The translations under genes were made by a program, and so were the position numbers. A stretch of 64,000 nt of DNA, taken from positions 1,426,001 through 1,490,000 of the forward strand of contig NZ_CP135529.1 in NCBI RefSeq assembly GCF_032401055.1. The letters run 5' to 3'. Of this stretch, positions 1 through 64,000 are shown piece by piece (positions within the stretch are counted from its first letter, which is position 1; each line of letters begins with the position of its first letter). The notes beneath the pieces were generated by a model. That model did not search any database and was not told where the DNA came from. It saw only the letters and a program-made list of their open reading frames with translations. This DNA comes from Tardiphaga sp. 709. Lineage in GTDB: Bacteria > Pseudomonadota > Alphaproteobacteria > Rhizobiales > Xanthobacteraceae.

Positions 1-1188
1 GGTGGCGGCTGGCGCATCGAAGAGCCGCGGCTGTCCTGGACAGTACTCGACGCCGTCGGCGATGCAGCGGCCGAAATGGGCATTCGCAAGACCGCCGATT
101 TCAACACCGGCGACAATGAAGGCATCGGTTACTTCCACGTCAACCAGAAGCGCGGTCGCCGCTGGTCGTCGGCCCGTGGCTTTCTCAAACCGGCACTGAA
201 CCGCCCGAACCTGCGCCTCGAAACCAAAGTGATGGTCGATCGCCTGATCGTCGAAAACGGTCGCGCGGTCGGCGTACGCTTCACCCAGAACGGCCAGGAG
301 ATGGAGGCACGCGCCAGGGGCGAAGTCATCCTGTGTGCTGGCGCGGTCGGCTCACCGCATCTGTTGCAGCGCTCCGGTATCGGACCCGCGGAGTGGCTGT
401 CGGCCGCTGGCGTCGACGTAACGCTCGACCGTCGGGGCGTCGGTCGCAACCTGCAGGACCACCTGCAGCAGCGTGCGATTTACAAGGTCTCCGGCGTGCG
501 CACGCTGAACGAGACCTACTACAATCTGTTCCGCCGAGGCTGGATGGGCGTCGATTACGCGCTTCGCCGCCGCGGGCCGCTCACCATGGCACCATCGCAG
601 CTTGGCATCTTCACGCGCTCCGATGCCCATCGCGAACGCGCCAACATCCAGTTTCACGTGCAGCCCCTGTCGCTCGATAAGTTCGGCGATCCACTGCATC
701 GCTTTCCGGCGATCACCATTGCTGCCTGCAATCTGCAACCGACATCGCGCGGCGAGATCAGACTGCGCTCGGCGAAGCCCGATGACGCACCGGCAATTGC
801 TCCGCACTATCTCTCGACAGACGACGACCGTCAGGTTGCTGCCGATGCGATCCGTGTCACGCGTAGGCTAATGAAGCAAAAGGCGCTCGCCGCCTATCAT
901 CCCGAAGAATATCTGCCGGGGCCATCGGTTGGCGACGACGCAGAGTCCTTGGCAAAGGCCGCCGGCGATATCGGCACCACCATCTTCCATCCTGTCGGGA
1001 CCGCGAAGATGGGCGCGGCCTCGGACCCGACGGCCGTGGTGGACGAGCGGCTGCGCTTTTACGGGATCACCGGATTACGGGTCGTGGACGCCTCGGTGAT
1101 GCCGACGATCACGTCGGGCAATACCAACACGCCGACCGCGATGATCGCGGAAAAAGGCGCGTCGATGATCATCACGGATTCGCGATAA
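1..1188 (+). CDS. GMC family FAD-dependent oxidoreductase, C-terminal part
   Basis: The frame is open from base 1, so the N-terminal FAD-binding part lies outside the window and about 395 C-terminal residues are present. GRNLQDHL is typical of the middle of glucose-methanol-choline flavoenzymes. Near the end FHPVGTAKMG, VVDASVMPT and GNTNTPT form the GMC C-terminal signature; the His of FHPVG and the Asn of GNTN are the usual catalytic pair. Members oxidise choline or other alcohols; the substrate cannot be read from this fragment. A metallophosphoesterase gene follows 77 bases downstream on the same strand. Confidence 0.9.
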   Translation, partial: GGGWRIEEPRLSWTVLDAVGDAAAEMGIRKTADFNTGDNEGIGYFHVNQKRGRRWSSARGFLKPALNRPNLRLETKVMVDRLIVENGRAVGVRFTQNGQEMEARARGEVILCAGAVGSPHLLQRSGIGPAEWLSAAGVDVTLDRRGVGRNLQDHLQQRAIYKVSGVRTLNETYYNLFRRGWMGVDYALRRRGPLTMAPSQLGIFTRSDAHRERANIQFHVQPLSLDKFGDPLHRFPAITIAACNLQPTSRGEIRLRSAKPDDAPAIAPHYLSTDDDRQVAADAIRVTRRLMKQKALAAYHPEEYLPGPSVGDDAESLAKAAGDIGTTIFHPVGTAKMGAASDPTAVVDERLRFYGITGLRVVDASVMPTITSGNTNTPTAMIAEKGASMIITDSR

Positions 1189-1265
1189 CCTCGTTCGGCG
1201 GGAATAAATTTCCGTCTTCGTCGATCCAGTCCCCATAGCCCAATGCAGGGCGATGGAGATTGGCG

Positions 1266-2216
1266 ATGAGTGCATTTGATCACGATCACGCCCACGGCGA
1301 CCCGAGGCTGAGCCGCCGAAAGGTATTGGAATGCATGACATGGGCTGGCACCGGCGTGCTCTGGAGCATCGCCGGCGGCGTTCCGCACGCCCTTGGGCTG
1401 ATTGATTCGGCACAAGCGGCAGAGCCCACCGGCCTGACCTTTCTGCAGATCAGCGACAGCCATATCGGCTTCGACAAGCCAGCCAATCCCAACGCCATCG
1501 GTACGCTCGAGGAAGCCATCGGCCGGATCAAAGCCATGCCGGTGAAGCCATCGTTCATGATCCATACCGGCGATATCAGCCATCTCTCCAAGGCCTCCGA
1601 ATTCGACGATGCCGACCGCATCATCTCGCAAGCGCGGCTCGATGTGCATTACGTTCCAGGGGAGCATGATTTCATCGACGAAGAGGTCAAGCTCTACCGC
1701 GAGCGCTACGGACGCGGGACCAAGGGCTCCGGCTGGTATTCCTTCGACGCGAGCGGCGTGCACTTCATCGGGCTCGTAAACGTCGTCGATCTCAAAGCCG
1801 GCGGACTTGGAAACCTCGGCGCCGAACAACTGGCGTGGCTGGAAGACGATCTTCGCGGCCGATCGAAATCGACACCTATCGTGGTGTTTGCGCACATCCC
1901 GCTCTGGACGGTCTATCCGACCTGGGGATGGGGTACCGAAGACGGAGCACGCGCGCTGGACTACCTCAAGGGCTTCGGCTCGGTCACGGTGCTGAACGGC
2001 CATATCCATCAGGTGATGCAGAAAGTGGAAGGCAACGTCACGTTCCACACCGCACGCTCAACTGCGTTTCCACAACCGGCACCGGGGACAGCGCCCTCAC
2101 CTGGCCCCATGAAGGTGGCCGACGACAAATTACGCGGCCTGCTGGGCATCGCCAGCATCATCTTCAAACCCGGCGATGAACGCCTCGCCATCATCGATAC
2201 CCCGTTGCAAGGCTGA
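1266..2216 (+). CDS. Tat-exported calcineurin-like metallophosphoesterase
   Basis: Start: an in-frame TTG at 1260 is possible, but ATG 1266 is better placed behind GGAG at 1255-1258. A twin-arginine signal (SRRKVL, Arg17-Arg18, then a hydrophobic stretch ending near AQAAE) predicts folded export. Metallophosphoesterase motifs run in order: DSH (64-66), HTGDISH (Asp103), PGEHD (131-135), FAHIP and NGHIHQ. The third motif reads GEHD rather than the usual GNHD, so the bridging Asn ligand is replaced by Glu. About 316 residues, normal for a single-domain enzyme. It probably hydrolyses a phosphoester in the periplasm; the substrate is unknown. The cupredoxin gene begins 12 bases after its stop, suggesting an operon. 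Confidence 0.85.
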   Translation: MSAFDHDHAHGDPRLSRRKVLECMTWAGTGVLWSIAGGVPHALGLIDSAQAAEPTGLTFLQISDSHIGFDKPANPNAIGTLEEAIGRIKAMPVKPSFMIHTGDISHLSKASEFDDADRIISQARLDVHYVPGEHDFIDEEVKLYRERYGRGTKGSGWYSFDASGVHFIGLVNVVDLKAGGLGNLGAEQLAWLEDDLRGRSKSTPIVVFAHIPLWTVYPTWGWGTEDGARALDYLKGFGSVTVLNGHIHQVMQKVEGNVTFHTARSTAFPQPAPGTAPSPGPMKVADDKLRGLLGIASIIFKPGDERLAIIDTPLQG

Positions 2217-2228
2217 GGGCATCGCAAC

Positions 2229-2558
2229 ATGATATCCGTCACCTTACGCAACATCTGCATCCGTGTCGCCATTTTTGCCGTCATAACCTCTTGCATGACA
2301 GCGGCGCGCTGCGAAGACCTCGCGGTGATGATCGACAACTTCACCTTCGAGCCGGCGCAGCTCGCCATCAAGGTCGGCACGACCGTCACCTGGAAGAACC
2401 GAGACGACATCCCGCACGCCGTGGTCTCAGCCGGAAAATTCAGGTCGAAAACACTCGATACTGACGACAGCTATTCCTTCACGTTCACGTCACCAGGTGA
2501 CTACACGTATTTTTGCTCGCTGCATCCGCATATGACGGGGATAATCAAGGTTGAGTAG
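2229..2558 (+). CDS. Periplasmic cupredoxin (plastocyanin/amicyanin-like)
   Basis: A 109-residue protein with an N-terminal hydrophobic signal segment (about 10-26) and a single blue-copper domain. Type-1 copper ligands are all visible: His63 in IPHAV, then Cys96, His99 and Met102 in the FCSLHPHM motif. Proteins of this kind shuttle single electrons in the periplasm. It lies between the exported metallophosphoesterase and the ECF sigma factor on the same strand; the sigma reading frame opens before this gene ends. No partner oxidoreductase is obvious unless it is the upstream GMC enzyme. Confidence 0.85.
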   Translation: MISVTLRNICIRVAIFAVITSCMTAARCEDLAVMIDNFTFEPAQLAIKVGTTVTWKNRDDIPHAVVSAGKFRSKTLDTDDSYSFTFTSPGDYTYFCSLHPHMTGIIKVE

Positions 2559-2637
2559 CGGCCAAAACCAAGGCATCACAACGATGCCCGGCCTCTGGAA
2601 ACCCAGCAGCCGGACATCGGCCGGCAAGGACAAGTCG

Positions 2638-3201
2638 ATGCCAGCGCACAGAGCTGACGACGTTGGCGAAAGGACGCGCCGTTTTCGCGAGGTCGCGCTG
2701 CCATGCCTCGACGACGTCTATACGCTGGCCCGCTATCTGCTGCGCGACGCTGACGCCGCGGAGGACGCCGTACAGGAGTGCTATCTCCGCGCGCTGAAAC
2801 ATTTCGACAGCTATCGTGGCCCTGCAATCAAACCATGGCTGTTCGCCATCCTGCGCAATATCTGCCATGCGGAGTTCGCCCGTCGCATGAGCTCACCAAC
2901 CGCGATCGCCGAAATCGCCGAGGCAGAGTCGCAGGAAGCTGCGCCGCTCTGGCATGAGGCACAGGCTTCGCCGGAAGCGGAACTGCTCCGACGTCGCGAC
3001 GCCACGACGATCCAGCGTCTCGTGAGCACGCTTGCCGAACCGTTCAGGGAAATCCTCGTCCTGCGAGAAATGCAAAACCTGTCTTACCGCGAGATTTCCG
3101 ACATCGTCGGCGCGCCCATCGGCACCGTGATGTCGCGTCTCGCCCGTGCACGCGCGATGCTCCGGATCGCATGGATGGCTGAAGAGGAGCAGCACCAATG
3201 A
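2638..3201 (+). CDS. RNA polymerase ECF sigma factor
   Basis: Sigma region 2 is clear (LPCLDDVYTLARYLLRD, then DAVQECYLRALKHF) and region 4 follows (LAEPFREILVLREMQNLSYREI, ending GTVMSRLARARAML). Starts at TTG 2551 and ATG 2584 are also open; ATG 2638 is chosen because AAGGA lies about seven bases upstream and it leaves the usual short lead before region 2. The stop overlaps the anti-sigma start (ATGA), so the two are translationally coupled. It presumably directs this locus in response to an envelope signal, judging by the membrane anti-sigma factor; the signal is unknown. Confidence 0.85.
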   Translation: MPAHRADDVGERTRRFREVALPCLDDVYTLARYLLRDADAAEDAVQECYLRALKHFDSYRGPAIKPWLFAILRNICHAEFARRMSSPTAIAEIAEAESQEAAPLWHEAQASPEAELLRRRDATTIQRLVSTLAEPFREILVLREMQNLSYREISDIVGAPIGTVMSRLARARAMLRIAWMAEEEQHQ

Positions 3202-3950
3202 CCTGCGACGAGGCCGAGATCCTTCTTCACGCATTACTCGATGACGAGCTCGACGCCGGGCATGTCCGCGAGGTCGAAGCACACATTGCCACGTGCCAGC
3301 GCTGCGCTGCTCAATTGAACGCCTATCGCGACATGCGATCCGCAATGGCCGCCATCGATCTGCATTTTACGGCGCCTCCCCAGCTACGCCGGCGCATCGA
3401 AGCAGCGCTCCCCAAGGCTCACGCGCCAAATCGTCGCGCCGTGCTGAAAGGCTTCGCGATGGGGTCGGTGTTGTCCGCCGTGGCTGCGACCGGCCTCGTC
3501 GTCGTCGTGCTTCGCCACGAAGACGAGCAGCGTATTCTTTCGGAGGTCGTGTCGGCGCATCTGCGCGCGTTGCAGGCCGGACATCTCACCGACGTGCTCT
3601 CCACCGATCAGCACACGGTGAAGCCCTGGTTCAATGGTCGGCTTGACGTAGCGCCGCCGGTTGTCGATCTCACCGCGCAGGGTTTCACGCTGATCGGCGG
3701 ACGGCTTGATTATGTCAACGGCCGAACGATTGGCGCCATCGTCTATCGGCGGCGCACCCATGTGATCAATCTGTTCGTTGCACAGACGACAAATGCAGAA
3801 TCACGCGTGGCCAGGATCGAGACCGTTCAGGGCTTCAACATTCGCCACTGGAGCGAGCGCGGCCTGACCTACTGGGCAGTCAGCGATTTGAACGCCGATG
3901 AACTTACTGATTTCGGCAGCAAGGTCGAACTTGCAACGGGAGCGAGCTGA
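3198..3950 (+). CDS. Membrane anti-sigma factor with zinc-finger (ZAS) domain
   Basis: The cytoplasmic N terminus carries the zinc-associated anti-sigma motif His29-x3-Cys33-x2-Cys36. One transmembrane segment follows at about 86-105, then a periplasmic domain of about 145 residues. This is the architecture of RsiW/ChrR-like regulators that hold a cognate ECF sigma factor at the membrane. It overlaps the sigma gene by four bases and ends three bases before the convergent hpnO stop. Confidence 0.85.
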   Translation: MTCDEAEILLHALLDDELDAGHVREVEAHIATCQRCAAQLNAYRDMRSAMAAIDLHFTAPPQLRRRIEAALPKAHAPNRRAVLKGFAMGSVLSAVAATGLVVVVLRHEDEQRILSEVVSAHLRALQAGHLTDVLSTDQHTVKPWFNGRLDVAPPVVDLTAQGFTLIGGRLDYVNGRTIGAIVYRRRTHVINLFVAQTTNAESRVARIETVQGFNIRHWSERGLTYWAVSDLNADELTDFGSKVELATGAS

Positions 3951-3953
3951 AAC

Positions 3954-5345
3954 CTAGGCTGACTTCCGCACGGCGTTGTCGACCAGCGTCTTGCCGAGCG
4001 ACCAGATCGCGCCAGGAACCTTGTGGCTATCGGCGATAACGGTACGGAACGAGTTTTCGATCCACTTGCCGTCTTCCTCGGTGACAACCAGCGGCGGCAG
4101 TAGCTTGATGGTGTGACTGCCGTGACCGGAGACCTGGGTCAGGATCTTCTGCTCCTTGAACAGCGGTACGGTGATCAACTGGCAGAACAGGCCTTTGCTG
4201 GCCGACTCCAGGATATTCCACGATGCTTTGAGGCGCAGCGACTTCGGCGGGCCGAATTCGACACCGATCATGAGACCTTTGCCGCGCACTTCCTTCAGAA
4301 GCTCGAATTCGGGAATCATGTTCTGCAGAGCGAGCCGCAATTCAGCACCGCGCTTGGCCGCGTTCTCGACCAGCTTCTCGTGCTTCATGATCTCCAGCGT
4401 GGCAATACCCGCGGCCATCGCCAGATCGTTCTTGCCGAAGGTCGAACCATGGACCAGCGAGCGATCCATACGGTTGAAGATCTTGTCGAAGATGCTTTTT
4501 CGCGTCAGCAGTGCGCCAACAGGAACATGACCTCCAGACAAGGCCTTTGCGAGAAGGATCATGTCGGGTTCGACGTTCCAGTGCTCGATCGCCAGAAACT
4601 TTCCGGTACGTCCGAGGCCGGTCTGGATTTCATCGGCGATGAACAGCGTGCCGTATTTGCGGCACAGCGCAGCGGCGCCCGACAGGAATTCATCGGTGGG
4701 CAGGTTGACGCCCTTGCCCTGGATCGGCTCGACGATGAAGCCGGCGACCTGTTTCGACGACAGCGCCTTCTCCAGCGCTTCGAGGTCGTTGAACGGCACC
4801 GTGGTGCAACCCGAGAGCAGTGGACCGAAGCCGGTGCGGAAATTGGTGTCGTCGGTCAGTGACAGCGCGCCATAGGTCAGTCCGTGATAGGCGTGATCGC
4901 AATATACGATCCCGTCGCGGCCGGTCGCATTGCGGGCGAATTTGATCGCGGCCTCGACGGTTTCTGCGCCCGAGTTCGCGAAAAACACCTTGTCCATATA
5001 GGGGACGTTTTCCAGCAGCTTCTCGGAGAGGATACCTGCGAGTGTGGAAACATCCATTTGCACCAAATTGGGCATGTCGGCGTCGAGCACGCTTTTGAGC
5101 GCATTCCGCATCACCGGATGGTTCCGGCCAATCGCAAAAACGCCAAATCCGCTCAGTAGATCGAGATAACGGGCGCCGTCTCGGTCGAACAAATACTGGC
5201 CGGTGCCTCGCTGAAAGCCAACGTCATATCCGATGGTCTTGAGGACTCGAACGAGCTGTTCATTAAGATGGCGCGTATGCATCGAGCTACGCTGCGCCTC
5301 CCGTTCAACAAACATCTCGGAAACGTCTAGATTCGGATATACCAT
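3954..5345 (-). CDS. hpnO: Class III PLP aminotransferase, probable HpnO (aminobacteriohopanetriol synthesis)
   Basis: A 463-residue fold-type I aminotransferase: substrate-end motif FANSGAETVEAAIK, cofactor-binding ADEIQTGLGRTGK, and the Schiff-base lysine in LLAKALSGG. In Rhodopseudomonas palustris HpnO converts a C35 hopanoid intermediate to 35-aminobacteriohopanetriol. Assignment rests on family plus position at the edge of the hpn cluster; by sequence alone it could be another ornithine- or acetylornithine-type aminotransferase. Divergent from the DUF2147 gene with a 99-base gap. Confidence 0.75.
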   Translation of the reverse strand: MVYPNLDVSEMFVEREAQRSSMHTRHLNEQLVRVLKTIGYDVGFQRGTGQYLFDRDGARYLDLLSGFGVFAIGRNHPVMRNALKSVLDADMPNLVQMDVSTLAGILSEKLLENVPYMDKVFFANSGAETVEAAIKFARNATGRDGIVYCDHAYHGLTYGALSLTDDTNFRTGFGPLLSGCTTVPFNDLEALEKALSSKQVAGFIVEPIQGKGVNLPTDEFLSGAAALCRKYGTLFIADEIQTGLGRTGKFLAIEHWNVEPDMILLAKALSGGHVPVGALLTRKSIFDKIFNRMDRSLVHGSTFGKNDLAMAAGIATLEIMKHEKLVENAAKRGAELRLALQNMIPEFELLKEVRGKGLMIGVEFGPPKSLRLKASWNILESASKGLFCQLITVPLFKEQKILTQVSGHGSHTIKLLPPLVVTEEDGKWIENSFRTVIADSHKVPGAIWSLGKTLVDNAVRKSA

Positions 5346-5444
5346 GAGTTACATACGTCGGTTGATGGTCGCTTCGTCAACTGAAAACCGTAAATGCGGC
5401 GATTTGACTTCGCCGAGAACCGCTACTTAAGCATAGGTCTAAAC

Positions 5445-6155
5445 ATGTTGCAGCGCCCACGCATTACTACGCGTACTCTTACATATTGCGGAATCCTTTT
5501 TTCGGCAGGCTTGTTTTCGGCAGGGCTGGCTCCCGCATTTGCAGCAGACCCAACCGGCGATTGGAAGGTCGAGGACGGCGTCGCGCATATTCGTGTTGCC
5601 GAATGCGGCGGCAGCATGTGGGGGGCCGTAGCCTGGGAAAAGACCCCCGGCGGGATCGACAAGAACAATCCCGATGCCACCAAGAAAGCGCGCCCCACTT
5701 TGGGCATCGTAACATTGCTGGACATGAAAAAGAATGCCGCAAACGACAAGTGGGCGGGTCAGGTTTACAATGCCAAGGACGGAAAATTCTATAAATCGAC
5801 GATCAAGCTCGGTGATACGGCTGACGAACTTGAAATCGAAGGATGCGTCCTTGGTTTCCTGTGCGGCGGCCAGACCTGGACGCGCGTAGGTCCGTCGATT
5901 CCGTCGAGCCCCTCGAACCTCACCGCCAAGGGCGCCCTGCCCAAGGCGGGCGCCGCCACCGGCGGCAAGATGGCCCCAGCGGCTACTCCGACGGCTTCTG
6001 CTGCCGCACCCAAGGCTACACCGGCTCCCGCTGCCGGCGCCCCCAAGGCCGCCGCTCCTGCCGGTCAGAAAACCGCTGCAGCAACGGTGCCGGGACAGCC
6101 GGCCGATATCGGCGATATCTGCCTGCTGCCCGAGATCAACAAGGTCACTCACTAG
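5445..6155 (+). CDS. Secreted DUF2147 family protein
   Basis: An earlier in-frame ATG at 5394 lacks a ribosome-binding site; ATG 5445 has AGG seven bases upstream and starts directly on a signal peptide (ending near FAADPTGDW). The DUF2147 domain spans roughly residues 32-140 (DPTGDWKVEDG, VAWEKTP, GFLCGGQTWTRV). An Ala/Pro/Lys-rich low-complexity tail of about 70 residues follows. DUF2147 proteins are small exported beta-rich proteins without assigned activity. It is embedded in the hopanoid locus, divergent from hpnO, and its 3' end overlaps the convergent hpnN stop by 11 bases. Confidence 0.8.
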   Translation: MLQRPRITTRTLTYCGILFSAGLFSAGLAPAFAADPTGDWKVEDGVAHIRVAECGGSMWGAVAWEKTPGGIDKNNPDATKKARPTLGIVTLLDMKKNAANDKWAGQVYNAKDGKFYKSTIKLGDTADELEIEGCVLGFLCGGQTWTRVGPSIPSSPSNLTAKGALPKAGAATGGKMAPAATPTASAAAPKATPAPAAGAPKAAAPAGQKTAAATVPGQPADIGDICLLPEINKVTH

Positions 6156-7053
6156 TCTCGCGCGGCTTACCCATGAGAGCCGGCTGGAATAGAAGCACGG
6201 CCGCCAGCGTCACGACAAAGGACATCGCGAGCAGTTTACCCATGCTCGCGGTGCCCGGATGGTTCGACAGCCACAGGCTGCCGAACGCCGTAGCAGTCGT
6301 CAGCGCGCTAAAGAAAATCGCGCGTGTCAGCGATGACTGCAGCAGGTTCTTGTAGCCTGCCCGCCAGGCCGTCACATAGTAGATCTTGAACGCCACGCCG
6401 ACGCCAAGCAGCAGCGGCAGCGCGATGATGTTGGCGAAGTTCAGCGGCAAGCTGATCAACACACAGATCTCCAGCGTGACCGTTCCCGCCACCAGCAGGG
6501 GAACGATAGTCAGCAACACGTCGCTGATGCGCCGTAAAGCCAGCCACAGCAACAACGAGATCGAAAGCAGCGCCCAGATGCCCGCGTGAATGAAGGCGGT
6601 GACAATAGTGTCGCCCGACTTCAGGATCGAGATCGGACCCCCGACGGCAAGCGGCTCGGACTTCAGCACGGCGTCAGCGAACTTGCGCAGCGTGTCGTTA
6701 TCGTTCGGATCGCCGTTGGGCTGCGCCTCGACGCGGATCTGGCCATCCTTGGTCTTCCACGAATTCACCAGTTCGGCTGGCAAGGTCTGCAAACTGATCG
6801 GGCTCGCCTGCATAAGATTACGCAACTGCCCCAGCGCGAGCTTGAGCGGCACCACAAAGGTCGCCTGCACCTGATCGCGCACAGGCTGGCTGGCATCAGC
6901 GGTCTTGGCCAATGCATCCGCCAGACGCTTGGCGGCGACGGCGCCAGGACTGGTCTGCGTTCCCGCAAGTTTGCGCAGGCTCGCCGCCGAGTCCTTCAGA
7001 GAAGTGACGTTTTCCGCATCAGTCGGCGCCTTGTCGATCGACTCAGGGTTCAA
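6145..7053 (-). CDS. hpnN: HpnN, C-terminal part (frameshifted gene)
   Basis: Open from TTG 7053, but nothing resembling a ribosome-binding site precedes that codon, so separate translation is unlikely. Its 302 residues carry the end of the second periplasmic loop and five or six C-terminal helices of the RND half (for example LTIVPLLVAGTVTLEICV and IIALPLLLGVGVAFKIYY). It is the direct continuation of the upstream fragment. Its stop lies inside the last codons of the convergent DUF2147 gene. Confidence 0.75.
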   Translation of the reverse strand: MNPESIDKAPTDAENVTSLKDSAASLRKLAGTQTSPGAVAAKRLADALAKTADASQPVRDQVQATFVVPLKLALGQLRNLMQASPISLQTLPAELVNSWKTKDGQIRVEAQPNGDPNDNDTLRKFADAVLKSEPLAVGGPISILKSGDTIVTAFIHAGIWALLSISLLLWLALRRISDVLLTIVPLLVAGTVTLEICVLISLPLNFANIIALPLLLGVGVAFKIYYVTAWRAGYKNLLQSSLTRAIFFSALTTATAFGSLWLSNHPGTASMGKLLAMSFVVTLAAVLLFQPALMGKPRETSE

Positions 7054-7075
7054 AGCCGGCTCGGAGAATCTTCGC
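7043..7075 (-). other. Frameshift junction inside hpnN
   Basis: On the minus strand the first frame ends ILRAGFEP-stop while the next frame reads FSEPALNPESIDKAP. The second frame is +1 relative to the first, as expected for one extra base between about 7056 and 7073. The stop context is CCC TGA, a site at which +1 ribosomal slippage is possible in principle, so programmed frameshifting cannot be excluded. A sequencing error or a real single-base mutation is simpler. Confidence 0.75.
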
Positions 7076-8734
7076 GCCTTCCTGAATCGCCTTCAGCTTG
7101 GCGGGCTGATCCTCAGGAACGAAGCTGCCGAGCGAAATCGTACGAGCCACTTCCGGGACCTTGGAGAGACGTTCTTCGACCTGGTTCGCAGCGGCCTCGT
7201 TTGGCGCCATGATATTGACGGCATTGGCGCCGGTGTTCGGATCCTTGCGCAGATCGAGGAAGGTCGCGATCGACTCGACATTCGGATTACGCAGGTTGAT
7301 CGGATTGAAGTCGAACTTCAGGAAGTAGAGCAACGGCAGACCGGCGATCGTGAGCGCCAGTGTGATGCCAATAATCCAGAAACGCTTCTCTTCCAGGAAA
7401 CGGTCAACAGGCGCCAGGAACGCATAACCGACGGGCTCCTTTTCGCCCGCGGGATTCAAGAGGTCGAGCAATGCCGGCAGAACGGTGATGCTGGTCAGGA
7501 ACGCGATCATCATGCCGGCGCCGGCGATCTTGCCGAGTTCGGACACGCCTTTGTAATCGGTCGGAAGGAACGACAGAAAACCGGCAGCCGTTGCGAAAGC
7601 GGCGAGCGACAGCGGTACTGCGCAATATTCGGCAGCCTTCGTCAAAGCGAGCGGCAGATTGTCGTTCTTGTAGCGCTCGGAGCGGTAACGCACGCTGAAC
7701 TGAATGCCGAAGTCGACGCCGAGGCCGACGAACAACACGGCAAATGCAATCGACAGCAGGTTCAGCGAGCCCACCATCATAAGACCGACGGCGGTCGTTG
7801 TGACGAGCCCAACGAACAGCGTTGCGAAGACGGCGCCGATGATCTTGGCCGAGTGCAGCGCCATCCAGAGGATGACCAGCACGATCAAAACCGTACCGAT
7901 CCCGTTGACGATGGCTCCATCCTGCACGGTGGAGAATTCCTCGTTTGCGATGGGGACCGGGCCGGTCAACCGCACGCGTGCGCCGTATTCGCCAGCGATG
8001 TTCAGGTCGATGGCGGCCTGCCGGATCGCATCTGTCGCGGTCTTGCCGGGCTCAAGCGCGTTGAAGTCGAGGATGGGCTTGATCTCGATGAAGCCACGCT
8101 TGTCGCCATCCGTCAGAGGCTTGTCGCTAACCAGCCCGCGCCATGAGAAGGTGCCCTTGCCGTTTTTCAGCACGTCCTCGATGGTCTGCGAGACGGCGTT
8201 GAAGGTCGGCGCTGCAGCGTCAAGCTGAAGCTGCCCACGGCGAATGCCGGTAAGGCCGGTCTCCAGCGCGCCGGTGAGACCGCGCAGACTGGGATCGCCG
8301 GCCATGATTTCAATCAGGGGAGCAGCTTGCTGGAACTGGCCCGTCAGTTGCGCAACTTCCTTGGTCGGCAGGAACAGCAAGCCGTTTTTCTCGAAGAACG
8401 CTCCGCCATCCAATCGACGAACCGAGTCGAAATCCGTCTTGTTGGTGACCAGCTTCGCTTCCATCGCATTGGCTGCGGCATTGGCGAATTCAGGCGTGGG
8501 CGCCTCAACCACCGCGATAATCAGGCGCTCCTGATCGAAGGCCTTGTCGAAGGCAATGTCGCGCTGACGCCAATCGAGATTGGGCGAGATCAGCTTGTTG
8601 ATGTCTGTATTGATCGAGAAATTCTTCGCCGTGTAATAGCTCGCGCCAATCGAAAGAAGCACACAAACGAGCACCACCGGCAGTGCAAACCGGGTGCAGA
8701 AGTTCACGATCGAGACGACAACTCTTGTCAGCAC
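7043..8734 (-). CDS. hpnN: HpnN, hopanoid RND transporter, N-terminal part (frameshifted gene)
   Basis: GTG start at 8734 behind a purine-rich stretch. The 563 residues hold the first membrane helix, the first periplasmic loop, a run of helices typical of the MMPL/SSD module, and the second loop up to DQPAKLKAIQEGAK. HpnN moves hopanoids from the inner to the outer membrane in R. palustris. The frame stops at 7043 while the expected continuation is open in the next frame from 7053; joined, the two give about 865 residues, the normal HpnN size. See the junction entry at 7043-7075. Divergent from ispH across a 385-base gap. Confidence 0.8.
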   Translation of the reverse strand: MLTRVVVSIVNFCTRFALPVVLVCVLLSIGASYYTAKNFSINTDINKLISPNLDWRQRDIAFDKAFDQERLIIAVVEAPTPEFANAAANAMEAKLVTNKTDFDSVRRLDGGAFFEKNGLLFLPTKEVAQLTGQFQQAAPLIEIMAGDPSLRGLTGALETGLTGIRRGQLQLDAAAPTFNAVSQTIEDVLKNGKGTFSWRGLVSDKPLTDGDKRGFIEIKPILDFNALEPGKTATDAIRQAAIDLNIAGEYGARVRLTGPVPIANEEFSTVQDGAIVNGIGTVLIVLVILWMALHSAKIIGAVFATLFVGLVTTTAVGLMMVGSLNLLSIAFAVLFVGLGVDFGIQFSVRYRSERYKNDNLPLALTKAAEYCAVPLSLAAFATAAGFLSFLPTDYKGVSELGKIAGAGMMIAFLTSITVLPALLDLLNPAGEKEPVGYAFLAPVDRFLEEKRFWIIGITLALTIAGLPLLYFLKFDFNPINLRNPNVESIATFLDLRKDPNTGANAVNIMAPNEAAANQVEERLSKVPEVARTISLGSFVPEDQPAKLKAIQEGAKILRAGFEP

Positions 8735-9119
8735 GCTTTTTCTTTCTATTTGGACGAGGCTCGCAAAGAATGCGGTTCACGAGGGAGGGTTCCGCAAACC
8801 ATTACTTTCGCATTGGATGCGCTTTGCTTTCAGCAATGTGATGGGATGGCATAAAACGTGCTGATCACCGTAGCAACGGCCGTGTTAGCGACGCCTCGTC
8901 GCGCCGTAAAGTGACGAACAAGTGAGAGTTTTCAGGTTCTTGTGGCGCAACCGCAAGATATTACCGCAACCCGGCCAGTCGTCGCAAACCACGTTTTCGG
9001 TTCGTGATTGCATACTGAGTGATTTTTGTCACACAGAACGGCTCAAATATCCAGCTGGGCTGGATATGTGCCTGATTGTGGTACAGAATTAAGGATTATA
9101 CCGGAATCGATTATGGACT
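8735..9119. other. Divergent intergenic region between hpnN and ispH
   Basis: 385 bases with no convincing gene. It must hold the promoters for hpnN (leftward) and ispH-hpnH (rightward). Clear structure is limited to a perfect inverted repeat at 9047-9067 (separate entry) and a small hairpin at 8888-8902 (GCGACG cct CGTCGC) without a T-run. Confidence 0.6.
9047..9067. promoter_or_regulatory. 21-bp palindrome upstream of ispH
   Basis: Perfect nine-base arms ATATCCAGC and GCTGGATAT separated by TGG. The centre lies about 63 bases before the ispH start, where an operator for a dimeric regulator would be expected. No T-run follows, so it is not a terminator. The binding protein is unknown. Confidence 0.5.
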
Positions 9120-10073
9120 TTGTACCCCGTGCTTGATCGTCGTCCCCTTGAAATCTTTCTGGCTCAGCCGCGCGGCTTCTGCGCGGGCGTCGTGCGTGCC
9201 ATCGAGATCGTCGAGCGTGCTCTTGAGCGCTACGGCGCGCCGGTCTATGTCCGCCATGAGATCGTCCATAACAAATATGTGGTCGAGAGCCTGAAGGCCA
9301 AGGGCGCCATTTTCGTCGAGGAACTCTCGGAAGTGCCTCCGAATGCGATGACCGTCTTCAGCGCCCATGGCGTCGCCCGCAGCGTCGAGGAAGAAGCGGC
9401 TACCCGTGGCCTGCCTGTTTTGGATGCAACTTGTCCGCTTGTCACCAAGGTCCACAACCAGGGCAAGCGGTACATGTCCAAGGGCCGCAAGGTCATTCTG
9501 ATCGGCCACGCAGGCCATCCGGAGGTTGACGGTACCATGGGACAGGTGCCCGGCCCGGTTTACCTTGTTCAGAGCGTTGCGGACGTTAAGGCACTGACGC
9601 TGCCACCGCAGGAACCGGTCGCCTATATCACCCAAACGACCCTCAGCGTGGATGACACCAAGGACATCATTTTGGCCCTGGAACAGCGTTTCAGTGACAT
9701 TGAGGGCCCCGATACCCGCGATATCTGCTATGCAACACAAAACCGCCAATCTGCGGTAAGAGACCTCAGCAAACTTGTGGACGTCATCCTGGTCGTCGGG
9801 GCGACCAACAGTTCCAACTCGAACCGGTTGCGCGAAATCGGCACCGAAGTCGGTGTCGCAAGTTACCTCATTGCCGATGGCAGCGAACTCAACCCCGCCT
9901 GGTTGAAGGATGCGCGTGCCGTAGGCATCACGGCTGGCGCATCCGCGCCAGAAGTGCTTGTAGATGACGTGATCGAGACCTTACGGCGGATCGGACCGGT
10001 TGCGGTGTCGGTGTTGCCCGGACGTGAAGAGAATATCGAATTCAAGCTACCCGCCGAACTGACCGCGGTTTGA
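9120..10073 (+). CDS. ispH: 4-hydroxy-3-methylbut-2-enyl diphosphate reductase (IspH/LytB)
   Basis: The last step of the MEP pathway, giving IPP and DMAPP for isoprenoids including squalene and hopanoids. The three cysteines that hold the iron-sulfur cluster are present: Cys21 (RGFCAG), Cys105 (DATCPLV) and Cys203 ([10 protein letters not shown]); VRHEIVHN and the TNSSNS motif are also typical. 317 residues. Start uncertain: TTG 9120 or GTG 9129; there is no strong ribosome-binding site for either. hpnH follows 42 bases later on the same strand, so precursor supply and hopanoid extension are likely co-transcribed. Confidence 0.95.
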
Positions 10074-10115
10074 TCCACCTTCGTCACGATGTGATGCGCA
10101 GAGAGAAAATTCGAA

Positions 10116-11285
<1,170 letters not shown>

Positions 11286-11305
11286 GCGATTTCAGATCGG
11301 ATATC

Positions 11306-11337
11306 AAAAAGGGCGCGATGCAAATCGCGCCCTTTTT
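11306..11337. terminator. Bidirectional intrinsic terminator between hpnH and hpnG
   Basis: Perfect nine-base stem GGGCGCGAT (11311-11319) / ATCGCGCCC (11324-11332) with a four-base loop, preceded by AAAAA and followed by TTTTT. It can therefore end both the rightward ispH-hpnH and the leftward hpnC-to-hpnG transcripts. Confidence 0.85.
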
Positions 11338-11389
11338 CTTTGTAGCGATGTTAGTGGAGAGCGGCCAGTAAGGCCTATCAGAGCCTTGC

Positions 11390-12124
11390 TCAGACGTCCG
11401 CGGAAACCAGGTTGGTGTGACCCAGCAGATAGCTGCGGCAGTCGCGCAGGCTGCGCAAAGCGCGATTGAAGTCGCGCCCGGTCGAAACCAGCGCCCGAAT
11501 CACCAGAGGATTGCGGGCGATGCCGCGCAGCACCTTGCGCAGATCGACATCACCATTGGGTTTGATCGCAGTGGTGGCGATTTCCGGCAGGGCGCGATGG
11601 GCGGGATCGCTGACCACGCGCAAAGCGGCAAAGGGCAGTCCGGCCATGGCGGCGAACTCGGCGGCGATGTGGCTTTCCATATCGACAGCAGCGGCACCGA
11701 ATTCCGAGCGCAATGCGGCCTTGCCGGCCTGCCCCGTCACGACCTTCTCGACACCAACCAGACCACCGCGAAACACCTTCTGGCGGCCGACGCCGGCACC
11801 GGCGATCAGTTCATCGCTAAGGACTTCAGACGCTGACCAACGGCTGTTGCCGGCCACCACTTCCGTGGCCACAACGACAGCGCCTGATTTGAGATCGGGA
11901 TCGAGGCCGCCGGCGACGCCGAAGCTGATGACGCCGCGGATGCTGGCGGGGTCGAAGTCAGCCAGCAGGCTGCGGAGCTGGACGGGGTCGCTTGAACTGC
12001 AAATGACGGTCATTCCCGGCCCGGCAGCGATCTTCGCTTCCTGCACCAGCCCCGTGACGATCAATACCGGCCGCGGGTCGGTTGTATCGCCCGCGGTCGA
12101 AATGCCCCCATCGCCCAAAATCAC
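11390..12124 (-). CDS. hpnG: HpnG, adenosylhopane nucleosidase/phosphorylase
   Basis: A 244-residue member of the nucleoside phosphorylase family (GVISFGVAGGLD, and AAAVDMESHIAAEFA near the ribose-binding site). HpnG removes adenine from adenosylhopane on the way to ribosylhopane and bacteriohopanetetrol. GTG start; it overlaps the shc stop by four bases (GTGA), so it is the last gene of the hpnC-D-E-shc-hpnG operon. Confidence 0.9.
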   Translation of the reverse strand: MILGDGGISTAGDTTDPRPVLIVTGLVQEAKIAAGPGMTVICSSSDPVQLRSLLADFDPASIRGVISFGVAGGLDPDLKSGAVVVATEVVAGNSRWSASEVLSDELIAGAGVGRQKVFRGGLVGVEKVVTGQAGKAALRSEFGAAAVDMESHIAAEFAAMAGLPFAALRVVSDPAHRALPEIATTAIKPNGDVDLRKVLRGIARNPLVIRALVSTGRDFNRALRSLRDCRSYLLGHTNLVSADV

Positions 12125-14094
12125 ATCCCAACCCCTACGGTCTTGCTGTTGGTGCTCTTCAAATTCCGGAACCGCGCCAACGCCCAGAGCGGGAAGAATT
12201 TCGAGTAGCCATGATAACGCAGATAAAACACACGGGGGAAGCCGGTAGCCGTGTAACGGGCCTCGTCCCAGAGTCCTTTTTCCGTCTGTGTGTCCATCAG
12301 GTACCGCGTTCCACGGGCGACAGCCGGATTATCGACCTCGCCTGCCGCCATAAGCGCAAGCAAGGCCCATGCCGTTTGCGACGACGTGCTCGGGGCCGCC
12401 TCGAATCCCTTGTAGTCGAGTCGATAGCTGACCGCATCTTCGCCCCAGCCGCCGTCCTCGTTCTGGATCGACAGCAGCCAGTCCACCGCCTTGCGAAACG
12501 CTGGATCCCGGTGATCAATGCCAACGGCATTGAGAGCGCACAGCACCGACCAGGTGCCGTAGATGTAGTTCAGGCCCCAGCGGCCATACCAGGAGCCCTC
12601 TGCGAGCTGGGTACGGCGCAGATATTCCACACCGTCTGCCAGCGGCTTCGAGGTCTCGACGGTGTCGCCAAGCTGCGCCAGCATCGAGACACAACGCGCG
12701 GTGACATCCTCTGTCGGCGGATCGAGCAACGCGCCATGGTCCGAGAACGGAATGTTGTTGAGGTAATATTCGAGGTTATCGACCTCGAACGCCGCGAAGC
12801 CGCCGTCGCTGCTCTGCATGCCGAGGATCCACTCCCGGCCGCGATCGAGCGCAACGTCGTATTCCTTGCCGCCGGTCTGACGGCGTGCGCGGTCCATCGC
12901 CATCATCACCACGGCCGTGTCGTCGAGATCCGGGTAATAGGCGTTGTTGTACTGGAACGCCCAGCCGCCCGGACGCAGGTCCGGCCGCTTCACCGCCCAG
13001 TCGCCCTTCACGTCGAGCACCTGCTTGGTAGCCAGCCAGTCGAGACCTTCTTTCGCCGGACCGAACGCTTCATCGCCGCCGGTCTCCAGCATCGCATGCG
13101 CGGTCAGCGCGGTGTCCCACACCGGCGATACGCAAGGCTGGCAATAGGCTTCGACCTCACCGACAATCAGAAGCTTGTCGATACCGCGCCGCTGGATGGC
13201 GCGGGGCGGATAGTCGGCGGGGAAGCCGAGCACTTCATACATCATGACCATATTGGCCATCGGCGGATAGATCGCACCGAGACCATCCTCGCCGTTCAGG
13301 CGCTCCTCGCAGAACTCGACGGCTTTCGCGATCGAATGGGCGCGCAGCTTCTTGGGAAAATACGGTTCGGCGGCGCGGAGCAGAATATCGATACCGGTGA
13401 AGAAGGCGAACATCGCGCGACTCTGATGCGGTGCGCGTTTAATGCCACCGATCCTGGATGGATCTTCCAGGAACAGTTCGTCGATGCCGACGCCCTTCTT
13501 GTTCTGCGCGCGCGGCTTCAGCGCTGCGAGCACCATGAGCGGCACGATGGTGGTGCGCGCCCAGTAGGACATCTTGTTGAGGTGGAACGGAAACCACATC
13601 GGCAGCAGCATAATCTCGACCGGCAGCACCGGAGTGGCGCGCCAGGAGAGGATGCCGAACATCGCGAGCAGGAAGCGCGTGAAGACGTTGACGTTGACGG
13701 CGCCGCCGCGCGAGCGGATCGCTTCGCGGGCGCGAACCATATGCGGCGCGTCGGTCGAATCACCGATCATCTTCAGCGCGAAATACACTTTCACGCTGGC
13801 GCTCATATCGAAGTCGCCGTCCTGCACCAGCGCCCAGCCGCCATGCTTGCCCTGGGTGCGGCGCAGATAGTTGGCGATCTTACCTTCAAGCTCGGCATCG
13901 ACGGGCTCGCCGAGGTAGTGCCGCAACAACACGTATTCTGACGGGATCGTGCCGTCGGCTTCGAGCTCAAATACCCAATGGCCGTCAGGCTGCCGGAACT
14001 TCAGCAGGCCCTGCTTCGCCGAAGCGATGCTCGTCTCGAGCGCCGCGTTCTGAATTGTGATCTCTGGACTGACCGAATGCATCTCGCTCGCCAT
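12121..14094 (-). CDS. shc: Squalene-hopene cyclase
   Basis: The committed step of hopanoid synthesis: it cyclises squalene to hopene/hopanol at the membrane. The protonating DxDD motif is DLDDTA at residues 389-394. Several QW repeats are visible (for example GDGGFAAF- and NEDGGWGEDA-like stretches). 657 residues, normal length. ATG start; hpnE ends 42 bases upstream and hpnG overlaps downstream. Confidence 0.97.
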   Translation of the reverse strand: MASEMHSVSPEITIQNAALETSIASAKQGLLKFRQPDGHWVFELEADGTIPSEYVLLRHYLGEPVDAELEGKIANYLRRTQGKHGGWALVQDGDFDMSASVKVYFALKMIGDSTDAPHMVRAREAIRSRGGAVNVNVFTRFLLAMFGILSWRATPVLPVEIMLLPMWFPFHLNKMSYWARTTIVPLMVLAALKPRAQNKKGVGIDELFLEDPSRIGGIKRAPHQSRAMFAFFTGIDILLRAAEPYFPKKLRAHSIAKAVEFCEERLNGEDGLGAIYPPMANMVMMYEVLGFPADYPPRAIQRRGIDKLLIVGEVEAYCQPCVSPVWDTALTAHAMLETGGDEAFGPAKEGLDWLATKQVLDVKGDWAVKRPDLRPGGWAFQYNNAYYPDLDDTAVVMMAMDRARRQTGGKEYDVALDRGREWILGMQSSDGGFAAFEVDNLEYYLNNIPFSDHGALLDPPTEDVTARCVSMLAQLGDTVETSKPLADGVEYLRRTQLAEGSWYGRWGLNYIYGTWSVLCALNAVGIDHRDPAFRKAVDWLLSIQNEDGGWGEDAVSYRLDYKGFEAAPSTSSQTAWALLALMAAGEVDNPAVARGTRYLMDTQTEKGLWDEARYTATGFPRVFYLRYHGYSKFFPLWALARFRNLKSTNSKTVGVGM

Positions 14095-14136
14095 ATCTCC
14101 GTACTCGTCGTGAATGATCGTCTGGTTGCGCGACAG

Positions 14137-15387
14137 TCAGCGCATCGCCAGAACGAGATCGGCCGCGCGGTCACCCGACCGCACCGATCCCTCAATAGTC
14201 GCCGGCAGACCGGTATCGGTCCAATCGCCCGCGAGAAAAAGATTCTTGAAATCGGTGCGTGTGCCCGGACGCAGGGCATCCTGGGCAGGCGTAGCCGCAA
14301 AAGTAGCACGGCGCTCGCGCACGATCTGCCAGGCGGGCAGCGGCGCCTGGATATTCGAAATCTTGCAGATCTCGTCCCAGATCTGTTGCGCAAACTGTTC
14401 GCGCGGTGTGTTCACGAAACGGTCGCCATTGCTGATCGTGATCGACAGGCGATTGTGGAAAGCAAACAACCATTCCACCACACCGCCGACAACGCCGACC
14501 AGCGGCGCGTGGCCTGCTGGCGGAACGTAGTTGAAATGCGCGTTCACGATCGCGCGGAATTCGGTAGGTGTCTTCACGCCAGGCAATAGCGATTTTGCGG
14601 CCCATGGCGGAACAGCCATCACCACGACGTCGTCCGCGCCAAGCGTGATGACGTCTTCAGCGCCAAACTTCAGCTCGGTGACGCGATCACCACTCATGGT
14701 GTAACCGCGCAGCTCATGGCCAAAATGAACGCCGGCGCCCTTGGCGCGCAGCAATTCGATCGCAGGCTCGACCAGAACATCGCTAAGACCCGCGCGGGCG
14801 ATCAGCGGACGGCACGCCTGCCCGCCTGCCAGCAGCGTTTCGCGCACGATGGCGCCGGCGAGGCCAGCCGAGCCTTCCGGCGGATCGACATTGAGCGCGG
14901 CCAGCAATAGTGGCTGCACCAGACGATCGTAGAGGACGCCTTCACAGCGAATGGCATCGCCGACGAGACGACTATTCGACGACCAGATCAGCGGCGACAG
15001 AGCGAGATAATCGCCGACTGATGTGTCAGGGACGCGGCGCGTCTTGTCGAACAACCATGTCGGGATCTTGCCATCGCCGAGATCGAGCTGCCAGCGCTTG
15101 CCAGTCTTGGCATCAGCAAATGCGAATTGCGCCCGCTTCGGACCAACGAGCCCGGCCTCGGTGCCAATCGACTTCGCATAGGCCACGACGTGGCTGTTGC
15201 CCGACAGAACCAGATGGTTGCCGTTGTCGATCTGGAGCTGTGTCTGCGCGTCGAAATACGACCGGCAGCGGCCACCGGCCTGCTGCGTCGCCTCATGGAC
15301 GTGGACCTTGAAGCCGGCATTGACGAGACGCACGGCGGCCGACAGGCCGGAAACGCCGGCACCAATGATATGAGCGGTCTTTTGCAT
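14137..15387 (-). CDS. hpnE: HpnE, squalene-forming FAD-dependent desaturase family protein
   Basis: Converts hydroxysqualene to squalene, the third step of the HpnCDE route. The N terminus has the dinucleotide fold HIIGAGVSGLSAAVRL followed by an acidic strand end (KVHVHEATQQAGGR); the C terminus has the amine-oxidase-type FLAGDWTDTGLPATIEG. 416 residues. Its ATG overlaps the hpnD stop by one base (TGATG), indicating translational coupling. Confidence 0.93.
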   Translation of the reverse strand: MQKTAHIIGAGVSGLSAAVRLVNAGFKVHVHEATQQAGGRCRSYFDAQTQLQIDNGNHLVLSGNSHVVAYAKSIGTEAGLVGPKRAQFAFADAKTGKRWQLDLGDGKIPTWLFDKTRRVPDTSVGDYLALSPLIWSSNSRLVGDAIRCEGVLYDRLVQPLLLAALNVDPPEGSAGLAGAIVRETLLAGGQACRPLIARAGLSDVLVEPAIELLRAKGAGVHFGHELRGYTMSGDRVTELKFGAEDVITLGADDVVVMAVPPWAAKSLLPGVKTPTEFRAIVNAHFNYVPPAGHAPLVGVVGGVVEWLFAFHNRLSITISNGDRFVNTPREQFAQQIWDEICKISNIQAPLPAWQIVRERRATFAATPAQDALRPGTRTDFKNLFLAGDWTDTGLPATIEGSVRSGDRAADLVLAMR

Positions 15388-16241
15388 CAGATAATCGCGT
15401 ATCGCAGCAGGATCGCTATCTTGGAGGCCTTGCCGAGACGAACGGGGTCGCGCGGCAAAGCAAAGCCACGCGTCACCAGCAATTCCAGGATGGCGTGATA
15501 ATATTTCGACATGATCCGCGGTGCGCGCACCACGCGGCGCTTGTTACGCGCCATGATCTCGTCGGACTTTTCGAAATGCGCCTGCGCCCGCTTCACCAGC
15601 GGCACACAGACCTTCGGCAATGCCGGGCTGGCGCGCACCACGTCCGGATCGCTCGACGTGATGCCGGCGTGATAGAGCAGCTCACGCGGCAGATAGAGAC
15701 GGCCGATGTCGGCGTCTTCGTCGATATCGCGCAGGATATTGGTGATCTGCAGCGCACGGCCGAGATGATACGCCAGCAGAATGCCGTCTTCGTCCGGCAT
15801 GCCGAACACCTTCACCGACAAGCGGCCGACGGCACTGGCAACACGATCGCAATACAGATCGAGCGTCGCATCGTCAGGCGCACGGATATCCGCAGGGATA
15901 TCCATCTCCATGCCGTCGATGACGGCGATGAAATCCTCTTTGCGCATGCCGAATTGCTTGATTGGCCCGGCATAGTCGCGCACACGCGCTGGCGGATTGC
16001 CTGCATAGAGCGCATCGATATCTGCGCGCCACTGCTGCATGTCAGCGAGCCTGACGTCGCGCGGACCATCGGAATCCGCGATATCGTCGACCTGACGGCA
16101 GAAGCTGTAGATCTGGAACATCGCATCGCGCTGGGCACGCGGCAGAATGCGCATCGCGGCATAGAACGAGCTGCCGGCAGCAACGCCCTGAACCTCGCTC
16201 TGAGATTCGCTATTGTTCACCTGGCTCGTCATCTGGTTCAT
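15387..16241 (-). CDS. hpnD: HpnD, presqualene diphosphate synthase
   Basis: Condenses two farnesyl diphosphates to presqualene diphosphate. Both aspartate-rich motifs are present: CRQVDDIADSDGP and NILRDIDEDADIGRLYLP. A longer frame runs from 16295, but ATG 16241 overlaps the hpnC stop in the ATGA pattern seen elsewhere in this operon and removes an unlikely N-terminal extension. About 284 residues. Confidence 0.93.
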   Translation of the reverse strand: MNQMTSQVNNSESQSEVQGVAAGSSFYAAMRILPRAQRDAMFQIYSFCRQVDDIADSDGPRDVRLADMQQWRADIDALYAGNPPARVRDYAGPIKQFGMRKEDFIAVIDGMEMDIPADIRAPDDATLDLYCDRVASAVGRLSVKVFGMPDEDGILLAYHLGRALQITNILRDIDEDADIGRLYLPRELLYHAGITSSDPDVVRASPALPKVCVPLVKRAQAHFEKSDEIMARNKRRVVRAPRIMSKYYHAILELLVTRGFALPRDPVRLGKASKIAILLRYAII

Positions 16242-17119
16242 GCGCCCGGCGTCGTCGAACGAGGCATCGGGGCGCTCGTGGTGGCGCGGCGCCACAGCCC
16301 GCCGGCAATGCCGGCCAGCGCGTAGCCAGCCATGCTGGCCTTAGAGAGATGGACCTTCTCGCTCAGCGGATCGCGCATCTTCAGCATCTTCAGTATCTGC
16401 CAGGCAAAAGTCTCGATGACGGCGACATCGCAGCCCAGCCGGACGTCCGCGATATGAACCGTCAGCGTCTCGCTCTCGTGCATCAGGGTCTCGGTCTTGG
16501 CGACCAGCTCGCGAATACAGGCCAGCAGCGCCGGCGACGCCTTCGCCTGCTTGAGATCTTCCACCGAGGCGCCGTGCCGGTCCAGCGTGTCCTGCGGAAT
16601 GTAGACCCGATCGAGATCGCGATAGTCGTTGCCGCAATCCTGCAGGTGATTGTTGATCTGCAACGCCGCGCACAGCGCATCCGACGCCGGCCAGGTGGCT
16701 TTGCTTTCGCCGTGCACGTCGAGCATGAAACGTCCGACCGGCATCGCCGAGAACGAGCAATAATGAATGAGCTCATCCCAGTCGGCGTAACGCAGCTTGG
16801 TCACGTCCATCCGGAAGGCCGTCAGGACGTCGAGCGCATGACGCGGGGCCATACCCCGCGTCTGCAGCGCCTCGCGCAGGATCACCGCTTCGGCCTGGCC
16901 GTCACCCTGACCGAGCAGGTCGGCCTCCAGCTCGTCGAGCAGAGCCAGTTTTGCAGGCGCATCGAGCAGCGCGTGATCGGCAATGTCGTCTGCGGTCCGG
17001 ACGAAATTATAGAAGGCAAGAATCAGCGCCCGGTGGCGCGGATGGATAATCCACGACGCGACAGGAAAATTCTCGTCACGATCGGTCTTGCCGGATCGCA
17101 GTTCGCTCGCAGGGGTCAT
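16238..17119 (-). CDS. hpnC: HpnC, hydroxysqualene synthase
   Basis: Converts presqualene diphosphate to hydroxysqualene. Same all-helical fold as HpnD; aspartate motifs RTADDIADH (41-49) and DCGNDYRDLDRVYIP. 293 residues. First gene of the leftward operon; a sigma-70-like promoter candidate lies 91-119 bases upstream. Confidence 0.93.
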   Translation of the reverse strand: MTPASELRSGKTDRDENFPVASWIIHPRHRALILAFYNFVRTADDIADHALLDAPAKLALLDELEADLLGQGDGQAEAVILREALQTRGMAPRHALDVLTAFRMDVTKLRYADWDELIHYCSFSAMPVGRFMLDVHGESKATWPASDALCAALQINNHLQDCGNDYRDLDRVYIPQDTLDRHGASVEDLKQAKASPALLACIRELVAKTETLMHESETLTVHIADVRLGCDVAVIETFAWQILKMLKMRDPLSEKVHLSKASMAGYALAGIAGGLWRRATTSAPMPRSTTPGA

Positions 17120-17209
17120 CCAGAACTGGCTACGTTGGATTTAAACGGGATGGCTCGGGGGCCGCCAAGGTCCGGTAATACCGGCAGGCGGGGTCGGCCG
17201 CGAGCCCCC

Positions 17210-17238
17210 ATATAGGGCAAATTGGCCCGTGAGACCAA
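17210..17238 (-). promoter_or_regulatory. Candidate housekeeping promoter of the hpnC operon
   Basis: Reading leftward: TTGGTC (17238-17233), a 17-base spacer, then CTATAT (17215-17210). Both hexamers match consensus only in part, but spacing and position upstream of hpnC fit. This is inference from sequence only. Confidence 0.35.
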
Positions 17239-17348
17239 TGCCAATATGCCACTTTCGGCCGCAGCCAGTGCCGGGCCGGATCACGTCTTAGCGGGCTCGC
17301 GGCGAGACCAAAACGGCGCCACGAGCCCGGAATCTCACATCGGCGGGC

Positions 17349-17591
17349 TTATTGGCCGTGGCTGACCAGCACATCGTTGCAGGCCTTGCTGATCTTGGGG
17401 CGGTTTTCCTTGAGGCAGGACAGAACCACGAGGTCGCCCTGATCCATCACGTTGCGGCAGAGCTTCTGCACGTCGCGGGTGCAAGCCTTCTGCTCCGCGT
17501 CGGTGCCGCTGCGGGGCTGGTTTTGCTGGGCCAATGCACCGGTCGAGGCAGATGCGGAAAGCACGGACAGTACCAGGAGAAATTTACGCAT
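17349..17591 (-). CDS. Small secreted cysteine-rich protein
   Basis: 80 residues with a clear signal peptide (MRKFLLVLSVLSASASTGALA). The mature part has four cysteines spaced ACTRDVQKLC ... LSCLKENRP ... KACNDVL, resembling a single cysteine-rich repeat of the GLG1 type (inference). Reverse strand, upstream of hpnC but separated by a 229-base gap. No function is known. Confidence 0.65.
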   Translation of the reverse strand: MRKFLLVLSVLSASASTGALAQQNQPRSGTDAEQKACTRDVQKLCRNVMDQGDLVVLSCLKENRPKISKACNDVLVSHGQ

Positions 17592-18030
17592 TGTCTTCCT
17601 TCAATATGGTGACGAGATCACAGCCCGTGTGGTGCATAGCATAAACTGAAACATTCGCATCGCCGGGAAGGCTTTATCTTCAGGCACATCGGCGAATTCG
17701 CGGCGATGGATGCAATCAGGACACAGAACATTCCCGCCGCCACAGACACGAATAAATGCGGCGAAAGCTTGCGCACATGGCCGCACTGGCTGCAGGGCCG
17801 GCCGATGCCAACCCCGCAGGACAAGATAAGGTTTTAGGACAATTGTTCAGACGCGCATCACCTCCACCCGTTCCGCTCCGGGAACCTTCGCGCTTGTGGG
17901 CGGTGACATGTTACTTTTACAATCGTCCAATTATGATCGCTCTATTGAACCTAAAGATGTGCAGCGACACTTAAGCTTCGATGAGGCGCGGCATAACTCG
18001 GTTACACAGCGCTATTTTGGGAAAACTTAC
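17592..18030. other. Divergent intergenic region of 439 bases
   Basis: No credible gene. It must carry promoters for the two flanking small exported proteins. The only pattern of note is GGAAC (17874-17870, minus strand), 16 bases, then CGTC (17853-17850), an imperfect EcfG-like site rather far (about 260 bases) from the 17591 start. Confidence 0.4.
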
Positions 18031-18531
18031 ATGACATTCCATTCTACAAAGCGGTTCGGGCACGCCCTCAAGGCCGCTGGCGCTGGCGCGGTCCTGCTGC
18101 TGTCTGTGTCCGCAGGCCATGCCCAGTCCGGACCGTTTGCCGGCTTCGACGGGGCCTGGAGCGGTACCGGAACGGTCTCCATGTCGGACGGGTCGTCGGA
18201 GCGCATTCGCTGCCGGGCGACCTACAAGGTGGATGGCGGCGGCAGCGCACTGGCTCAGACGCTGCGCTGCGCCAGCGACAGCTACAAGTTCGACCTCTCC
18301 AGCAATGTCACCAGCCAGGGCAACAACGTGTCCGGCAGCTGGAGCGAAGCCAGCCGCAACGTCTACGGCAATCTGGTCGGCAAGGCGGGCGGCGGCCAGA
18401 TCGACGTCTTCGTCGAGGCCGCGGGCTTTGCCGCCAACATCACGCTGACGACCCGCGGCAACAAGCAGTCGGTGTCGATCAGCTCCAAGGGTGAAATTCG
18501 CGGCGTCTCGATCAACATGGTCAAGAGCTGA
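18031..18531 (+). CDS. Secreted hypothetical protein
   Basis: The frame opens at 17896, but ATG 18031 begins directly on a signal peptide ending AGHAQ, so it is preferred. The mature part (about 140 residues) is Gly/Ser-rich and predicted mostly beta (FDGAWSGTGTVSMSDGS, FDLSSNVTSQGNNVSGSW), like small periplasmic barrel or lipocalin-like proteins. Family not recognised. A strong terminator follows at 18553. Confidence 0.65.
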   Translation: MTFHSTKRFGHALKAAGAGAVLLLSVSAGHAQSGPFAGFDGAWSGTGTVSMSDGSSERIRCRATYKVDGGGSALAQTLRCASDSYKFDLSSNVTSQGNNVSGSWSEASRNVYGNLVGKAGGGQIDVFVEAAGFAANITLTTRGNKQSVSISSKGEIRGVSINMVKS

Positions 18532-18552
18532 GCCAGCTCCAACGTCACTCAC

Positions 18553-18586
18553 AAAAAAGCCCCCGGGGAGATCCGAGGGCTTTTTT
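18553..18586. terminator. Bidirectional intrinsic terminator
   Basis: AAAAAAGCCC (18553-18562) pairs with GGGCTTTTTT (18577-18586). A/T runs on both sides allow termination of the rightward small gene and of the leftward RND transporter gene. Confidence 0.75.
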
Positions 18587-18615
18587 ATTTGATCGTCCTT
18601 GCTATGCGCGGTTGA

Positions 18616-20955
18616 TTACTTCTCTTGCTTCGCAAGAACCGAACTACCCGTAAGGCGCTGCTGCAGATTGATCAGCCACATCGCGGTCGGGCGCAGGATG
18701 AACAGATCGGCCACCAGTGCCGCGACCATCGAGAAGGCGCTGAGCCAGCCGAACAGCCGCAGCGATGGCAGGTCCGAGAACACCGTCACCACGAGGCCGC
18801 AGGCCAGCACCACCGTCGTCAGGATCAGCGCGGGACCAACGAGCACAGTCGCACGCTCGACGGCGATCGCGGGATCGGTGCCCGGCGTGTCTTCCAGACG
18901 CAAACGGTTGAGGAAGTGGATCGTGGCGCTAAGGCCGAGACCGAAGGACACTGTCAGTGCCACCACACTGGCGAATTGCAGCCCCTCCCCGAGCAGCCAC
19001 AATACGAAGCCGGCCAGCACCACCGGGAAGATGCCCGGCAGGATACAGGCCAGCATCACCACCCACGAGCGGAACGCGAGGCCGATGAAGACGGCGACCA
19101 ATCCGAATTCGATGGTCAGGCCGTGATTGAGCTTCTCGATCATCCCGGCGCTGTTACGCGCCGCGATCGCCGAGAGGCCGGTCACCGCAATCTCATAGCC
19201 CGGGTGCTTGGTGCGAACGGCATTCAGCGCATTGTCGAGCTTGTCGACCACCGGCAGGATCTTGCTCGAATCGCTGTCGGGCACACGGCCGGACACCACC
19301 ACCGCCGTCTGGTCCGCCGAGATGAAGCGGCGCACCAGATGTTCGGGTATCACGCTGACATATTCCTTCAGCGTCGCGACATCCGACGAGCCGGCCTTTT
19401 CCGCCAGCCAACGCCGCAGCGTTTCCAGCGACCAGACGTTACCCACACCGGCCTGCTTCTCGACCATGGCGTGGACTTCGGCGATGGTCGCCAACGTGTC
19501 CGGCGAATAGAGATCCGCGCCCTTCGGAAACTCGATCAGCACGTCGATCGGATTGGCGCCGGTCAGCTTGGCGTCGAGGCGCCCGCTGGCCGCAACCGCC
19601 TGCTCCTTGTCCGGCACCTGATCGGCCAGCCGATAGCGCGGCTCGAGATTGGCATAAACGATCCCGAGACCAACGACGACGACGAGCGAGATCAGACTGA
19701 ACAGACCAGGACGGCCGACCATGCGCACCGCGATCCAGTAACAGAAGGCGCGCAGCGCCTGCACGCCGGCATCGGCGGTCTGGAACTTGGCGGCGAAAAT
19801 CTTCTCGTTACGCACCAGCAGCACGCCGAACACCGGCACCAGCGACAGCACCGCGACCAGCGCGATGATGGTCGCCGTGAGACCGGCCTCGCCGAAGGCG
19901 CGGATCAGGTCCGAGTTGGAGAACTGCAACGCCAGGAACGAAATGCCGGCGGTGCCATGGGTGAGGACGCAGGCCGGACCCACGACACGAACCGCATTCG
20001 TAAATGCCGAATACTTGTCCTCGCCCGCGATCAACCGGTCACGCGCCGCGAAAGTGAGCTGCATCGAGTCCGCAAAACTGATCACCATGATCAGCGGCGT
20101 CATCACATTGAGGAACATGTTGAGGCTGAAGCCGGCCCAGCCGAGTGCGCCGAGCGACAACAGGATCGCCAGCAGCGGCGGAAACGCCGCGATGATCATG
20201 AACGAGATCTTGCGGAAAAAGATGATCGCAATGACGCAGCCAGCGAGAATGCCGGCGATGTTATAGATCAGGCCGTCGCGCTCGACCGCGTTGCGGATTT
20301 CGAGCTGCATCACCGGCACGCCCGACAATTCCTTGGTCAGACCGCTATTGGCCAGGTCCTCATTCATGGTCTTGCGGATATCGGCGACGACGGTGCTGAG
20401 CTTGCTGTTGCTGACCACGACCGGGTCGAGCGACAGCACCACCAGCGCCAGAGTTCCATCGTCGGACAAAAGCTTGCCGCGGATCAGCTCGTTCTGCTTC
20501 ACCGTCTCGATGAACTTGTCGTAGTCGGCGCCTTCAGGAAGATCGTTGGGAAACAGCGCTGCCGGCAACTTGCCGGGGGCCGGCGTCTGGCGCGCCGAGA
20601 AGATCGAGATCAGCCCGCGCACGCCATCGACCAATTGCAGGTCGGTGACGAGGTCGCGCATCTTTCCAAGATTGTCGCGTGCAAGCAGTGTCTTGCCTTC
20701 GAGCACGACAAGCACGTCGAACTCGGTGGACGGGAAGCGCTTCGTCACTTCCTCGTATTGCTTGTATTCCTTGCTGTCAGAACGAAATAGCTGGCTCAGT
20801 GAATCGTCGATCTTGATGCGCTGGATGCCAAAGATCGCGCCGATCACCAGCGCGAGCAGGATCACGCAGGACAGAATCGGCGCCTTCACCGCGATCAGAC
20901 CGATGCGCTCGAGCCCGAAGGCGATGCTGATCGGCCCCTTGCGCAATTTATTCAT
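18616..20955 (-). CDS. RND/MMPL family transporter, possible second hopanoid or lipid exporter
   Basis: 779 residues with two repeats of one helix, a large periplasmic loop, and five helices; first helix SCVILLALVIGAIFGI, sterol-sensing-like module around AAFPPLLAILLSLGALG. MMPL-type RND proteins move lipids and hydrophobic molecules. It is not an orthologue-length HpnN (about 865 residues) but a paralogue lying between hpnC and eutC-hpnP. A role in hopanoid traffic is inference from position only. ATG at 20955; 246-base gap to eutC. Confidence 0.8.
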   Translation of the reverse strand: MNKLRKGPISIAFGLERIGLIAVKAPILSCVILLALVIGAIFGIQRIKIDDSLSQLFRSDSKEYKQYEEVTKRFPSTEFDVLVVLEGKTLLARDNLGKMRDLVTDLQLVDGVRGLISIFSARQTPAPGKLPAALFPNDLPEGADYDKFIETVKQNELIRGKLLSDDGTLALVVLSLDPVVVSNSKLSTVVADIRKTMNEDLANSGLTKELSGVPVMQLEIRNAVERDGLIYNIAGILAGCVIAIIFFRKISFMIIAAFPPLLAILLSLGALGWAGFSLNMFLNVMTPLIMVISFADSMQLTFAARDRLIAGEDKYSAFTNAVRVVGPACVLTHGTAGISFLALQFSNSDLIRAFGEAGLTATIIALVAVLSLVPVFGVLLVRNEKIFAAKFQTADAGVQALRAFCYWIAVRMVGRPGLFSLISLVVVVGLGIVYANLEPRYRLADQVPDKEQAVAASGRLDAKLTGANPIDVLIEFPKGADLYSPDTLATIAEVHAMVEKQAGVGNVWSLETLRRWLAEKAGSSDVATLKEYVSVIPEHLVRRFISADQTAVVVSGRVPDSDSSKILPVVDKLDNALNAVRTKHPGYEIAVTGLSAIAARNSAGMIEKLNHGLTIEFGLVAVFIGLAFRSWVVMLACILPGIFPVVLAGFVLWLLGEGLQFASVVALTVSFGLGLSATIHFLNRLRLEDTPGTDPAIAVERATVLVGPALILTTVVLACGLVVTVFSDLPSLRLFGWLSAFSMVAALVADLFILRPTAMWLINLQQRLTGSSVLAKQEK

Positions 20956-21201
20956 ATCCGCGTCGTGGGGGGAACCGTATCGTGCATACCCTGTCCAGTC
21001 CTGTCGTCAGCGGCGTCTGCCTAGCAAGCGTCGCGGGCAGTAGTAAGGCTGGAATCGGCGAGACCGAACAGCGCTAGCCCTTGAAAACATGCGGTAAATT
21101 TGCCGCGGGCAGATGTAGCAGGTCTGTATGACACATCGCAAGGCGGGGAGCGCGCGGAGGTTGCGTTTCAGGTCACAAAATGGAGCGCAGAGGCTGTTGT
21201 T

Positions 21202-21987
21202 TTATACTGGCGCAGCGAGCGGCGCTACCATTTGCAGGCCGCTTTCGTCTTTCAGAGCCACACCGGTCATGTTGCGATTCAGCCCTTCGCGCGCCAGCCA
21301 GGCAATCTTGCTCGCTGCCTCCTCGAAGGACAGGCCGGCCACCTGGATGTTCGACACGCAGTTGCGCGCAGCGTCCGTCAGACCCGGCTGCGGGGCGAAG
21401 GTCAGGTAGGCGCCGAGACTCTGCGGCGCCGACAGACCAGGACGTTCGCCGATCAGCATGATCGTCATCCGGGCCCGCAATAACGCACCGATCTCGTCGC
21501 CGAGCGCGACCCTGGCGCCGCCGGCAACGACAACAGCGCCGATCCCGACCCCCGCCAATTTGGGCATTAACGCATCCAGCAGGCCAAGCGCATGCGCATT
21601 GACCGCAGCCGGAGACAGGCCGTCCGCAATCACGATCACCAGATCGGACGCGGCGCTGTCGCTCCCTTCAAGCAACTCCCGTGACTCGCGAGACAGTCGG
21701 CGGCCAAGATCGGGGCGCTTGAGATAGTCGGCACGATCCGCGACCTGGCTCGTCACCACCAGCGCGCTCGTCCCCAGCCCGGCCAGCGCAGCCGCGATGG
21801 CTTCGGCCTCGAAGGGCGCATGGACCGCGTCACGTGCGCGGGCATGGTCAAGCGTGAAATCGAGCAGGGCCTGCGTGGTCAGACTGGCTCCGGCCCGACC
21901 GAGCCCCACACGCGCCGGGGTCAGTGCCCGCAGCTCCGCGAGGGAGCGCTGCGGCGAAGGCGGCGTCACGTCATTCCGATCTGTCAT
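21202..21987 (-). CDS. eutC: Ethanolamine ammonia-lyase small subunit
   Basis: 261 residues of the EutC family ([19 protein letters not shown] near the N terminus, [33 protein letters not shown]). With EutB it forms the adenosylcobalamin enzyme converting ethanolamine to acetaldehyde and ammonia. It starts only 16 bases after hpnP and so is likely read from the hpnP transcript rather than with eutB, which is unusual. Confidence 0.93.
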
Positions 21988-22003
21988 GACGCCAGCCTAT
22001 CGC

Positions 22004-23587
22004 TCATTCGGCCGGAACGGCAGCGTCCTGCAGTTTCAACGAATAATAGGACGCGTTGGTCTGACCACCGGACGCATCGCGCGCGAAATTGATCAGATGA
22101 TGCGCGACCATGATCCCGCTGATGAGATATTCGATCTCGCCGCGGGCCAGCCGTCGGAATGCGAATTTCCAGAACGCTCGCTTGTAGTCGCCGAGCACAC
22201 CGACCTTCCAGAAGATATTGCGCAGCATCACCAGCCCGAGCCGGATGCTCTTCCAGGTCAGCATGGCGCCGATCGGCGGCTTGATGCGGTTCGGATAGGT
22301 ATGGCGGATCTGGTACTCGAAGCGCTCGAGCAGCTTCTCCGGCACATAGGCGCTGCCCATGGCGCGCCGCCAGCTTTTCACGACGTCTTCATAGGGCAAC
22401 AAGAAGTCGACGTTGGAATCGCGCCCCTCGTCCTCGTTCAGGCGGCCTTCCTTCTTCAACCGGTCCCAAAGCGGCGTTTGCGGTAGCGCCTGCAGAAGGT
22501 TGATGGTCAGAAGCGGAATCTGTGAGGTTTCCACGAATTCGAGCAAATGCTGGCCGGTCTCGGGCTTGTCGGTATCGAGGCCGAGGATGATGCCGGACAC
22601 GACTTCCATGCCGAAGCTGTTCAGCGTCTCGATCGCCTCCATGATGGGGACCATCATGTTGTGATCCTTCTTCATCGCCTTGAGGGCGACGGGATCGGGC
22701 GTCTCGATGCCGCAGAAGATCGTGCCGAACCAGGCTTCGCGCATCAGCGAAAGGATTTCCGGCCGCTTGGCGATGTTCAGCGTCGCCTCACAGGACAGGC
22801 GCAAGACAAAACCGGTCCTCTTCTGCCACTCGACGAGATGCGGCAGCAGATCGAGCGCCGCCTTGCGGTTGCCGATGAAGTTGTCATCGACGAAATAGAC
22901 CGAGCCCATGATGCCGCATTCGAGCAGCTTGTCGAGTTCGGCGGTGATCTGCTCCGGCGATTTCAGGCGCGGATTGCGCCCGTAGAGGCCGGGAATATCG
23001 CAGAACTCGCACTGATACGGACAGCCCGAAGAATACTGGATGCTGCCGAGGAAGTAGCGCGGAATATCAGCCAGTTCATAGGCCGGAATCGGAAACCTCG
23101 TCATGTCCAGGCGATCAGTGGTCTTCAGCACGACCTGCTGGTCTGGCCGCGACGTATCCTTTTCCAGGATATCGATCAGTTGGTCGGTGGCATCACCGAG
23201 TTCGCCGATATGGAGATAGTCGAAAGCCGGGTAGTAATCGGGGCATGACGAGACCGACGGCCCTCCGATCGCCACCGGAAGATCGTAGGAATGCGCGCGG
23301 TAGCAGATGTCGTTCATCTGCGTACGCTGGATGTGCATGCCTGACACCAGCACAGCTTCGGCCCACAGGAAATCATTGGGCGTGGCGGCACGGATGTTCT
23401 CGTCGATGAAACGGACTTCCCAGTTCTCGGGCATGTAGGCGGCAATCAGCAGCAAGCCCTGGGGAGGCATAAAGGCCTGAACGCCGTCGGTCAGAGGATA
23501 TGAATATTCAAACGTGCCAAATGAAGACGTGTATCGCGGAAAGACGCACAGAATGCGCCGGACCGTCTGCCTGCCCTCAGCTCTCAT
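22004..23587 (-). CDS. hpnP: HpnP, hopanoid C-2 methylase (cobalamin-binding radical SAM)
   Basis: HpnP methylates the hopanoid A ring to give 2-methylhopanoids. An N-terminal B12-binding-like domain (about 11-140) precedes the radical-SAM domain with Cys189, Cys193 and Cys196 (CPYQCEFC). Opening VRRILCVFPRYTSSFG and MPPQGLLLIAAY are what I recall of HpnP. ATG 23587 is preceded by AGAGG; a TTG one codon earlier is less likely. Distinguished from other B12-radical-SAM proteins by length (527) and hpn linkage. It has a 225-base upstream gap with an EcfG-type promoter candidate. Confidence 0.88.
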   Translation of the reverse strand: MRAEGRQTVRRILCVFPRYTSSFGTFEYSYPLTDGVQAFMPPQGLLLIAAYMPENWEVRFIDENIRAATPNDFLWAEAVLVSGMHIQRTQMNDICYRAHSYDLPVAIGGPSVSSCPDYYPAFDYLHIGELGDATDQLIDILEKDTSRPDQQVVLKTTDRLDMTRFPIPAYELADIPRYFLGSIQYSSGCPYQCEFCDIPGLYGRNPRLKSPEQITAELDKLLECGIMGSVYFVDDNFIGNRKAALDLLPHLVEWQKRTGFVLRLSCEATLNIAKRPEILSLMREAWFGTIFCGIETPDPVALKAMKKDHNMMVPIMEAIETLNSFGMEVVSGIILGLDTDKPETGQHLLEFVETSQIPLLTINLLQALPQTPLWDRLKKEGRLNEDEGRDSNVDFLLPYEDVVKSWRRAMGSAYVPEKLLERFEYQIRHTYPNRIKPPIGAMLTWKSIRLGLVMLRNIFWKVGVLGDYKRAFWKFAFRRLARGEIEYLISGIMVAHHLINFARDASGGQTNASYYSLKLQDAAVPAE

Positions 23588-23640
23588 CAAAATTCCTCTG
23601 TGATTGCATCAGCGGTCCCCATAAGCGCTGAACCTTCAAT

Positions 23641-23665
23641 AACATTGCCGAGATAAAACCGTTCC
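23641..23665 (-). promoter_or_regulatory. EcfG-type (general stress) promoter candidate upstream of hpnP
   Basis: Minus strand: GGAAC (23665-23661), 16-base spacer, TGTT (23644-23641). The alphaproteobacterial EcfG consensus is GGAAC-N16/17-CGTT, so there is one mismatch. Expected transcription start is near 23633, leaving a leader of about 46 bases to ATG 23587. EcfG control of hpnP is established in R. palustris TIE-1. Confidence 0.7.
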
Positions 23666-23812
23666 ACTCCTGCCGAATACTTTGTGCGATCTAATCACGA
23701 CGTCCGAATCTGGGCCAGAATTTCTTCAAGATTGTGGCGGGCGGTGACAAGGTCGTGACCAGCTCCGCGCAAGTGCGCGCCAAGCGCCACGCCTTATGAC
23801 GGTTTATTGACG

Positions 23813-25195
23813 TCAGGCGATCAGACGCGCGGCCAGATCGGGCAGCAGGCCGTCCCGATCGCGAATGCGAAGATCCGCTCCGGAGAGCCCGACCCGTTGC
23901 AGCCAGTCGTCGAATTCCGGTGCGCGTTTGAGCCCAAAGAGGTCGCGGATATAGAGCGCGTCGTGAAATGACGTCGACTGGTAATTCAGCATCACGTCGT
24001 CGGCGCCGGGGACGCCCATCACGAAGGTCACACCGGCCGCGGCCAGCAGCGTCAGCAGATTGTCCATGTCGTCCTGATCGGCTTCGGCATGGTTGGTGTA
24101 ACAGACATCGACACCCAGCGGCAGGCCGAGCAGCTTGCCGCAGAAATGATCCTCCAGCCCGGCGCGGATGATCTCCTTGCCGTCATAGAGATATTCGGGG
24201 CCGATGAAGCCGACGACGCTGTTCACCAGGAGTGGATCGAACGCCCGCGCAACTGCATAGGCCCGTGCCTCCAAAGTCTGCTGATCGACGCCGTGATGGG
24301 CGTTGGCCGACAGTGCCGAGCCCTGCCCTGTCTCGAAATACATGACGTTCTGACCGAGCGTGCCGCGCTTCAGGGAGAGGCCGGCATTATGCGCCTCCTT
24401 CAGGATCGCCAGATCGATGCCGAAGCTCTTGTTGGCGGCTTCTGTCCCGGCGATGGACTGAAACACCAGATCGACCGGGGCGCCTTGGTTGATGAGATCA
24501 AGACTGGTCGTGACATGGGTGAGCACGCAACTCTGGGTCGGAATATCCAGCTTGGTGATGACATCGTCGAGCAGCCGCACCAACCCGCTCAGCACCGCCG
24601 GATCGTCGCTCGCCGGATTGATGCCGATACAGGCATCACCGGAGCCCAGCACCAGCCCGTCGAGAATGGATGCCGTGATGCCCCTGATATCGTCGAACGG
24701 GTGGTTCGGCTGCAACCGCACGCTCATGCGCCCGCGCAACCCGATGGTGTTGCGAAAGCGCGTGATCACCTCGCACTTCTTGGCCACCAGGATCAGGTCC
24801 TGATTGCGCATCAGCTTAGAGACAGCGGCGGCCATTTCCGGGGTGATGCCACCGGCGACGGTCTGAAGGACTTGCGGCGCGGCCTCGTCTGACAGCAGCC
24901 AGTCGCGAAAGCCGCCGACGGTCAGTGACGAGATCACGGAAAATGCGGCGGCATCATGCGTATCAACGATGAGACGCGTGACCTCGTCGTTTTCGTAAGC
25001 CACGACCATTTCCTGCAGGAATTGCCTGAGCGGCACATCCGCCAGCGCCATCCGCGCCGCGATCATCTGCTCGGCGGTCTCGGCTGCAATCCCGGCCAAC
25101 CGATCACCGGATCGCGGCGGCGTTGCCTTGGCCATGAGGTCGCGCAGATCCGCGAAGACATGCGTATGGTCACCGATGGCGTGGCGATAGATCAT
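23813..25195 (-). CDS. eutB: Ethanolamine ammonia-lyase large subunit
   Basis: A TIM-barrel AdoCbl enzyme subunit of 460 residues. Family stretches are visible: GLRGRMSVRLQPNHPFDD, DACIGINPASDD, FQSIAGTEAANKSFG and CYTNHAEADQDDMD. ATG 25195 is chosen over the longer frame from 25270 because MIYRHAIGDHTHVFADL is the expected EutB N terminus. 32 bases after the BaiN-like gene, so possibly at the end of that operon. EutC is not adjacent: hpnP intervenes. Confidence 0.93.
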   Translation of the reverse strand: MIYRHAIGDHTHVFADLRDLMAKATPPRSGDRLAGIAAETAEQMIAARMALADVPLRQFLQEMVVAYENDEVTRLIVDTHDAAAFSVISSLTVGGFRDWLLSDEAAPQVLQTVAGGITPEMAAAVSKLMRNQDLILVAKKCEVITRFRNTIGLRGRMSVRLQPNHPFDDIRGITASILDGLVLGSGDACIGINPASDDPAVLSGLVRLLDDVITKLDIPTQSCVLTHVTTSLDLINQGAPVDLVFQSIAGTEAANKSFGIDLAILKEAHNAGLSLKRGTLGQNVMYFETGQGSALSANAHHGVDQQTLEARAYAVARAFDPLLVNSVVGFIGPEYLYDGKEIIRAGLEDHFCGKLLGLPLGVDVCYTNHAEADQDDMDNLLTLLAAAGVTFVMGVPGADDVMLNYQSTSFHDALYIRDLFGLKRAPEFDDWLQRVGLSGADLRIRDRDGLLPDLAARLIA

Positions 25196-25227
25196 GGACG
25201 GATTGTTGGATATTCGCCGGAGTCTGT

Positions 25228-26427
25228 CTAGACGTGCCGCCCCGCGGCAACGCCGGAGGACCACGCCCATTGGAAATTGAAGCCGCCGAGATGGCCGGTG
25301 ACATCGACGACCTCACCGATGAAATATAGCCCCGGCACCGATGTGGCCTCAAACGTTTTCGATGACAGTTCTGTGGTGTCCACGCCGCCAAGGGTTACCT
25401 CGGCCGTGCGATAACCCTCGGTGCCGTTCGGCCGCACGCGCCATTCCTTCACCGCCGCGGCTACCGACGCCAGAAGCTTGTCCGAAAAATCCGCCAGCCG
25501 CGGCGGGCCGGCGATCTTGTCGGCGATCATCTGGGCCAGTCGCTTGGGCAGGAGATCGCCGAGCACGGTCGCCAGTTCCTGCCGCGGACGTTCGCGGCGT
25601 GCCTCCTTCAAGGCGGCGAGCACATCGCGCGTCGGCGCCATGTCGATGACGACATCGAGCCCGTCGCGCCAATAGGACGAAATCTGCAGGACTGCCGGAC
25701 CGCTAAGACCGCGATGGGTAAACAGCAGCGCCTCGTCGAATTTGGTCTTGCCGACACTGACCACGGCATCGACGGCAACGCCCGCCAGATCCTTGAATTG
25801 CGCAAGCGCCGCAACGTCGAAGGTCAGGGGCACCAGTGCGGCCCGCGGCGCGATCATCTTCAGCCCGAATTGTTGCGCCAGTTTGTAACCAAAGGCACTG
25901 GCGCCCATTTTCGGGATCGAGGGCCCGCCGGTCGCGACGACCAGCGACTGACTGCGATATTCGCCCTGATCCGTGGCGACAACGAAGCCGCTCTCGTTCT
26001 TCGTCACGCCGAGAATGCCGACGCCAAGCCGCATCTGCACCTCGCTGCGGCGGTTTTCATCCAGCAGCATGTCGATGATCTGCTGGGACGAGCCGTCGCA
26101 GAAGAGTTGCCCGCGCGTCTTCTCGTGATAGGCGATGCGATATTTCTCGACCAGTGCGATGAAATCCTGCTGGGTAAACCCCTTCAGTGCGGATTTGCAG
26201 AATTGCGGATTTTGCGACAGGAAATTCGCCGGCGTCGTATGCAGGTTGGTGAAATTGCAGCGCCCACCACCGGAGATGCGGATCTTCTCGCCCGGCGCCC
26301 TCGCCTGCTCAAGCAGCATCACCGAGCGACCGCGCTGCCCCGCAATGCCGGCGCACATCAGGCCGGCCGCACCAGCACCGAGAATGACGATGTCGGCCGT
26401 GTTATGCGCGCGACGGACGATGGTCAT
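25228..26427 (-). CDS. BaiN/HI0933-type FAD-dependent oxidoreductase
   Basis: ATG 26427 overlaps the stop of the upstream transglutaminase gene (ATGA); the longer frame from 26604 is a shadow. The N terminus has IVILGAGAAGLMCAGIAGQ and then GGGRCNFTN, the hallmark of the HI0933/YhiN family; the C terminus has GLYFIGEVVDVTGHLGGFNFQWAWSSG. About 399 residues. Some family members reduce bile-acid enones, but most have no known substrate. Confidence 0.88.
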   Translation of the reverse strand: MTIVRRAHNTADIVILGAGAAGLMCAGIAGQRGRSVMLLEQARAPGEKIRISGGGRCNFTNLHTTPANFLSQNPQFCKSALKGFTQQDFIALVEKYRIAYHEKTRGQLFCDGSSQQIIDMLLDENRRSEVQMRLGVGILGVTKNESGFVVATDQGEYRSQSLVVATGGPSIPKMGASAFGYKLAQQFGLKMIAPRAALVPLTFDVAALAQFKDLAGVAVDAVVSVGKTKFDEALLFTHRGLSGPAVLQISSYWRDGLDVVIDMAPTRDVLAALKEARRERPRQELATVLGDLLPKRLAQMIADKIAGPPRLADFSDKLLASVAAAVKEWRVRPNGTEGYRTAEVTLGGVDTTELSSKTFEATSVPGLYFIGEVVDVTGHLGGFNFQWAWSSGVAAGRHV

Positions 26428-27302
26428 TCCAGCAGCAGCACGTCGACGGCGACAGCGAGCTTCTGCTTGCGCGCGCCGACGATCACGCCATCGACCGGCG
26501 ACACGTCCGAGAAATCGCGGCCGATCGCCAGCACGATATGATCGTTCTCGACCAAAATGTCGTTGGTCGGATCGAAGCCGATCCAGCCGAGTTCCTCGCC
26601 GCACCAGACGGACACCCAGGCATGGGTCGCGTCGGCGCCCTGCAGGCGTTCCTTGCCCGGCGGGGGAATGGTGCGCAGATATCCGCTGACATAGGCCGCA
26701 GGCAGACCGAGGCCGCGCATGCCCGCAATCATGATATGCGCAAAATCCTGACAGACGCCGTGGCGCTTATCCAGCACCTCCTGCAACGGCGTCGAAATCA
26801 CCGTGGCCTTCGGATCGTATTTGAACTCGGTGCGGATGCGATGCATCAAGTCGACGGCGCCCGCGAGAATCCCGCGGCCTTCGGTAAAGCTCACCGCCGC
26901 ATAGTCCGTGACGGCATCGATGATCGGCACCAGCGGACTGGCGAAGACGTAGCCGATCGGCGAGGCACCGCTGAGGTCGCTGGAATCGAACGACGCTTCG
27001 CGGACGCTCTCCCAGGAAGGACTGTCGTCGCCGCGCCCCGGCGCGAAGCGCTCGACATAGACCCGCGACCGGCTATCGATCCGCAGCATCTTGTGCGGGG
27101 TTTCGATCAGTACGCTTTCCGTCGGCGTGCCGAAGAAATCCGTCCGCATGGCGCGGGCCGCCGGCAGCGGTTTGATATCGACGCTGTGCGAGACCAATTG
27201 CTGACCGGCGCTGCTATTGGGCTGCAGACGCAGCGAGCAGCGCGCATAGCTCACCGGGCTTTCATAGCTATAGGTCGTGACATGGCGGATTTCGTAGATC
27301 AC
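26424..27302 (-). CDS. Bacterial transglutaminase-like protein
   Basis: 292 residues: an N-terminal beta domain typical of bacterial transglutaminase-like proteins (YEIRHVTTYSYESPVSYA) and a papain-like core with the catalytic triad visible as HGVCQDF (Cys near 184), THAWVSV (His near 226) and GFDPTND (Asp near 242). GTG start overlapping the ATP-grasp stop (GTGA). It partners the ATP-grasp/alpha-E protein in many bacteria; it may cleave or form an amide bond on an unknown peptide. Confidence 0.88.
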   Translation of the reverse strand: MIYEIRHVTTYSYESPVSYARCSLRLQPNSSAGQQLVSHSVDIKPLPAARAMRTDFFGTPTESVLIETPHKMLRIDSRSRVYVERFAPGRGDDSPSWESVREASFDSSDLSGASPIGYVFASPLVPIIDAVTDYAAVSFTEGRGILAGAVDLMHRIRTEFKYDPKATVISTPLQEVLDKRHGVCQDFAHIMIAGMRGLGLPAAYVSGYLRTIPPPGKERLQGADATHAWVSVWCGEELGWIGFDPTNDILVENDHIVLAIGRDFSDVSPVDGVIVGARKQKLAVAVDVLLLE

Positions 27303-29806
27303 GCCAGCCCCGTGAGCTTTTCAGGACGCGATGCGCTGGCGCCGTGCGGGAAGTAATGCAGGCCGATCGAATCCGCCAGCGTCAGCAGATCCTGCTCCAG
27401 CGCGAACAGTGACTTGGTATGAATCTCGGATGCCTCGCCGGTAACCAGCGACGAGCGCAGCGCCACGGCCAGCCGCTGCGGCCGTTCCATCAGGCCGTTT
27501 TCCTTCAGCGTCGGCAAGCTGGCGATGTGATCGTTCAGTGCCGAGACCTGGAACGCCACCGAGCGCGGGTTATAGGGATCGAGCACCACGAGATCGCGCA
27601 CCGGCGCGAGTAGCGGGCCAACCAGATAACGCGAGCGATAGGTGATCTGGCAATCCACCAGCGTCAGCAGGATGTCGAGATCGTCGCTCGTCGCCTCGTC
27701 GGACGCGAATTGCCGCGCAAAGCGCGTGGTGTTGATCGCGCGTTCGGCACGGCGCCCCATTTCGAGGAAACGCCAGCCGGCGGCGCGGTTCATGTTTTCC
27801 TGCGCGAGACCGGCGAAGCTCGCCAGTTCCTGCAAGGTCAGCTCGGCCGCACTGACGACGTCATCGTCATCTTCGACCTCATGCGCAAGCCGCTCGGCCA
27901 TTTCGGTGATGACCTGCCAGGCATCCGGCGACAGCCGTTCGCGCAGCGAGGTTGCGGTCCGCAATGCGGAGCGCACCAGCGATAGCGCCGAGCCAAACTG
28001 CTCCTCGCTCTGCAAGGCTTGCGCGGCGACCTTCGCCGGCTGCGAACGTGATGTCAGCGATGTCGCGCCCCAAGTCATCAGCATGCGCTGGATGCGCTCG
28101 ATCGACTGCTGTCCAGTGGCGCCGCCCTTGCCGGGATCGCGCTGCGGCACGCTGAGTGCACGGATCAGACGCAGTGTGGATTCGGCGCGCTCGAGATAGC
28201 GCCCGAGCCAGAACAGATTGTCGGCGGCGCGGCTTGGCACCCAGCCGGCGATGCGGCGGATACGCACATTGTCCACGGCCGGCAGTAGCGTCGATGCAGC
28301 AACGGCCTTGTCGGCCACCACCCAGACGTCGGCGGCGCGTGCGCCCGCGCCCATGGACACGGCGCGGGCATCGGGCTGGTCGGCGATCCGGCAGAAACCA
28401 CCGGGCATGATGGTCCAACCGTCCGGCGTCGCCGCCGCGAAGACGCGCAGCACGAAGGGGCGCGGCGCGAGCCGGCCATTGTCCCAGACCGGCGTAGTCG
28501 ACAGCTGCACCAGCTCCTGCCCGACATAATCGACGCCGCGATTGGAGATCGCTGCCTTCAGGCGCTCGCGTTCATCCGGCGAGAGCTGCGACGGCAGCAC
28601 AGGCGAGTAGCCAGGGAAACCGGGCACCGCTCCGCCATAGGCGCCTTCGATCGCGAAATCGTCGAGCCGCGCCAGCACTTCCTCGCGCGCCGATTTCTGG
28701 CCGCACCACCAGGTGGCGATATGCGGCATCTTGAGTGGTTCGCCGAGCAGCTTCCGGCTCAAGCTTGGCAGGAAGCCCAGCAGTGCGCGCGCTTCCATCA
28801 CGCCGGAGCCGGGCATGTTTGCGACGACGACGCCATTCTTTCTGACGACGTCGATCAGCCCGGGCACACCGAGTTGCGACGAGGCATCAAGCTCCAGCGG
28901 GTCGAGCGAATTGGCATCCACACGGCGCAGCAGCACATCAAGGCGCTTCAAGCCGGCCACAGTGCGGATGTGCACACGGTCGCCTGAGACTGCGAGGTCA
29001 TCGCCTTCCACCAGCAGGAAACCGAGATAGCGCGCCAGCGTCGCGTGTTCGAAATAGGTCTCGCTGAACGGCCCCGGTGACAACAGGCCGACGCGCGGCT
29101 CATCGCGGTCGGCAGAGGCGCGCAGGCTGTCGCGAAACGCTTCGAAGAACGGCGCGACGCGCTCGACATTCATCGACTTGTAGAGGTCGGTGAAGGCGCG
29201 CGACAGCACCAGTCGGTTTTCCAGCGCATAGCCCATGCCGGACGGCGCTTGCGTGCGATCGCCGAGCACCCACCAGCGGCCATCGGGACCGCGGCCGAGA
29301 TCGGCGGCATAGACGTTGAGATAGCGGCCACCGGGCGGTTTCACACCGCGCATCGCCCGCAGATATTCCGAACTGCCGGCAATCGCCGCCGCCGGGATCG
29401 CGCCGGACGCGACAAGGCTGGCATCGCCATAGAGATCGCCGAGGATCTTCTCCAGCAACTCGGCGCGCTGCGTCATTGCCGCTGAAATCTGCAGCCATTC
29501 GGATTCGTCGATCAGGAGTGGCACATGGCTGAGTGGCCAGATCCGGTCGGCGATTTCGCCGGGCGCGCGGTAGGTGACGCCGGCTTCCCGGAGATGACGG
29601 TCGGCGGAACCGAAGCGGCGCTCGATCTCGACAGGCGCCATGGCGCCGAAGGCCTCGAAGAACCGCGTCCAGACCTCGCGGGGCGTGCCGTCCTGGGCGA
29701 TGAATTCGTCGGGAATCCCGGGCAGCCGCTCGTAGTCGCGGGTCCATTGCGCGACTTTACGATGTCCCGGACGGGGCTTTTTCCCCTGACCGGCCTGTCC
29801 CGTCAT
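27299..29806 (-). CDS. Circularly permuted ATP-grasp protein fused to alpha-E domain
   Basis: About 835 residues. The N-terminal part (to about 515) is a circularly permuted ATP-grasp (RAMRGVKPPGGRYLNVYAADL, LLSPGPFSETYFEHA); the C-terminal part from about 520 is the helical alpha-E domain (VPSRAADNLFWLGRYLERAE). In many genomes these are two genes; here they are fused. A TTG at 29824 is possible, but ATG 29806 has GGAGAG upstream. ATP-grasp enzymes join a carboxylate to an amine; the product here is unknown. Operon with both transglutaminase genes. Confidence 0.88.
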   Translation of the reverse strand: MTGQAGQGKKPRPGHRKVAQWTRDYERLPGIPDEFIAQDGTPREVWTRFFEAFGAMAPVEIERRFGSADRHLREAGVTYRAPGEIADRIWPLSHVPLLIDESEWLQISAAMTQRAELLEKILGDLYGDASLVASGAIPAAAIAGSSEYLRAMRGVKPPGGRYLNVYAADLGRGPDGRWWVLGDRTQAPSGMGYALENRLVLSRAFTDLYKSMNVERVAPFFEAFRDSLRASADRDEPRVGLLSPGPFSETYFEHATLARYLGFLLVEGDDLAVSGDRVHIRTVAGLKRLDVLLRRVDANSLDPLELDASSQLGVPGLIDVVRKNGVVVANMPGSGVMEARALLGFLPSLSRKLLGEPLKMPHIATWWCGQKSAREEVLARLDDFAIEGAYGGAVPGFPGYSPVLPSQLSPDERERLKAAISNRGVDYVGQELVQLSTTPVWDNGRLAPRPFVLRVFAAATPDGWTIMPGGFCRIADQPDARAVSMGAGARAADVWVVADKAVAASTLLPAVDNVRIRRIAGWVPSRAADNLFWLGRYLERAESTLRLIRALSVPQRDPGKGGATGQQSIERIQRMLMTWGATSLTSRSQPAKVAAQALQSEEQFGSALSLVRSALRTATSLRERLSPDAWQVITEMAERLAHEVEDDDDVVSAAELTLQELASFAGLAQENMNRAAGWRFLEMGRRAERAINTTRFARQFASDEATSDDLDILLTLVDCQITYRSRYLVGPLLAPVRDLVVLDPYNPRSVAFQVSALNDHIASLPTLKENGLMERPQRLAVALRSSLVTGEASEIHTKSLFALEQDLLTLADSIGLHYFPHGASASRPEKLTGLA

Positions 29807-29837
29807 TCCGACTCTCCAGCCCAAACTGCCTGCATTC

Positions 29838-32800
29838 TCAATGCAGGAGAGGCGTTCGCAAGTCGAGGGTCAATGGGAATTCAAGTGTGCGTTCTGCCCT
29901 TGGCGGAGCAATTTCGCCGGGCGTGTGGCCAATCTCCTCGAAACGGGCCAGCCGGCGAGCTTCCGCCTCGTAGGCATTGACCGGTTTTGTCTCGTAATTG
30001 CGGCCGCCGGGATGCGCCACATGATAGACGCAACCGGCAAGCGACCGCCGATTCCAGCTGTCATAAATATCGAACACCAGCGGCGCATGGACCGGAATCG
30101 TCGGGTGCAGGCCGGAGGCCGGCTGCCAGGCCTTGAAACGGACGCCCGCGACCACCTCGCCGGCCCGGCCGGTGTCAGTCATCGGCAGCGCCCGGCCGTT
30201 GCAGGTAATGATGTGCCGGCCCGGCGTGAAACCGTTGGCCTTGAGCTGCAACCGCTCCACCGAAGAATCCACATAACGGACGGTGCCGCCGGCCGAGCCC
30301 TCCTCGCCCAGCACATGCCAAGGCTCCAGTGCCTGTCGGACTTCAAGCGTCACGCCGCCATAGGTGACGTGACCGAACACGGGGAAGCGGAATTCGAGTT
30401 GGGCTTCGAACCATTCCCTGGAGAATTCGTAGCCGGAGCGGCCGAGTTCGGTGAGTACGTCCTGGAAATCCTCCCAGAGGAAATGCGGCAGCATGAAACG
30501 ATCATGCAGCGCGGTGCCCCAGCGCACGAATTTGCCGTCCTGCGGCGCACGCCACATCTTCGCGATCAGCGCGCGGATCAACAGCTGTTGCGCCAGCGAC
30601 ATGCGCGGATCGGGCGGCATTTCGAGCGCACGGAATTCGACGAGGCCGAGACGACCTGTCGTGCCATCGGGCGAATAGAGTTTGTCGATACAGATCTCGG
30701 CGCGATGGGTATTGCCGGTGATATCGACGAGGATGTGCCGGAACAGCCGATCCACCAGCCACAGCGGCGCCTTCTCGCCTGGGGGCGGCACCTGTGCCAG
30801 CGCGATCTCCAATTCGTAGAGACCGTCATGCCGCGCCTCGTCGATGCGCGGTGCCTGACTTGTCGGGCCGATGAACATGCCGGAGAACAGATAGGACAGC
30901 GACGGATGACGCTGCCAATACAGCACGAGACTCTTCAGGAGATCCGGCCGACGCAGGAACGGCGAATCCGCCGGCGAGCTGCCGCCGACCACCACGTGAT
31001 TGCCACCACCGGTGCCGGTGTGACGACCATCCAGCAGAAACTTGTTGGCGCCGAGCCGCGTCTTCGCGGCCTCTTCATAGAGAAATGTCGTGGTATCGAC
31101 GGCTTCGCGCCAGCTCGAAGCGGGATGAATGTTGATCTCCAGCACGCCGGGATCGGGCGTCACCTTGATCACTTCGACGCGCGGATCGAACGGCGGCGGA
31201 TAGCCTTCGACGTGCACCTGCATCTGCAGTTCTTCGGCCGTCGCCTCCAGCGCCGTCACCAGTTCGAGATAATCTTCAAACTTCTCGACCGGCGGCATGA
31301 AGGCACAGAGAATGCCGTCGCGAATTTCAATCGACATCGCGGTACGCACGCCGCCGGAACGAATCTGCTGCTCCTGGACGTATTGCGCGGCAGGCTGGTT
31401 TTCCGCGGACGCGATTTCGTCGAACACCGGCATGTCGCCGCGCGGCTCCAGCGGATCCTGCTCGACGATGAACGGATATTCCTCTTCGGTGAGGTGCGGC
31501 AGCGACGACAACGGCAGGCGCAGGCCCATCGGTGAATCGCCAGGTGTCAGGAACAGGTTGCCGCGGCGGAGCTTCCACCGCTCGGACCGCCAGCGTCTGT
31601 CCGCGGCCGCCTCCGTATTCCAGCGCTGGATCGGCAGCACAAACCCTTTCGGCCTGTCGAGTCCATGTTCGAAGACCCGCGCCATGCGCGCACGTTCCTC
31701 CGGATCGGGCAATTTGGAGTCGCCGGGCACGACATTGTTCGGCAGGTTCGATTCCTTCTGCTCCCAATAGACGGGATCCTCGAAGGCCGGGATGACATAG
31801 TCCTTCGGCAGGCCAAGCCGCCGCGCCGTGCCTTCGGCAAAACGCTCGGCACCGCCGATATCGGCGCTACGCGGGCCTTCGATCCGTGAGATCAGCGCAT
31901 CGTTCTTCCAGATCGGCACGCCATCCTTGCGCCAATACAGGCCGAACGCCCAGCGCGGCAGACTTTCGCCGGGATACCATTTGCCCTGCCCGTAATGCAT
32001 CAGGCCACCCGGTGCGAAGCGCGTCCGCAGCCGGCGGATCAGATCGTCGCCGAGGCCGCGCTTGGTCGGACCGACGGCGGCCGTATTCCACTCCGGAGAT
32101 TCCATATCGTCGACGGAGACGAAGGTCGGCTCGCCGCCCATGGTGAGACGCACGTCATGAGCTTTGAGATCGGCGTCGACCTTCTCGCCGAGCGCATCGA
32201 GCCTGGCCCAGGATTCATCCGAGAACGGCTTTGTGATCCGCGGCGCCTCGCGAATACGTTTGACGCCCATCGCGAACGCGAACTCGACTTCGGCGAAGCC
32301 GGCCATGCCGGAGATCGGCGCCGCCGACCGGAAATGCGGTGTGGCCGCGACTGGGACGTGCCCCTCGCCCGTCAACATGCCCGAGGTCGCATCGAAGCCG
32401 ACCCAGCCGGCGCCGGGAATATAGACTTCGGCCCAGGCGTGCAGGTCCGTGAAATCAGCCTCGACTTCGGGCGGCCCTTCGATCGGATCGATGTCCGGGC
32501 GCAACTGGATCAGATAGCCGGAGACAAAACGCGCGGCGAGACCGAGATGGCGCAGCGTCTCGATCAGGAGCCACGCAGAGTCGCGGCATGAGCCCGCGCC
32601 GGACAGCAGCGTCTCTTCCGGCGTCTGTACGCCGGGCTCCATGCGGATGATGTAGTTGACCTTCTCGCGCAGGCGCGCATTGAGCTCGACGAGGAAGTTG
32701 ACCGTGTTCGGCGCTTCCTTCGCGATCTCCGCCATATAGGCCGTGAAGCGCGGCCCCGGCTCCGTCGTCGCCATATAGGGCGCGAGTTCGCTCTTCAGGT

Positions 32801-33125
32801 CGTCGGTATAGGCGAAGGGAAATGTCTCGGCATAGGGCTCGACGAAGAAGTCGAACGGATTGATCACCGTCATCTCGGCGGTGAAGTCGACCTCGATTTT
32901 CAGTTCGTTGGCCGGTTCCGGGAAAACGAAGCGCGCCAGCCAGTTGCCCTGCGGATCCTGCTGCCAGTTCACGAAGTGATTGGTCGGCGTGACCTTCAGC
33001 GAATAACTCAGGATCGGCGTGCGCGCATGCGGCGCCGGTCGCAGCCGGATGGTCTGCGGCCCCAGCGTGATCGGCCGATCATATTTGTAATGGGTGACGT
33101 GGTTCAGTGCGACGAAGATCGACAC
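29838..33125 (-). CDS. Transglutaminase-DUF2126 fusion protein
   Basis: 1095 residues: N-terminal transglutaminase-like domain with [10 protein letters not shown] (Cys near 178), DLHAWAEVY (His near 228) and GFDATSG, then a very long DUF2126 region (about 290-1095; for example [41 protein letters not shown]). GTG start. First gene of the leftward operon. DUF2126 has no proven activity; its conserved acidic and His residues suggest an enzyme, which is inference. Confidence 0.88.
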
Positions 33126-33240
33126 AGTGGCGCAACTCCAGCAGCTTTTTTAAGCAGAACACCGGAGGTGCCAGGGATCAAGCTCTAACAACGGGCACGA
33201 TGTGCCTCGATTGGATGCGGCCGGACGCAAACCTCTCAGT

Positions 33241-33336
33241 CGTCATTGCGAGGAGCCCTTGCGACGAAGCAATCCAGTCTTCTTCTTGAGGATGAAAAGA
33301 CTGGATTGCCGCGTCGCTTCGCTCCTCGCAATGACG
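33241..33336. repeat. Long palindromic repeat (CATTGCGAGGAGC type)
   Basis: Perfect 16-base outer arms CGTCATTGCGAGGAGC (33241-33256) and GCTCCTCGCAATGACG (33321-33336), with inner complementary stretches (GCAATCCAGTC and GACTGGATTGC). It forms a near-complete hairpin between the DUF2126 start and the UxaA-type gene end. I know this type as dispersed in Bradyrhizobium-like genomes. Confidence 0.9.
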
Positions 33337-33369
33337 GTGGAGGGGTCTGAGCAGCCTCGCTTGCTTCCC

Positions 33370-34893
33370 TCACATCGTCGCGCCCAAGACCCACGGCGCG
33401 AATTCCGCGCCGCCGAAATCGAAGCTCTCGCTCTTGGTCGGCGCGCCGGACGCGGTCTTGAGCATCAGCTCGAAGATGCGCTGGCCGCATTCCTGCACCG
33501 TCTCGTCGCCATCGAGGATGGTTCCGCAATTGATGTCCATGTCCTCTTCCATGCGCTTGAACATCGGCGTGTTGGTGGCGAGCTTGATGGACGGTGCCGG
33601 CTTGCAGCCGAACACGCTGCCGCGGCCGGTGGTGAAGCAGACGAGATTGGCGCCGCCGGCGACCTGCCCCGTCGCAGCGACGGGGTCGTAGCCGGGCGTG
33701 TCCATGAACACAAAACCCTTCTTGGTGATCGTCTCGGCATAGTTCAGCACGTCGACAAGATTGGTCGAGCCGGCCTTGGCCATGGCGCCGAGCGACTTTT
33801 CCAGAATCGTGGTGAGGCCGCCGGCCTTGTTGCCGGGGCTCGGATTGGCATTCATCTCGGCGCCCTCGCGTTCGCAATAGGCGTCCCACCAGCGCATCAG
33901 CCCGACCAGCTTCTCGCCGACCTCGCGCGACACCGCGCGGCGCGTCAACAGATGTTCGGCGCCATAGGTCTCCGGCGTTTCCGACAGCACCACGGTGCCG
34001 CCATGGCGCACCAGCAGATCGCTCGCCGCCCCGAGCGCCGGATTGGCCGAGATGCCGGAATAGCCATCGGAGCCGCCGCATTGCAGGGCCACCGTCAACT
34101 CGCTGGCAGAGACTTCCTCGCGCGTGACGTTGTTGGCATCGGCCAGCACTTCATTGACGAAGGCAACGCCGGCCTCGGTGGTCTTGCGCGTGCCGCCGAT
34201 CTCCTGGATCTGCATTTCGCGCAAGCGCCCGGCGAGCTTCTGCTCCTGCATCAAGCCCCCAATCTGGTTGATCTCGCAGCCGAGGCCGAGCACAACCACA
34301 TGGGAGAAGTTCACGTGCCGCGCATAACCGCCGAGCGTCCGCCGAAGCAAGGTGAGCGGTTCGTCCTGCGTCATGCCGCAGCCCGTCTTGTGGGTGAGCG
34401 CGACGACGCCATCCACATTGGGATAGTCGGCGAGCGGATTGTGCCCGGTGAAGGGATTCTTCTTGAACACGTCGGCGACCATGCTGGCGACATGGGCACT
34501 GCAATTCACCGAAGTGAGGATGCCGATATAGTTGCGCGTGGCGACGCGGCCGTCGCTGCGCCTGAGGCCCATGAAGGTCGCGGGCAGATCGAAATTCGGC
34601 GTCGGCTTGACGTCCACGCCATAGGCATAGTCGCGATCGAAATCGCCCATGCCCATGTTCTGCGTATGGACATGCTGGCCCGGCGCGATCGGCTGGGTGG
34701 CAAAGCCGATGATCTGGCCGTAGCGGCGGATCTCCTCGCCGGTGGCGATGGGCCGGATCGCGACCTTGTGGCCCGCGGGGATGCGCTCCGACGTCACGAC
34801 GCCTGTCGTCACCTCGATACCGGGCAGCAGCGTGGTACGCGCGATCAATACGGCGTCGTTGTCATGTAGACGAATGACGGGAGATGGAGCCAT
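33370..34893 (-). CDS. UxaA family altronate/galactarate-type dehydratase
   Basis: 507 residues: an N-terminal SAF domain (HDNDAVLIAR, PAGHKVAI) followed by the dehydratase domain (GRVATRNYIGI, LTHKTGCGM, LGLGCEINQ, LQCGGSDGYSGISANPA). Members dehydrate altronate, galactarate or related sugar acids. The exact substrate is not evident; no uronate genes are nearby. It stands alone, followed by a palindromic repeat. Confidence 0.88.
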   Translation of the reverse strand: MAPSPVIRLHDNDAVLIARTTLLPGIEVTTGVVTSERIPAGHKVAIRPIATGEEIRRYGQIIGFATQPIAPGQHVHTQNMGMGDFDRDYAYGVDVKPTPNFDLPATFMGLRRSDGRVATRNYIGILTSVNCSAHVASMVADVFKKNPFTGHNPLADYPNVDGVVALTHKTGCGMTQDEPLTLLRRTLGGYARHVNFSHVVVLGLGCEINQIGGLMQEQKLAGRLREMQIQEIGGTRKTTEAGVAFVNEVLADANNVTREEVSASELTVALQCGGSDGYSGISANPALGAASDLLVRHGGTVVLSETPETYGAEHLLTRRAVSREVGEKLVGLMRWWDAYCEREGAEMNANPSPGNKAGGLTTILEKSLGAMAKAGSTNLVDVLNYAETITKKGFVFMDTPGYDPVAATGQVAGGANLVCFTTGRGSVFGCKPAPSIKLATNTPMFKRMEEDMDINCGTILDGDETVQECGQRIFELMLKTASGAPTKSESFDFGGAEFAPWVLGATM

Positions 34894-35587
34894 TGGAATT
34901 TCCTCGCGCGCGTTTTGTGGTCTGGCAGACCTCTTGTTTGGAATGACTCTAGCTGAAAGAAGCAGGCGGCGTCAGCCCTGCTTTGGCCCATGATGACGCC
35001 GATCAGACATGCGTCATCACCCCCATTGTTTGCGGCGCGGGGGCGCCGTCGTGTCTTGCATTCCCGCCCCCTGTGAGAGGGCGTGCGGAACGCCAGGTGC
35101 CCGTTGCACCCTTGGGCCTGATGCGAATGCGGTCTTCCGCATGGATAATGCACCAGGACTTTCGGATTCGCCGAGCAAGTGCCCAGCGTTCCGCCTGCGG
35201 TGTTTTTTCGGTTGCTTGCACTTTGCCTCAGCGAACGATCCGATCACCGAATTAAAGTCCCAAGGCGATGGGAAGGGAGCCTCAAGCGAGTAAGCCGAAC
35301 GCGTTTTGACTTGGTCGTCCGTCACACTGTCCAGGAGTCTTTCCATCCGAAGGTCGGCCGTCTCCTTGCCAGTGGCAGTGCTGGCGCAGATCCGTCCTGC
35401 CCGAAGACAGACGTCACCCATGAACCGCGTGACGCCGCATCTCCGGCGTCCACCGCATCCTGCCCCGCGAACGTGACGATCGCGATCGCCCCTCTCGGTG
35501 GGGCAGGACAGAGGGGAATATAGTCCATGCAGGGATGTTGTCAATGAGAGATAGGAAAAAATGTTTGGCGCGGTCTTGCCGCCCCAG
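34894..35587. other. Long intergenic stretch without a convincing gene
   Basis: Frames of 100-190 codons exist on both strands (the longest on the minus strand, 35595-35017), but they lack ribosome-binding sites, overlap each other, and their translations are rich in Arg, Cys and Gly, as expected of non-coding GC-rich DNA. Visible structure: a hairpin GATGACGC/GCGTCATC at 34992-35018 and a short C/G-rich hairpin at about 35490-35517. Possibly a dispersed non-coding element; I cannot name it. Confidence 0.4.
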
Positions 35588-35590
35588 CTC

Positions 35591-35716
35591 GTCATTCCGG
35601 GGCGCGGGCGCGCCTTCGCGCACGCGAACCCGGAATCCCAACATGTTCAGCAAAACACTTCGAGATTCCGGGTTCGCACTACGCGGCCGTGCCGCTTCGT
35701 GCGCCCCGGAATGACA
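35591..35716. repeat. Nested palindromic repeat (CATTCCGGGGCGC type)
   Basis: Outer arms TCATTCCGGGGCGC (35592-35605) / GCGCCCCGGAATGA (35701-35714) and inner arms GCGAACCCGGAAT (35624-35636) / ATTCCGGGTTCGC (35665-35677), all perfect, with small hairpins between. Same family as the elements at 42477, 48089 and 52960. Confidence 0.9.
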
Positions 35717-35758
35717 GTGTGTGGCGGGCCGGACTGCCCAGAATGCCTTGAGACCTAG

Positions 35759-36757
35759 CTACTGCGGCTGCGGTCCCAGGCTCGCGGCGAGTTCGGCCCA
35801 GACCGGCGCCTCTTCCTTGTAGAGCGCCTGGCTCGCCTCCAGCGTCATCGGGCCCTCATCGATACCCTGGCTCTTGAGCAGTTCACGCACGCGATCGCTC
35901 TTGCCGGCGCCAACGAACAGCGCGGACAGTTTTGCGACGACCTCCGGCGGCGTCTTCGCGGGAGCCACACATCCCTGAAAGGTCAAAAGGCTATGCGCGC
36001 GCGACGTTGCGCCCTGTTCGAGGAATGTGCCGACGTCGGGAAGATCCTTGATCCGGCGGCGTGACACCGCGACGGCGCGCGCTTTCCCGGTTTGCAGCAC
36101 CGGCAATGCCGCCGCATAGCTGCCGATGCCCGCATCAATCGACCCGCCGGCGAGATCCTGCCACATGGGCGCCTCGCCGCGATAATGCACGGCTTCCATC
36201 TTCAGCCCGTACTGCTTGTTGAGTTCGACGATGACCATATGCGCGAAGGAGCCGGACGCATATGTGCCGACATTCACCTTCTCGGTCTTGCGCGCATAGT
36301 CGATGAAATCCTTCAGCGTCTTCGCGCCGACCTTTTCGCTCACCATCAGCGGCAGGCTTCCGCCCGGCATCACCGCGACCCAGGCGAAGTCCTGCGGGAC
36401 ACTGTACTTGATGTCCTTGATGAGAACAGGATTGAGCATATAGGCGGTGGTGTTGCAGATCATCAGCGTGTGGCCGTCGGGATCGGAGCGTTTCAGCTCC
36501 ATCGCTGCGACGGCGCCACCGGCACCGGCCTTGTTCTCGACCACCACGGTCTGTCCGAGTTCACGCGACAGATACTCGCCATAGACGCGCGAGAATTGAT
36601 CGGTCTGGCCGCCGGCCGCGGAGCCCGCGAGAATCTTGATCGGCTTGGTTGGCCAGTTGTTGGCGCGGACGAGCGACGGCGCACTCAACAATGCAGCAGC
36701 GCCTGCGCCCGCGGTGACGAATTGGCGTCGATTGAGCCGACGCAAGTTGTTTCGCAC
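35759..36757 (-). CDS. Bug/TctC family tripartite tricarboxylate transporter substrate-binding protein
   Basis: 332 residues; GTG start; Tat-type signal (LNRRQFVTAGAGAAALL, cleavage near VRA). Family motifs: KILAGSAAGGQTDQ near the N terminus and VENKAGAGGAVAA. Bug proteins bind organic acids for TctAB permeases; no tctA or tctB is present here, which is common for this expanded family. Third gene of a probable leftward operon with the deacetylase and flavin monooxygenase genes (175-base gap to the deacetylase). Confidence 0.88.
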   Translation of the reverse strand: MRNNLRRLNRRQFVTAGAGAAALLSAPSLVRANNWPTKPIKILAGSAAGGQTDQFSRVYGEYLSRELGQTVVVENKAGAGGAVAAMELKRSDPDGHTLMICNTTAYMLNPVLIKDIKYSVPQDFAWVAVMPGGSLPLMVSEKVGAKTLKDFIDYARKTEKVNVGTYASGSFAHMVIVELNKQYGLKMEAVHYRGEAPMWQDLAGGSIDAGIGSYAAALPVLQTGKARAVAVSRRRIKDLPDVGTFLEQGATSRAHSLLTFQGCVAPAKTPPEVVAKLSALFVGAGKSDRVRELLKSQGIDEGPMTLEASQALYKEEAPVWAELAASLGPQPQ

Positions 36758-36932
36758 GATCGTTCTCCCGATTTGATCTTATCTCTGCGGATAAGTGTAT
36801 CGAGTATGACCGGCTTCGCCCGCGAAGGCAAAGCAGCAGTGACACGCACAGGCGTTCGGACAACACATGCGGCAACGCCGCCTCTGGCGTTCATGCCATC
36901 AGCCGGAATATTGCCCGGCCGTCAGCGGCGCG

Positions 36933-37883
36933 TCATGGCTTCGGTGGAAAATGCGTGCGCCAATGCTGCGCGACATCGATGCCGCGGCAGAACCATACGC
37001 CATCATGCGCGCTCATGTGTTCGAGCATCTTGATGAGCCCGCCAACACGGCCAGGACGGCCGATCAAACGGTCATGCAAACCAATGGACAGCAGTTTTGG
37101 CGCGCCGGCGGTGCCTTCCGCGTAGAGCACGTCGAAGGCATCGCGCATGTAAGTGAAGAACTGCTCACCGGTCGCGAAGCCGGAATTCTCGTTGAAGCGA
37201 TTGTCGTTGGCTTCATAGGAATACGGCACGACGAGAAACGGGCCGTGCTCGGTCTTCACCCAATAGGGCAGCTCGTCGGCGAGCGAGTCGCGGTCATAGA
37301 GAAAGCCGCCCTCTTCCGCGAGCAGGCGCCGCGTATTCGGCCCGGGGCGGCCGGTCATCCAGCCGAGCGGGCGGCTACCGGTTAGGTCTGTAAGTATCTC
37401 GATCGCCTTACGAATATGCGAGCGCTCGATCGCTTCGTCCACATCGCAATAGTCGATCCAGCGATAGCCGTGGCTAACCATCTCGTGACCACGTGCCACG
37501 CAGGCTTTTGCCAATTCGGGATTCTGCTCCATCGCCCGCGCGACGCCGAGAATGCTGACAGGCACCTTGAAGCGATCGAGCACATCGAGCACGCGCCAGG
37601 CGCCGCGACGGCTACCATATTCGAACACGGACTCCACCAGCGGAACGCGAACGCCCTCTTTCGTCGGCACGCCGATGTCATTCAGCATGCCTTCGGAGAC
37701 TGCATCGCCATTCACCAGCGTGGACTCGCCGCCACCTTCGATATTCAGGCTGATGCTGACCGCGATCTTTGCGCCGTTCGGCCAGCGCGGATCGGGTGAC
37801 GTGGCGCCGTAACCGACGAGATCGCGTTCGATCATCGGCTCCGGTCGGATGTCGCCGGGCTTCATCGCTGCAAATTCGGACAT
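36933..37883 (-). CDS. PuuE/allantoinase-like polysaccharide deacetylase family protein
   Basis: 316 residues of the NodB-fold deacetylase superfamily, PuuE-like branch: SISLNIEGGGE, MVSHGYRWIDY (metal-binding His) and WMTGRPGPNTRRLL. PuuE-like members hydrolyse small cyclic or linear amides such as allantoin rather than polysaccharides. Its start lies inside the 3' end of the flavin monooxygenase gene (22-base overlap), so both probably work in one pathway, perhaps on an N-containing ring product (inference). Confidence 0.8.
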   Translation of the reverse strand: MSEFAAMKPGDIRPEPMIERDLVGYGATSPDPRWPNGAKIAVSISLNIEGGGESTLVNGDAVSEGMLNDIGVPTKEGVRVPLVESVFEYGSRRGAWRVLDVLDRFKVPVSILGVARAMEQNPELAKACVARGHEMVSHGYRWIDYCDVDEAIERSHIRKAIEILTDLTGSRPLGWMTGRPGPNTRRLLAEEGGFLYDRDSLADELPYWVKTEHGPFLVVPYSYEANDNRFNENSGFATGEQFFTYMRDAFDVLYAEGTAGAPKLLSIGLHDRLIGRPGRVGGLIKMLEHMSAHDGVWFCRGIDVAQHWRTHFPPKP

Positions 37884-39022
37884 AGGGCCTCCGGAATGGC
37901 TCGGTCGAGCGGCACGGTGCAGGCATCATAACCGAAGAACCAGTCGGTCTCGGTCGGGCCATGCATCCATGAATTGGCGATGGAAATCTGCTGGATGTCG
38001 GCGACACGCGGGATGCGGATCATCGTGTAGTGCGCAAACGCCGTGGCGGGATCGCCGAATTCGGCGATGCAGCGGCCGAGGATCGCGGCGTCCTCGATGG
38101 CCGCCGAGCCGCCAGCCGCCATGAACGGACGCACCGCATGGCAGGCATCGCCCATCAGTACCACGCGGCCCTTGTGCCAGGTGTCGTTACGCGGTCGGTC
38201 GAAGATCGGCCACACGGTGACATCTTCCGCCGCTTCCGCCGCGCGCCTGAGATCGGAATGAGCGCTTTCGAAAGCAGCAATGAATTCGTCGCGGTCGCCC
38301 TTCACCGGTGAACCGTCGCCGTCCCAGCGCGCCATCGGCAGCGCCGCCATGACATAGACCTCGTTGCGGTCGGGCGTCATATAGTAAGCGAGCGTATGCC
38401 GGTCCGGCGCCCACCACTTGGTGCAGTCATCGATGGGGTCACCCTTGATGCGGCCGGCGGGAAACACCGCCCGCGGTGCAGAACGCCCGATGAAGCGTGG
38501 CTCCTCGCTGCCCAGGATGAGTTCGCGGGTGATGGAGCGAATGCCGTCAGCGCCGATGGCGATATCGGCTTCCGCGCTTGCGCCGTTCTCGAAGCGCAAA
38601 GTGAGCGCGTCGCCGCGCTCCTCGATGCCGGTGAGCTTGTGGCCGAAACGGATGGTGCCGGGCGCGAGCGGTCGCTGCAGCAACTGATGCAGATCGGCGC
38701 GGTGGATGTTGACAAAGGGGCCGCCAAAACGCGCTTCGCATTCCGCATCGAAATCGAGCTTGTAGAGCTGTTCGCCTGTATCCCATGCGCGGCTGAGAAA
38801 CGCATCGGGGCGAATGCCGGTGGCGGCGAAGGCGTCTTCGAGATCGAGCCGGCGCAGCACCTTCGAAACGTTGGCGCCGAGAATGATGCCGGCCCCGATG
38901 CGCGAAAAACTCGGCGACTGCTCATAGACCGCGACCGGGAAGCCGGCGCGCTGCAGCAGCCCCGCCACCGTCAATCCGGCGAGACCCGCGCCGAGAACGG
39001 CGATCCGTGTTCCGCGATCCAT
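37862..39022 (-). CDS. FAD-dependent aromatic monooxygenase (6-hydroxynicotinate 3-monooxygenase-like)
   Basis: 386 residues, class A flavoprotein hydroxylase: AVLGAGLAGLTVAGLLQ (FAD), IGADGIRS (DG motif), VLMGDACHAVRP (GD motif). The segments CTKWWAPDRHTLAYY and a C-terminal GYDAC resemble NicC of nicotinate degradation. Salicylate-type hydroxylases are the main alternative. First gene of a leftward operon with the PuuE-like and Bug genes; divergent from an ABC transporter. Confidence 0.82.
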   Translation of the reverse strand: MDRGTRIAVLGAGLAGLTVAGLLQRAGFPVAVYEQSPSFSRIGAGIILGANVSKVLRRLDLEDAFAATGIRPDAFLSRAWDTGEQLYKLDFDAECEARFGGPFVNIHRADLHQLLQRPLAPGTIRFGHKLTGIEERGDALTLRFENGASAEADIAIGADGIRSITRELILGSEEPRFIGRSAPRAVFPAGRIKGDPIDDCTKWWAPDRHTLAYYMTPDRNEVYVMAALPMARWDGDGSPVKGDRDEFIAAFESAHSDLRRAAEAAEDVTVWPIFDRPRNDTWHKGRVVLMGDACHAVRPFMAAGGSAAIEDAAILGRCIAEFGDPATAFAHYTMIRIPRVADIQQISIANSWMHGPTETDWFFGYDACTVPLDRAIPEALCPNLQR

Positions 39023-39064
39023 CTCTCACCTCGTTCCAGCGGCGCCACAGCGTCCGGGCAGCAG

Positions 39065-39084
39065 ATCATTCGATAGCTAATGAT
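39065..39084. promoter_or_regulatory. Inverted repeat in the divergent promoter region
   Basis: ATCATT (39065-39070), eight bases including TAGCTA, AATGAT (39079-39084). It lies 43-62 bases upstream of the flavin monooxygenase start. It could be an operator, for example for the MarR regulator encoded at 41927. The rest of the 298-base gap holds no gene. Confidence 0.35.
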
Positions 39085-39320
39085 TTCGCATAGAACGGGC
39101 TGATCGGGGCTGTCAAGCAACGGCGTGAGCCGCCTCAGAAACGAGCCAAATGCGCGCATTTTGCGCGGAAATTCGTTTATCTCGATGAGTTTTTGGGCAA
39201 CACCGCCGTTGATCTTCCTCAAAGCCGCCCTTAGCATTTATTCGATTGCGAACGAATTTGGGTGCGCCGCTTGCGCACCGAAAGCCGGCTTCCTCCTCAC
39301 CTGTCACTGAAGGTCAGATC

Positions 39321-40289
39321 ATGAAATTCCGCGCTCGCCTCACCGCCGCCCTGCTCGCGACCCTGGCTACGGCCGGCGTCTCCAGCGCGCAGGCTGCCGA
39401 GATCAATTTCATCACCGATTTCGGCTTCAACGGCCGCCACGCTTATTTCTACGTCGCCCGCGAGAAGGGCTACTACAAGGCCGAGGGCTTCGACGTGACC
39501 TTCGTGCGCGGCCAGGGCTCGGCCGACGCCATCAAGAAGGTTGCTGCCGGCGTCGCCACCTTCGGCTTCGCCGATGCCGGTTCGCTGGTGCTGGCGCGCG
39601 GCAATGACGGCGTGCCGGTGAAGTTGGTCTCGGTGGTCTATGCGAAGCCGCCGCAGGCGATCTTCGCCATCAAGGGCAGCGGCATCAACTCGCCGAAGGA
39701 TCTCGAAGGCAAGACCGTCGCCGACACCGCATCCAGCTCGGTGCGCCTGCTGTTCCCGGCTTTCGCCAAGGCCGCCGGTATCGATGCCAGCAAGGTGAAG
39801 TGGGTGGTCGCCGAAGGCTCGGCGCTGCCGTCGCTGCTCGCCAATGGCCGCGCGGATGCGATCTGCCAGTTCTCGGTCGGCGAGCCGCTGATTGCAGCAG
39901 CCGTGGCGCCGAAGGAAGTCACCCGCATCAACTACGCCGACTCCAATCTCGATTACTACGGCAACGGCCTGATCGCCTCCGAGGAGATGATCGCAAAGAG
40001 CCCGGATCAGGTGAAGGCCTTCGTCCGCGCCACCATCAAGGGCATGAAGGACGCCTTCGCCAATCCGGCGGAAGCCGCCACCATCATGGCGAAGTATCAG
40101 AAGGAACTGCAGCCGGCGGTGATCGAAGGCGAGACCAGGCTGGTGAAGGAGCTCGCAGAAGTGAAGGGATCGCTCGGCCATATCGACCCGAAGAGCATCG
40201 CCAGCACCGTCGATGTGATGTCGGCCAACCTCACGCTGAAGAATCCCGTGAAGCCGGAAGACCTGTTCGCGCCGGGCTTCATCGACTGA
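39321..40289 (+). CDS. ABC transporter substrate-binding protein, NMT1/SsuA/TauA type
   Basis: About 322 residues with a signal peptide (MKFRARLTAALLATLATAG, ending AQAAE). ATG 39321 follows AAGG; the earlier in-frame start at 39246 would precede the signal. NMT1-like features: EKGYYKAEGFDVTFVRGQG and FGFADAGSLVLARG. It probably binds an aromatic or N-containing acid, given the divergent flavin monooxygenase operon (inference). The ATPase gene overlaps its stop (TGATG). Confidence 0.88.
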   Translation: MKFRARLTAALLATLATAGVSSAQAAEINFITDFGFNGRHAYFYVAREKGYYKAEGFDVTFVRGQGSADAIKKVAAGVATFGFADAGSLVLARGNDGVPVKLVSVVYAKPPQAIFAIKGSGINSPKDLEGKTVADTASSSVRLLFPAFAKAAGIDASKVKWVVAEGSALPSLLANGRADAICQFSVGEPLIAAAVAPKEVTRINYADSNLDYYGNGLIASEEMIAKSPDQVKAFVRATIKGMKDAFANPAEAATIMAKYQKELQPAVIEGETRLVKELAEVKGSLGHIDPKSIASTVDVMSANLTLKNPVKPEDLFAPGFID

Positions 40290-41110
40290 TGACGGCGATT
40301 TCCGCACACAATGATGCGCCGTCGCGGACTGCCGCGGCGGTGGTTCCTGCGATCGATCTCAAGGGCGTCACCAAGACCTATCCCGGGCGCGACGGCAAAG
40401 CCACGCATGCGCTCGGCCCGGTCGATCTGCGCATCGATCCCGGCAGTTTCGTCTCGGTGGTCGGCCCATCAGGCTGCGGCAAGTCCACGCTGCTGCGCCT
40501 CGTTGCCGGGCTGGAAATGCCGGACACCGGCACCATGCAGCGCTATGGCACGCCGCTCAACGGCCCATCGCACGAAGTGGGCATCGTGTTTCAGGAACAC
40601 GTGCTGTTTCCATGGACCAGCGTGCTCGACAACGTATTGCTTCCCGCCGACGTGCTGTCGCTGCCGAAAGCCGCCGCGCGCGAGCGTGCGCTGAAGCTGC
40701 TCGAACTCACCGGCCTGAAGGATTTCGCCCATCAGCGCCCACAGGCACTGTCCGGCGGCATGAAGCAGCGCGCCGCCTTCTGCCGCGCCATGATCTCCGA
40801 TCCGCGCCTGCTCCTCCTCGACGAACCCTTCGGTGCGCTCGACGCGCTCACCCGCGAGGAATTGTCGCTCGAACTCTCGCGCCTCTGGCAGGAGCTGGGC
40901 CGCGCCGCGCTGCTCATCACCCATGACATCGAGGAGGCGATCCTGCTCGGTGATCGTGTGCTGATCATGTCGGAACGCCCCGGCACCATCCGTGCCGACA
41001 TCACCATCGACCTGCCGCGTCCGCGCGATGCCGACACCGTTAAGCTGCCGCGCTTCCAGGAAATCAAGAACCAGATCCGCGACATCATCTTCAAACGGAC
41101 GGGTGGCTGA
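40289..41110 (+). CDS. ABC transporter ATP-binding protein (nitrate/sulfonate/taurine family)
   Basis: 273 residues. Walker A GPSGCGKST, signature LSGGMKQR, Walker B LLLLDEPFGALD and switch His in LLITHDIEEA are all present. ATG 40289 overlaps the preceding stop by one base. Energises the importer with the flanking binding protein and permease. Confidence 0.93.
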   Translation: MTAISAHNDAPSRTAAAVVPAIDLKGVTKTYPGRDGKATHALGPVDLRIDPGSFVSVVGPSGCGKSTLLRLVAGLEMPDTGTMQRYGTPLNGPSHEVGIVFQEHVLFPWTSVLDNVLLPADVLSLPKAAARERALKLLELTGLKDFAHQRPQALSGGMKQRAAFCRAMISDPRLLLLDEPFGALDALTREELSLELSRLWQELGRAALLITHDIEEAILLGDRVLIMSERPGTIRADITIDLPRPRDADTVKLPRFQEIKNQIRDIIFKRTGG

Positions 41111-41111
41111 C

Positions 41112-41861
41112 ATGATCTCGCGCTTCATCGACCGCGCCGCCACACCGCTGATCTATCTGGCACTCTTGATCGGCTGGGAGCTTATCACCGACGTCCTGAA
41201 GATTCCGACATGGATCCTGCCGGCGCCTTTGGAGATCTATCATTCAGCCGTGAAGTGGGCGCCGGAGCTTGCCTCCAATACGCTAGTAACGCTGCGTGAA
41301 ACGGTGCTCGGCTTCGTGCTGGCGATCGCGCTGTCGCTGCCGCTGGCGATCATCATCAGCCTCAATCCACTGGCGCGCCGGATCATCTATCCGATCCTGC
41401 TCGGCCTGCAGTCGGTGCCGAAGGTCGCCGTGGCGCCGCTGATCATCCTGTGGTTCGGCCTCTCCGAATGGCCGAAGATCCTGGTCGTGGTGCTGGTCTG
41501 CTTCTTCCCGATTCTCGTCAACATGGTCGCCGGCTTCGAGGCTGCGCCGAAGACCATGCTCGACCTGATGCGCTCGCTCGGCGCCTCGCCGCATATGGTG
41601 TTCCGCCGGCTGCGCGTTCCCGTGGCGCTGCCGCACTTCTTCACCGGCTGCAAGGTGGCGGTGACTTTCGCCGTGATCGGCGCCGTGATCAGCGAATTCG
41701 TCGCCGCGCAGGACGGGCTCGGCTATCTGATCCTGACCTCCACCGCGCAGTCGCAGACGCCACTCGCTTTCGCCGCCATCGCGCTGCTCACCGTGTTGAG
41801 TATTGCGCTGTTTCACGGCATCGAGTTTATCGAACGACGTGTGATCGACTGGACGCCCTGA
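41112..41861 (+). CDS. ABC transporter permease (SsuC/TauC family)
   Basis: About 249 residues, six predicted helices, with the coupling-helix sequence EAAPKTMLDLMRSLGAS characteristic of binding-protein-dependent permeases. ATG 41112 begins one base after the ATPase stop; the longer frame from 40992 is a shadow over the ATPase end. Confidence 0.92.
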   Translation: MISRFIDRAATPLIYLALLIGWELITDVLKIPTWILPAPLEIYHSAVKWAPELASNTLVTLRETVLGFVLAIALSLPLAIIISLNPLARRIIYPILLGLQSVPKVAVAPLIILWFGLSEWPKILVVVLVCFFPILVNMVAGFEAAPKTMLDLMRSLGASPHMVFRRLRVPVALPHFFTGCKVAVTFAVIGAVISEFVAAQDGLGYLILTSTAQSQTPLAFAAIALLTVLSIALFHGIEFIERRVIDWTP

Positions 41862-41926
41862 CACCATGACTGACGAGACATCTGGATCGAAACCGCCTTC
41901 GCGTCGCCCGACGCGCGCGCGCGGCG

Positions 41927-42457
41927 ATGCGCGAACAGGTCGATGCCATTTTCTCGCAGTGGCAGACGGAGCGGCCGGATATCGACCCCAGCCCGGTGCA
42001 CATCTACGGCCTGATCGGCCGGATTCAGATGCAATGCACGGCCCTGATCGACGAGGCGCTCGCGCCCTTCGAACTGACGCGCGGCACCTATGACGTGCTG
42101 ACGGCGCTGCGCCGCGCCGGCGCCCCCTACAGCCTGTCGCCGAAGCAGATCGCGCAATCGCTGCTGCTGTCAGGCGCGGGCCTGACCAGCCGGCTCAACA
42201 AGCTGGAAGCGCAGAACTACCTGGCGCGGCTGCCGGAGCCGAACGATCGCCGCACGCTGCGTGTCCAGCTCACGTCGGCGGGCGAGACAGTCATCAACGA
42301 AGCGATCCCGCGGGTGTTCGACGTGCAGCGCGAGTTGTTGGCACCGCTCGGACTCGAAGGACAACAGTTGCTGATGCACGAACTCACGCGCTTCGCCGAC
42401 GTGATCGACGGCCGGCAGAGCGAGGCGAAAACGGACGCCGGGTCGGTTGGGGAGTGA
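41927..42457 (+). CDS. MarR family transcriptional regulator (start possibly affected by an indel)
   Basis: 176 residues with a MarR winged helix: SPKQIAQSLLLSGAGLTSRLNKLE (recognition helix) and the wing LPEPNDRRTLRVQLTSAG. ATG 41927 has no ribosome-binding site. A better placed ATG at 41866, five bases after the permease stop, opens a plausible N terminus (MTDETSGSKPPSRR) in another frame; a change of one CG unit in the (CG)6 tract at 41912-41923 would join them. Likely regulator of the neighbouring transporter and monooxygenase genes. Confidence 0.82.
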   Translation: MREQVDAIFSQWQTERPDIDPSPVHIYGLIGRIQMQCTALIDEALAPFELTRGTYDVLTALRRAGAPYSLSPKQIAQSLLLSGAGLTSRLNKLEAQNYLARLPEPNDRRTLRVQLTSAGETVINEAIPRVFDVQRELLAPLGLEGQQLLMHELTRFADVIDGRQSEAKTDAGSVGE

Positions 42458-42476
42458 TCTTCCGCCTTTAACACAG

Positions 42477-42648
42477 TCATTCCGGGGACGGACCGACGCC
42501 GTAGGCGGCGGGGCGGAGCCTCAGCCACTCCAATTGGAGTGGCGGGGAATCTCAGAGTGTTCATCACCTCTTACACCACGCGCGGAAAGAGGTGGCTCTC
42601 ATGTCGAGGTTCCGGGTTCGCGCGCATTGCGCGCGCCCCGGAACGACG
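42477..42648. repeat. Palindromic repeat (CATTCCGGGG type), imperfect
   Basis: GTCATTCCGGGG at 42477-42488 and CCCCGGAACGAC at 42636-42647 form the outer arms; inside are CCACTCCAATTGGAGTGG (42525-42542, perfect hairpin) and GTTCGCGCGCATTGCGCGCGC. It fills the gap between the MarR gene and the hpaI end. Confidence 0.8.
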
Positions 42649-42674
42649 AGAGTGTGGTGGCGAGCGCCTTCCGC

Positions 42675-43451
42675 TTAAGCCTTGCCGCCCGAGCCCTTGC
42701 GGGTGTCGTTGACCCAGCTCTTTGCGCCCGTGGCGAGAATGCCGCTGTCGTTGAGCAGTGTCACCAGCTTGAAGCCCATGCCGATGTTCTTGGCGGCGCC
42801 GGCGGGACCCGAGCAGTGGATGCCCGGATTGAGGCCGCGCTTGTCGCATTCCTTGATCAGCTTGTCATAGATCTTGAGGATCTCCGGCTCTTCGCGGTCG
42901 AGCTTCGGCACCAGACCATAGGAGAAGCCGAGGTCGCTTGGTCCGACATAAACACCATCGATGCCTTCGACATCGAGAATGGCTTCCATGTTGTCGACCG
43001 CGGTCTTGGTTTCCAGCATCGGCAGGCAGATGATGTCGGCATTCGCCGTCTTCTGGTAATCGCCGGCGCCGCCATACATGCCCGAGCGGATCGGGCCGTT
43101 GCTGCGGGTGCCGCGCGGCGGATACTTGCAATACTGGACGAAGTTTTCGGCTTCTTCCTTGGTGTTGACCATCGGGCAGATCACGCCATAGGCGCCGCCA
43201 TCGAGCACCTTGCCGATGATGCCCGGCTCGTTCCATGGCACGCGGACCATCGGCGTCACCGGATGGGCACCCATCGCCTGGAAGCACTCCACCATCGACA
43301 TGTAGTCCTGCACGCCGTGCTGGATATCGACGGTGACACTGTCGAAGCCGCACTGCGCCATCACTTCGGCAGAGAAGCCCGACGGAATCGCCAGCCAGCC
43401 GTTGACGGCGACCTTGCCCGCCTTCCAGATTTCCTTGACTTTGTTTGCCAT
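42675..43451 (-). CDS. hpaI: HpcH/HpaI family aldolase (4-hydroxy-2-oxoheptanedioate aldolase-like)
   Basis: 258 residues of the class II pyruvate aldolase family: SVTVDIQHG, VRVPWNEP, GAYGVICPMVNTKEEA, CLPMLETKTAVDNM (metal Glu) and VGPSDLG (metal Asp). HpaI splits 4-hydroxy-2-oxoheptanedioate into pyruvate and succinic semialdehyde, the last step of the homoprotocatechuate pathway whose other genes lie 7-12 kb away. Other 2-oxo-acid aldolase substrates are possible. Confidence 0.8.
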   Translation of the reverse strand: MANKVKEIWKAGKVAVNGWLAIPSGFSAEVMAQCGFDSVTVDIQHGVQDYMSMVECFQAMGAHPVTPMVRVPWNEPGIIGKVLDGGAYGVICPMVNTKEEAENFVQYCKYPPRGTRSNGPIRSGMYGGAGDYQKTANADIICLPMLETKTAVDNMEAILDVEGIDGVYVGPSDLGFSYGLVPKLDREEPEILKIYDKLIKECDKRGLNPGIHCSGPAGAAKNIGMGFKLVTLLNDSGILATGAKSWVNDTRKGSGGKA

Positions 43452-43514
43452 CGTCGATGGTCCTTCTTTTGGTTGGTAGTGATGACTTGAGTGCAGAGAG
43501 GTGAGTTCGAGAAA

Positions 43515-44600
43515 CTACGACGTCGCCTTCTTCACGGCGTCTTCGCTGACGCCGACGTCGCGGGCGGTCTGCACGATGGCAGCCCAGGTCTCATCCGGCA
43601 ATGGCACGCCATTCGCGGTGCGCTCGGCGCGGGTCTTGGCTTCGTTGTCGCCGGGGATCAGAACCGCATCGACGCCAGCGGCCGGCTTGGCGCTCTTGAA
43701 GAAGTCGACATAACGCGCGACTTCGCCGTCGAAGAAGTTCGCGGGGTCGATCACCTTCGGATCGATATAGATCGAGAACATGCCATTGGCGAAAGGCCGA
43801 TCATACTTGGTGGCACCGTTGCCGGTGAGCGCACCGCCGAGCAATTCGCAGATCAATGCGAGGCCCGAGCCCTTGTGATCGCCGAAGGCACGGATCGCGC
43901 CGGTGCCCTTGGAGTGATCGCGCGGACCTTGCATCTCATGCGGGCCGTAAAGCAGCGCCGGGTCTTCGCTCAGCGACCCATCGGGCGCAATCAGCGCGCC
44001 CTTCGGCAATTGCTTGCCGCCGCGCGAGGCGACCAGCACCTTGCCTTCGGCGACCACCGAGGTTGCGAAATCGAGCACCACCGGCATCTGTCCGGGACGC
44101 GGAATACCAACGCAATACGGCGCGGTGGACAAACGGCGCTCGACGCCGCCATAGGGCGCGACCAGCACGGAGCCTGCCGCGGTGACGAAATGGATCGAGA
44201 CGAGGCCTTCGGCCGCGGCCATCTCGGCCCAGTCGCCGATGCGGCCGATGTGACCGGAATTCTTGGTGGCGATGGCGGAGAGACCGGCCGCCTTGCACTT
44301 CTCGATGCCGAGCTTCACCGCCAGCGGTCCGACCGTCTGGCCATAGCCGAAACGGCCATCGACGACGGCGAGCGACGGCGTATCGACGGGGATCTCGATG
44401 GTCTGGTTCGGGGTGATCATCCCGTTATTGCGCCAGCGGATATAGACCGGAACGCGGATGACGCCGTGGCTGTCATGGCCGGTCAGGTTCGCGGTGGTGA
44501 GATAGGTCGCGATGCGCCGGGCTTCTTCCGGAGAAGAGTCGGCATGGGCGAACACGTCGGCGACGAAATCGATGAGCTTGTTGACTTGAACTGTAACCAT
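43515..44600 (-). CDS. Malate/L-lactate/ureidoglycolate dehydrogenase family (Ldh2) oxidoreductase
   Basis: 361 residues. Ldh2 signatures: ANLTGHDSHGV (catalytic His) near the N terminus, ATKNSGHIGRIGDWAE, and DHKGSGLALICELLGGALTG. These enzymes reduce or oxidise 2-oxo/2-hydroxy acids with NAD(P)H. Between hpaI and the Liv operon on the same strand; possibly processes an aldolase product (inference). Confidence 0.87.
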   Translation of the reverse strand: MVTVQVNKLIDFVADVFAHADSSPEEARRIATYLTTANLTGHDSHGVIRVPVYIRWRNNGMITPNQTIEIPVDTPSLAVVDGRFGYGQTVGPLAVKLGIEKCKAAGLSAIATKNSGHIGRIGDWAEMAAAEGLVSIHFVTAAGSVLVAPYGGVERRLSTAPYCVGIPRPGQMPVVLDFATSVVAEGKVLVASRGGKQLPKGALIAPDGSLSEDPALLYGPHEMQGPRDHSKGTGAIRAFGDHKGSGLALICELLGGALTGNGATKYDRPFANGMFSIYIDPKVIDPANFFDGEVARYVDFFKSAKPAAGVDAVLIPGDNEAKTRAERTANGVPLPDETWAAIVQTARDVGVSEDAVKKATS

Positions 44601-44651
44601 GGCGGGACATTCGTCCTTGTTGATGGGCAGCGAGGCCGTCAGTGCAAGCCC

Positions 44652-45395
44652 TCAATGGGCCGCAAGACCTGCTGCAGGTTTACCATGACCGCCGAGATAG
44701 GCGGCCGCGATGGCCTCGTTGGCCCAGAGATCCTCCGGCTTGCCGCCAAGCACGATACGGCCGGTTTCCAGCACGTAACCCTGATCGGCGACCGATAGTC
44801 CCATGCGCGCATTTTGCTCCACAAGCAAGACCGTGGTGCTCAGGCGGATTTCCGTGATGATGCGGAACACCGCTTGCACGATGACCGGCGCGAGGCCGAG
44901 CGACGGCTCGTCCAGGAGCAGCAACCGCGGCTTGGCCATCAGGCCGCGCGCGACCGCGACCATCTGCAACTGGCCGCCCGACAACGTCCAGCCGAGCGCA
45001 CCAGAGAATTTCCGTATATCGGGAAACAGGTCGAACATCGCGTCGGCTTCGCGCGACAACTCAGCCTTGTTCGCTTTGCGGTTGGAGCCCCCGAGCATGA
45101 TGTTCTCTTTCACCGTCAGGCCGGGAAATACCCGCCTGCCCTCCGGCACGTGGCTGATGCCCATCCGCACGATGGCTTCCGGGCCAAGGCCTGCGATCGA
45201 CTTGCCGTCGAACAGGATATCGCCCGAAGCCGGCTTGGCGAGACCCGAGATCGCGCGCAGCGTGGTCGACTTGCCGGCACCGTTGGCACCGAGCAGCGTG
45301 ACCACCTGCCCTTCCTCGACATTGAACGACACACCGCGGAGCGCGACGATTTCGCCGTAGCGGACATTGAGATCGTTGATTTCAAGCAGCGGCAT
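44652..45395 (-). CDS. livF: LivF-type branched-chain amino acid/aromatic acid ABC ATPase
   Basis: 247 residues: Walker A GANGAGKST, LSGGQLQMVAVARGLM signature, Walker B LLLLDEPSLGLAP, and the LivF-type C terminus (LLVEQNARMGLSVADQGYVLETG). Overlaps the upstream permease-ATPase fusion gene by one base. The liv symbol marks family, not proven substrate; such operons near aromatic catabolic genes often import aromatic acids. Confidence 0.9.
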   Translation of the reverse strand: MPLLEINDLNVRYGEIVALRGVSFNVEEGQVVTLLGANGAGKSTTLRAISGLAKPASGDILFDGKSIAGLGPEAIVRMGISHVPEGRRVFPGLTVKENIMLGGSNRKANKAELSREADAMFDLFPDIRKFSGALGWTLSGGQLQMVAVARGLMAKPRLLLLDEPSLGLAPVIVQAVFRIITEIRLSTTVLLVEQNARMGLSVADQGYVLETGRIVLGGKPEDLWANEAIAAAYLGGHGKPAAGLAAH

Positions 45396-47173
45396 CAGTC
45401 TGTTCCGAGATAGGCCGAGACGACATCGGGATGGCGCAGCACCGCCATCGACTCGCCATCGGCAATACGCCGTCCGAAATTCAGCACGGTGATGTGCTGC
45501 GCTGCTTCCGACACCAGCGTCATGTCGTGATCGATGATCAGGATGGTCAGGCCCTGTGCCGCGATGCGCTTGAGCAGTTCGTGCAGTTCGAGCTTCTCGG
45601 TCGAATTGAGACCGGCAGCGGGCTCATCGAGCAGCAGCAGCGTCGGATTCGCCGCCAAGGCGCGCGCGATCTCGATCAGCCGCTGATGGCCGTAGGAGAA
45701 GCTGGAGATCAGCTCCATGGCGCGCGGGCCGAGGCCAACGAAAGTGAGTGCCGCAAGCGCCCGCTCTGTCAGCGCGGCTTCATCGCCCTTGCCGGTCAGC
45801 GTATTGCCCGGCCGCTCGGCGCCGATGATGACGTTTTCCAGTGCGGTCATCGAGCGGAACAGGCGGATGTTCTGGAAGGTGCGCCCGAGTCCTGCCGCTG
45901 CGCGCAGATGCGGCGGCATCGTGGTGACGTCGGTGCCATCCAGCACCACCTTGCCTGAGGTCGCGTTGTAGAGACCCGACAGCACGTTCAGCGTCGTGGT
46001 CTTGCCGGAGCCGTTGGGCCCGATGAGCGCGTGCACGCCGCCGCGGCGCACGGATATGTCGACCTGATCGACGGCTTTCAAGCCGCCGAAATGCTTCGAC
46101 AGGCCGGTGACTTCGAGCACCATGTCGCCGCCGGTCGCCGCCGGCTTGAGCTGCAGCGGCGCGCTTGTGACTGCCACCTTCTTGCTGCTGCGCATGCGAT
46201 CATAGGCCGCAGTGACGAAACCCCAGATGCCGTCGGGCATGAAGCGGATGATCAGGATCACCGACAGGCCGTAGATGGCGAGATACAGGCCCGGCACGCT
46301 CTTGAGGAAACGCAGCCATTCCGGAATGAGGATCAGCAGGCCCGTGCCGATGGCCGAACCGATCGGCGACGCGACGCCGCCGAGCAGCGACATCGTCAGG
46401 AACACGATGGATTCGGCAAAGGAGAACTGGTCCGGACTGATATAGGCGAAGCCGCCCGCGAACAGTCCACCGCCCAGACCGCCGAGTACGGCAGATATGG
46501 CGAAGGCATAGACCTTGGTGCGGAACACATCGATGCCGTTGACGCCGGCTGCGAGCTCGTTGTCGCGTACCGCGCGCATGGCGCGGCCGAGCCGCGTGTC
46601 CGGCAGATGCCAGACGATGTAGCCGACCAAAGCGAGCATCGCGACGCAGAAGGCAAGATAGGACTGTGACGACAGGAACAACGACGGGCGGCCGATCTTC
46701 GACACGCCGTCCGGTCCCTTGGTGAGCCAGATCGCATTGATCATCACCAGCGTGACGATCTGCTGGAACGAGATCGTCACCATCGCGAGATAATGCCCGC
46801 CGAGCCGCAGCGTCGACAGGCCGAGGACCGCGCCGGCGACCAGTGCCATCACGCAGCCCGCCACCAGACACAGCCAGTAGCTGAGCTGATAGTCCGTGGT
46901 GCCGATACCCACCGCATAGGCGCCGAAGCCGAAGAATGCCGCCTGCGCCAGATTGATCTGCCCGCACAGGCCGAGCACCACCGACAGGCCGAACACCGCG
47001 ATGGCGAAGGTGGTGGCCTGCATCAGGATGTTGAGGATGTAGCCGTCGAACTGCATCGACGACGCCAGAAAGACCAAAATGGCGGCGCCGATGAAATACG
47101 GCGCGTGACGCAGCAGCAGCGGTTTCGGACGCGTGATGACCACTGCCGGGATGTTGTCGCTGGAGGTGCTCAT
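45395..47173 (-). CDS. livM: LivM-LivG fusion: ABC permease plus ATPase
   Basis: 592 residues: LivM-type permease (about 1-330, several helices, GLSTLRLGGHYLAMVTISF) joined to a LivG-type ATPase (about 350-592; Walker A GPNGSGKTTT, Walker B LLLLDEPAAGL, LIIDHDMTLV). Fusion of these two Liv parts is a known variant. Coupled by ATGA overlap to livH and by one base to livF. Confidence 0.9.
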   Translation of the reverse strand: MSTSSDNIPAVVITRPKPLLLRHAPYFIGAAILVFLASSMQFDGYILNILMQATTFAIAVFGLSVVLGLCGQINLAQAAFFGFGAYAVGIGTTDYQLSYWLCLVAGCVMALVAGAVLGLSTLRLGGHYLAMVTISFQQIVTLVMINAIWLTKGPDGVSKIGRPSLFLSSQSYLAFCVAMLALVGYIVWHLPDTRLGRAMRAVRDNELAAGVNGIDVFRTKVYAFAISAVLGGLGGGLFAGGFAYISPDQFSFAESIVFLTMSLLGGVASPIGSAIGTGLLILIPEWLRFLKSVPGLYLAIYGLSVILIIRFMPDGIWGFVTAAYDRMRSSKKVAVTSAPLQLKPAATGGDMVLEVTGLSKHFGGLKAVDQVDISVRRGGVHALIGPNGSGKTTTLNVLSGLYNATSGKVVLDGTDVTTMPPHLRAAAGLGRTFQNIRLFRSMTALENVIIGAERPGNTLTGKGDEAALTERALAALTFVGLGPRAMELISSFSYGHQRLIEIARALAANPTLLLLDEPAAGLNSTEKLELHELLKRIAAQGLTILIIDHDMTLVSEAAQHITVLNFGRRIADGESMAVLRHPDVVSAYLGTD

Positions 47174-48045
47174 GCTTTCTCCGCGACACGTTCGCCGAAG
47201 ATGCCCTGCGGACGAAACACCAGGAACAGCACCAGCACGAGGAAAGCAAAGCCATCTTTATACGGCACGGAGACATAGGCCGCGCCAAATGTCTCGATAA
47301 TACCGAGCGCGAGACCGCCGATGATGGCGCCAGTGACATCGCCGAAGCCGCCGATGATGGTGGCCGCAAACGCCTTCAGCGCGATGGTGGAGCCCATCTG
47401 GATCGACACGAACAGGATCGGCGCAACCAGAAGCCCGGCGAGACCGCCGAGCACGGCCGAATAGATGAAGGTGACCATGATCATCGTCGAGACGGAAATG
47501 CCGAGCAGCGAGGCCATTTCCTTGTCCTGCGAGGTCGCCTGCAGCTTCTTGCCGATCATGGTGTGTTCGAAGAACCAGTAATTGAAGATCACCAGCGCGA
47601 TGGTGACGCCGATGATCAAAAGGTACTGGCTATCGAGATAGACCGGCCCGAGCTGGATGCCGGGCGTATCAAACCAGCCCGGCAGCACCTGCGGCTGCGG
47701 CCCGTACAGCGCCAGCACGCCATTGGCCATCAGGATCGAGGCGCCGATGGTGGCGATGATCACAGGCAGATAGGTGCGGTGGCGCAGCGGATAATAGACG
47801 CCGAGATTGAAGATGACGCCGATCACCGCCATGCCGGCGAGCGCAATGATGAAGGACAGCCAGTAGGGCAGTTCCAGATCGACCGCGCACACCACCATGA
47901 GATAGGCGGCGACCATCGAGAATTCGCCTTGCGCGAAATTGACGACATTGGTGGCGCGGAAGATCAGCACGAAGCCCAGCGCGACCAGCGCATAGACGGC
48001 TCCGATGCCGATTCCCGTAAACAGTAACTGCAGTACCAGATCCAT
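47170..48045 (-). CDS. livH: LivH-type branched-chain amino acid ABC permease
   Basis: 291 residues, about eight helices. LivH markers: GIGAVYALVALGFVLIFRATNVVNFAQGE-type N terminus and the C-terminal AFAATIIGGFGDVTGAIIGG. First membrane component of the operon; a palindromic repeat separates it from the binding-protein gene. Confidence 0.92.
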   Translation of the reverse strand: MDLVLQLLFTGIGIGAVYALVALGFVLIFRATNVVNFAQGEFSMVAAYLMVVCAVDLELPYWLSFIIALAGMAVIGVIFNLGVYYPLRHRTYLPVIIATIGASILMANGVLALYGPQPQVLPGWFDTPGIQLGPVYLDSQYLLIIGVTIALVIFNYWFFEHTMIGKKLQATSQDKEMASLLGISVSTMIMVTFIYSAVLGGLAGLLVAPILFVSIQMGSTIALKAFAATIIGGFGDVTGAIIGGLALGIIETFGAAYVSVPYKDGFAFLVLVLFLVFRPQGIFGERVAEKA

Positions 48046-48088
48046 CAGGCGTGCTCGGTGGGAGGTGAATGCTTATGGAGACAAACTC

Positions 48089-48239
48089 GTCGTTCCGGGA
48101 TGCGCCTCAGGCGCAGACCCGGAACCTTGACATGGTGTGCGTGGCAACAGGCGCTGAACAGTCTGGGATTCCGGGTTCACGCGCGAAGGGCGCGTGCCCC
48201 GGAATGACAGCGTGAGGCACCCATGCGCCCCGGAACGAC
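48089..48239. repeat. Palindromic repeat (CATTCCGGG type) with an extra half copy
   Basis: Outer arms GTCGTTCCGGGA (48089-48100) and CCCCGGAATGAC (48197-48208) with inner GACCCGGAA / TTCCGGGTT; a second partial arm GCGCCCCGGAACGAC ends at 48239. It lies between livH and the binding-protein gene, where it might affect mRNA ends. Confidence 0.8.
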
Positions 48240-48248
48240 AGTGCTTGG

Positions 48249-49396
48249 CTAGTTATCGAATTCGATGTGCTTGTCGAAGACGATATTGCCCTTCTCGTTC
48301 TTCACGATGTTGTAGCCGTGCAGGCCGTCGCCATTCTTGTCGAAGTTGTATTCGCCCTCGGCGCCCGGATATTTCTTGATGGCAAGGATGGCCTCGCGGA
48401 TCTTCTGCGGATCGGTGGAGCCGGCATTCTTGATACCAAGCGACAGGACGTTGATGGCGTCATAGGTCCATGAGCTCTGGTTATCCGGCGCAACCTTGAA
48501 AGCATCGCGGTAAACCTTGCCGAAGGCCTTCGACGCCTCGGACGAATCTTCCGCATAGTCGGCGACACCGTAGGTGCCGTACAGCGCGGGACCGGCGAGC
48601 TTCAATGCGGTGACGTTGACGATCGAGGGCGAACCGACCCACGGAATGTTGACGCCGAGCTGGCGGAGCTGACGGGCAAAGATGCCGAGATCGTTTTCGA
48701 AGGTGAAATAGGAGCCGAGGATATCGGCGCCGGACTGCTTGATCGCGAGCACAACCGGGGTGAAATCCTGGCTCTGGTTGGCATAGCCCTGATCGAGCGC
48801 GACGGTTGCACCCAGCGGCCCGAGCGCTTCGGTCAGTGCCTTGCCGCCTGCCGTGCCGAAGGCATCGGTCGAATGCAGCACGGCCCACTTCTTCTTGTCG
48901 AGATTCTTGACGCCATATTCGGCGATGACGCGGCCGGAATAGCTGTCATTCGGGCGGAAACGGAACAGCCAGGGATTGCCGAGCTTGGTGAGGTTCGGAT
49001 CGGTACCGCCGAACATCACGGGCTTGCCGAGCTTGAGCACGTCAGGCGCCATCGCATGCACCTGAGTCGAGCGGATCGAGCCGAGGAAACCGACGATTTC
49101 GGGATTGGCAGCAAGCTTGGAAAAAGCCAGCACAATGCCGGGATTGGTGGTCTGGTCGTCCTCGATGATCAGTTCAATCTGCTTGCCAAGAATGCCGCCG
49201 GCCTTGTTGATGGCCTCGACCGCGAGCTTGGCGCCGCCGGTCGCATATTTGCCCGCTTCCGCCGCCGGCCCCGTAATCGGCGCGCACATGCCGATCTTGA
49301 TCGTTCCGCCGCCCTGGCGCGCGCGCTGCCAATGATGTAGGGGGCGGTCAGACCAGCGGCCAATCCTGCCGTGAATCCACGTCTCGTGAGCGTCAT
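48249..49396 (-). pseudogene. livK: Liv-type ABC substrate-binding protein gene, apparent frameshift after the signal peptide
   Basis: The mature protein (346 residues open from 49289: MCAPITGPAAEAGKYATGG ... GTYGVADYAEDS) is a periplasmic type I binding fold. Its Tat-type signal (MTLTRRGFTAGLAAGL) starts at ATG 49396 but in another frame. The frames would join as SARQGGGTIKIG if the GC tract at 49317-49326 had one GC unit fewer. As written, no exported protein is made. Either a sequencing slip or a real lesion. Operon with livH-livMG-livF. Confidence 0.8.
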
Positions 49397-49490
49397 CGTT
49401 CTCTCCCTAAGAGGCCGGACTTGGGCGCCAGCCTTCTTTTGATGGGCGGGAGTTGAGCGAAAAATTCCTGTCCTGTCTACAGCCCAGCGA

Positions 49491-49507
49491 AATTCGTACG
49501 ACGAATT
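49491..49507. promoter_or_regulatory. Inverted repeat upstream of the Liv operon
   Basis: AATTCGT-ACG-ACGAATT, perfect seven-base arms, 95-111 bases before ATG 49396. It has the size and symmetry of a MarR-family operator; hpaR is encoded directly beside it. Inference only. Confidence 0.45.
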
Positions 49508-49556
49508 AACGCTCGCGTGGCGTGCGATAGCCTTGCCGCAAAAATATGCAGACGCA

Positions 49557-50066
49557 TTATCGATCGAGGAGATCGTCTTCCGCGCCGTCGGCAGCAGGCA
49601 TGGCCAGCAGCGCGGCTTCCAGCTCATGCAACAGGGCCTGTAGGTCCGACAATTTGCGCGCGCCGAAGCGCTTCGTCATCTCGGCATAGATTGCCTCCGA
49701 TGTGGGCGCGACAGCTTCGATCAATTTCAATCCCTTTGACGTGATCGAGACAATGCTGCGGCGCAAATCGGCCTTCAGCAAGCGCCGCTCGATCAGCTTG
49801 CGCCCTTCGAGATCACGCAGGATGCGCGACAGGCTCGGCCCGAGCAGGAAGGCGACGCGCGCGAGTTCCGTTACCTCGATCTCGCCCGACGCCGCGAGCG
49901 CGCGCAGGATGCGCCATTGCTGTTCGGTGAGATCATGCGCCCGCAGCGACGGGCGAAAATGTCGCATCACCGATTCCCGCGTGCGCAGCAGCGACATCGG
50001 CAGTGACTGCGAGAAGTCGCGCATCGGGATTTTAGCGGCGGTCCGTGGCTTTGATGCTGTCGTCAT
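49557..50066 (-). CDS. hpaR: HpaR, MarR-type regulator of homoprotocatechuate degradation
   Basis: 169 residues from ATG 50066 (AGAGG upstream; the frame opens at 50108). The motif SLPMSLLRTRESVMRHFRP followed by LTEQQWRILRALA is what I recall of HpaR; winged-helix wing RRLLKADLRRSIVSIT. HpaR represses the hpa operon and is released by the aromatic substrate. Divergent from hpaH with palindromes between them. Confidence 0.87.
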   Translation of the reverse strand: MTTASKPRTAAKIPMRDFSQSLPMSLLRTRESVMRHFRPSLRAHDLTEQQWRILRALAASGEIEVTELARVAFLLGPSLSRILRDLEGRKLIERRLLKADLRRSIVSITSKGLKLIEAVAPTSEAIYAEMTKRFGARKLSDLQALLHELEAALLAMPAADGAEDDLLDR

Positions 50067-50111
50067 GATCGCCTCTATAGGATGATTCTGGCGCACCGCT
50101 GTGTGCAACGC

Positions 50112-50162
50112 ACAATCGAATTGTCGCGTCCAGGGTTTGATCGCAACAACTTAACATGTTAA
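50112..50162. promoter_or_regulatory. hpaR-hpaH intergenic palindromes (candidate HpaR operators)
   Basis: Two inverted repeats: ACAAT-CGA-ATTGT (50112-50124) and the perfect 12-base palindrome TTAACATGTTAA (50151-50162), 42-53 bases before ATG 50204. Divergent hpaR-hpaH promoters are expected here. Confidence 0.5.
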
Positions 50163-50203
50163 TCACTTTTCCGCGCGGCTTTTCTGCGCGGGATGACGAC
50201 GCG

Positions 50204-51010
50204 ATGGCACTCACCTCTTCAGACATATCAAGCGCGGCGGAGCGCCTGCATCACGCCGAGAAGACGCGGACGCAGATCCGGCAACTGTCGCTGGATCATC
50301 CCGGCATCACCATCGACGATTCCTACGCGATCCAGAAAGCCTGGATTGCAATCAAAGTCGGTGAAGGCCGCATCGTGCGCGGCCACAAGATCGGCCTCAC
50401 TTCCAAGGCGATGCAGAGCGCGCTGAATATCGACGAACCGGATTCCGGCGTGCTGCTCGATGACATGTTTTTCGCCGATGGCGGCATCGTTCCCACCGAT
50501 CGTTTCATCGCAACCCGCGTCGAGGCCGAACTGGCTTTCGTGATGAAGACACGCCTGTCCGGGCCGGACTGCACGATGTTCGACGTGCTGAACGCCACCG
50601 ATTTCGTGGTGCCGGCGCTGGAAATTCTCGATACCCGCGTCGAGCGCGTCGATGCGGCAACCAAAGCCACGCGAAAGATCTTCGACACCATCGCAGACAA
50701 TGCGGCGAATGCCGGCATCGTGCTCGGCGGCCGGCCGATGCGCCCGCTGGAGACTGATCTGCGCTGGGTCGGCGCTATGTGTCATCGCAACGGCCAGCTC
50801 GAAGAAACCGGCCTCGCCGCCGGCGTGCTCAATCACCCCGCCACCAGCGTCGCCTGGCTTGCCAACAAGATCGCGCCGCATGGGCTTGCGCTGGAACCCG
50901 GCCAGGTCGTTCTCGCCGGCTCGTTCATTCGCCCCATCGAGACCCGCAAAGGCGACACGATCCAGGCGGACTATGGCCCATGGGGCACCGTGAGCTGCTA
51001 CTTCGGCTGA
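50204..51010 (+). CDS. hpaH: HpaH, 2-oxohept-4-ene-1,7-dioate hydratase
   Basis: 268 residues of the FAH-like hydratase family. [20 protein letters not shown] and the metal-binding set [10 protein letters not shown] (two Glu) fit HpaH. It hydrates 2-oxohept-4-ene-1,7-dioate to the HpaI substrate. ATG 50204 (MALTSSD) is preferred over the longer frame from 50156, which would overlap the operator palindrome. Confidence 0.9.
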
Positions 51011-51026
51011 ACAGGGATCACGCACC

Positions 51027-51425
51027 ATGCCGCATTTCACCATCGAATATTCGGCCAATCTCGACGGCGCCGTGGATATCAGTGCGCTGTGCGAAGTGGT
51101 GCGCAACGCCGCGGTGCAGACCGGCATCTTCCCGCTCGGCGGCATCCGCGTCCGCGCGATCCGCTGCGAGCACTACGCCATCGCCGATGGCCGCGCCGGG
51201 CTCAGCTTTCTCGATATCCTGCTGCGGATCGGCGAAGGCCGCTCGCTTGAGGTTCGCCAGAAGGCCGGCGAGCAGATTTTCCAGACCGTCTCGCAGCATC
51301 TCGACAATGTTTTCGCCGGCGGCCGCTTTGCGCTGTCCTTTGACATGCAGATCAACGACAGCGCGACGAGCTGGAAGCGCAATCCCATTCACGACCTGCT
51401 GAAAGCCGAGGCCAACAATGGCTAA
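51027..51425 (+). CDS. hpaF: HpaF, 5-carboxymethyl-2-hydroxymuconate delta-isomerase
   Basis: 132 residues; the catalytic N-terminal proline directly follows Met (MPHFTIEYSANL), typical of CHMI in the tautomerase superfamily. Isomerises 5-carboxymethyl-2-hydroxymuconate before decarboxylation. The hpaE start overlaps its end by eight bases. Confidence 0.9.
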   Translation: MPHFTIEYSANLDGAVDISALCEVVRNAAVQTGIFPLGGIRVRAIRCEHYAIADGRAGLSFLDILLRIGEGRSLEVRQKAGEQIFQTVSQHLDNVFAGGRFALSFDMQINDSATSWKRNPIHDLLKAEANNG

Positions 51426-52959
51426 GTCCCCCGCCGATCCCGCTGCCGTCTTCGCGGCCAATCAGGAACGCGCCGCGCCGCTGCTGAAAAAACTCACGGC
51501 CGACGGCATCGGCAATATTATCGATGGCCAGATCGTACCGTCATCGTCGGGCGAGGTGTTCGAGACGACATCGCCGATCGATGGCACCGTGCTGGCACAG
51601 GTCGCGCGCGGCACAGCCGCGGATATCGATCAGGCCGCCAAGGCCGCGCAGCGCGCCTTCAGGGAATGGCGCGACATGGCGCCGACTGCGCGCAAGAAGC
51701 TGCTGCACTGCGTCGCCGATGCCATCGAGGACAATGCCGACGATATCGCTGTGCTGGAATGTATCGATACCGGCCAGGCGCATCGCTTCATGGCCAAGGC
51801 CGCGATCCGCGGCGCCGAGAATTTCCGCTTCTATGCCGACAAATGCCTGGAGGCACGCGACGGCCTGAACATGCCGGCTGACGAACACTGGAATGTCTCG
51901 ACCCGCGTGCCGATCGGCCCGGTCGGCGTCATCACGCCGTGGAACACGCCGTTCATGCTCTCCACCTGGAAGATCGCGCCAGCGCTCGCTGCCGGCTGCA
52001 CGGTGGTGCACAAGCCGGCCGAATGGTCGCCGGTCACGGCGGATCTTCTCGCGAAGCTCGCGAAACAGGCCGGCCTACCCGATGGCGTGCTGAACACCGT
52101 GCACGGCTTCGGCGAAGAGTCCGGCAAGGCGCTGACCGAACACCCCGCCATCAAGGCCATCGCCTTTGTCGGCGAAAGCGCCACCGGCTCCGCCATCATG
52201 GCGCAGGGCGCGCCGACCTTGAAGCGCGTGCATTTCGAACTCGGCGGCAAGAATCCGGTGATCGTGTTCGACGATGCGGACCTCGACCGCGCGCTCGATG
52301 CCGTGGTGTTCATGATCTATTCGTTGAATGGCGAGCGCTGTACCTCGTCCAGCCGGTTGCTGGTGCAGGCGAGCATTGCCGATACATTCATCGAGAAACT
52401 CACGGCCCGCGTGCAGGCGCTGAAGGTCGGGCATCCGCTCGATCCCAGAACCGAAGTCGGCCCGCTGATCCATGAGCGGCATCATGCCAAGGTGTGCAGC
52501 TATTTCGACATCGCGCGGCAGGACGGCGCGACCATCGCCGTCGGCGGCAAGCCTTATGACGGTCCCGGCGGCGGTCATTACGTGCAGCCGACGCTGGTGA
52601 CCGGCGCACACAAGGACATGCGCGTGGCACAGGAGGAAGTGTTCGGCCCGTTCCTCACGGTGATCCCGTTCGGCAACGAAGCGGACGCGATCGAAATCGC
52701 CAATGCCGTGCAATACGGCCTCACCGGCTATGTCTGGACCAATGATGTGGGCCGTGCGCTGCGCGTGGCCGACGCGCTGGAGGCCGGCATGATCTGGCTT
52801 AATTCGGAAAATGTCCGCCACCTGCCGACGCCATTCGGCGGCATGAAAGCCTCCGGCATCGGCCGCGACGGCGGCGACTATTCGTTCGAGTTTTATATGG
52901 AGACGAAACACGTCTCGCTCGCGCGCGGGACGCATAAGATACAACGTTTAGGAGTCTAG
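51418..52959 (+). CDS. hpaE: HpaE, 5-carboxymethyl-2-hydroxymuconate semialdehyde dehydrogenase
   Basis: 513 residues, NAD-dependent aldehyde dehydrogenase. Catalytic residues Glu274 (FELGGKNP) and Cys308 (NGERCTSSSR); cofactor segment GVITPWNTPF and VGESATG. Oxidises the HpaD ring-cleavage product. Assignment as HpaE rather than another ALDH relies on the operon hpaH-hpaF-hpaE-hpaD. Confidence 0.88.
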   Translation: MAKSPADPAAVFAANQERAAPLLKKLTADGIGNIIDGQIVPSSSGEVFETTSPIDGTVLAQVARGTAADIDQAAKAAQRAFREWRDMAPTARKKLLHCVADAIEDNADDIAVLECIDTGQAHRFMAKAAIRGAENFRFYADKCLEARDGLNMPADEHWNVSTRVPIGPVGVITPWNTPFMLSTWKIAPALAAGCTVVHKPAEWSPVTADLLAKLAKQAGLPDGVLNTVHGFGEESGKALTEHPAIKAIAFVGESATGSAIMAQGAPTLKRVHFELGGKNPVIVFDDADLDRALDAVVFMIYSLNGERCTSSSRLLVQASIADTFIEKLTARVQALKVGHPLDPRTEVGPLIHERHHAKVCSYFDIARQDGATIAVGGKPYDGPGGGHYVQPTLVTGAHKDMRVAQEEVFGPFLTVIPFGNEADAIEIANAVQYGLTGYVWTNDVGRALRVADALEAGMIWLNSENVRHLPTPFGGMKASGIGRDGGDYSFEFYMETKHVSLARGTHKIQRLGV

Positions 52960-53112
52960 CTCGTCATTCCGGGGCGCGTGCGTCCTTACGCACGTGAACC
53001 CGGAATCTCGTGCGGTTCATCACCCTCTGAACCGCACGACATCGAGAAGTAATGAACATATCGGGATTCCGGGTTCACGTGCGCTGCCGCGCACGCGCCC
53101 CGGAATGACGAG
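52960..53112. repeat. Triple-nested palindrome inside the hpa operon
   Basis: Outer arms CTCGTCATTCCGGGGCG (from 52960) and CGCCCCGGAATGACGAG (to 53112); middle arms CACGTGAACCCGGAATC / GATTCCGGGTTCACGTG; inner arms CGTGCGGTTCA / TGAACCGCACG. It fills the whole hpaE-hpaD gap, and in RNA it would form a very stable cruciform-like fold. Confidence 0.92.
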
Positions 53113-53132
53113 ATAAAACGCAGGAAACGCCC

Positions 53133-54116
53133 ATGCCCGTGCCGACCCACGTGTTCGATCCACCCTTCAATATCCTGCGCTCCAGCCACGTCGTGCTGGA
53201 CGTCACTGATCTCAAGGCCAGCCGTGCCTTTTATGAGAACGCCGTCGGTCTGCATGTCGAGGACGCCGACAGCGAGACGGTGTATCTGCGCGCCGTGGAG
53301 GAGCACCAGCATCACTCGCTGGTACTGCGCAAGGCGGCAACATCGGCGTGCCATCGGGTCGGCTTCCGCGTCGCCAGCGAGAACGATCTCGACAAGGCCG
53401 CCGCCTGGTTCGCCGCCAACGGCATCGTCTATTCCTTTGTCGAGCGCCCGTTCCAGGGTCGTACGATGCATGTCACCGATCCGTTCGGCTTCCAGATCGA
53501 ACTCTATGCGACGATGGAGAAGCGCCCGCATCTGCTGCGCCGCTTCGATCTCTACAAGGGCTGCCACCCCCAGCGGCTCGATCATTTCAACGTCTTCGCC
53601 GCCGAGGTGCAGGACACCGTCGACTTCTATGCACGGCTCGGCTTCCGGCTGACCGAATATGGCGAGGAGGACGGCGACAATGGCCGCATCGCCGCTGCCT
53701 GGATGCATCGCAAGGGCAATGTCCACGACTTCGCCATCACCAATGGCAAGGGACCGCGGCTGCATCACTTCGCCTATTGGGTGCCGACCGCGATGAACAT
53801 CCTGCATCTCTGCGACGTGATGGCGTCATCCGGCTATCTGAAGAACCTGGAGCGTGGCCCCGGCCGCCACGGCATCTCCAATGCGTTCTTCCTCTATGTG
53901 CGCGATCCCGACGGCCATCGCCTCGAACTCTACACGTCAGACTACCAGACCATGGACACCGACCACGAACCGCTGCGCTGGTCGCTGAAGGACCCGCGCC
54001 GGCAGACCCTGTGGGGCGCCCCTGCGCCGCGCTCTTGGTTTGAACAAGGCTCGCTGTTCAATGGGCAGGCCGTGCGTGAGCCGGCCTTCGTGGCGGATGT
54101 GACGATTGCGGATTGA
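53133..54116 (+). CDS. hpaD: HpaD-type 3,4-dihydroxyphenylacetate 2,3-dioxygenase (type I extradiol, VOC fold)
   Basis: 327 residues, two VOC domain pairs. Metal ligands fit His151 (RLDHFN), His211/212 (LHHFAYW) and Glu265 (HRLELYT). The C-terminal RQTLWGAPAPRSWFE segment resembles Brevibacterium-type homoprotocatechuate dioxygenase. It cleaves the ring meta to give 5-carboxymethyl-2-hydroxymuconate semialdehyde. This is the VOC type, unlike the LigB-type HpaD of Escherichia coli. AGGAA precedes the ATG. Confidence 0.88.
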   Translation: MPVPTHVFDPPFNILRSSHVVLDVTDLKASRAFYENAVGLHVEDADSETVYLRAVEEHQHHSLVLRKAATSACHRVGFRVASENDLDKAAAWFAANGIVYSFVERPFQGRTMHVTDPFGFQIELYATMEKRPHLLRRFDLYKGCHPQRLDHFNVFAAEVQDTVDFYARLGFRLTEYGEEDGDNGRIAAAWMHRKGNVHDFAITNGKGPRLHHFAYWVPTAMNILHLCDVMASSGYLKNLERGPGRHGISNAFFLYVRDPDGHRLELYTSDYQTMDTDHEPLRWSLKDPRRQTLWGAPAPRSWFEQGSLFNGQAVREPAFVADVTIAD

Positions 54117-54160
54117 GTGTGAGATGGTCAGCAAGATGATGCACGCCGGCGACGTGGAAT

Positions 54161-54312
54161 CCCTCCCCCTTGCGGGGAGGGTCGGCCGAACGAAGCGATG
54201 CGAAGCATCGCTGACGTGGAGGCCGGGGTGGGGTGCCCCACGCTCCGACGTCACGTGGGGCACCCCCACCCGACCGGCCTTCGGCCGGCCACCCTCCCCG
54301 CAAGGGGGAGGG
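54161..54312. repeat. Palindromic repeat (CCCTCCCCCTTGCGG type)
   Basis: Perfect 22-base outer arms at 54161-54182 and 54291-54312 (beginning CCCTCCCCCTTG and ending CAAGGGGGAGGG), inner perfect arms GGGTGCCCCACG / CGTGGGGCACCC. Between hpaD and the FAH-family gene; same type as the element at 61152. Confidence 0.92.
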
Positions 54313-54349
54313 ATGGACGGAGCGCTTCTGCAGCGATGGAGTTTAACTG

Positions 54350-55219
54350 ATGACCCATCCCCGCCTCGCCACCTTCACCGTCAACGGAGCCCTGAAATAC
54401 GGCGCCGTCACTGACGACGGGATCGTCGATCTGTCCGCGCGCTACGGCGGGGATTATCCGACTTTGCGTGAGGCCATCGCGCATGGCGCCCTGCACCGGC
54501 TCGCGGATGCCGCGGCCAATCAGCCTGCGGATTTTGCGATTGACAGAATCACCTGGCAGCCACCGATCCCGGCCCCGGAAAAGATCATCTGCATCGGCGT
54601 CAACTATCCGGACCGCAATGCCGAATACAAGGACGGTCAGGACGCGCCGAAATATCCTTCGATGTTCATGCGCACGCCGCGCTCCTTCGTCGGACATGAG
54701 GCACCGCTGGTGCGGCCGCGCGTATCCAGGCAGCTCGACTATGAAGGCGAAGTGGTGCTGGTGATCGGCAAGGCCGGGCGACACATCGCCGAGGGCGATG
54801 CGCTGGATCACATCGCCGCAATCACGCTCTGTAACGAAGGCACCATCCGCGACTGGGTGCGGCACGCCAAGTTCAACGTCACGCAAGGCAAGAATTTCGA
54901 ATCCACCGGCAGCCTCGGGCCATGGATCGTGCCCTATACCGACGAAAGCCAGATCGCCGATATCCGCCTCACCACCCATGTCAATGGCGAGCTGCGGCAG
55001 GACGATCGCACCTCGCGGCTGATGTTCGGCTTCCGCTATCTCCTGAGCTATATCTCGACCTTCACGACTCTCGTGCCCGGCGACGTGATCGTCACCGGCA
55101 CGCCGACCGGTGCTGGTGCGCGCTTCGATCCGCCGCGCTATCTCGTCCCGGGCGATGTGATCGAGATCAAGGCGGACGGCATCGGCACGCTGCGCAACGG
55201 CGTCGTCGACGAACACTAA
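54350..55219 (+). CDS. Fumarylacetoacetate hydrolase family protein, candidate HpaG decarboxylase/isomerase
   Basis: 289 residues; FAH fold with metal motif YEGEVVLVIGKAGRHI and the C-terminal GDVIVTGTPTGAGARFDPP. In the hpa pathway an FAH-family enzyme (HpaG) decarboxylates 5-oxopent-3-ene-1,2,5-tricarboxylate, and no other candidate lies in this operon. The palindrome upstream and the ThDP gene downstream leave room for other roles, so no symbol is given. Confidence 0.8.
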   Translation: MTHPRLATFTVNGALKYGAVTDDGIVDLSARYGGDYPTLREAIAHGALHRLADAAANQPADFAIDRITWQPPIPAPEKIICIGVNYPDRNAEYKDGQDAPKYPSMFMRTPRSFVGHEAPLVRPRVSRQLDYEGEVVLVIGKAGRHIAEGDALDHIAAITLCNEGTIRDWVRHAKFNVTQGKNFESTGSLGPWIVPYTDESQIADIRLTTHVNGELRQDDRTSRLMFGFRYLLSYISTFTTLVPGDVIVTGTPTGAGARFDPPRYLVPGDVIEIKADGIGTLRNGVVDEH

Positions 55220-55234
55220 CGGATTGGAATACGC

Positions 55235-56860
55235 ATGACTGTTCTCACCGGTGGCGAAGCCATCGTCAGCGGGCTCAAGGCGCATGGCGTCGACACAGTC
55301 TTCGGCCTGCCCGGCGCGCAGGTCTATGGTCTGTTCGATGCCTTTCATCAGGCGAATCTCAATGTCATCGGCGCGCGTCACGAACAGGCCTGCGGCTATA
55401 TGGCCTTCGGCTATGCCCGCGCCTCCGGCAAGCCTGGCGTGTTCAGCGTCGTGCCCGGCCCCGGCATTCTCAATGCCAGCGCAGCGATGCTGACCGCCTT
55501 CGGCTGCAACGAGCCGGTGATGTGCCTCACCGGTCAGGTGCCGAGTGATTACCTTGGCAAGGGCCGCGGCCATCTGCATGAGATGCCCGACCAGCTCGCG
55601 ACACTGCGCAGCTTTGTAAAATGGGCGGAGCGCATCGACTATCCCGGGGACGCGCCGACAAAAGTAGCGCGCGGCTTCCAGGAGATGATGTCCGGCCGCC
55701 GCGGCCCCGTGGCGCTGGAAATGCCATGGGACGTGTTCACGCAGCGCGCGGAAACCGCCGCAGCGACGACGCTTGAACCATTCGCCGCGCCCTCGCCCGA
55801 TCCTGACCAGATCAAGGTCGCAGCCGCGCTGATCAAGACCGCCAAGGCACCGATGATCTTCGTCGGTGCAGGCGCGATGGACGCAGGCGACGACATCCTC
55901 GCACTCGCCGAGATGATCGACGCACCCGTGGTCGCGTTCCGCTCGGGGCGCGGCATCGTCAGCAATGCCCATGAGCTCGGCCTCACCATGGCCGCCGCCT
56001 ATAATCTGTGGCCGCAGACCGATCTCATGATCGGCATCGGCTCGCGGATGGAATTGCCGACCACGTTCCGCTGGCCGTTCCGGCCAGACGGCTTGAAGTC
56101 CATCCGCATCGATATCGATCCCGTCGAATTCAGGCGTCTCACGGTTGATGCGCCGATCGTTGCCGATGCGACAGAAGGAACGCGCGCGCTGGTCGCCGCC
56201 GTGAGCAAGGTCGGATACACGAAGACGGCCGGGCGTCGTGAGACGATCCGCACAGCCTCGGCGAAAGCGCAGAAAGACATCCAGGCGATCCAGCCGCAGA
56301 TGGCCTATCTCGACATCTTGCGCGACGTGCTGCCCGACAACGCCATCGTCACCGATGAGCTGTCGCAGGTCGGCTTCACCTCATGGTTCGGCTTTCCGGT
56401 CTATCAGCCGCGCACCTTCATCACCTCGGGCTATCAGGGCACGCTCGGCTCCGGCTTTCCCACTGCACTCGGCGCCAAGGTCGCGCAGCCGGACCGGCCC
56501 GTTGTCGCCATCACCGGCGATGGCGGCTTCATGTTCGCGGTGCAGGAACTGGCGACGGCCGTGCAGTTCAAGATCGGCGTGGTGACGCTGGTGTTCAACA
56601 ACAATGCCTATGGCAATGTGCGGCGCGACCAGTTGCAGGTGTTCGACGGCCGCGTGGTGGCTGCCGATCTGGTCAATCCGGATTTCGTCAAGCTCGCGGA
56701 GTCGTTCGGTGTTGGTGCTGCACGGGTGACGTCACCGGAGGAGTTCAAGCCGGCGCTGGAGAAGGCGCTGGCCGACGGCGGGCCGTATCTGATCGCGATC
56801 GACGTGGTCAGGGACTCGGAAGTCAGTCCGTGGGCGTTCATTCATCCGAAGAAGCCGTAA
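55235..56860 (+). CDS. Thiamine diphosphate-dependent enzyme (acetolactate synthase/benzoylformate decarboxylase superfamily)
   Basis: 541 residues with the three ThDP domains: PYR (GLPGAQVYGLFDAF, catalytic Glu in ARHEQACGYMA), central domain, and PP domain with the metal motif GDGGFMFAVQELATAVQ ... NNNAYGN. It starts 15 bases after the FAH gene, so it is co-transcribed. It could decarboxylate a 2-oxo acid feeding the hpa pathway (inference); ALS-like carboligation is the alternative. Confidence 0.85.
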   Translation: MTVLTGGEAIVSGLKAHGVDTVFGLPGAQVYGLFDAFHQANLNVIGARHEQACGYMAFGYARASGKPGVFSVVPGPGILNASAAMLTAFGCNEPVMCLTGQVPSDYLGKGRGHLHEMPDQLATLRSFVKWAERIDYPGDAPTKVARGFQEMMSGRRGPVALEMPWDVFTQRAETAAATTLEPFAAPSPDPDQIKVAAALIKTAKAPMIFVGAGAMDAGDDILALAEMIDAPVVAFRSGRGIVSNAHELGLTMAAAYNLWPQTDLMIGIGSRMELPTTFRWPFRPDGLKSIRIDIDPVEFRRLTVDAPIVADATEGTRALVAAVSKVGYTKTAGRRETIRTASAKAQKDIQAIQPQMAYLDILRDVLPDNAIVTDELSQVGFTSWFGFPVYQPRTFITSGYQGTLGSGFPTALGAKVAQPDRPVVAITGDGGFMFAVQELATAVQFKIGVVTLVFNNNAYGNVRRDQLQVFDGRVVAADLVNPDFVKLAESFGVGAARVTSPEEFKPALEKALADGGPYLIAIDVVRDSEVSPWAFIHPKKP

Positions 56861-56880
56861 GGACCTCCACTCTCTCGATC

Positions 56881-56963
56881 GTCATGGCCGGACTTGTTCC
56901 GGCCATCCACGTCTTGGTCTGAGCGAAGAAGGCGTGGATGCCCGGGACGAGCCCGGGCATGAC
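56881..56963. repeat. Palindromic repeat (CATGGCCGG/CATCCACG type)
   Basis: Imperfect large palindrome: GTCATGGCCGGACTTGTTCC at the left and GACGAGCCCGGGCATGAC at the right, with perfect inner arms CATCCACG / CGTGGATG. It sits between convergent genes and may act as a transcription end. Confidence 0.8.
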
Positions 56964-56985
56964 GGTGCGGGGTGAGAATGTGTTG

Positions 56986-58203
56986 CTACTGCTTCACCGG
57001 CGGATCCAGCAGCGTGCAACCGCCATCTGCGATCGGCCGCATGATGTCTTCCGCCTTCACCTTGCCCTTGATGGTGAGCAGGTCCCACTCGCCCTTGACT
57101 TCCGAGGGCTTCTTCACTTCCGCCAGCAGCATGTCGTTCATCAGCCGGCCGTCCTCGCGCACGCGGGCGCCCGGCGCGAAGAAATCATCCACCGGCATCG
57201 CCTTCATCTGACGCATCACCTTCAAGCCGTCATTCTCGTTGGCGGCTTCCGCGGCGCGCAGATAGTGCTTCACGGCGCTATAGACGCCGGCCTGCGCATG
57301 GGTTGGCATCTTGCCGTGCTTGGCGAGGAAGCGCTTGCCGAATGCACGGCTCGCATCGTCATTGTCCCAGTAATAGCCCTCGAGATACTGCACGCCCTGC
57401 GTGGCTTCGGAGCCGAGCGCCTTCACCGAGGTGAGATAGAAGATCAGCACGGCCAATTTCTGCTTGCCCTCGCCGATCTGGAATTCGCGTGCCTGCTTGA
57501 TATTGGTGACGGTGTCGCCCGAAGCATTGGCGAGCGCGATCACCTTGGCGCCGGAGGATTGCGCCTGCAGCAGGAAGGACGAGAAATCCATCGTGCCGAC
57601 CGGATGCTTCACCGCGCCGAGGACCTTGCCGCCGGCAGCTTCCACCACTTTCGAGACTTCCGCCTGCATGGCGATGCCGAAGGCGTAATCCGCCGTGATG
57701 AAATACCAGGTGTCGCCGCCCTGCTTGACCACGGCCTTGGCGATGCCCTGCGCCAGCGAATAGGTGTCGTAGAGCCACATCGCGGCGGTCGGCGCGCATT
57801 GCTTGCCGAACACGTCGGCGGTGGCCGAGCCGACATGCACCAGCACCTTGCCGCGCTCGCGCGCCATGTTCTGCACCGCCAGCGAGATCGCCGAATTGCC
57901 GATGTCGAAGATCGCGTCGACGCCCTGCTGATCGTAGAGATCGCGCGCCAGCGATACGCCGATATCGGTCTTGTTCTGATGATCCGGGCCGAGCATTTTC
58001 ACCGGCAGGCCGCGTACCTTGCCGCCGACATCGTCGATCGCGAGCTGCGCCGCGACCACACTGCCGGTGCCGCCGGCATCGGAGAACACCGAACTCTTGT
58101 CGTTCAGCACCGCGATGGTGAGAGGTTTGGTGATGGGTTCGGCAAGCGCCGAACCGTTCAGGCAAGCAACAGCAATGGCAGCCAATATGCCCATTCGGGT
58201 CAT
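56986..58203 (-). CDS. ABC transporter substrate-binding protein (Liv/urea-amide type I fold)
   Basis: 405 residues from ATG 58203 (AGGAA upstream; a longer frame opens at 58269). Signal peptide MTRMGILAAIAVACLNGSALA. Periplasmic type I binding fold (IAVLNDKSSVFSDAGGTG, YWDNDDASRAFGKRF). No permease or ATPase is adjacent; it may use a Liv system elsewhere. A perfect 20-base palindrome lies upstream. Confidence 0.88.
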   Translation of the reverse strand: MTRMGILAAIAVACLNGSALAEPITKPLTIAVLNDKSSVFSDAGGTGSVVAAQLAIDDVGGKVRGLPVKMLGPDHQNKTDIGVSLARDLYDQQGVDAIFDIGNSAISLAVQNMARERGKVLVHVGSATADVFGKQCAPTAAMWLYDTYSLAQGIAKAVVKQGGDTWYFITADYAFGIAMQAEVSKVVEAAGGKVLGAVKHPVGTMDFSSFLLQAQSSGAKVIALANASGDTVTNIKQAREFQIGEGKQKLAVLIFYLTSVKALGSEATQGVQYLEGYYWDNDDASRAFGKRFLAKHGKMPTHAQAGVYSAVKHYLRAAEAANENDGLKVMRQMKAMPVDDFFAPGARVREDGRLMNDMLLAEVKKPSEVKGEWDLLTIKGKVKAEDIMRPIADGGCTLLDPPVKQ

Positions 58204-58270
58204 TGTCGTTTCCTCGTTCTGGTTTTTATTGAGGAAAGCGTAATGGCGGCCGAATGCCTTGGCCAGCAAA

Positions 58271-58290
58271 ATTTAATCGATCGATTAAAT
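58271..58290. promoter_or_regulatory. Perfect 20-bp palindrome upstream of the binding-protein gene
   Basis: Arm ATTTAATCGA followed immediately by its complement TCGATTAAAT. It is AT-rich in a GC-rich region, 68-87 bases before ATG 58203: a strong candidate operator. No regulator gene is adjacent. Confidence 0.6.
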
Positions 58291-58313
58291 CGAATTCCGA
58301 CGCGCGGAAAGCA

Positions 58314-59558
58314 TCAGACGACTGGCGTCGCTGCGCTCCGCCGCTGCCACCGAACCGCAGCAAGTGCCAGTAGTCCAGCACCGGCCACAGCCCAGCACGC
58401 GATGGGCGCCCAGTGCAGCAGCGGCGCATAGTCCGGCAGCTTCTGCAATCCGCCGGCGACCGCAGCCATGCGTGCGAAAGTTGCGAGCGCGAGCGCCGAG
58501 AAGACGAGACCGATGACCTTGCCCTCCGCGCCGGTCTCGCCGATCGCCATCGCCGCCGACACGGCGCTCATCATCATGCAGCCCCATGCCGCGCCAGCGA
58601 TGAATTGCGCCGCGATCAGCATGTTGAGATTGGCAGCGAACTCCGCGCCGATCACCGCACACGCGCCGAGCAATCCGGCTACGCCAATGACGAAAATTCC
58701 GCCCTGGCGCTTCACCACCGCGCTGGCCGGAAACATCGCGATGTTGAAGCCAATCCAGAATATCGGCATCAACCATTCCAGATCGGCCGGCCTGGCGAAG
58801 CGCAGGAACATCGGCGCGCTGTTGATGCTGAAGTGAAGCTGGAAGCCCAGCGCAAGGATGACCATCGCAGCGATGAACAGCATGGGCACACGGCCGAGCG
58901 CCTTGCCCTGCGCCGGCGAAGCCTTTGCCTCACGGGCGCTGACCTGCACGAGGCCACGCTCGACGCGCGACAACGCCAGCGTCACAACCAGCAAAACCAC
59001 GCCGGCAAGAACGAAAGGCAGCCGCGGATCGACGCCGCGCAATGTCACGCCGAGATAGGGCGCCAGCGCACCGGCGACGCCATAGCCGAGCATGGCCAGC
59101 GCGGCGAGAAACGGCCGCGACGGGCGCGCGGCATATTTGCCGAGCAATGTCAGCGGCGGCGCGCGCAAGGCCGAGGATGTCGCCGACCAGATCACGATCA
59201 ATGCGATCAGCGCGACTTGCGCCCTCGGTCCCTGCCCGGCAACGAAAGGCAGCGCGACAAAGGCCGCACAGGACACCGCGGTCAGGATGCCGACAATGAG
59301 GCCGAGCCGCCCGACTACGCGCGCAATCCTGTCGGCGACCAGACCCATCGCCGTATCGGCGACAGTGAAGATCGCCTGATCGAGCATGAGGATGAAGATG
59401 ACGACGGTCGGCGCAATGCCGACATCGGCAGCGAGCTTTGGCAGATAGATCACATAGGTGACCCAGCCCAGCGTGAAGACCAGTTGCAACACGGCGAGAT
59501 AGATGCCCGCAGCATTGCTGGCGGCGGCTTGTGTGCCGGTTCGTTCCTGCTCGCTCAT
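58314..59558 (-). CDS. Major facilitator superfamily transporter
   Basis: 414 residues, twelve predicted helices; the MFS loop motif between helices 2 and 3 reads GLVADRIARVVGR. ATG 59558 has GAGGGG upstream; the longer frame from 59615 is not needed. Substrate unknown; it may act with the downstream binding-protein gene or be independent. Confidence 0.85.
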   Translation of the reverse strand: MSEQERTGTQAAASNAAGIYLAVLQLVFTLGWVTYVIYLPKLAADVGIAPTVVIFILMLDQAIFTVADTAMGLVADRIARVVGRLGLIVGILTAVSCAAFVALPFVAGQGPRAQVALIALIVIWSATSSALRAPPLTLLGKYAARPSRPFLAALAMLGYGVAGALAPYLGVTLRGVDPRLPFVLAGVVLLVVTLALSRVERGLVQVSAREAKASPAQGKALGRVPMLFIAAMVILALGFQLHFSINSAPMFLRFARPADLEWLMPIFWIGFNIAMFPASAVVKRQGGIFVIGVAGLLGACAVIGAEFAANLNMLIAAQFIAGAAWGCMMMSAVSAAMAIGETGAEGKVIGLVFSALALATFARMAAVAGGLQKLPDYAPLLHWAPIACWAVAGAGLLALAAVRWQRRSAATPVV

Positions 59559-59639
59559 TTTCCCCTCACCCCGCCCGACCATAGAATGGTCGCGGCAGCC
59601 AAGGAAAGCGTTCAACGCGCGGCGTTCAACAGGTCTCGT

Positions 59640-60290
59640 TCAACAGGTCTTGCGGAAGGTCAGATTGATGCGCTGACCGCCCATGACCGGATGTTCGCCG
59701 TCCGGCAGCGGCGCAACGCCGTGATAGGCCAGCCGCGACGGACCGCCCCAGACCACGACATCACCATGGGTCAGACGATAGCGCTTCTGCGGCGCGCTGC
59801 GGGTGAGACCACCAAACAGAAATGTCGCCGGCAGGCCAAGCGAGACCGAAACGATGGGCGCGTGCAGATCCAGCTCGTCCTTGTCCTGGTGCAGCGAGAG
59901 TTTGGCGCCGGGCTTGTAGCGATTGATCAGGCAGGCATCCGGCACGAAGGCCTCGAAGCCGGCCTGAACCGCCGCACGTGCGGCGAGATCGCGAAACGGC
60001 GCCGGCATCTCGGGCCATGGCTTTCCACTGTCGGGATCGAAGGGGTCGTAGCGATAGCCGCGTGCGTCAGACACCCATCCGACCCGGCCGCAATTGGTCA
60101 TGGCGACCGACATGGTGTGACCGCCCGGCGTGACCAGATGGCGGAACGGCGCCGCCTTCACGATGACGCGCAGCGCTGCGATCACATCCAGCTGTTCGGC
60201 AGCAAAGAAGTTACGCAGCAGAACGGCTCCCTCGGCGAGTTCCTCGCGCGCAGGCTGGTCATCCCTGATATCGGCGAACAGGTCGGTCAT
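59640..60290 (-). CDS. alkB: AlkB-type alpha-ketoglutarate-dependent DNA repair dioxygenase
   Basis: 216 residues. The Fe(II) triad is His134 and Asp136 (LHQDKDE) plus His190 (AYHGV); the 2-oxoglutarate and active-site arginines are Arg207 and Arg213 (QRINLTFRK). AlkB oxidatively removes methyl groups from 1-methyladenine and 3-methylcytosine in DNA and RNA. It follows a second 2OG-Fe(II) oxygenase gene by 21 bases on the same strand. Confidence 0.93.
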   Translation of the reverse strand: MTDLFADIRDDQPAREELAEGAVLLRNFFAAEQLDVIAALRVIVKAAPFRHLVTPGGHTMSVAMTNCGRVGWVSDARGYRYDPFDPDSGKPWPEMPAPFRDLAARAAVQAGFEAFVPDACLINRYKPGAKLSLHQDKDELDLHAPIVSVSLGLPATFLFGGLTRSAPQKRYRLTHGDVVVWGGPSRLAYHGVAPLPDGEHPVMGGQRINLTFRKTC

Positions 60291-60311
60291 CGCGGTTGTT
60301 CAGTCGTCCCG

Positions 60312-61055
60312 TCACTTCGCATCGTGAAAGATCACCCCGAGCGTATGGCGCCGCCCGGATTTCACCCGGCTGACGCCGTGGCGCAGATTGACGCGATAAC
60401 TGCCGCGCGTGCCGGCAACCGGCCGGTGATGCACGGCGAACACCACGGCATCGCCCTGCCGCAAGCCTACCACTTCGGCGCGCGACTGCATCCGCGGCCG
60501 CTGCTCCGTCAACACGAATTCTCCGCCGGTGAAATCCTCACTGGGTTCCGACAGCAGGATCGCGACCTGCAGCGGAAACACATGCTCGCCATAGAGATCC
60601 TGATGCAGGCAATTGTAGTCACCGGCTTCATATTGCAGCAGCAGCGGCGTTGGTCGGGTCTGTCCGGCATCATGGCAGCGCTTGAGGAATGCGGCGTGAT
60701 CGGCGGGAAAGCGGACGTCGATTCCCATCGCCTCGTTCCAGCGATTGGCGATCGTACTCAATGGTCCGTAGAGCGCCGGACGCAGGCCGGCGATCGGATC
60801 GGGCAGCGGATAATTGAAATACTTGTATTCGCCGCGGCCAAAGCCGTGGCGGCCCATGACGATGCGGCTGCGGAACTGGGCGTCGTCGGGATAGAGCGAT
60901 GCGAGGTAACGGCACTCATCGGCGGTGAGCAGTTTTTCGAATACCGCACAGCCCTGGGCGTCGAGATCGGCGCCGATGCGCTGCCAGTCGATGGCCTCGA
61001 CGCGGGCCTGCGGCGCGTCATTGTTTTCTGGGCGCTTCTTCGCGAGTGAAACCAT
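60312..61055 (-). CDS. 2OG-Fe(II) oxygenase (prolyl-4-hydroxylase-like), partner of alkB
   Basis: 247 residues with a double-stranded beta-helix core: His151 and Asp153 (LHQDLYGE), His226 (RHGVSRV) and Arg236 (GRRHTLGVIF). Upstream of alkB in one probable operon. The substrate is unknown; pairing with AlkB suggests nucleic acid or stress-related repair (inference). Confidence 0.88.
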   Translation of the reverse strand: MVSLAKKRPENNDAPQARVEAIDWQRIGADLDAQGCAVFEKLLTADECRYLASLYPDDAQFRSRIVMGRHGFGRGEYKYFNYPLPDPIAGLRPALYGPLSTIANRWNEAMGIDVRFPADHAAFLKRCHDAGQTRPTPLLLQYEAGDYNCLHQDLYGEHVFPLQVAILLSEPSEDFTGGEFVLTEQRPRMQSRAEVVGLRQGDAVVFAVHHRPVAGTRGSYRVNLRHGVSRVKSGRRHTLGVIFHDAK

Positions 61056-61373
61056 GTCATCGCCTCCGTCATCCGGCCGCGATCAGGGTGTCATGGCCTG
61101 TTGGCCATTTTGGGGAGATGGGCGGGTGAAGCCACCCGATTTCTGGCCCTCTAACCTCTCCCCGCCTTGCGGGGAGAGGTCGCCGCGTCTTCGCGGCGGG
61201 TGAGGGGCATGGCAGGAGAGAAAAGGCACGCGCGGAACCCCACCGGATCGAAGAACGGGTACCCGAGAGCGCGCGCGTGCGGTGACGGCGGTAACCGCCC
61301 CTCACCCGCTCCGGCTGCGCTGCGCTTCGCCGGATCGACCTCTCCCCGCAAAAGCGGGGAGAGGTTAAGAACC
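61056..61373. other. Intergenic region dominated by a repeat
   Basis: 318 bases with no credible gene; most is the palindromic repeat at 61152-61367. The first 95 bases must hold the promoter of the leftward oxygenase-alkB pair; no clear promoter motif was seen. Confidence 0.5.
61152..61367. repeat. Palindromic repeat (CCTCTCCCCGC type)
   Basis: Outer arms TAACCTCTCCCCGC (61152-61165) and GCGGGGAGAGGTTA (61354-61367); each end is also a hairpin (CCTCTCCCCGC cttgc GGGGAGAGG). The inside carries CGCCGCGTCTTCGCGGCG and a CCCCTCACCC / GGGTGAGGGG pair. Confidence 0.88.
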
Positions 61374-62063
61374 TCAGCCCACCACCGGCAATGTCTTCAC
61401 ATCATAGCCATGGCTGATCTTGCGCTTCAGCACCGGGTCTTCGATCTCGTAATCGAAACGCTCGGCAGGACGGATGCCGCCCTTGGCGGCGAAGGTGCCG
61501 CCGAACATGGCGGTGCCGTCTGGCAGCTTGTCGCTGTCGAAACCTTTCTTGACCAGTTCGGCCACCGGCAGCATGCCGCTCAGCAGGCCCTCCTGATACA
61601 GCACCTTTTCGCCCTTGATGGTGGCCCAGGAGCGCAGGATGATCTGGTCCCAATGCGGAAGCGCTTCGGACAGTTCCCACACCACCGGCGCAATCGGCTT
61701 GTCGCACATCTGCTTCGACACGGTGATGTTGTAGGTCTCGACCTTGCGGTCGGTATGGTCGGAGCCGACACCGACATAGGTCTTGCCGCCTGACGCAAAC
61801 AGGCAGAATTCGACTTCGCCCGATGAATTCTCGTCGGTGCATTCGATCATGCCATCGGTGGTGAAGCGGCGCGCCGAGCAGCGGTAGTAGATCGGCGTCG
61901 ATGCCGGCGGCGCGATGCCGAGCGCTTCGAGTTCCTTGATGTGATGATCGCGCGCGACGGGATCGCGGCCGGTCCAGCCGGCGATGACGCCCTGGGTGAT
62001 CTTGAGCGTCAGCGGCGTCTTGGTGCCTTTTGCGTCCAGCGTGAACGCGATCTCGGTGGTCAT
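61374..62063 (-). CDS. DUF2848 family protein
   Basis: 229 residues recognised as DUF2848 (AGWTGRDPVARDHHIKELEALGI, VGVGSDHTDRKVE, QMCDKPIAPVVWEL). These proteins look like FAH-type small-molecule enzymes but have no assigned reaction. 24 bases after the amidase stop, so the two are in one operon. Confidence 0.85.
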   Translation of the reverse strand: MTTEIAFTLDAKGTKTPLTLKITQGVIAGWTGRDPVARDHHIKELEALGIAPPASTPIYYRCSARRFTTDGMIECTDENSSGEVEFCLFASGGKTYVGVGSDHTDRKVETYNITVSKQMCDKPIAPVVWELSEALPHWDQIILRSWATIKGEKVLYQEGLLSGMLPVAELVKKGFDSDKLPDGTAMFGGTFAAKGGIRPAERFDYEIEDPVLKRKISHGYDVKTLPVVG

Positions 62064-62087
62064 GCGTGTATCCTCAGGTTTTAGAGA

Positions 62088-63452
62088 TTAACCGCGAACG
62101 GTGGTTTCAATGCCCGCGGCGAGTTCGAAGATGCGGCGGTCGGAGCCGCCAGCAGCGGCCAGCATCAGGCCGACAGGCGCTTCGTCCTTTGCGTGGATCG
62201 GCAGCGAGATGGCGCAACCGTCGATCATATTGATCAGCGTGCAGTTGCGCAGCGCCATCAGGTTCTGCTTCGAGAACACCTTGTCGTCTTCCATGTCGGC
62301 AATCGACGGCGGCGTGATCGCGCAGGTCGGCAGCACCAGCGCGTCAAAGGGCGCGATGCGCTTTTCGGTGCGCGCGATCAGCGAACGGCGCATCGGCAGC
62401 AGGTCGAGATAGTCGGCGGCGTTCTGGGTCTCGCCGCGCTGGATGCGCAGCGCGACGCGCGGATCATAGACGTCGCCCTTGCTGGCGAGGAGGTAGCGAT
62501 GCCAGGCATAGCTTTCCGCCGCGGTGAAACCGCCCTTGGTGCTCATCGGTCCGATGTCGTTGAACTCAGGCACTTCGATGCGCTCAATGATCGCGCCCTT
62601 GTCGGCGAGCTTCTTCAGCGCGCGCTCGAAGGCGGCTGCGACGACAGGATCGAGATCGTCCATCGCCAGCGTGGTCGGCACTGCAAGGCGCATGCCCTTG
62701 ATCGGGCGCGGGGTGAGCTCGAATTCCGGCTCGCCGGCAAGTACCGCGTCCATCGCCGCGCAGCAGGCGACCGAGCGCGCGAGAGGACCGATGCTGTCGA
62801 GCGTGAAGGACAGCGGCACCGCGCCATCGAGCGGCACACGGCGCTGCGTCGGCTTGTAGCCGACGATGCCGTTGAAGGCCGCCGGAATGCGGCAGGAACC
62901 GCCGGTGTCGGTGCCGAGTGCCGCATGCGCCATGCCATCGAGCACAGAGACGGCGGCACCGGAGGACGAGCCGCCCGGCACATGGCCAACCTCGCGCTTC
63001 CACGCGCCTTTGGGCGTACCGTAATGCGGATTGGTGCCGATACCCGAATAGGCGAATTCGACCATGTTGGTGCGCCCTATCACCACAAAGCCGGCGCGGC
63101 GCAGACGTGCGACGGTCGGAGCATCGGCATCGGCGGGCGCGGAATCGTCCAGCGCGCGCGAACCGGCGCGGGTCACCTGGCCCTTGATGTCGAACAGGTC
63201 CTTGATGGAAATCGGAATGCCGGCATAGCGCGATGGCGCGGCATTGACCTTGCGCAGCGCATCCATGGCATCGGCCGCGGCCAGTGCCGCATCCTTGTCG
63301 ACATGGATGAAGGTGCGCGCGCCCTCGCCGTTCCGATCGGCGATTTTGGCCAGACAGGCTTCGACCAGTTTGCGGGAGGTGGTGCGGCCGGCGGCGAGAT
63401 CGGCGGCCAGGCTGGCGAGGGTCGGTGCGGTCTGGTGGAAGTCGTTGCTCAT
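62088..63452 (-). CDS. Amidase signature family enzyme
   Basis: 454 residues from ATG 63452 (the frame opens at 63569). Catalytic Lys84 (SIKDLFD), Ser run GGSSSG (160-165) and Ser186 (TDTGGSCR) make the Ser-Ser-Lys triad. Hydrolyses an amide; exact substrate unknown. Operon with DUF2848 and AtuA-like genes. Confidence 0.9.
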   Translation of the reverse strand: MSNDFHQTAPTLASLAADLAAGRTTSRKLVEACLAKIADRNGEGARTFIHVDKDAALAAADAMDALRKVNAAPSRYAGIPISIKDLFDIKGQVTRAGSRALDDSAPADADAPTVARLRRAGFVVIGRTNMVEFAYSGIGTNPHYGTPKGAWKREVGHVPGGSSSGAAVSVLDGMAHAALGTDTGGSCRIPAAFNGIVGYKPTQRRVPLDGAVPLSFTLDSIGPLARSVACCAAMDAVLAGEPEFELTPRPIKGMRLAVPTTLAMDDLDPVVAAAFERALKKLADKGAIIERIEVPEFNDIGPMSTKGGFTAAESYAWHRYLLASKGDVYDPRVALRIQRGETQNAADYLDLLPMRRSLIARTEKRIAPFDALVLPTCAITPPSIADMEDDKVFSKQNLMALRNCTLINMIDGCAISLPIHAKDEAPVGLMLAAAGGSDRRIFELAAGIETTVRG

Positions 63453-63492
63453 GGTCGCGGCATCCTGTGTGTCTTGCCGGACCCGCAGGTGG

Positions 63493-63825
63493 TCACGGCG
63501 CCCGGTCGGTATCGCCGAAAGTGTCCTCGATTTCCAGATCGAGCAGCGCGGAGCTGAGCGATTTGCCATGCGCGTCGAGCGCCAGCGATCGCGTCACCCC
63601 GCCGCCAAGCGCCTGATCCATCACGAAGTTCAACGCCGCCAGATTGGGCAGTTCATAGCGGACCACCTCGCCCGCGACGATGCCCGCAAACAGGGCCTTC
63701 ACGCGCGCGGCGGTCACTTGGGATACTATCAACGGATATAGCTTTGCGTCAAAGGCAATTACCGAGATGTTGGAAATGTTGCCTTTGTCACCTGTGCGGG
63801 AATGGGCGATCTCGCGCAGCTTCAC
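63493..63825 (-). CDS. AtuA-like small protein (ferredoxin-fold C-terminal domain type)
   Basis: About 110 residues. GTG 63825 (VKLREIAHSRTGDKGN) is preferred over TTG 63840 because AGGGAG lies about seven bases upstream. The AHSRTGDKGNISNI motif is the hallmark of the small partner of DUF1446/AtuA proteins. In other genomes the large partner lies directly upstream, which here is the window edge. Confidence 0.8.
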   Translation of the reverse strand: MKLREIAHSRTGDKGNISNISVIAFDAKLYPLIVSQVTAARVKALFAGIVAGEVVRYELPNLAALNFVMDQALGGGVTRSLALDAHGKSLSSALLDLEIEDTFGDTDRAP

Positions 63826-63840
63826 GTCATGCTCCCTCAA

Positions 63841-64000
63841 CCATCCGTACCAACCTACCCTGCCTGGTTGCAGCGGGACAAGCCTCGCACGTATTTCAAC
63901 CGGAATTCCACGTCGTCCCGCAGTGAGCAGATACGGCCATGCAGCCCGCGCGCTGGACCGCCCCCGGTGGAATGTGGAATGTCCATCCAGAGGACAACGA
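63841..64000. other. Window end without a visible gene
   Basis: No frame of useful length and no DUF1446 partner is seen in the last 160 bases; the region may contain the promoter of the leftward AtuA-like/amidase operon. Confidence 0.3.

Follow-up and report, generated by a model that had tools for sequence, protein, structure and literature searches.

The genome of Tardiphaga sp. 709 carries hpnP, the gene of a predicted hopanoid C-2 methylase, between eutB and eutC, the genes of the two subunits of ethanolamine ammonia-lyase, which raises the question of how this order arose and how the separated subunit gene is expressed. The adjacency of eutB and eutC is usual, but it is not part of the definition of the enzyme. 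2-Methylhopanes serve as molecular fossils, and how living bacteria control C-2 methylation is not settled. Results of our analysis suggest, with a probability of roughly 70%, that an ancestral eutBC operon came to enclose hpnP along with hpnP's own promoter as a nested transcription unit, and that the resulting order has been kept by descent. The relevant features of the window, by which we mean the whole 64-kb stretch of DNA that was analysed, are as follows.

11390..17119, minus strand: hopanoid cluster genes hpnG, shc, hpnE, hpnD and hpnC (NCBIfam HpnG, TIGR01507, HpnE, HpnD and HpnC over cut-off)
18616..20955, minus strand: MMPL/RND transporter gene, next after eutC, 779 aa (Pfam MMPL)
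21202..21987, minus strand: eutC, ethanolamine ammonia-lyase small subunit, 261 aa (NCBIfam NF003971, Pfam PF05985)
21988..22003, minus strand: hpnP-eutC junction, 16 bases (read from coordinates)
22004..23587, minus strand: hpnP, predicted hopanoid C-2 methylase, 527 aa from ATG (Radical_SAM and DUF4070)
23641..23665, minus strand: EcfG-type (general stress) promoter-like motif GGAAC-N17-GTT, its end 53 bases before the hpnP ATG
23710..23737, minus strand: conserved 28-base block CCACAATCTTGAAGAAATTCTGGCCCAG of the eutB-hpnP spacer
23813..25195, minus strand: eutB, ethanolamine ammonia-lyase large subunit, 460 aa (Pfam PF06751, NCBIfam NF011649)

The three genes follow one another on one strand in the order eutB, hpnP, eutC, with 225 bases between the eutB stop and the hpnP ATG and 16 bases between the hpnP stop and the eutC ATG, so that the arrangement described in the sequence-only reading is confirmed by coordinates and profile scores. 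EutB passes the curated cut-offs (NCBIfam NF011649, 708 bits vs. 554; Pfam PF06751, 713 vs. 25), and its structural relatives are PDB 2qez and 3abo. EutC is also over its curated cut-off (NCBIfam NF003971, 311 bits vs. 230; Pfam PF05985, 294 bits), with the light chains of PDB 3any and 3abo as structural relatives. By these profiles, both subunits belong to the ordinary families and appear functional, probably still forming an ordinary lyase. In this they resemble the products of the eutBC operon of E. coli and many other bacteria, from which the triad differs in that a gene with its own promoter-like region stands between the subunit genes and that eutC comes after hpnP, not after eutB. The test of eutB/eutC adjacency is accordingly negative in Tardiphaga sp. 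709, with hpnP intervening. A single EutB match and a single EutC match, both at the hpnP locus, were found in this genome (6.36 Mb, completeness 100), which contains no second eutB or eutC; the other intact adjacent eutBC pair that the earlier reading had named as counter-evidence was searched for and not found.

The hpnP product contains both a radical SAM domain and DUF4070 in profile search and is 76% identical to the copy of Rhodopseudomonas rhenobacensis; a similarity of about 55% or more to HpnP of strain TIE-1 is given as the likeness criterion in an excerpt of PMC12583986. A TTG at 23590, one codon upstream of the ATG, is a possible alternative start. A search for an N-terminal B12-binding domain gave no Pfam B12-binding match at E up to 10. 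The AlphaFold model of HpnP, of low confidence (mean pLDDT 58), has its best matches in OxsB, AprD4, MgmA and TokK, with TM-scores under 0.5. This resemblance to cobalamin radical-SAM enzymes, and the B12 link that EutBC and HpnP would have in common, are suggestive only.

A comparison of gene order across hpnP-bearing genomes, proposed in the sequence-only reading, revealed that the triad is recurrent. It is present in 48 of the 103 hpnP-bearing genomes of a Xanthobacteraceae family sample of 198 genomes, namely in Tardiphaga sp. 709 and 47 others, is spread across eight genus-level groups of this sample, and was found in 65/80 named loci. An assembly artefact or a chance gene order in the Tardiphaga sp. 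709 genome alone, the probability of which we regard as negligible, is refuted by the identical order in those 47 other genomes and 65 named loci. The triad order is old and widely inherited in soil bacteria related to Bradyrhizobium. Outside the family, eutB and hpnP are apart in all seven of the checked genomes that contain both. Among the open-licence papers searched, none was found that mentions eut genes alongside hpnP or hopanoids; the part of PMC3542024 that concerns eutBC in Bradyrhizobium and R. palustris is a taxon list without gene order.

In an IQ-TREE analysis of 52 triad rows and 39 adjacent rows, the EutB-EutC sequences of the triads occupy one side of a single branch (SH-aLRT 100). 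One clade of triad EutBC fits a single ancestral event, although the single origin rests on quick trees with SH-aLRT support only, an insecure root and some long branches. We infer that hpnP with its promoter region may have entered the ancestral eutB-eutC operon once, in the ancestor of the Bradyrhizobium, Rhodopseudomonas, Tardiphaga and Nitrobacter group. The triad order would since have been inherited and tolerated, and would disappear when a lineage drops this ethanolamine ammonia-lyase. Several lineages nested among the triads retain hpnP and have neither eutB nor eutC around it; these hpnP-only loci correspond to seven changes in the tree, at least four of which are forced by its starred branches. 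Debris of eutB is present upstream of hpnP in one locus (L009), and in one genome (G151) eutB is frame-broken and another adjacent eutBC pair exists. A contig of a metagenome-assembled genome (L006) has kept hpnP-eutC with other genes in place of eutB, so the two eut genes are not in every case retained or lost as a pair. In ten comparisons, the dN/dS values of 0.08-0.15 for eutB and 0.12-0.27 for eutC indicate that both genes are still under purifying selection. The possibility that selection on eutC relaxed once the genes had been split was considered and rejected, given these low values and a EutC divergence near that of adjacent pairs: at equal EutB divergence, it is slightly higher in triads in three of the five shared bins and lower in two. 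The triad is a neat natural example of a two-subunit enzyme with genes that an unrelated gene has kept apart for a long time.

The spacer between eutB and hpnP contains two elements that are associated with hpnP. A 26-base pattern of the conserved block has a single site in the genome at up to three mismatches. The block lies no more than 400 bases upstream of hpnP in 55/87 loci with eutB and in 16/35 without it, is absent or too diverged in the remaining 32 of the 87 triad-type loci, and is present in none of 40 eutBC loci that lack hpnP. The EcfG-type motif was found in 17/79 triad spacers (shuffle mean 0.675) and, in counts made without shuffles, in 27/34 hpnP loci that lack eutB, whereas it precedes eutB in none of 81 triads. 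Written as GGAAC-N16-TGTT, the motif of the window is one base off the R. etli EcfG motif GGAAC-N16-CGTT (PMC3892343), which is carried in exact form by three close relatives (L002, L004 and L005). Most Bradyrhizobium triads are without the exact motif; of the 62 spacers that lack it, 30 contain, at a different position, a GCAAC variant that was picked after the alignment had been inspected. Judging by this distribution, the block and the motif are predicted upstream signals of hpnP itself, as relatives that lack eutB also have them in front of hpnP. A published parallel is the hpnP of Rhodopseudomonas palustris TIE-1, EcfG control of which is ascribed to Kulkarni et al. 2013 in an excerpt of PMC4337730; the window has an HpnP homologue with an EcfG-type motif upstream.

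The sequence-only reading had judged it probable that the hpnP promoter drives eutC, which would couple a lyase subunit to stress-induced lipid methylation; this interpretation is supported in part. The gap between hpnP and eutC is -4 to 22 bases in 66/75 measured loci. In ordinary adjacent pairs, a possible ATG or GTG start of eutC overlaps eutB by four bases in 29/40 cases; eutC of the triads is as tight behind hpnP as it is behind eutB in ordinary pairs, and the spacer lies between eutB and hpnP. Since eutC is packed behind hpnP, and the stress-type motif precedes hpnP and none of the 81 eutB genes, eutC is likely to be transcribed from the hpnP promoter. Read-through from eutB may occur as well: on this strand of the window, the stretch separating eutB from hpnP gave no terminator-like site, and such a site was found in 1/79 loci; a terminator isolating eutB is rejected. 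A long eutB-hpnP-eutC transcript, probably arising by read-through from a point upstream of eutB, may therefore exist beside an internal hpnP-eutC transcript from the putative stress-type promoter. By gene order, eutC is probably co-expressed with hpnP and perhaps also expressed via read-through from eutB, with its translation possibly directly following that of hpnP and EutB and EutC still assembling into the ordinary lyase. A structured leader in the spacer was also rejected (every one of 200 shuffles of the spacer has a better fold, z 2.18).

The same evidence may be read as a selected coupling, in which the general stress response, acting through the hpnP promoter, would increase C-2 methylation and, along with it, the level of EutC and hence the activity of the lyase. 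The occurrence of the triad in eight genus-level groups, the tight junction, the position of the motif before hpnP and not before eutB, and the published EcfG control in TIE-1 are all consistent with it. We nevertheless regard it as unlikely, because the motif would raise eutC but not eutB, several lineages nested among the triads lack eut genes around hpnP, and eutB and hpnP are apart in the seven genomes from outside the family. Such a coupling would serve, for example, the use of ethanolamine freed by phospholipid turnover, or would reflect that both enzymes draw on cobalamin. Also counting against it, no cobalamin riboswitch was found between 13000 and 31000, where a search for known RNAs gave two weak matches under the gathering score, neither of them a riboswitch. 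A dedicated ethanolamine permease was rejected, the best match to TIGR00908, the one family searched, reaching 51.5 bits vs. the cut-off of 381.75 in the Tardiphaga sp. 709 genome; this is a weak test that says little, as the family passes in none of 14 control genomes, E. coli included. Quite unlikely is the stronger version, a capture of EutC by the general stress response, in which an hpnP-eutC mRNA would be made under stress and eutB set separately, the supply of EutC would gate the lyase during membrane remodelling, and a pair of cobalamin enzymes that act on membrane lipids or their head groups would rise together. In genera used for hopanoid study, the conserved linkage of hpnP to one half of a cobalamin enzyme provides a concrete and testable lead.

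The hopanoid biosynthesis cluster hpnCDE-shc-hpnGH adjoins hpnP, with or without eut genes, both in the window and in the majority of the named related loci; hpnC is downstream of hpnP on the same strand in 62 of the 69 named loci with enough sequence, and in the window 7.9 kb separate the hpnP end from the start of shc. This linkage in the family is at odds with published statements, as far as excerpts of these papers go, that squalene cyclase and HpnP genes are without synteny in any phylum (PMC10697835) and that hpnP is mostly not co-localised with BHPD genes (PMC12583986). It also means that the cluster may be the older frame, with eutB and eutC of one pair placed piecemeal so as to flank an hpnP already present at the edge of the cluster. 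We consider such an assembly very unlikely: two placements on the same strand and in the original order take more steps than one, and the four-base overlap possible in ordinary pairs leads us to take eutB-eutC adjacency as the older state, into which, in the preferred reading, hpnP would have been inserted. In the majority of named loci, the gene after hpnP or eutC is that of an MMPL/RND transporter. That of the window is rejected as HpnN (TIGR03480, 56 bits, far under the cut-off of 752); the HpnN gene lies at 6145-8734.

The sequence-only reading had placed hpnP, the hopanoid C-2 methylase gene, between eutB and eutC, which encode the large and small subunits of ethanolamine ammonia-lyase, and this arrangement (hereafter, the triad) was confirmed in the window, with all three genes on one strand and measured gaps of 225 and 16 bases.

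Genes of the triad region in transcription order, with hpnH listed last
25228-26541, (-) strand: HI0933-like flavoprotein gene, the first in transcription order, before eutB
23813-25195, (-) strand: eutB, product above the curated cut-off for EutB
22004-23587, (-) strand: hpnP, product with radical SAM and DUF4070 domains
21202-21987, (-) strand: eutC, product above the curated cut-off for EutC
18616-20955, (-) strand: MMPL transporter gene, the next after eutC
beyond the MMPL gene, (-) strand: hpnC, hpnD, hpnE, shc and hpnG, in this order
hpnH: on the strand opposite to hpnP and hpnG

The protein between EutB and EutC matched no NCBIfam model specific to HpnP and is 76% identical to its Rhodopseudomonas rhenobacensis counterpart; among the best 80 of 291 related loci, Tardiphaga robiniae is the closest named relative (HpnP 99% identical). 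A search of the Tardiphaga sp. 709 genome for further eutB or eutC genes revealed none besides the triad copies. In a related locus, L003, a 463-aa frame (4931-6322), read by eye and presumably similar to a globin-coupled chemotaxis sensor, separates the HI0933-like gene from eutB, which in the window are direct neighbors.

Many public genomes show the triad order. Comparison of the order across hpnP-bearing genomes of the family (103 of the 198 sampled, that of Tardiphaga sp. 709 counted) bore out its recurrence: the triad is present in 48, two of which have an additional adjacent pair, namely, eutB and eutC with no gene between them. Adjacent pairs elsewhere in the genome occur in 21 of the 103, one of which, G151, has a damaged triad besides; neither EutB nor EutC gave a match in 33, and one (G165) has a contig-split locus compatible with the triad. 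Among the family genomes without hpnP, 50 have adjacent eutBC and two a fragment only. All 13 sampled genomes of the window's own genus carry the triad (11 whole, one contig-split, and one damaged). Named loci, the best 80 of 291 and thus a set leaning to close relatives, comprise 65 triads (e.g., in Bradyrhizobium, Rhodopseudomonas rhenobacensis, and Tardiphaga), 13 hpnP loci with neither eutB nor eutC within reach, Nitrobacter included, and two partial loci, of which L006 is devoid of eutB and L064 ends after hpnP. Outside the family, EutB was looked for in 16 hpnP genomes from order and class samples and was present in seven, in all seven apart from hpnP.

In quick trees with an insecure root, a single branch of the joined EutB and EutC phylogeny (91 rows, SH-aLRT 100) parts 52 triad rows from 39 adjacent ones, and FastTree unites all 59 triads of 99 rows in one clade. 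The likewise quick and insecurely rooted HpnP tree (80 rows) requires seven or more changes of the triad state, no fewer than four of which are imposed by well-supported branches. Given that the EutBC proteins of triads form one clade, most of these changes are best read as losses. Locus L009 retains eutB debris before hpnP, namely, two short EutB matches and a stretch that, read by eye, resembles the EutB C-terminus. In G151, a frame-broken eutB is followed by about 1.7 kb of other sequence and then hpnP, and a separate adjacent eutBC pair lies elsewhere; this insert (7674-9345 of locus L142) contains an open frame that, read by eye, presumably encodes an outer-membrane porin. On the single MAG contig L006, hpnP-eutC is kept and other genes take the place of eutB, so eutB loss or removal alone may occur. 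No triad-type eutBC that has lost hpnP was found among the tree rows examined.

We consider it the most economical reading, and likely, with a probability of roughly 70%, that hpnP together with its promoter was placed once within an ancestral eutBC operon, that eutC would since have been read mainly or partly together with hpnP, and that the order was then passed on by inheritance. The junctions, measured with start codons chosen by rule, are of two kinds. The gap from hpnP to eutC is -4 to 22 bases in 66 of 75 measured triads (median 6), and in ordinary adjacent pairs a possible eutC ATG/GTG start overlaps eutB by 4 bases in 29 of 40 loci. The eutB-hpnP gaps, measured in 80 loci, are longer, with a median length of 149.5 bases (range 65 to 273, except in the damaged L142). 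Terminator-like sites were found in one of 79 of these spacers, fewer than in shuffles, and none on the (-) strand of the window's spacer; transcription that starts before eutB may therefore reach eutC as well.

The EcfG-type (general stress) promoter motif GGAAC-N16 to 18-GTT occurs in 17 of 79 triad spacers versus a shuffle mean of 0.675, and a variant G[CT]AAC form, picked post hoc from the alignment, in 30 of the 62 remaining spacers versus 1.3, shuffle counts that overstate significance because the sequences are related; 32 spacers contain neither form. Counted without shuffles, the motif is present in 27 of 34 regions upstream of hpnP without eutB and in none of 81 regions upstream of eutB. 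The Rhizobium etli EcfG motif, given in a passage of PMC3892343 as GGAAC-N16-CGTT, is matched exactly in close relatives of the window and with one base off in the window. According to a passage of PMC4337730 citing Kulkarni et al. 2013, hpnP of R. palustris TIE-1 is under EcfG control. A selected stress link might possibly lie behind the triad order; the hpnP loci without eut genes indicate that HpnP is independent of nearby EutBC.

The spacer also contains a conserved 28-base block, CCACAATNTTGAAGAANTTNTNGCCCAG, located in the window at 23710-23737 (-), upstream of hpnP; its conservation spans genera both with and without eut genes. Counting matches with up to 5 mismatches that lie no more than 400 bases before hpnP, we found the block in 55 of 87 loci carrying both hpnP and eutB, 16 of 35 carrying hpnP without eutB, and none of 40 carrying eutB without hpnP, rows that include two pieces of the Tardiphaga sp. 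709 genome, L001 and L082, the latter stopping short of the spacer. Its 26-base form has a single site in that genome at up to 3 mismatches. The eutB-hpnP spacer gave no sign of structured RNA.

Over ten comparisons, dN/dS lay between 0.08 and 0.15 in eutB and between 0.12 and 0.27 in eutC, with some dS values near saturation and the frame-broken eutB of L142 represented by its best stretch only. For a given EutB divergence, triads and adjacent pairs differ little in how far EutC has diverged, triads being slightly higher in three of five shared bins. Together, these values suggest that the split lyase is probably still in use. Fused EutB-EutC paralogs of 734-798 aa in one open frame (G017:C6, G044:C1, G052:C1, and G147:C50) occur in four genomes that also carry an ordinary eutBC pair.

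In the open-licence full-text literature, no paper was found that mentions hpnP alongside eutB, eut or ethanolamine ammonia-lyase, or hopanoid alongside eutC; the main publications on how hpnP is regulated and on its phylogeny, outside this scope, may describe the order. In the window, hpnP adjoins the hopanoid cluster (11390-23587), with shc 7.9 kb past it, and, of the 69 named loci (drawn from the best 80 of 291) whose sequence runs on for 7 kb or more after hpnP, 62 have hpnC downstream on the strand of hpnP. This linkage is contrary to a passage of PMC10697835, which states that SC and HpnP genes are syntenic in no phylum. The window's hpnN (6145-8734, (-) strand) consists of two overlapping frames, 7043-8734 and 6145-7053, and this mid-gene break is either real or a sequencing error.
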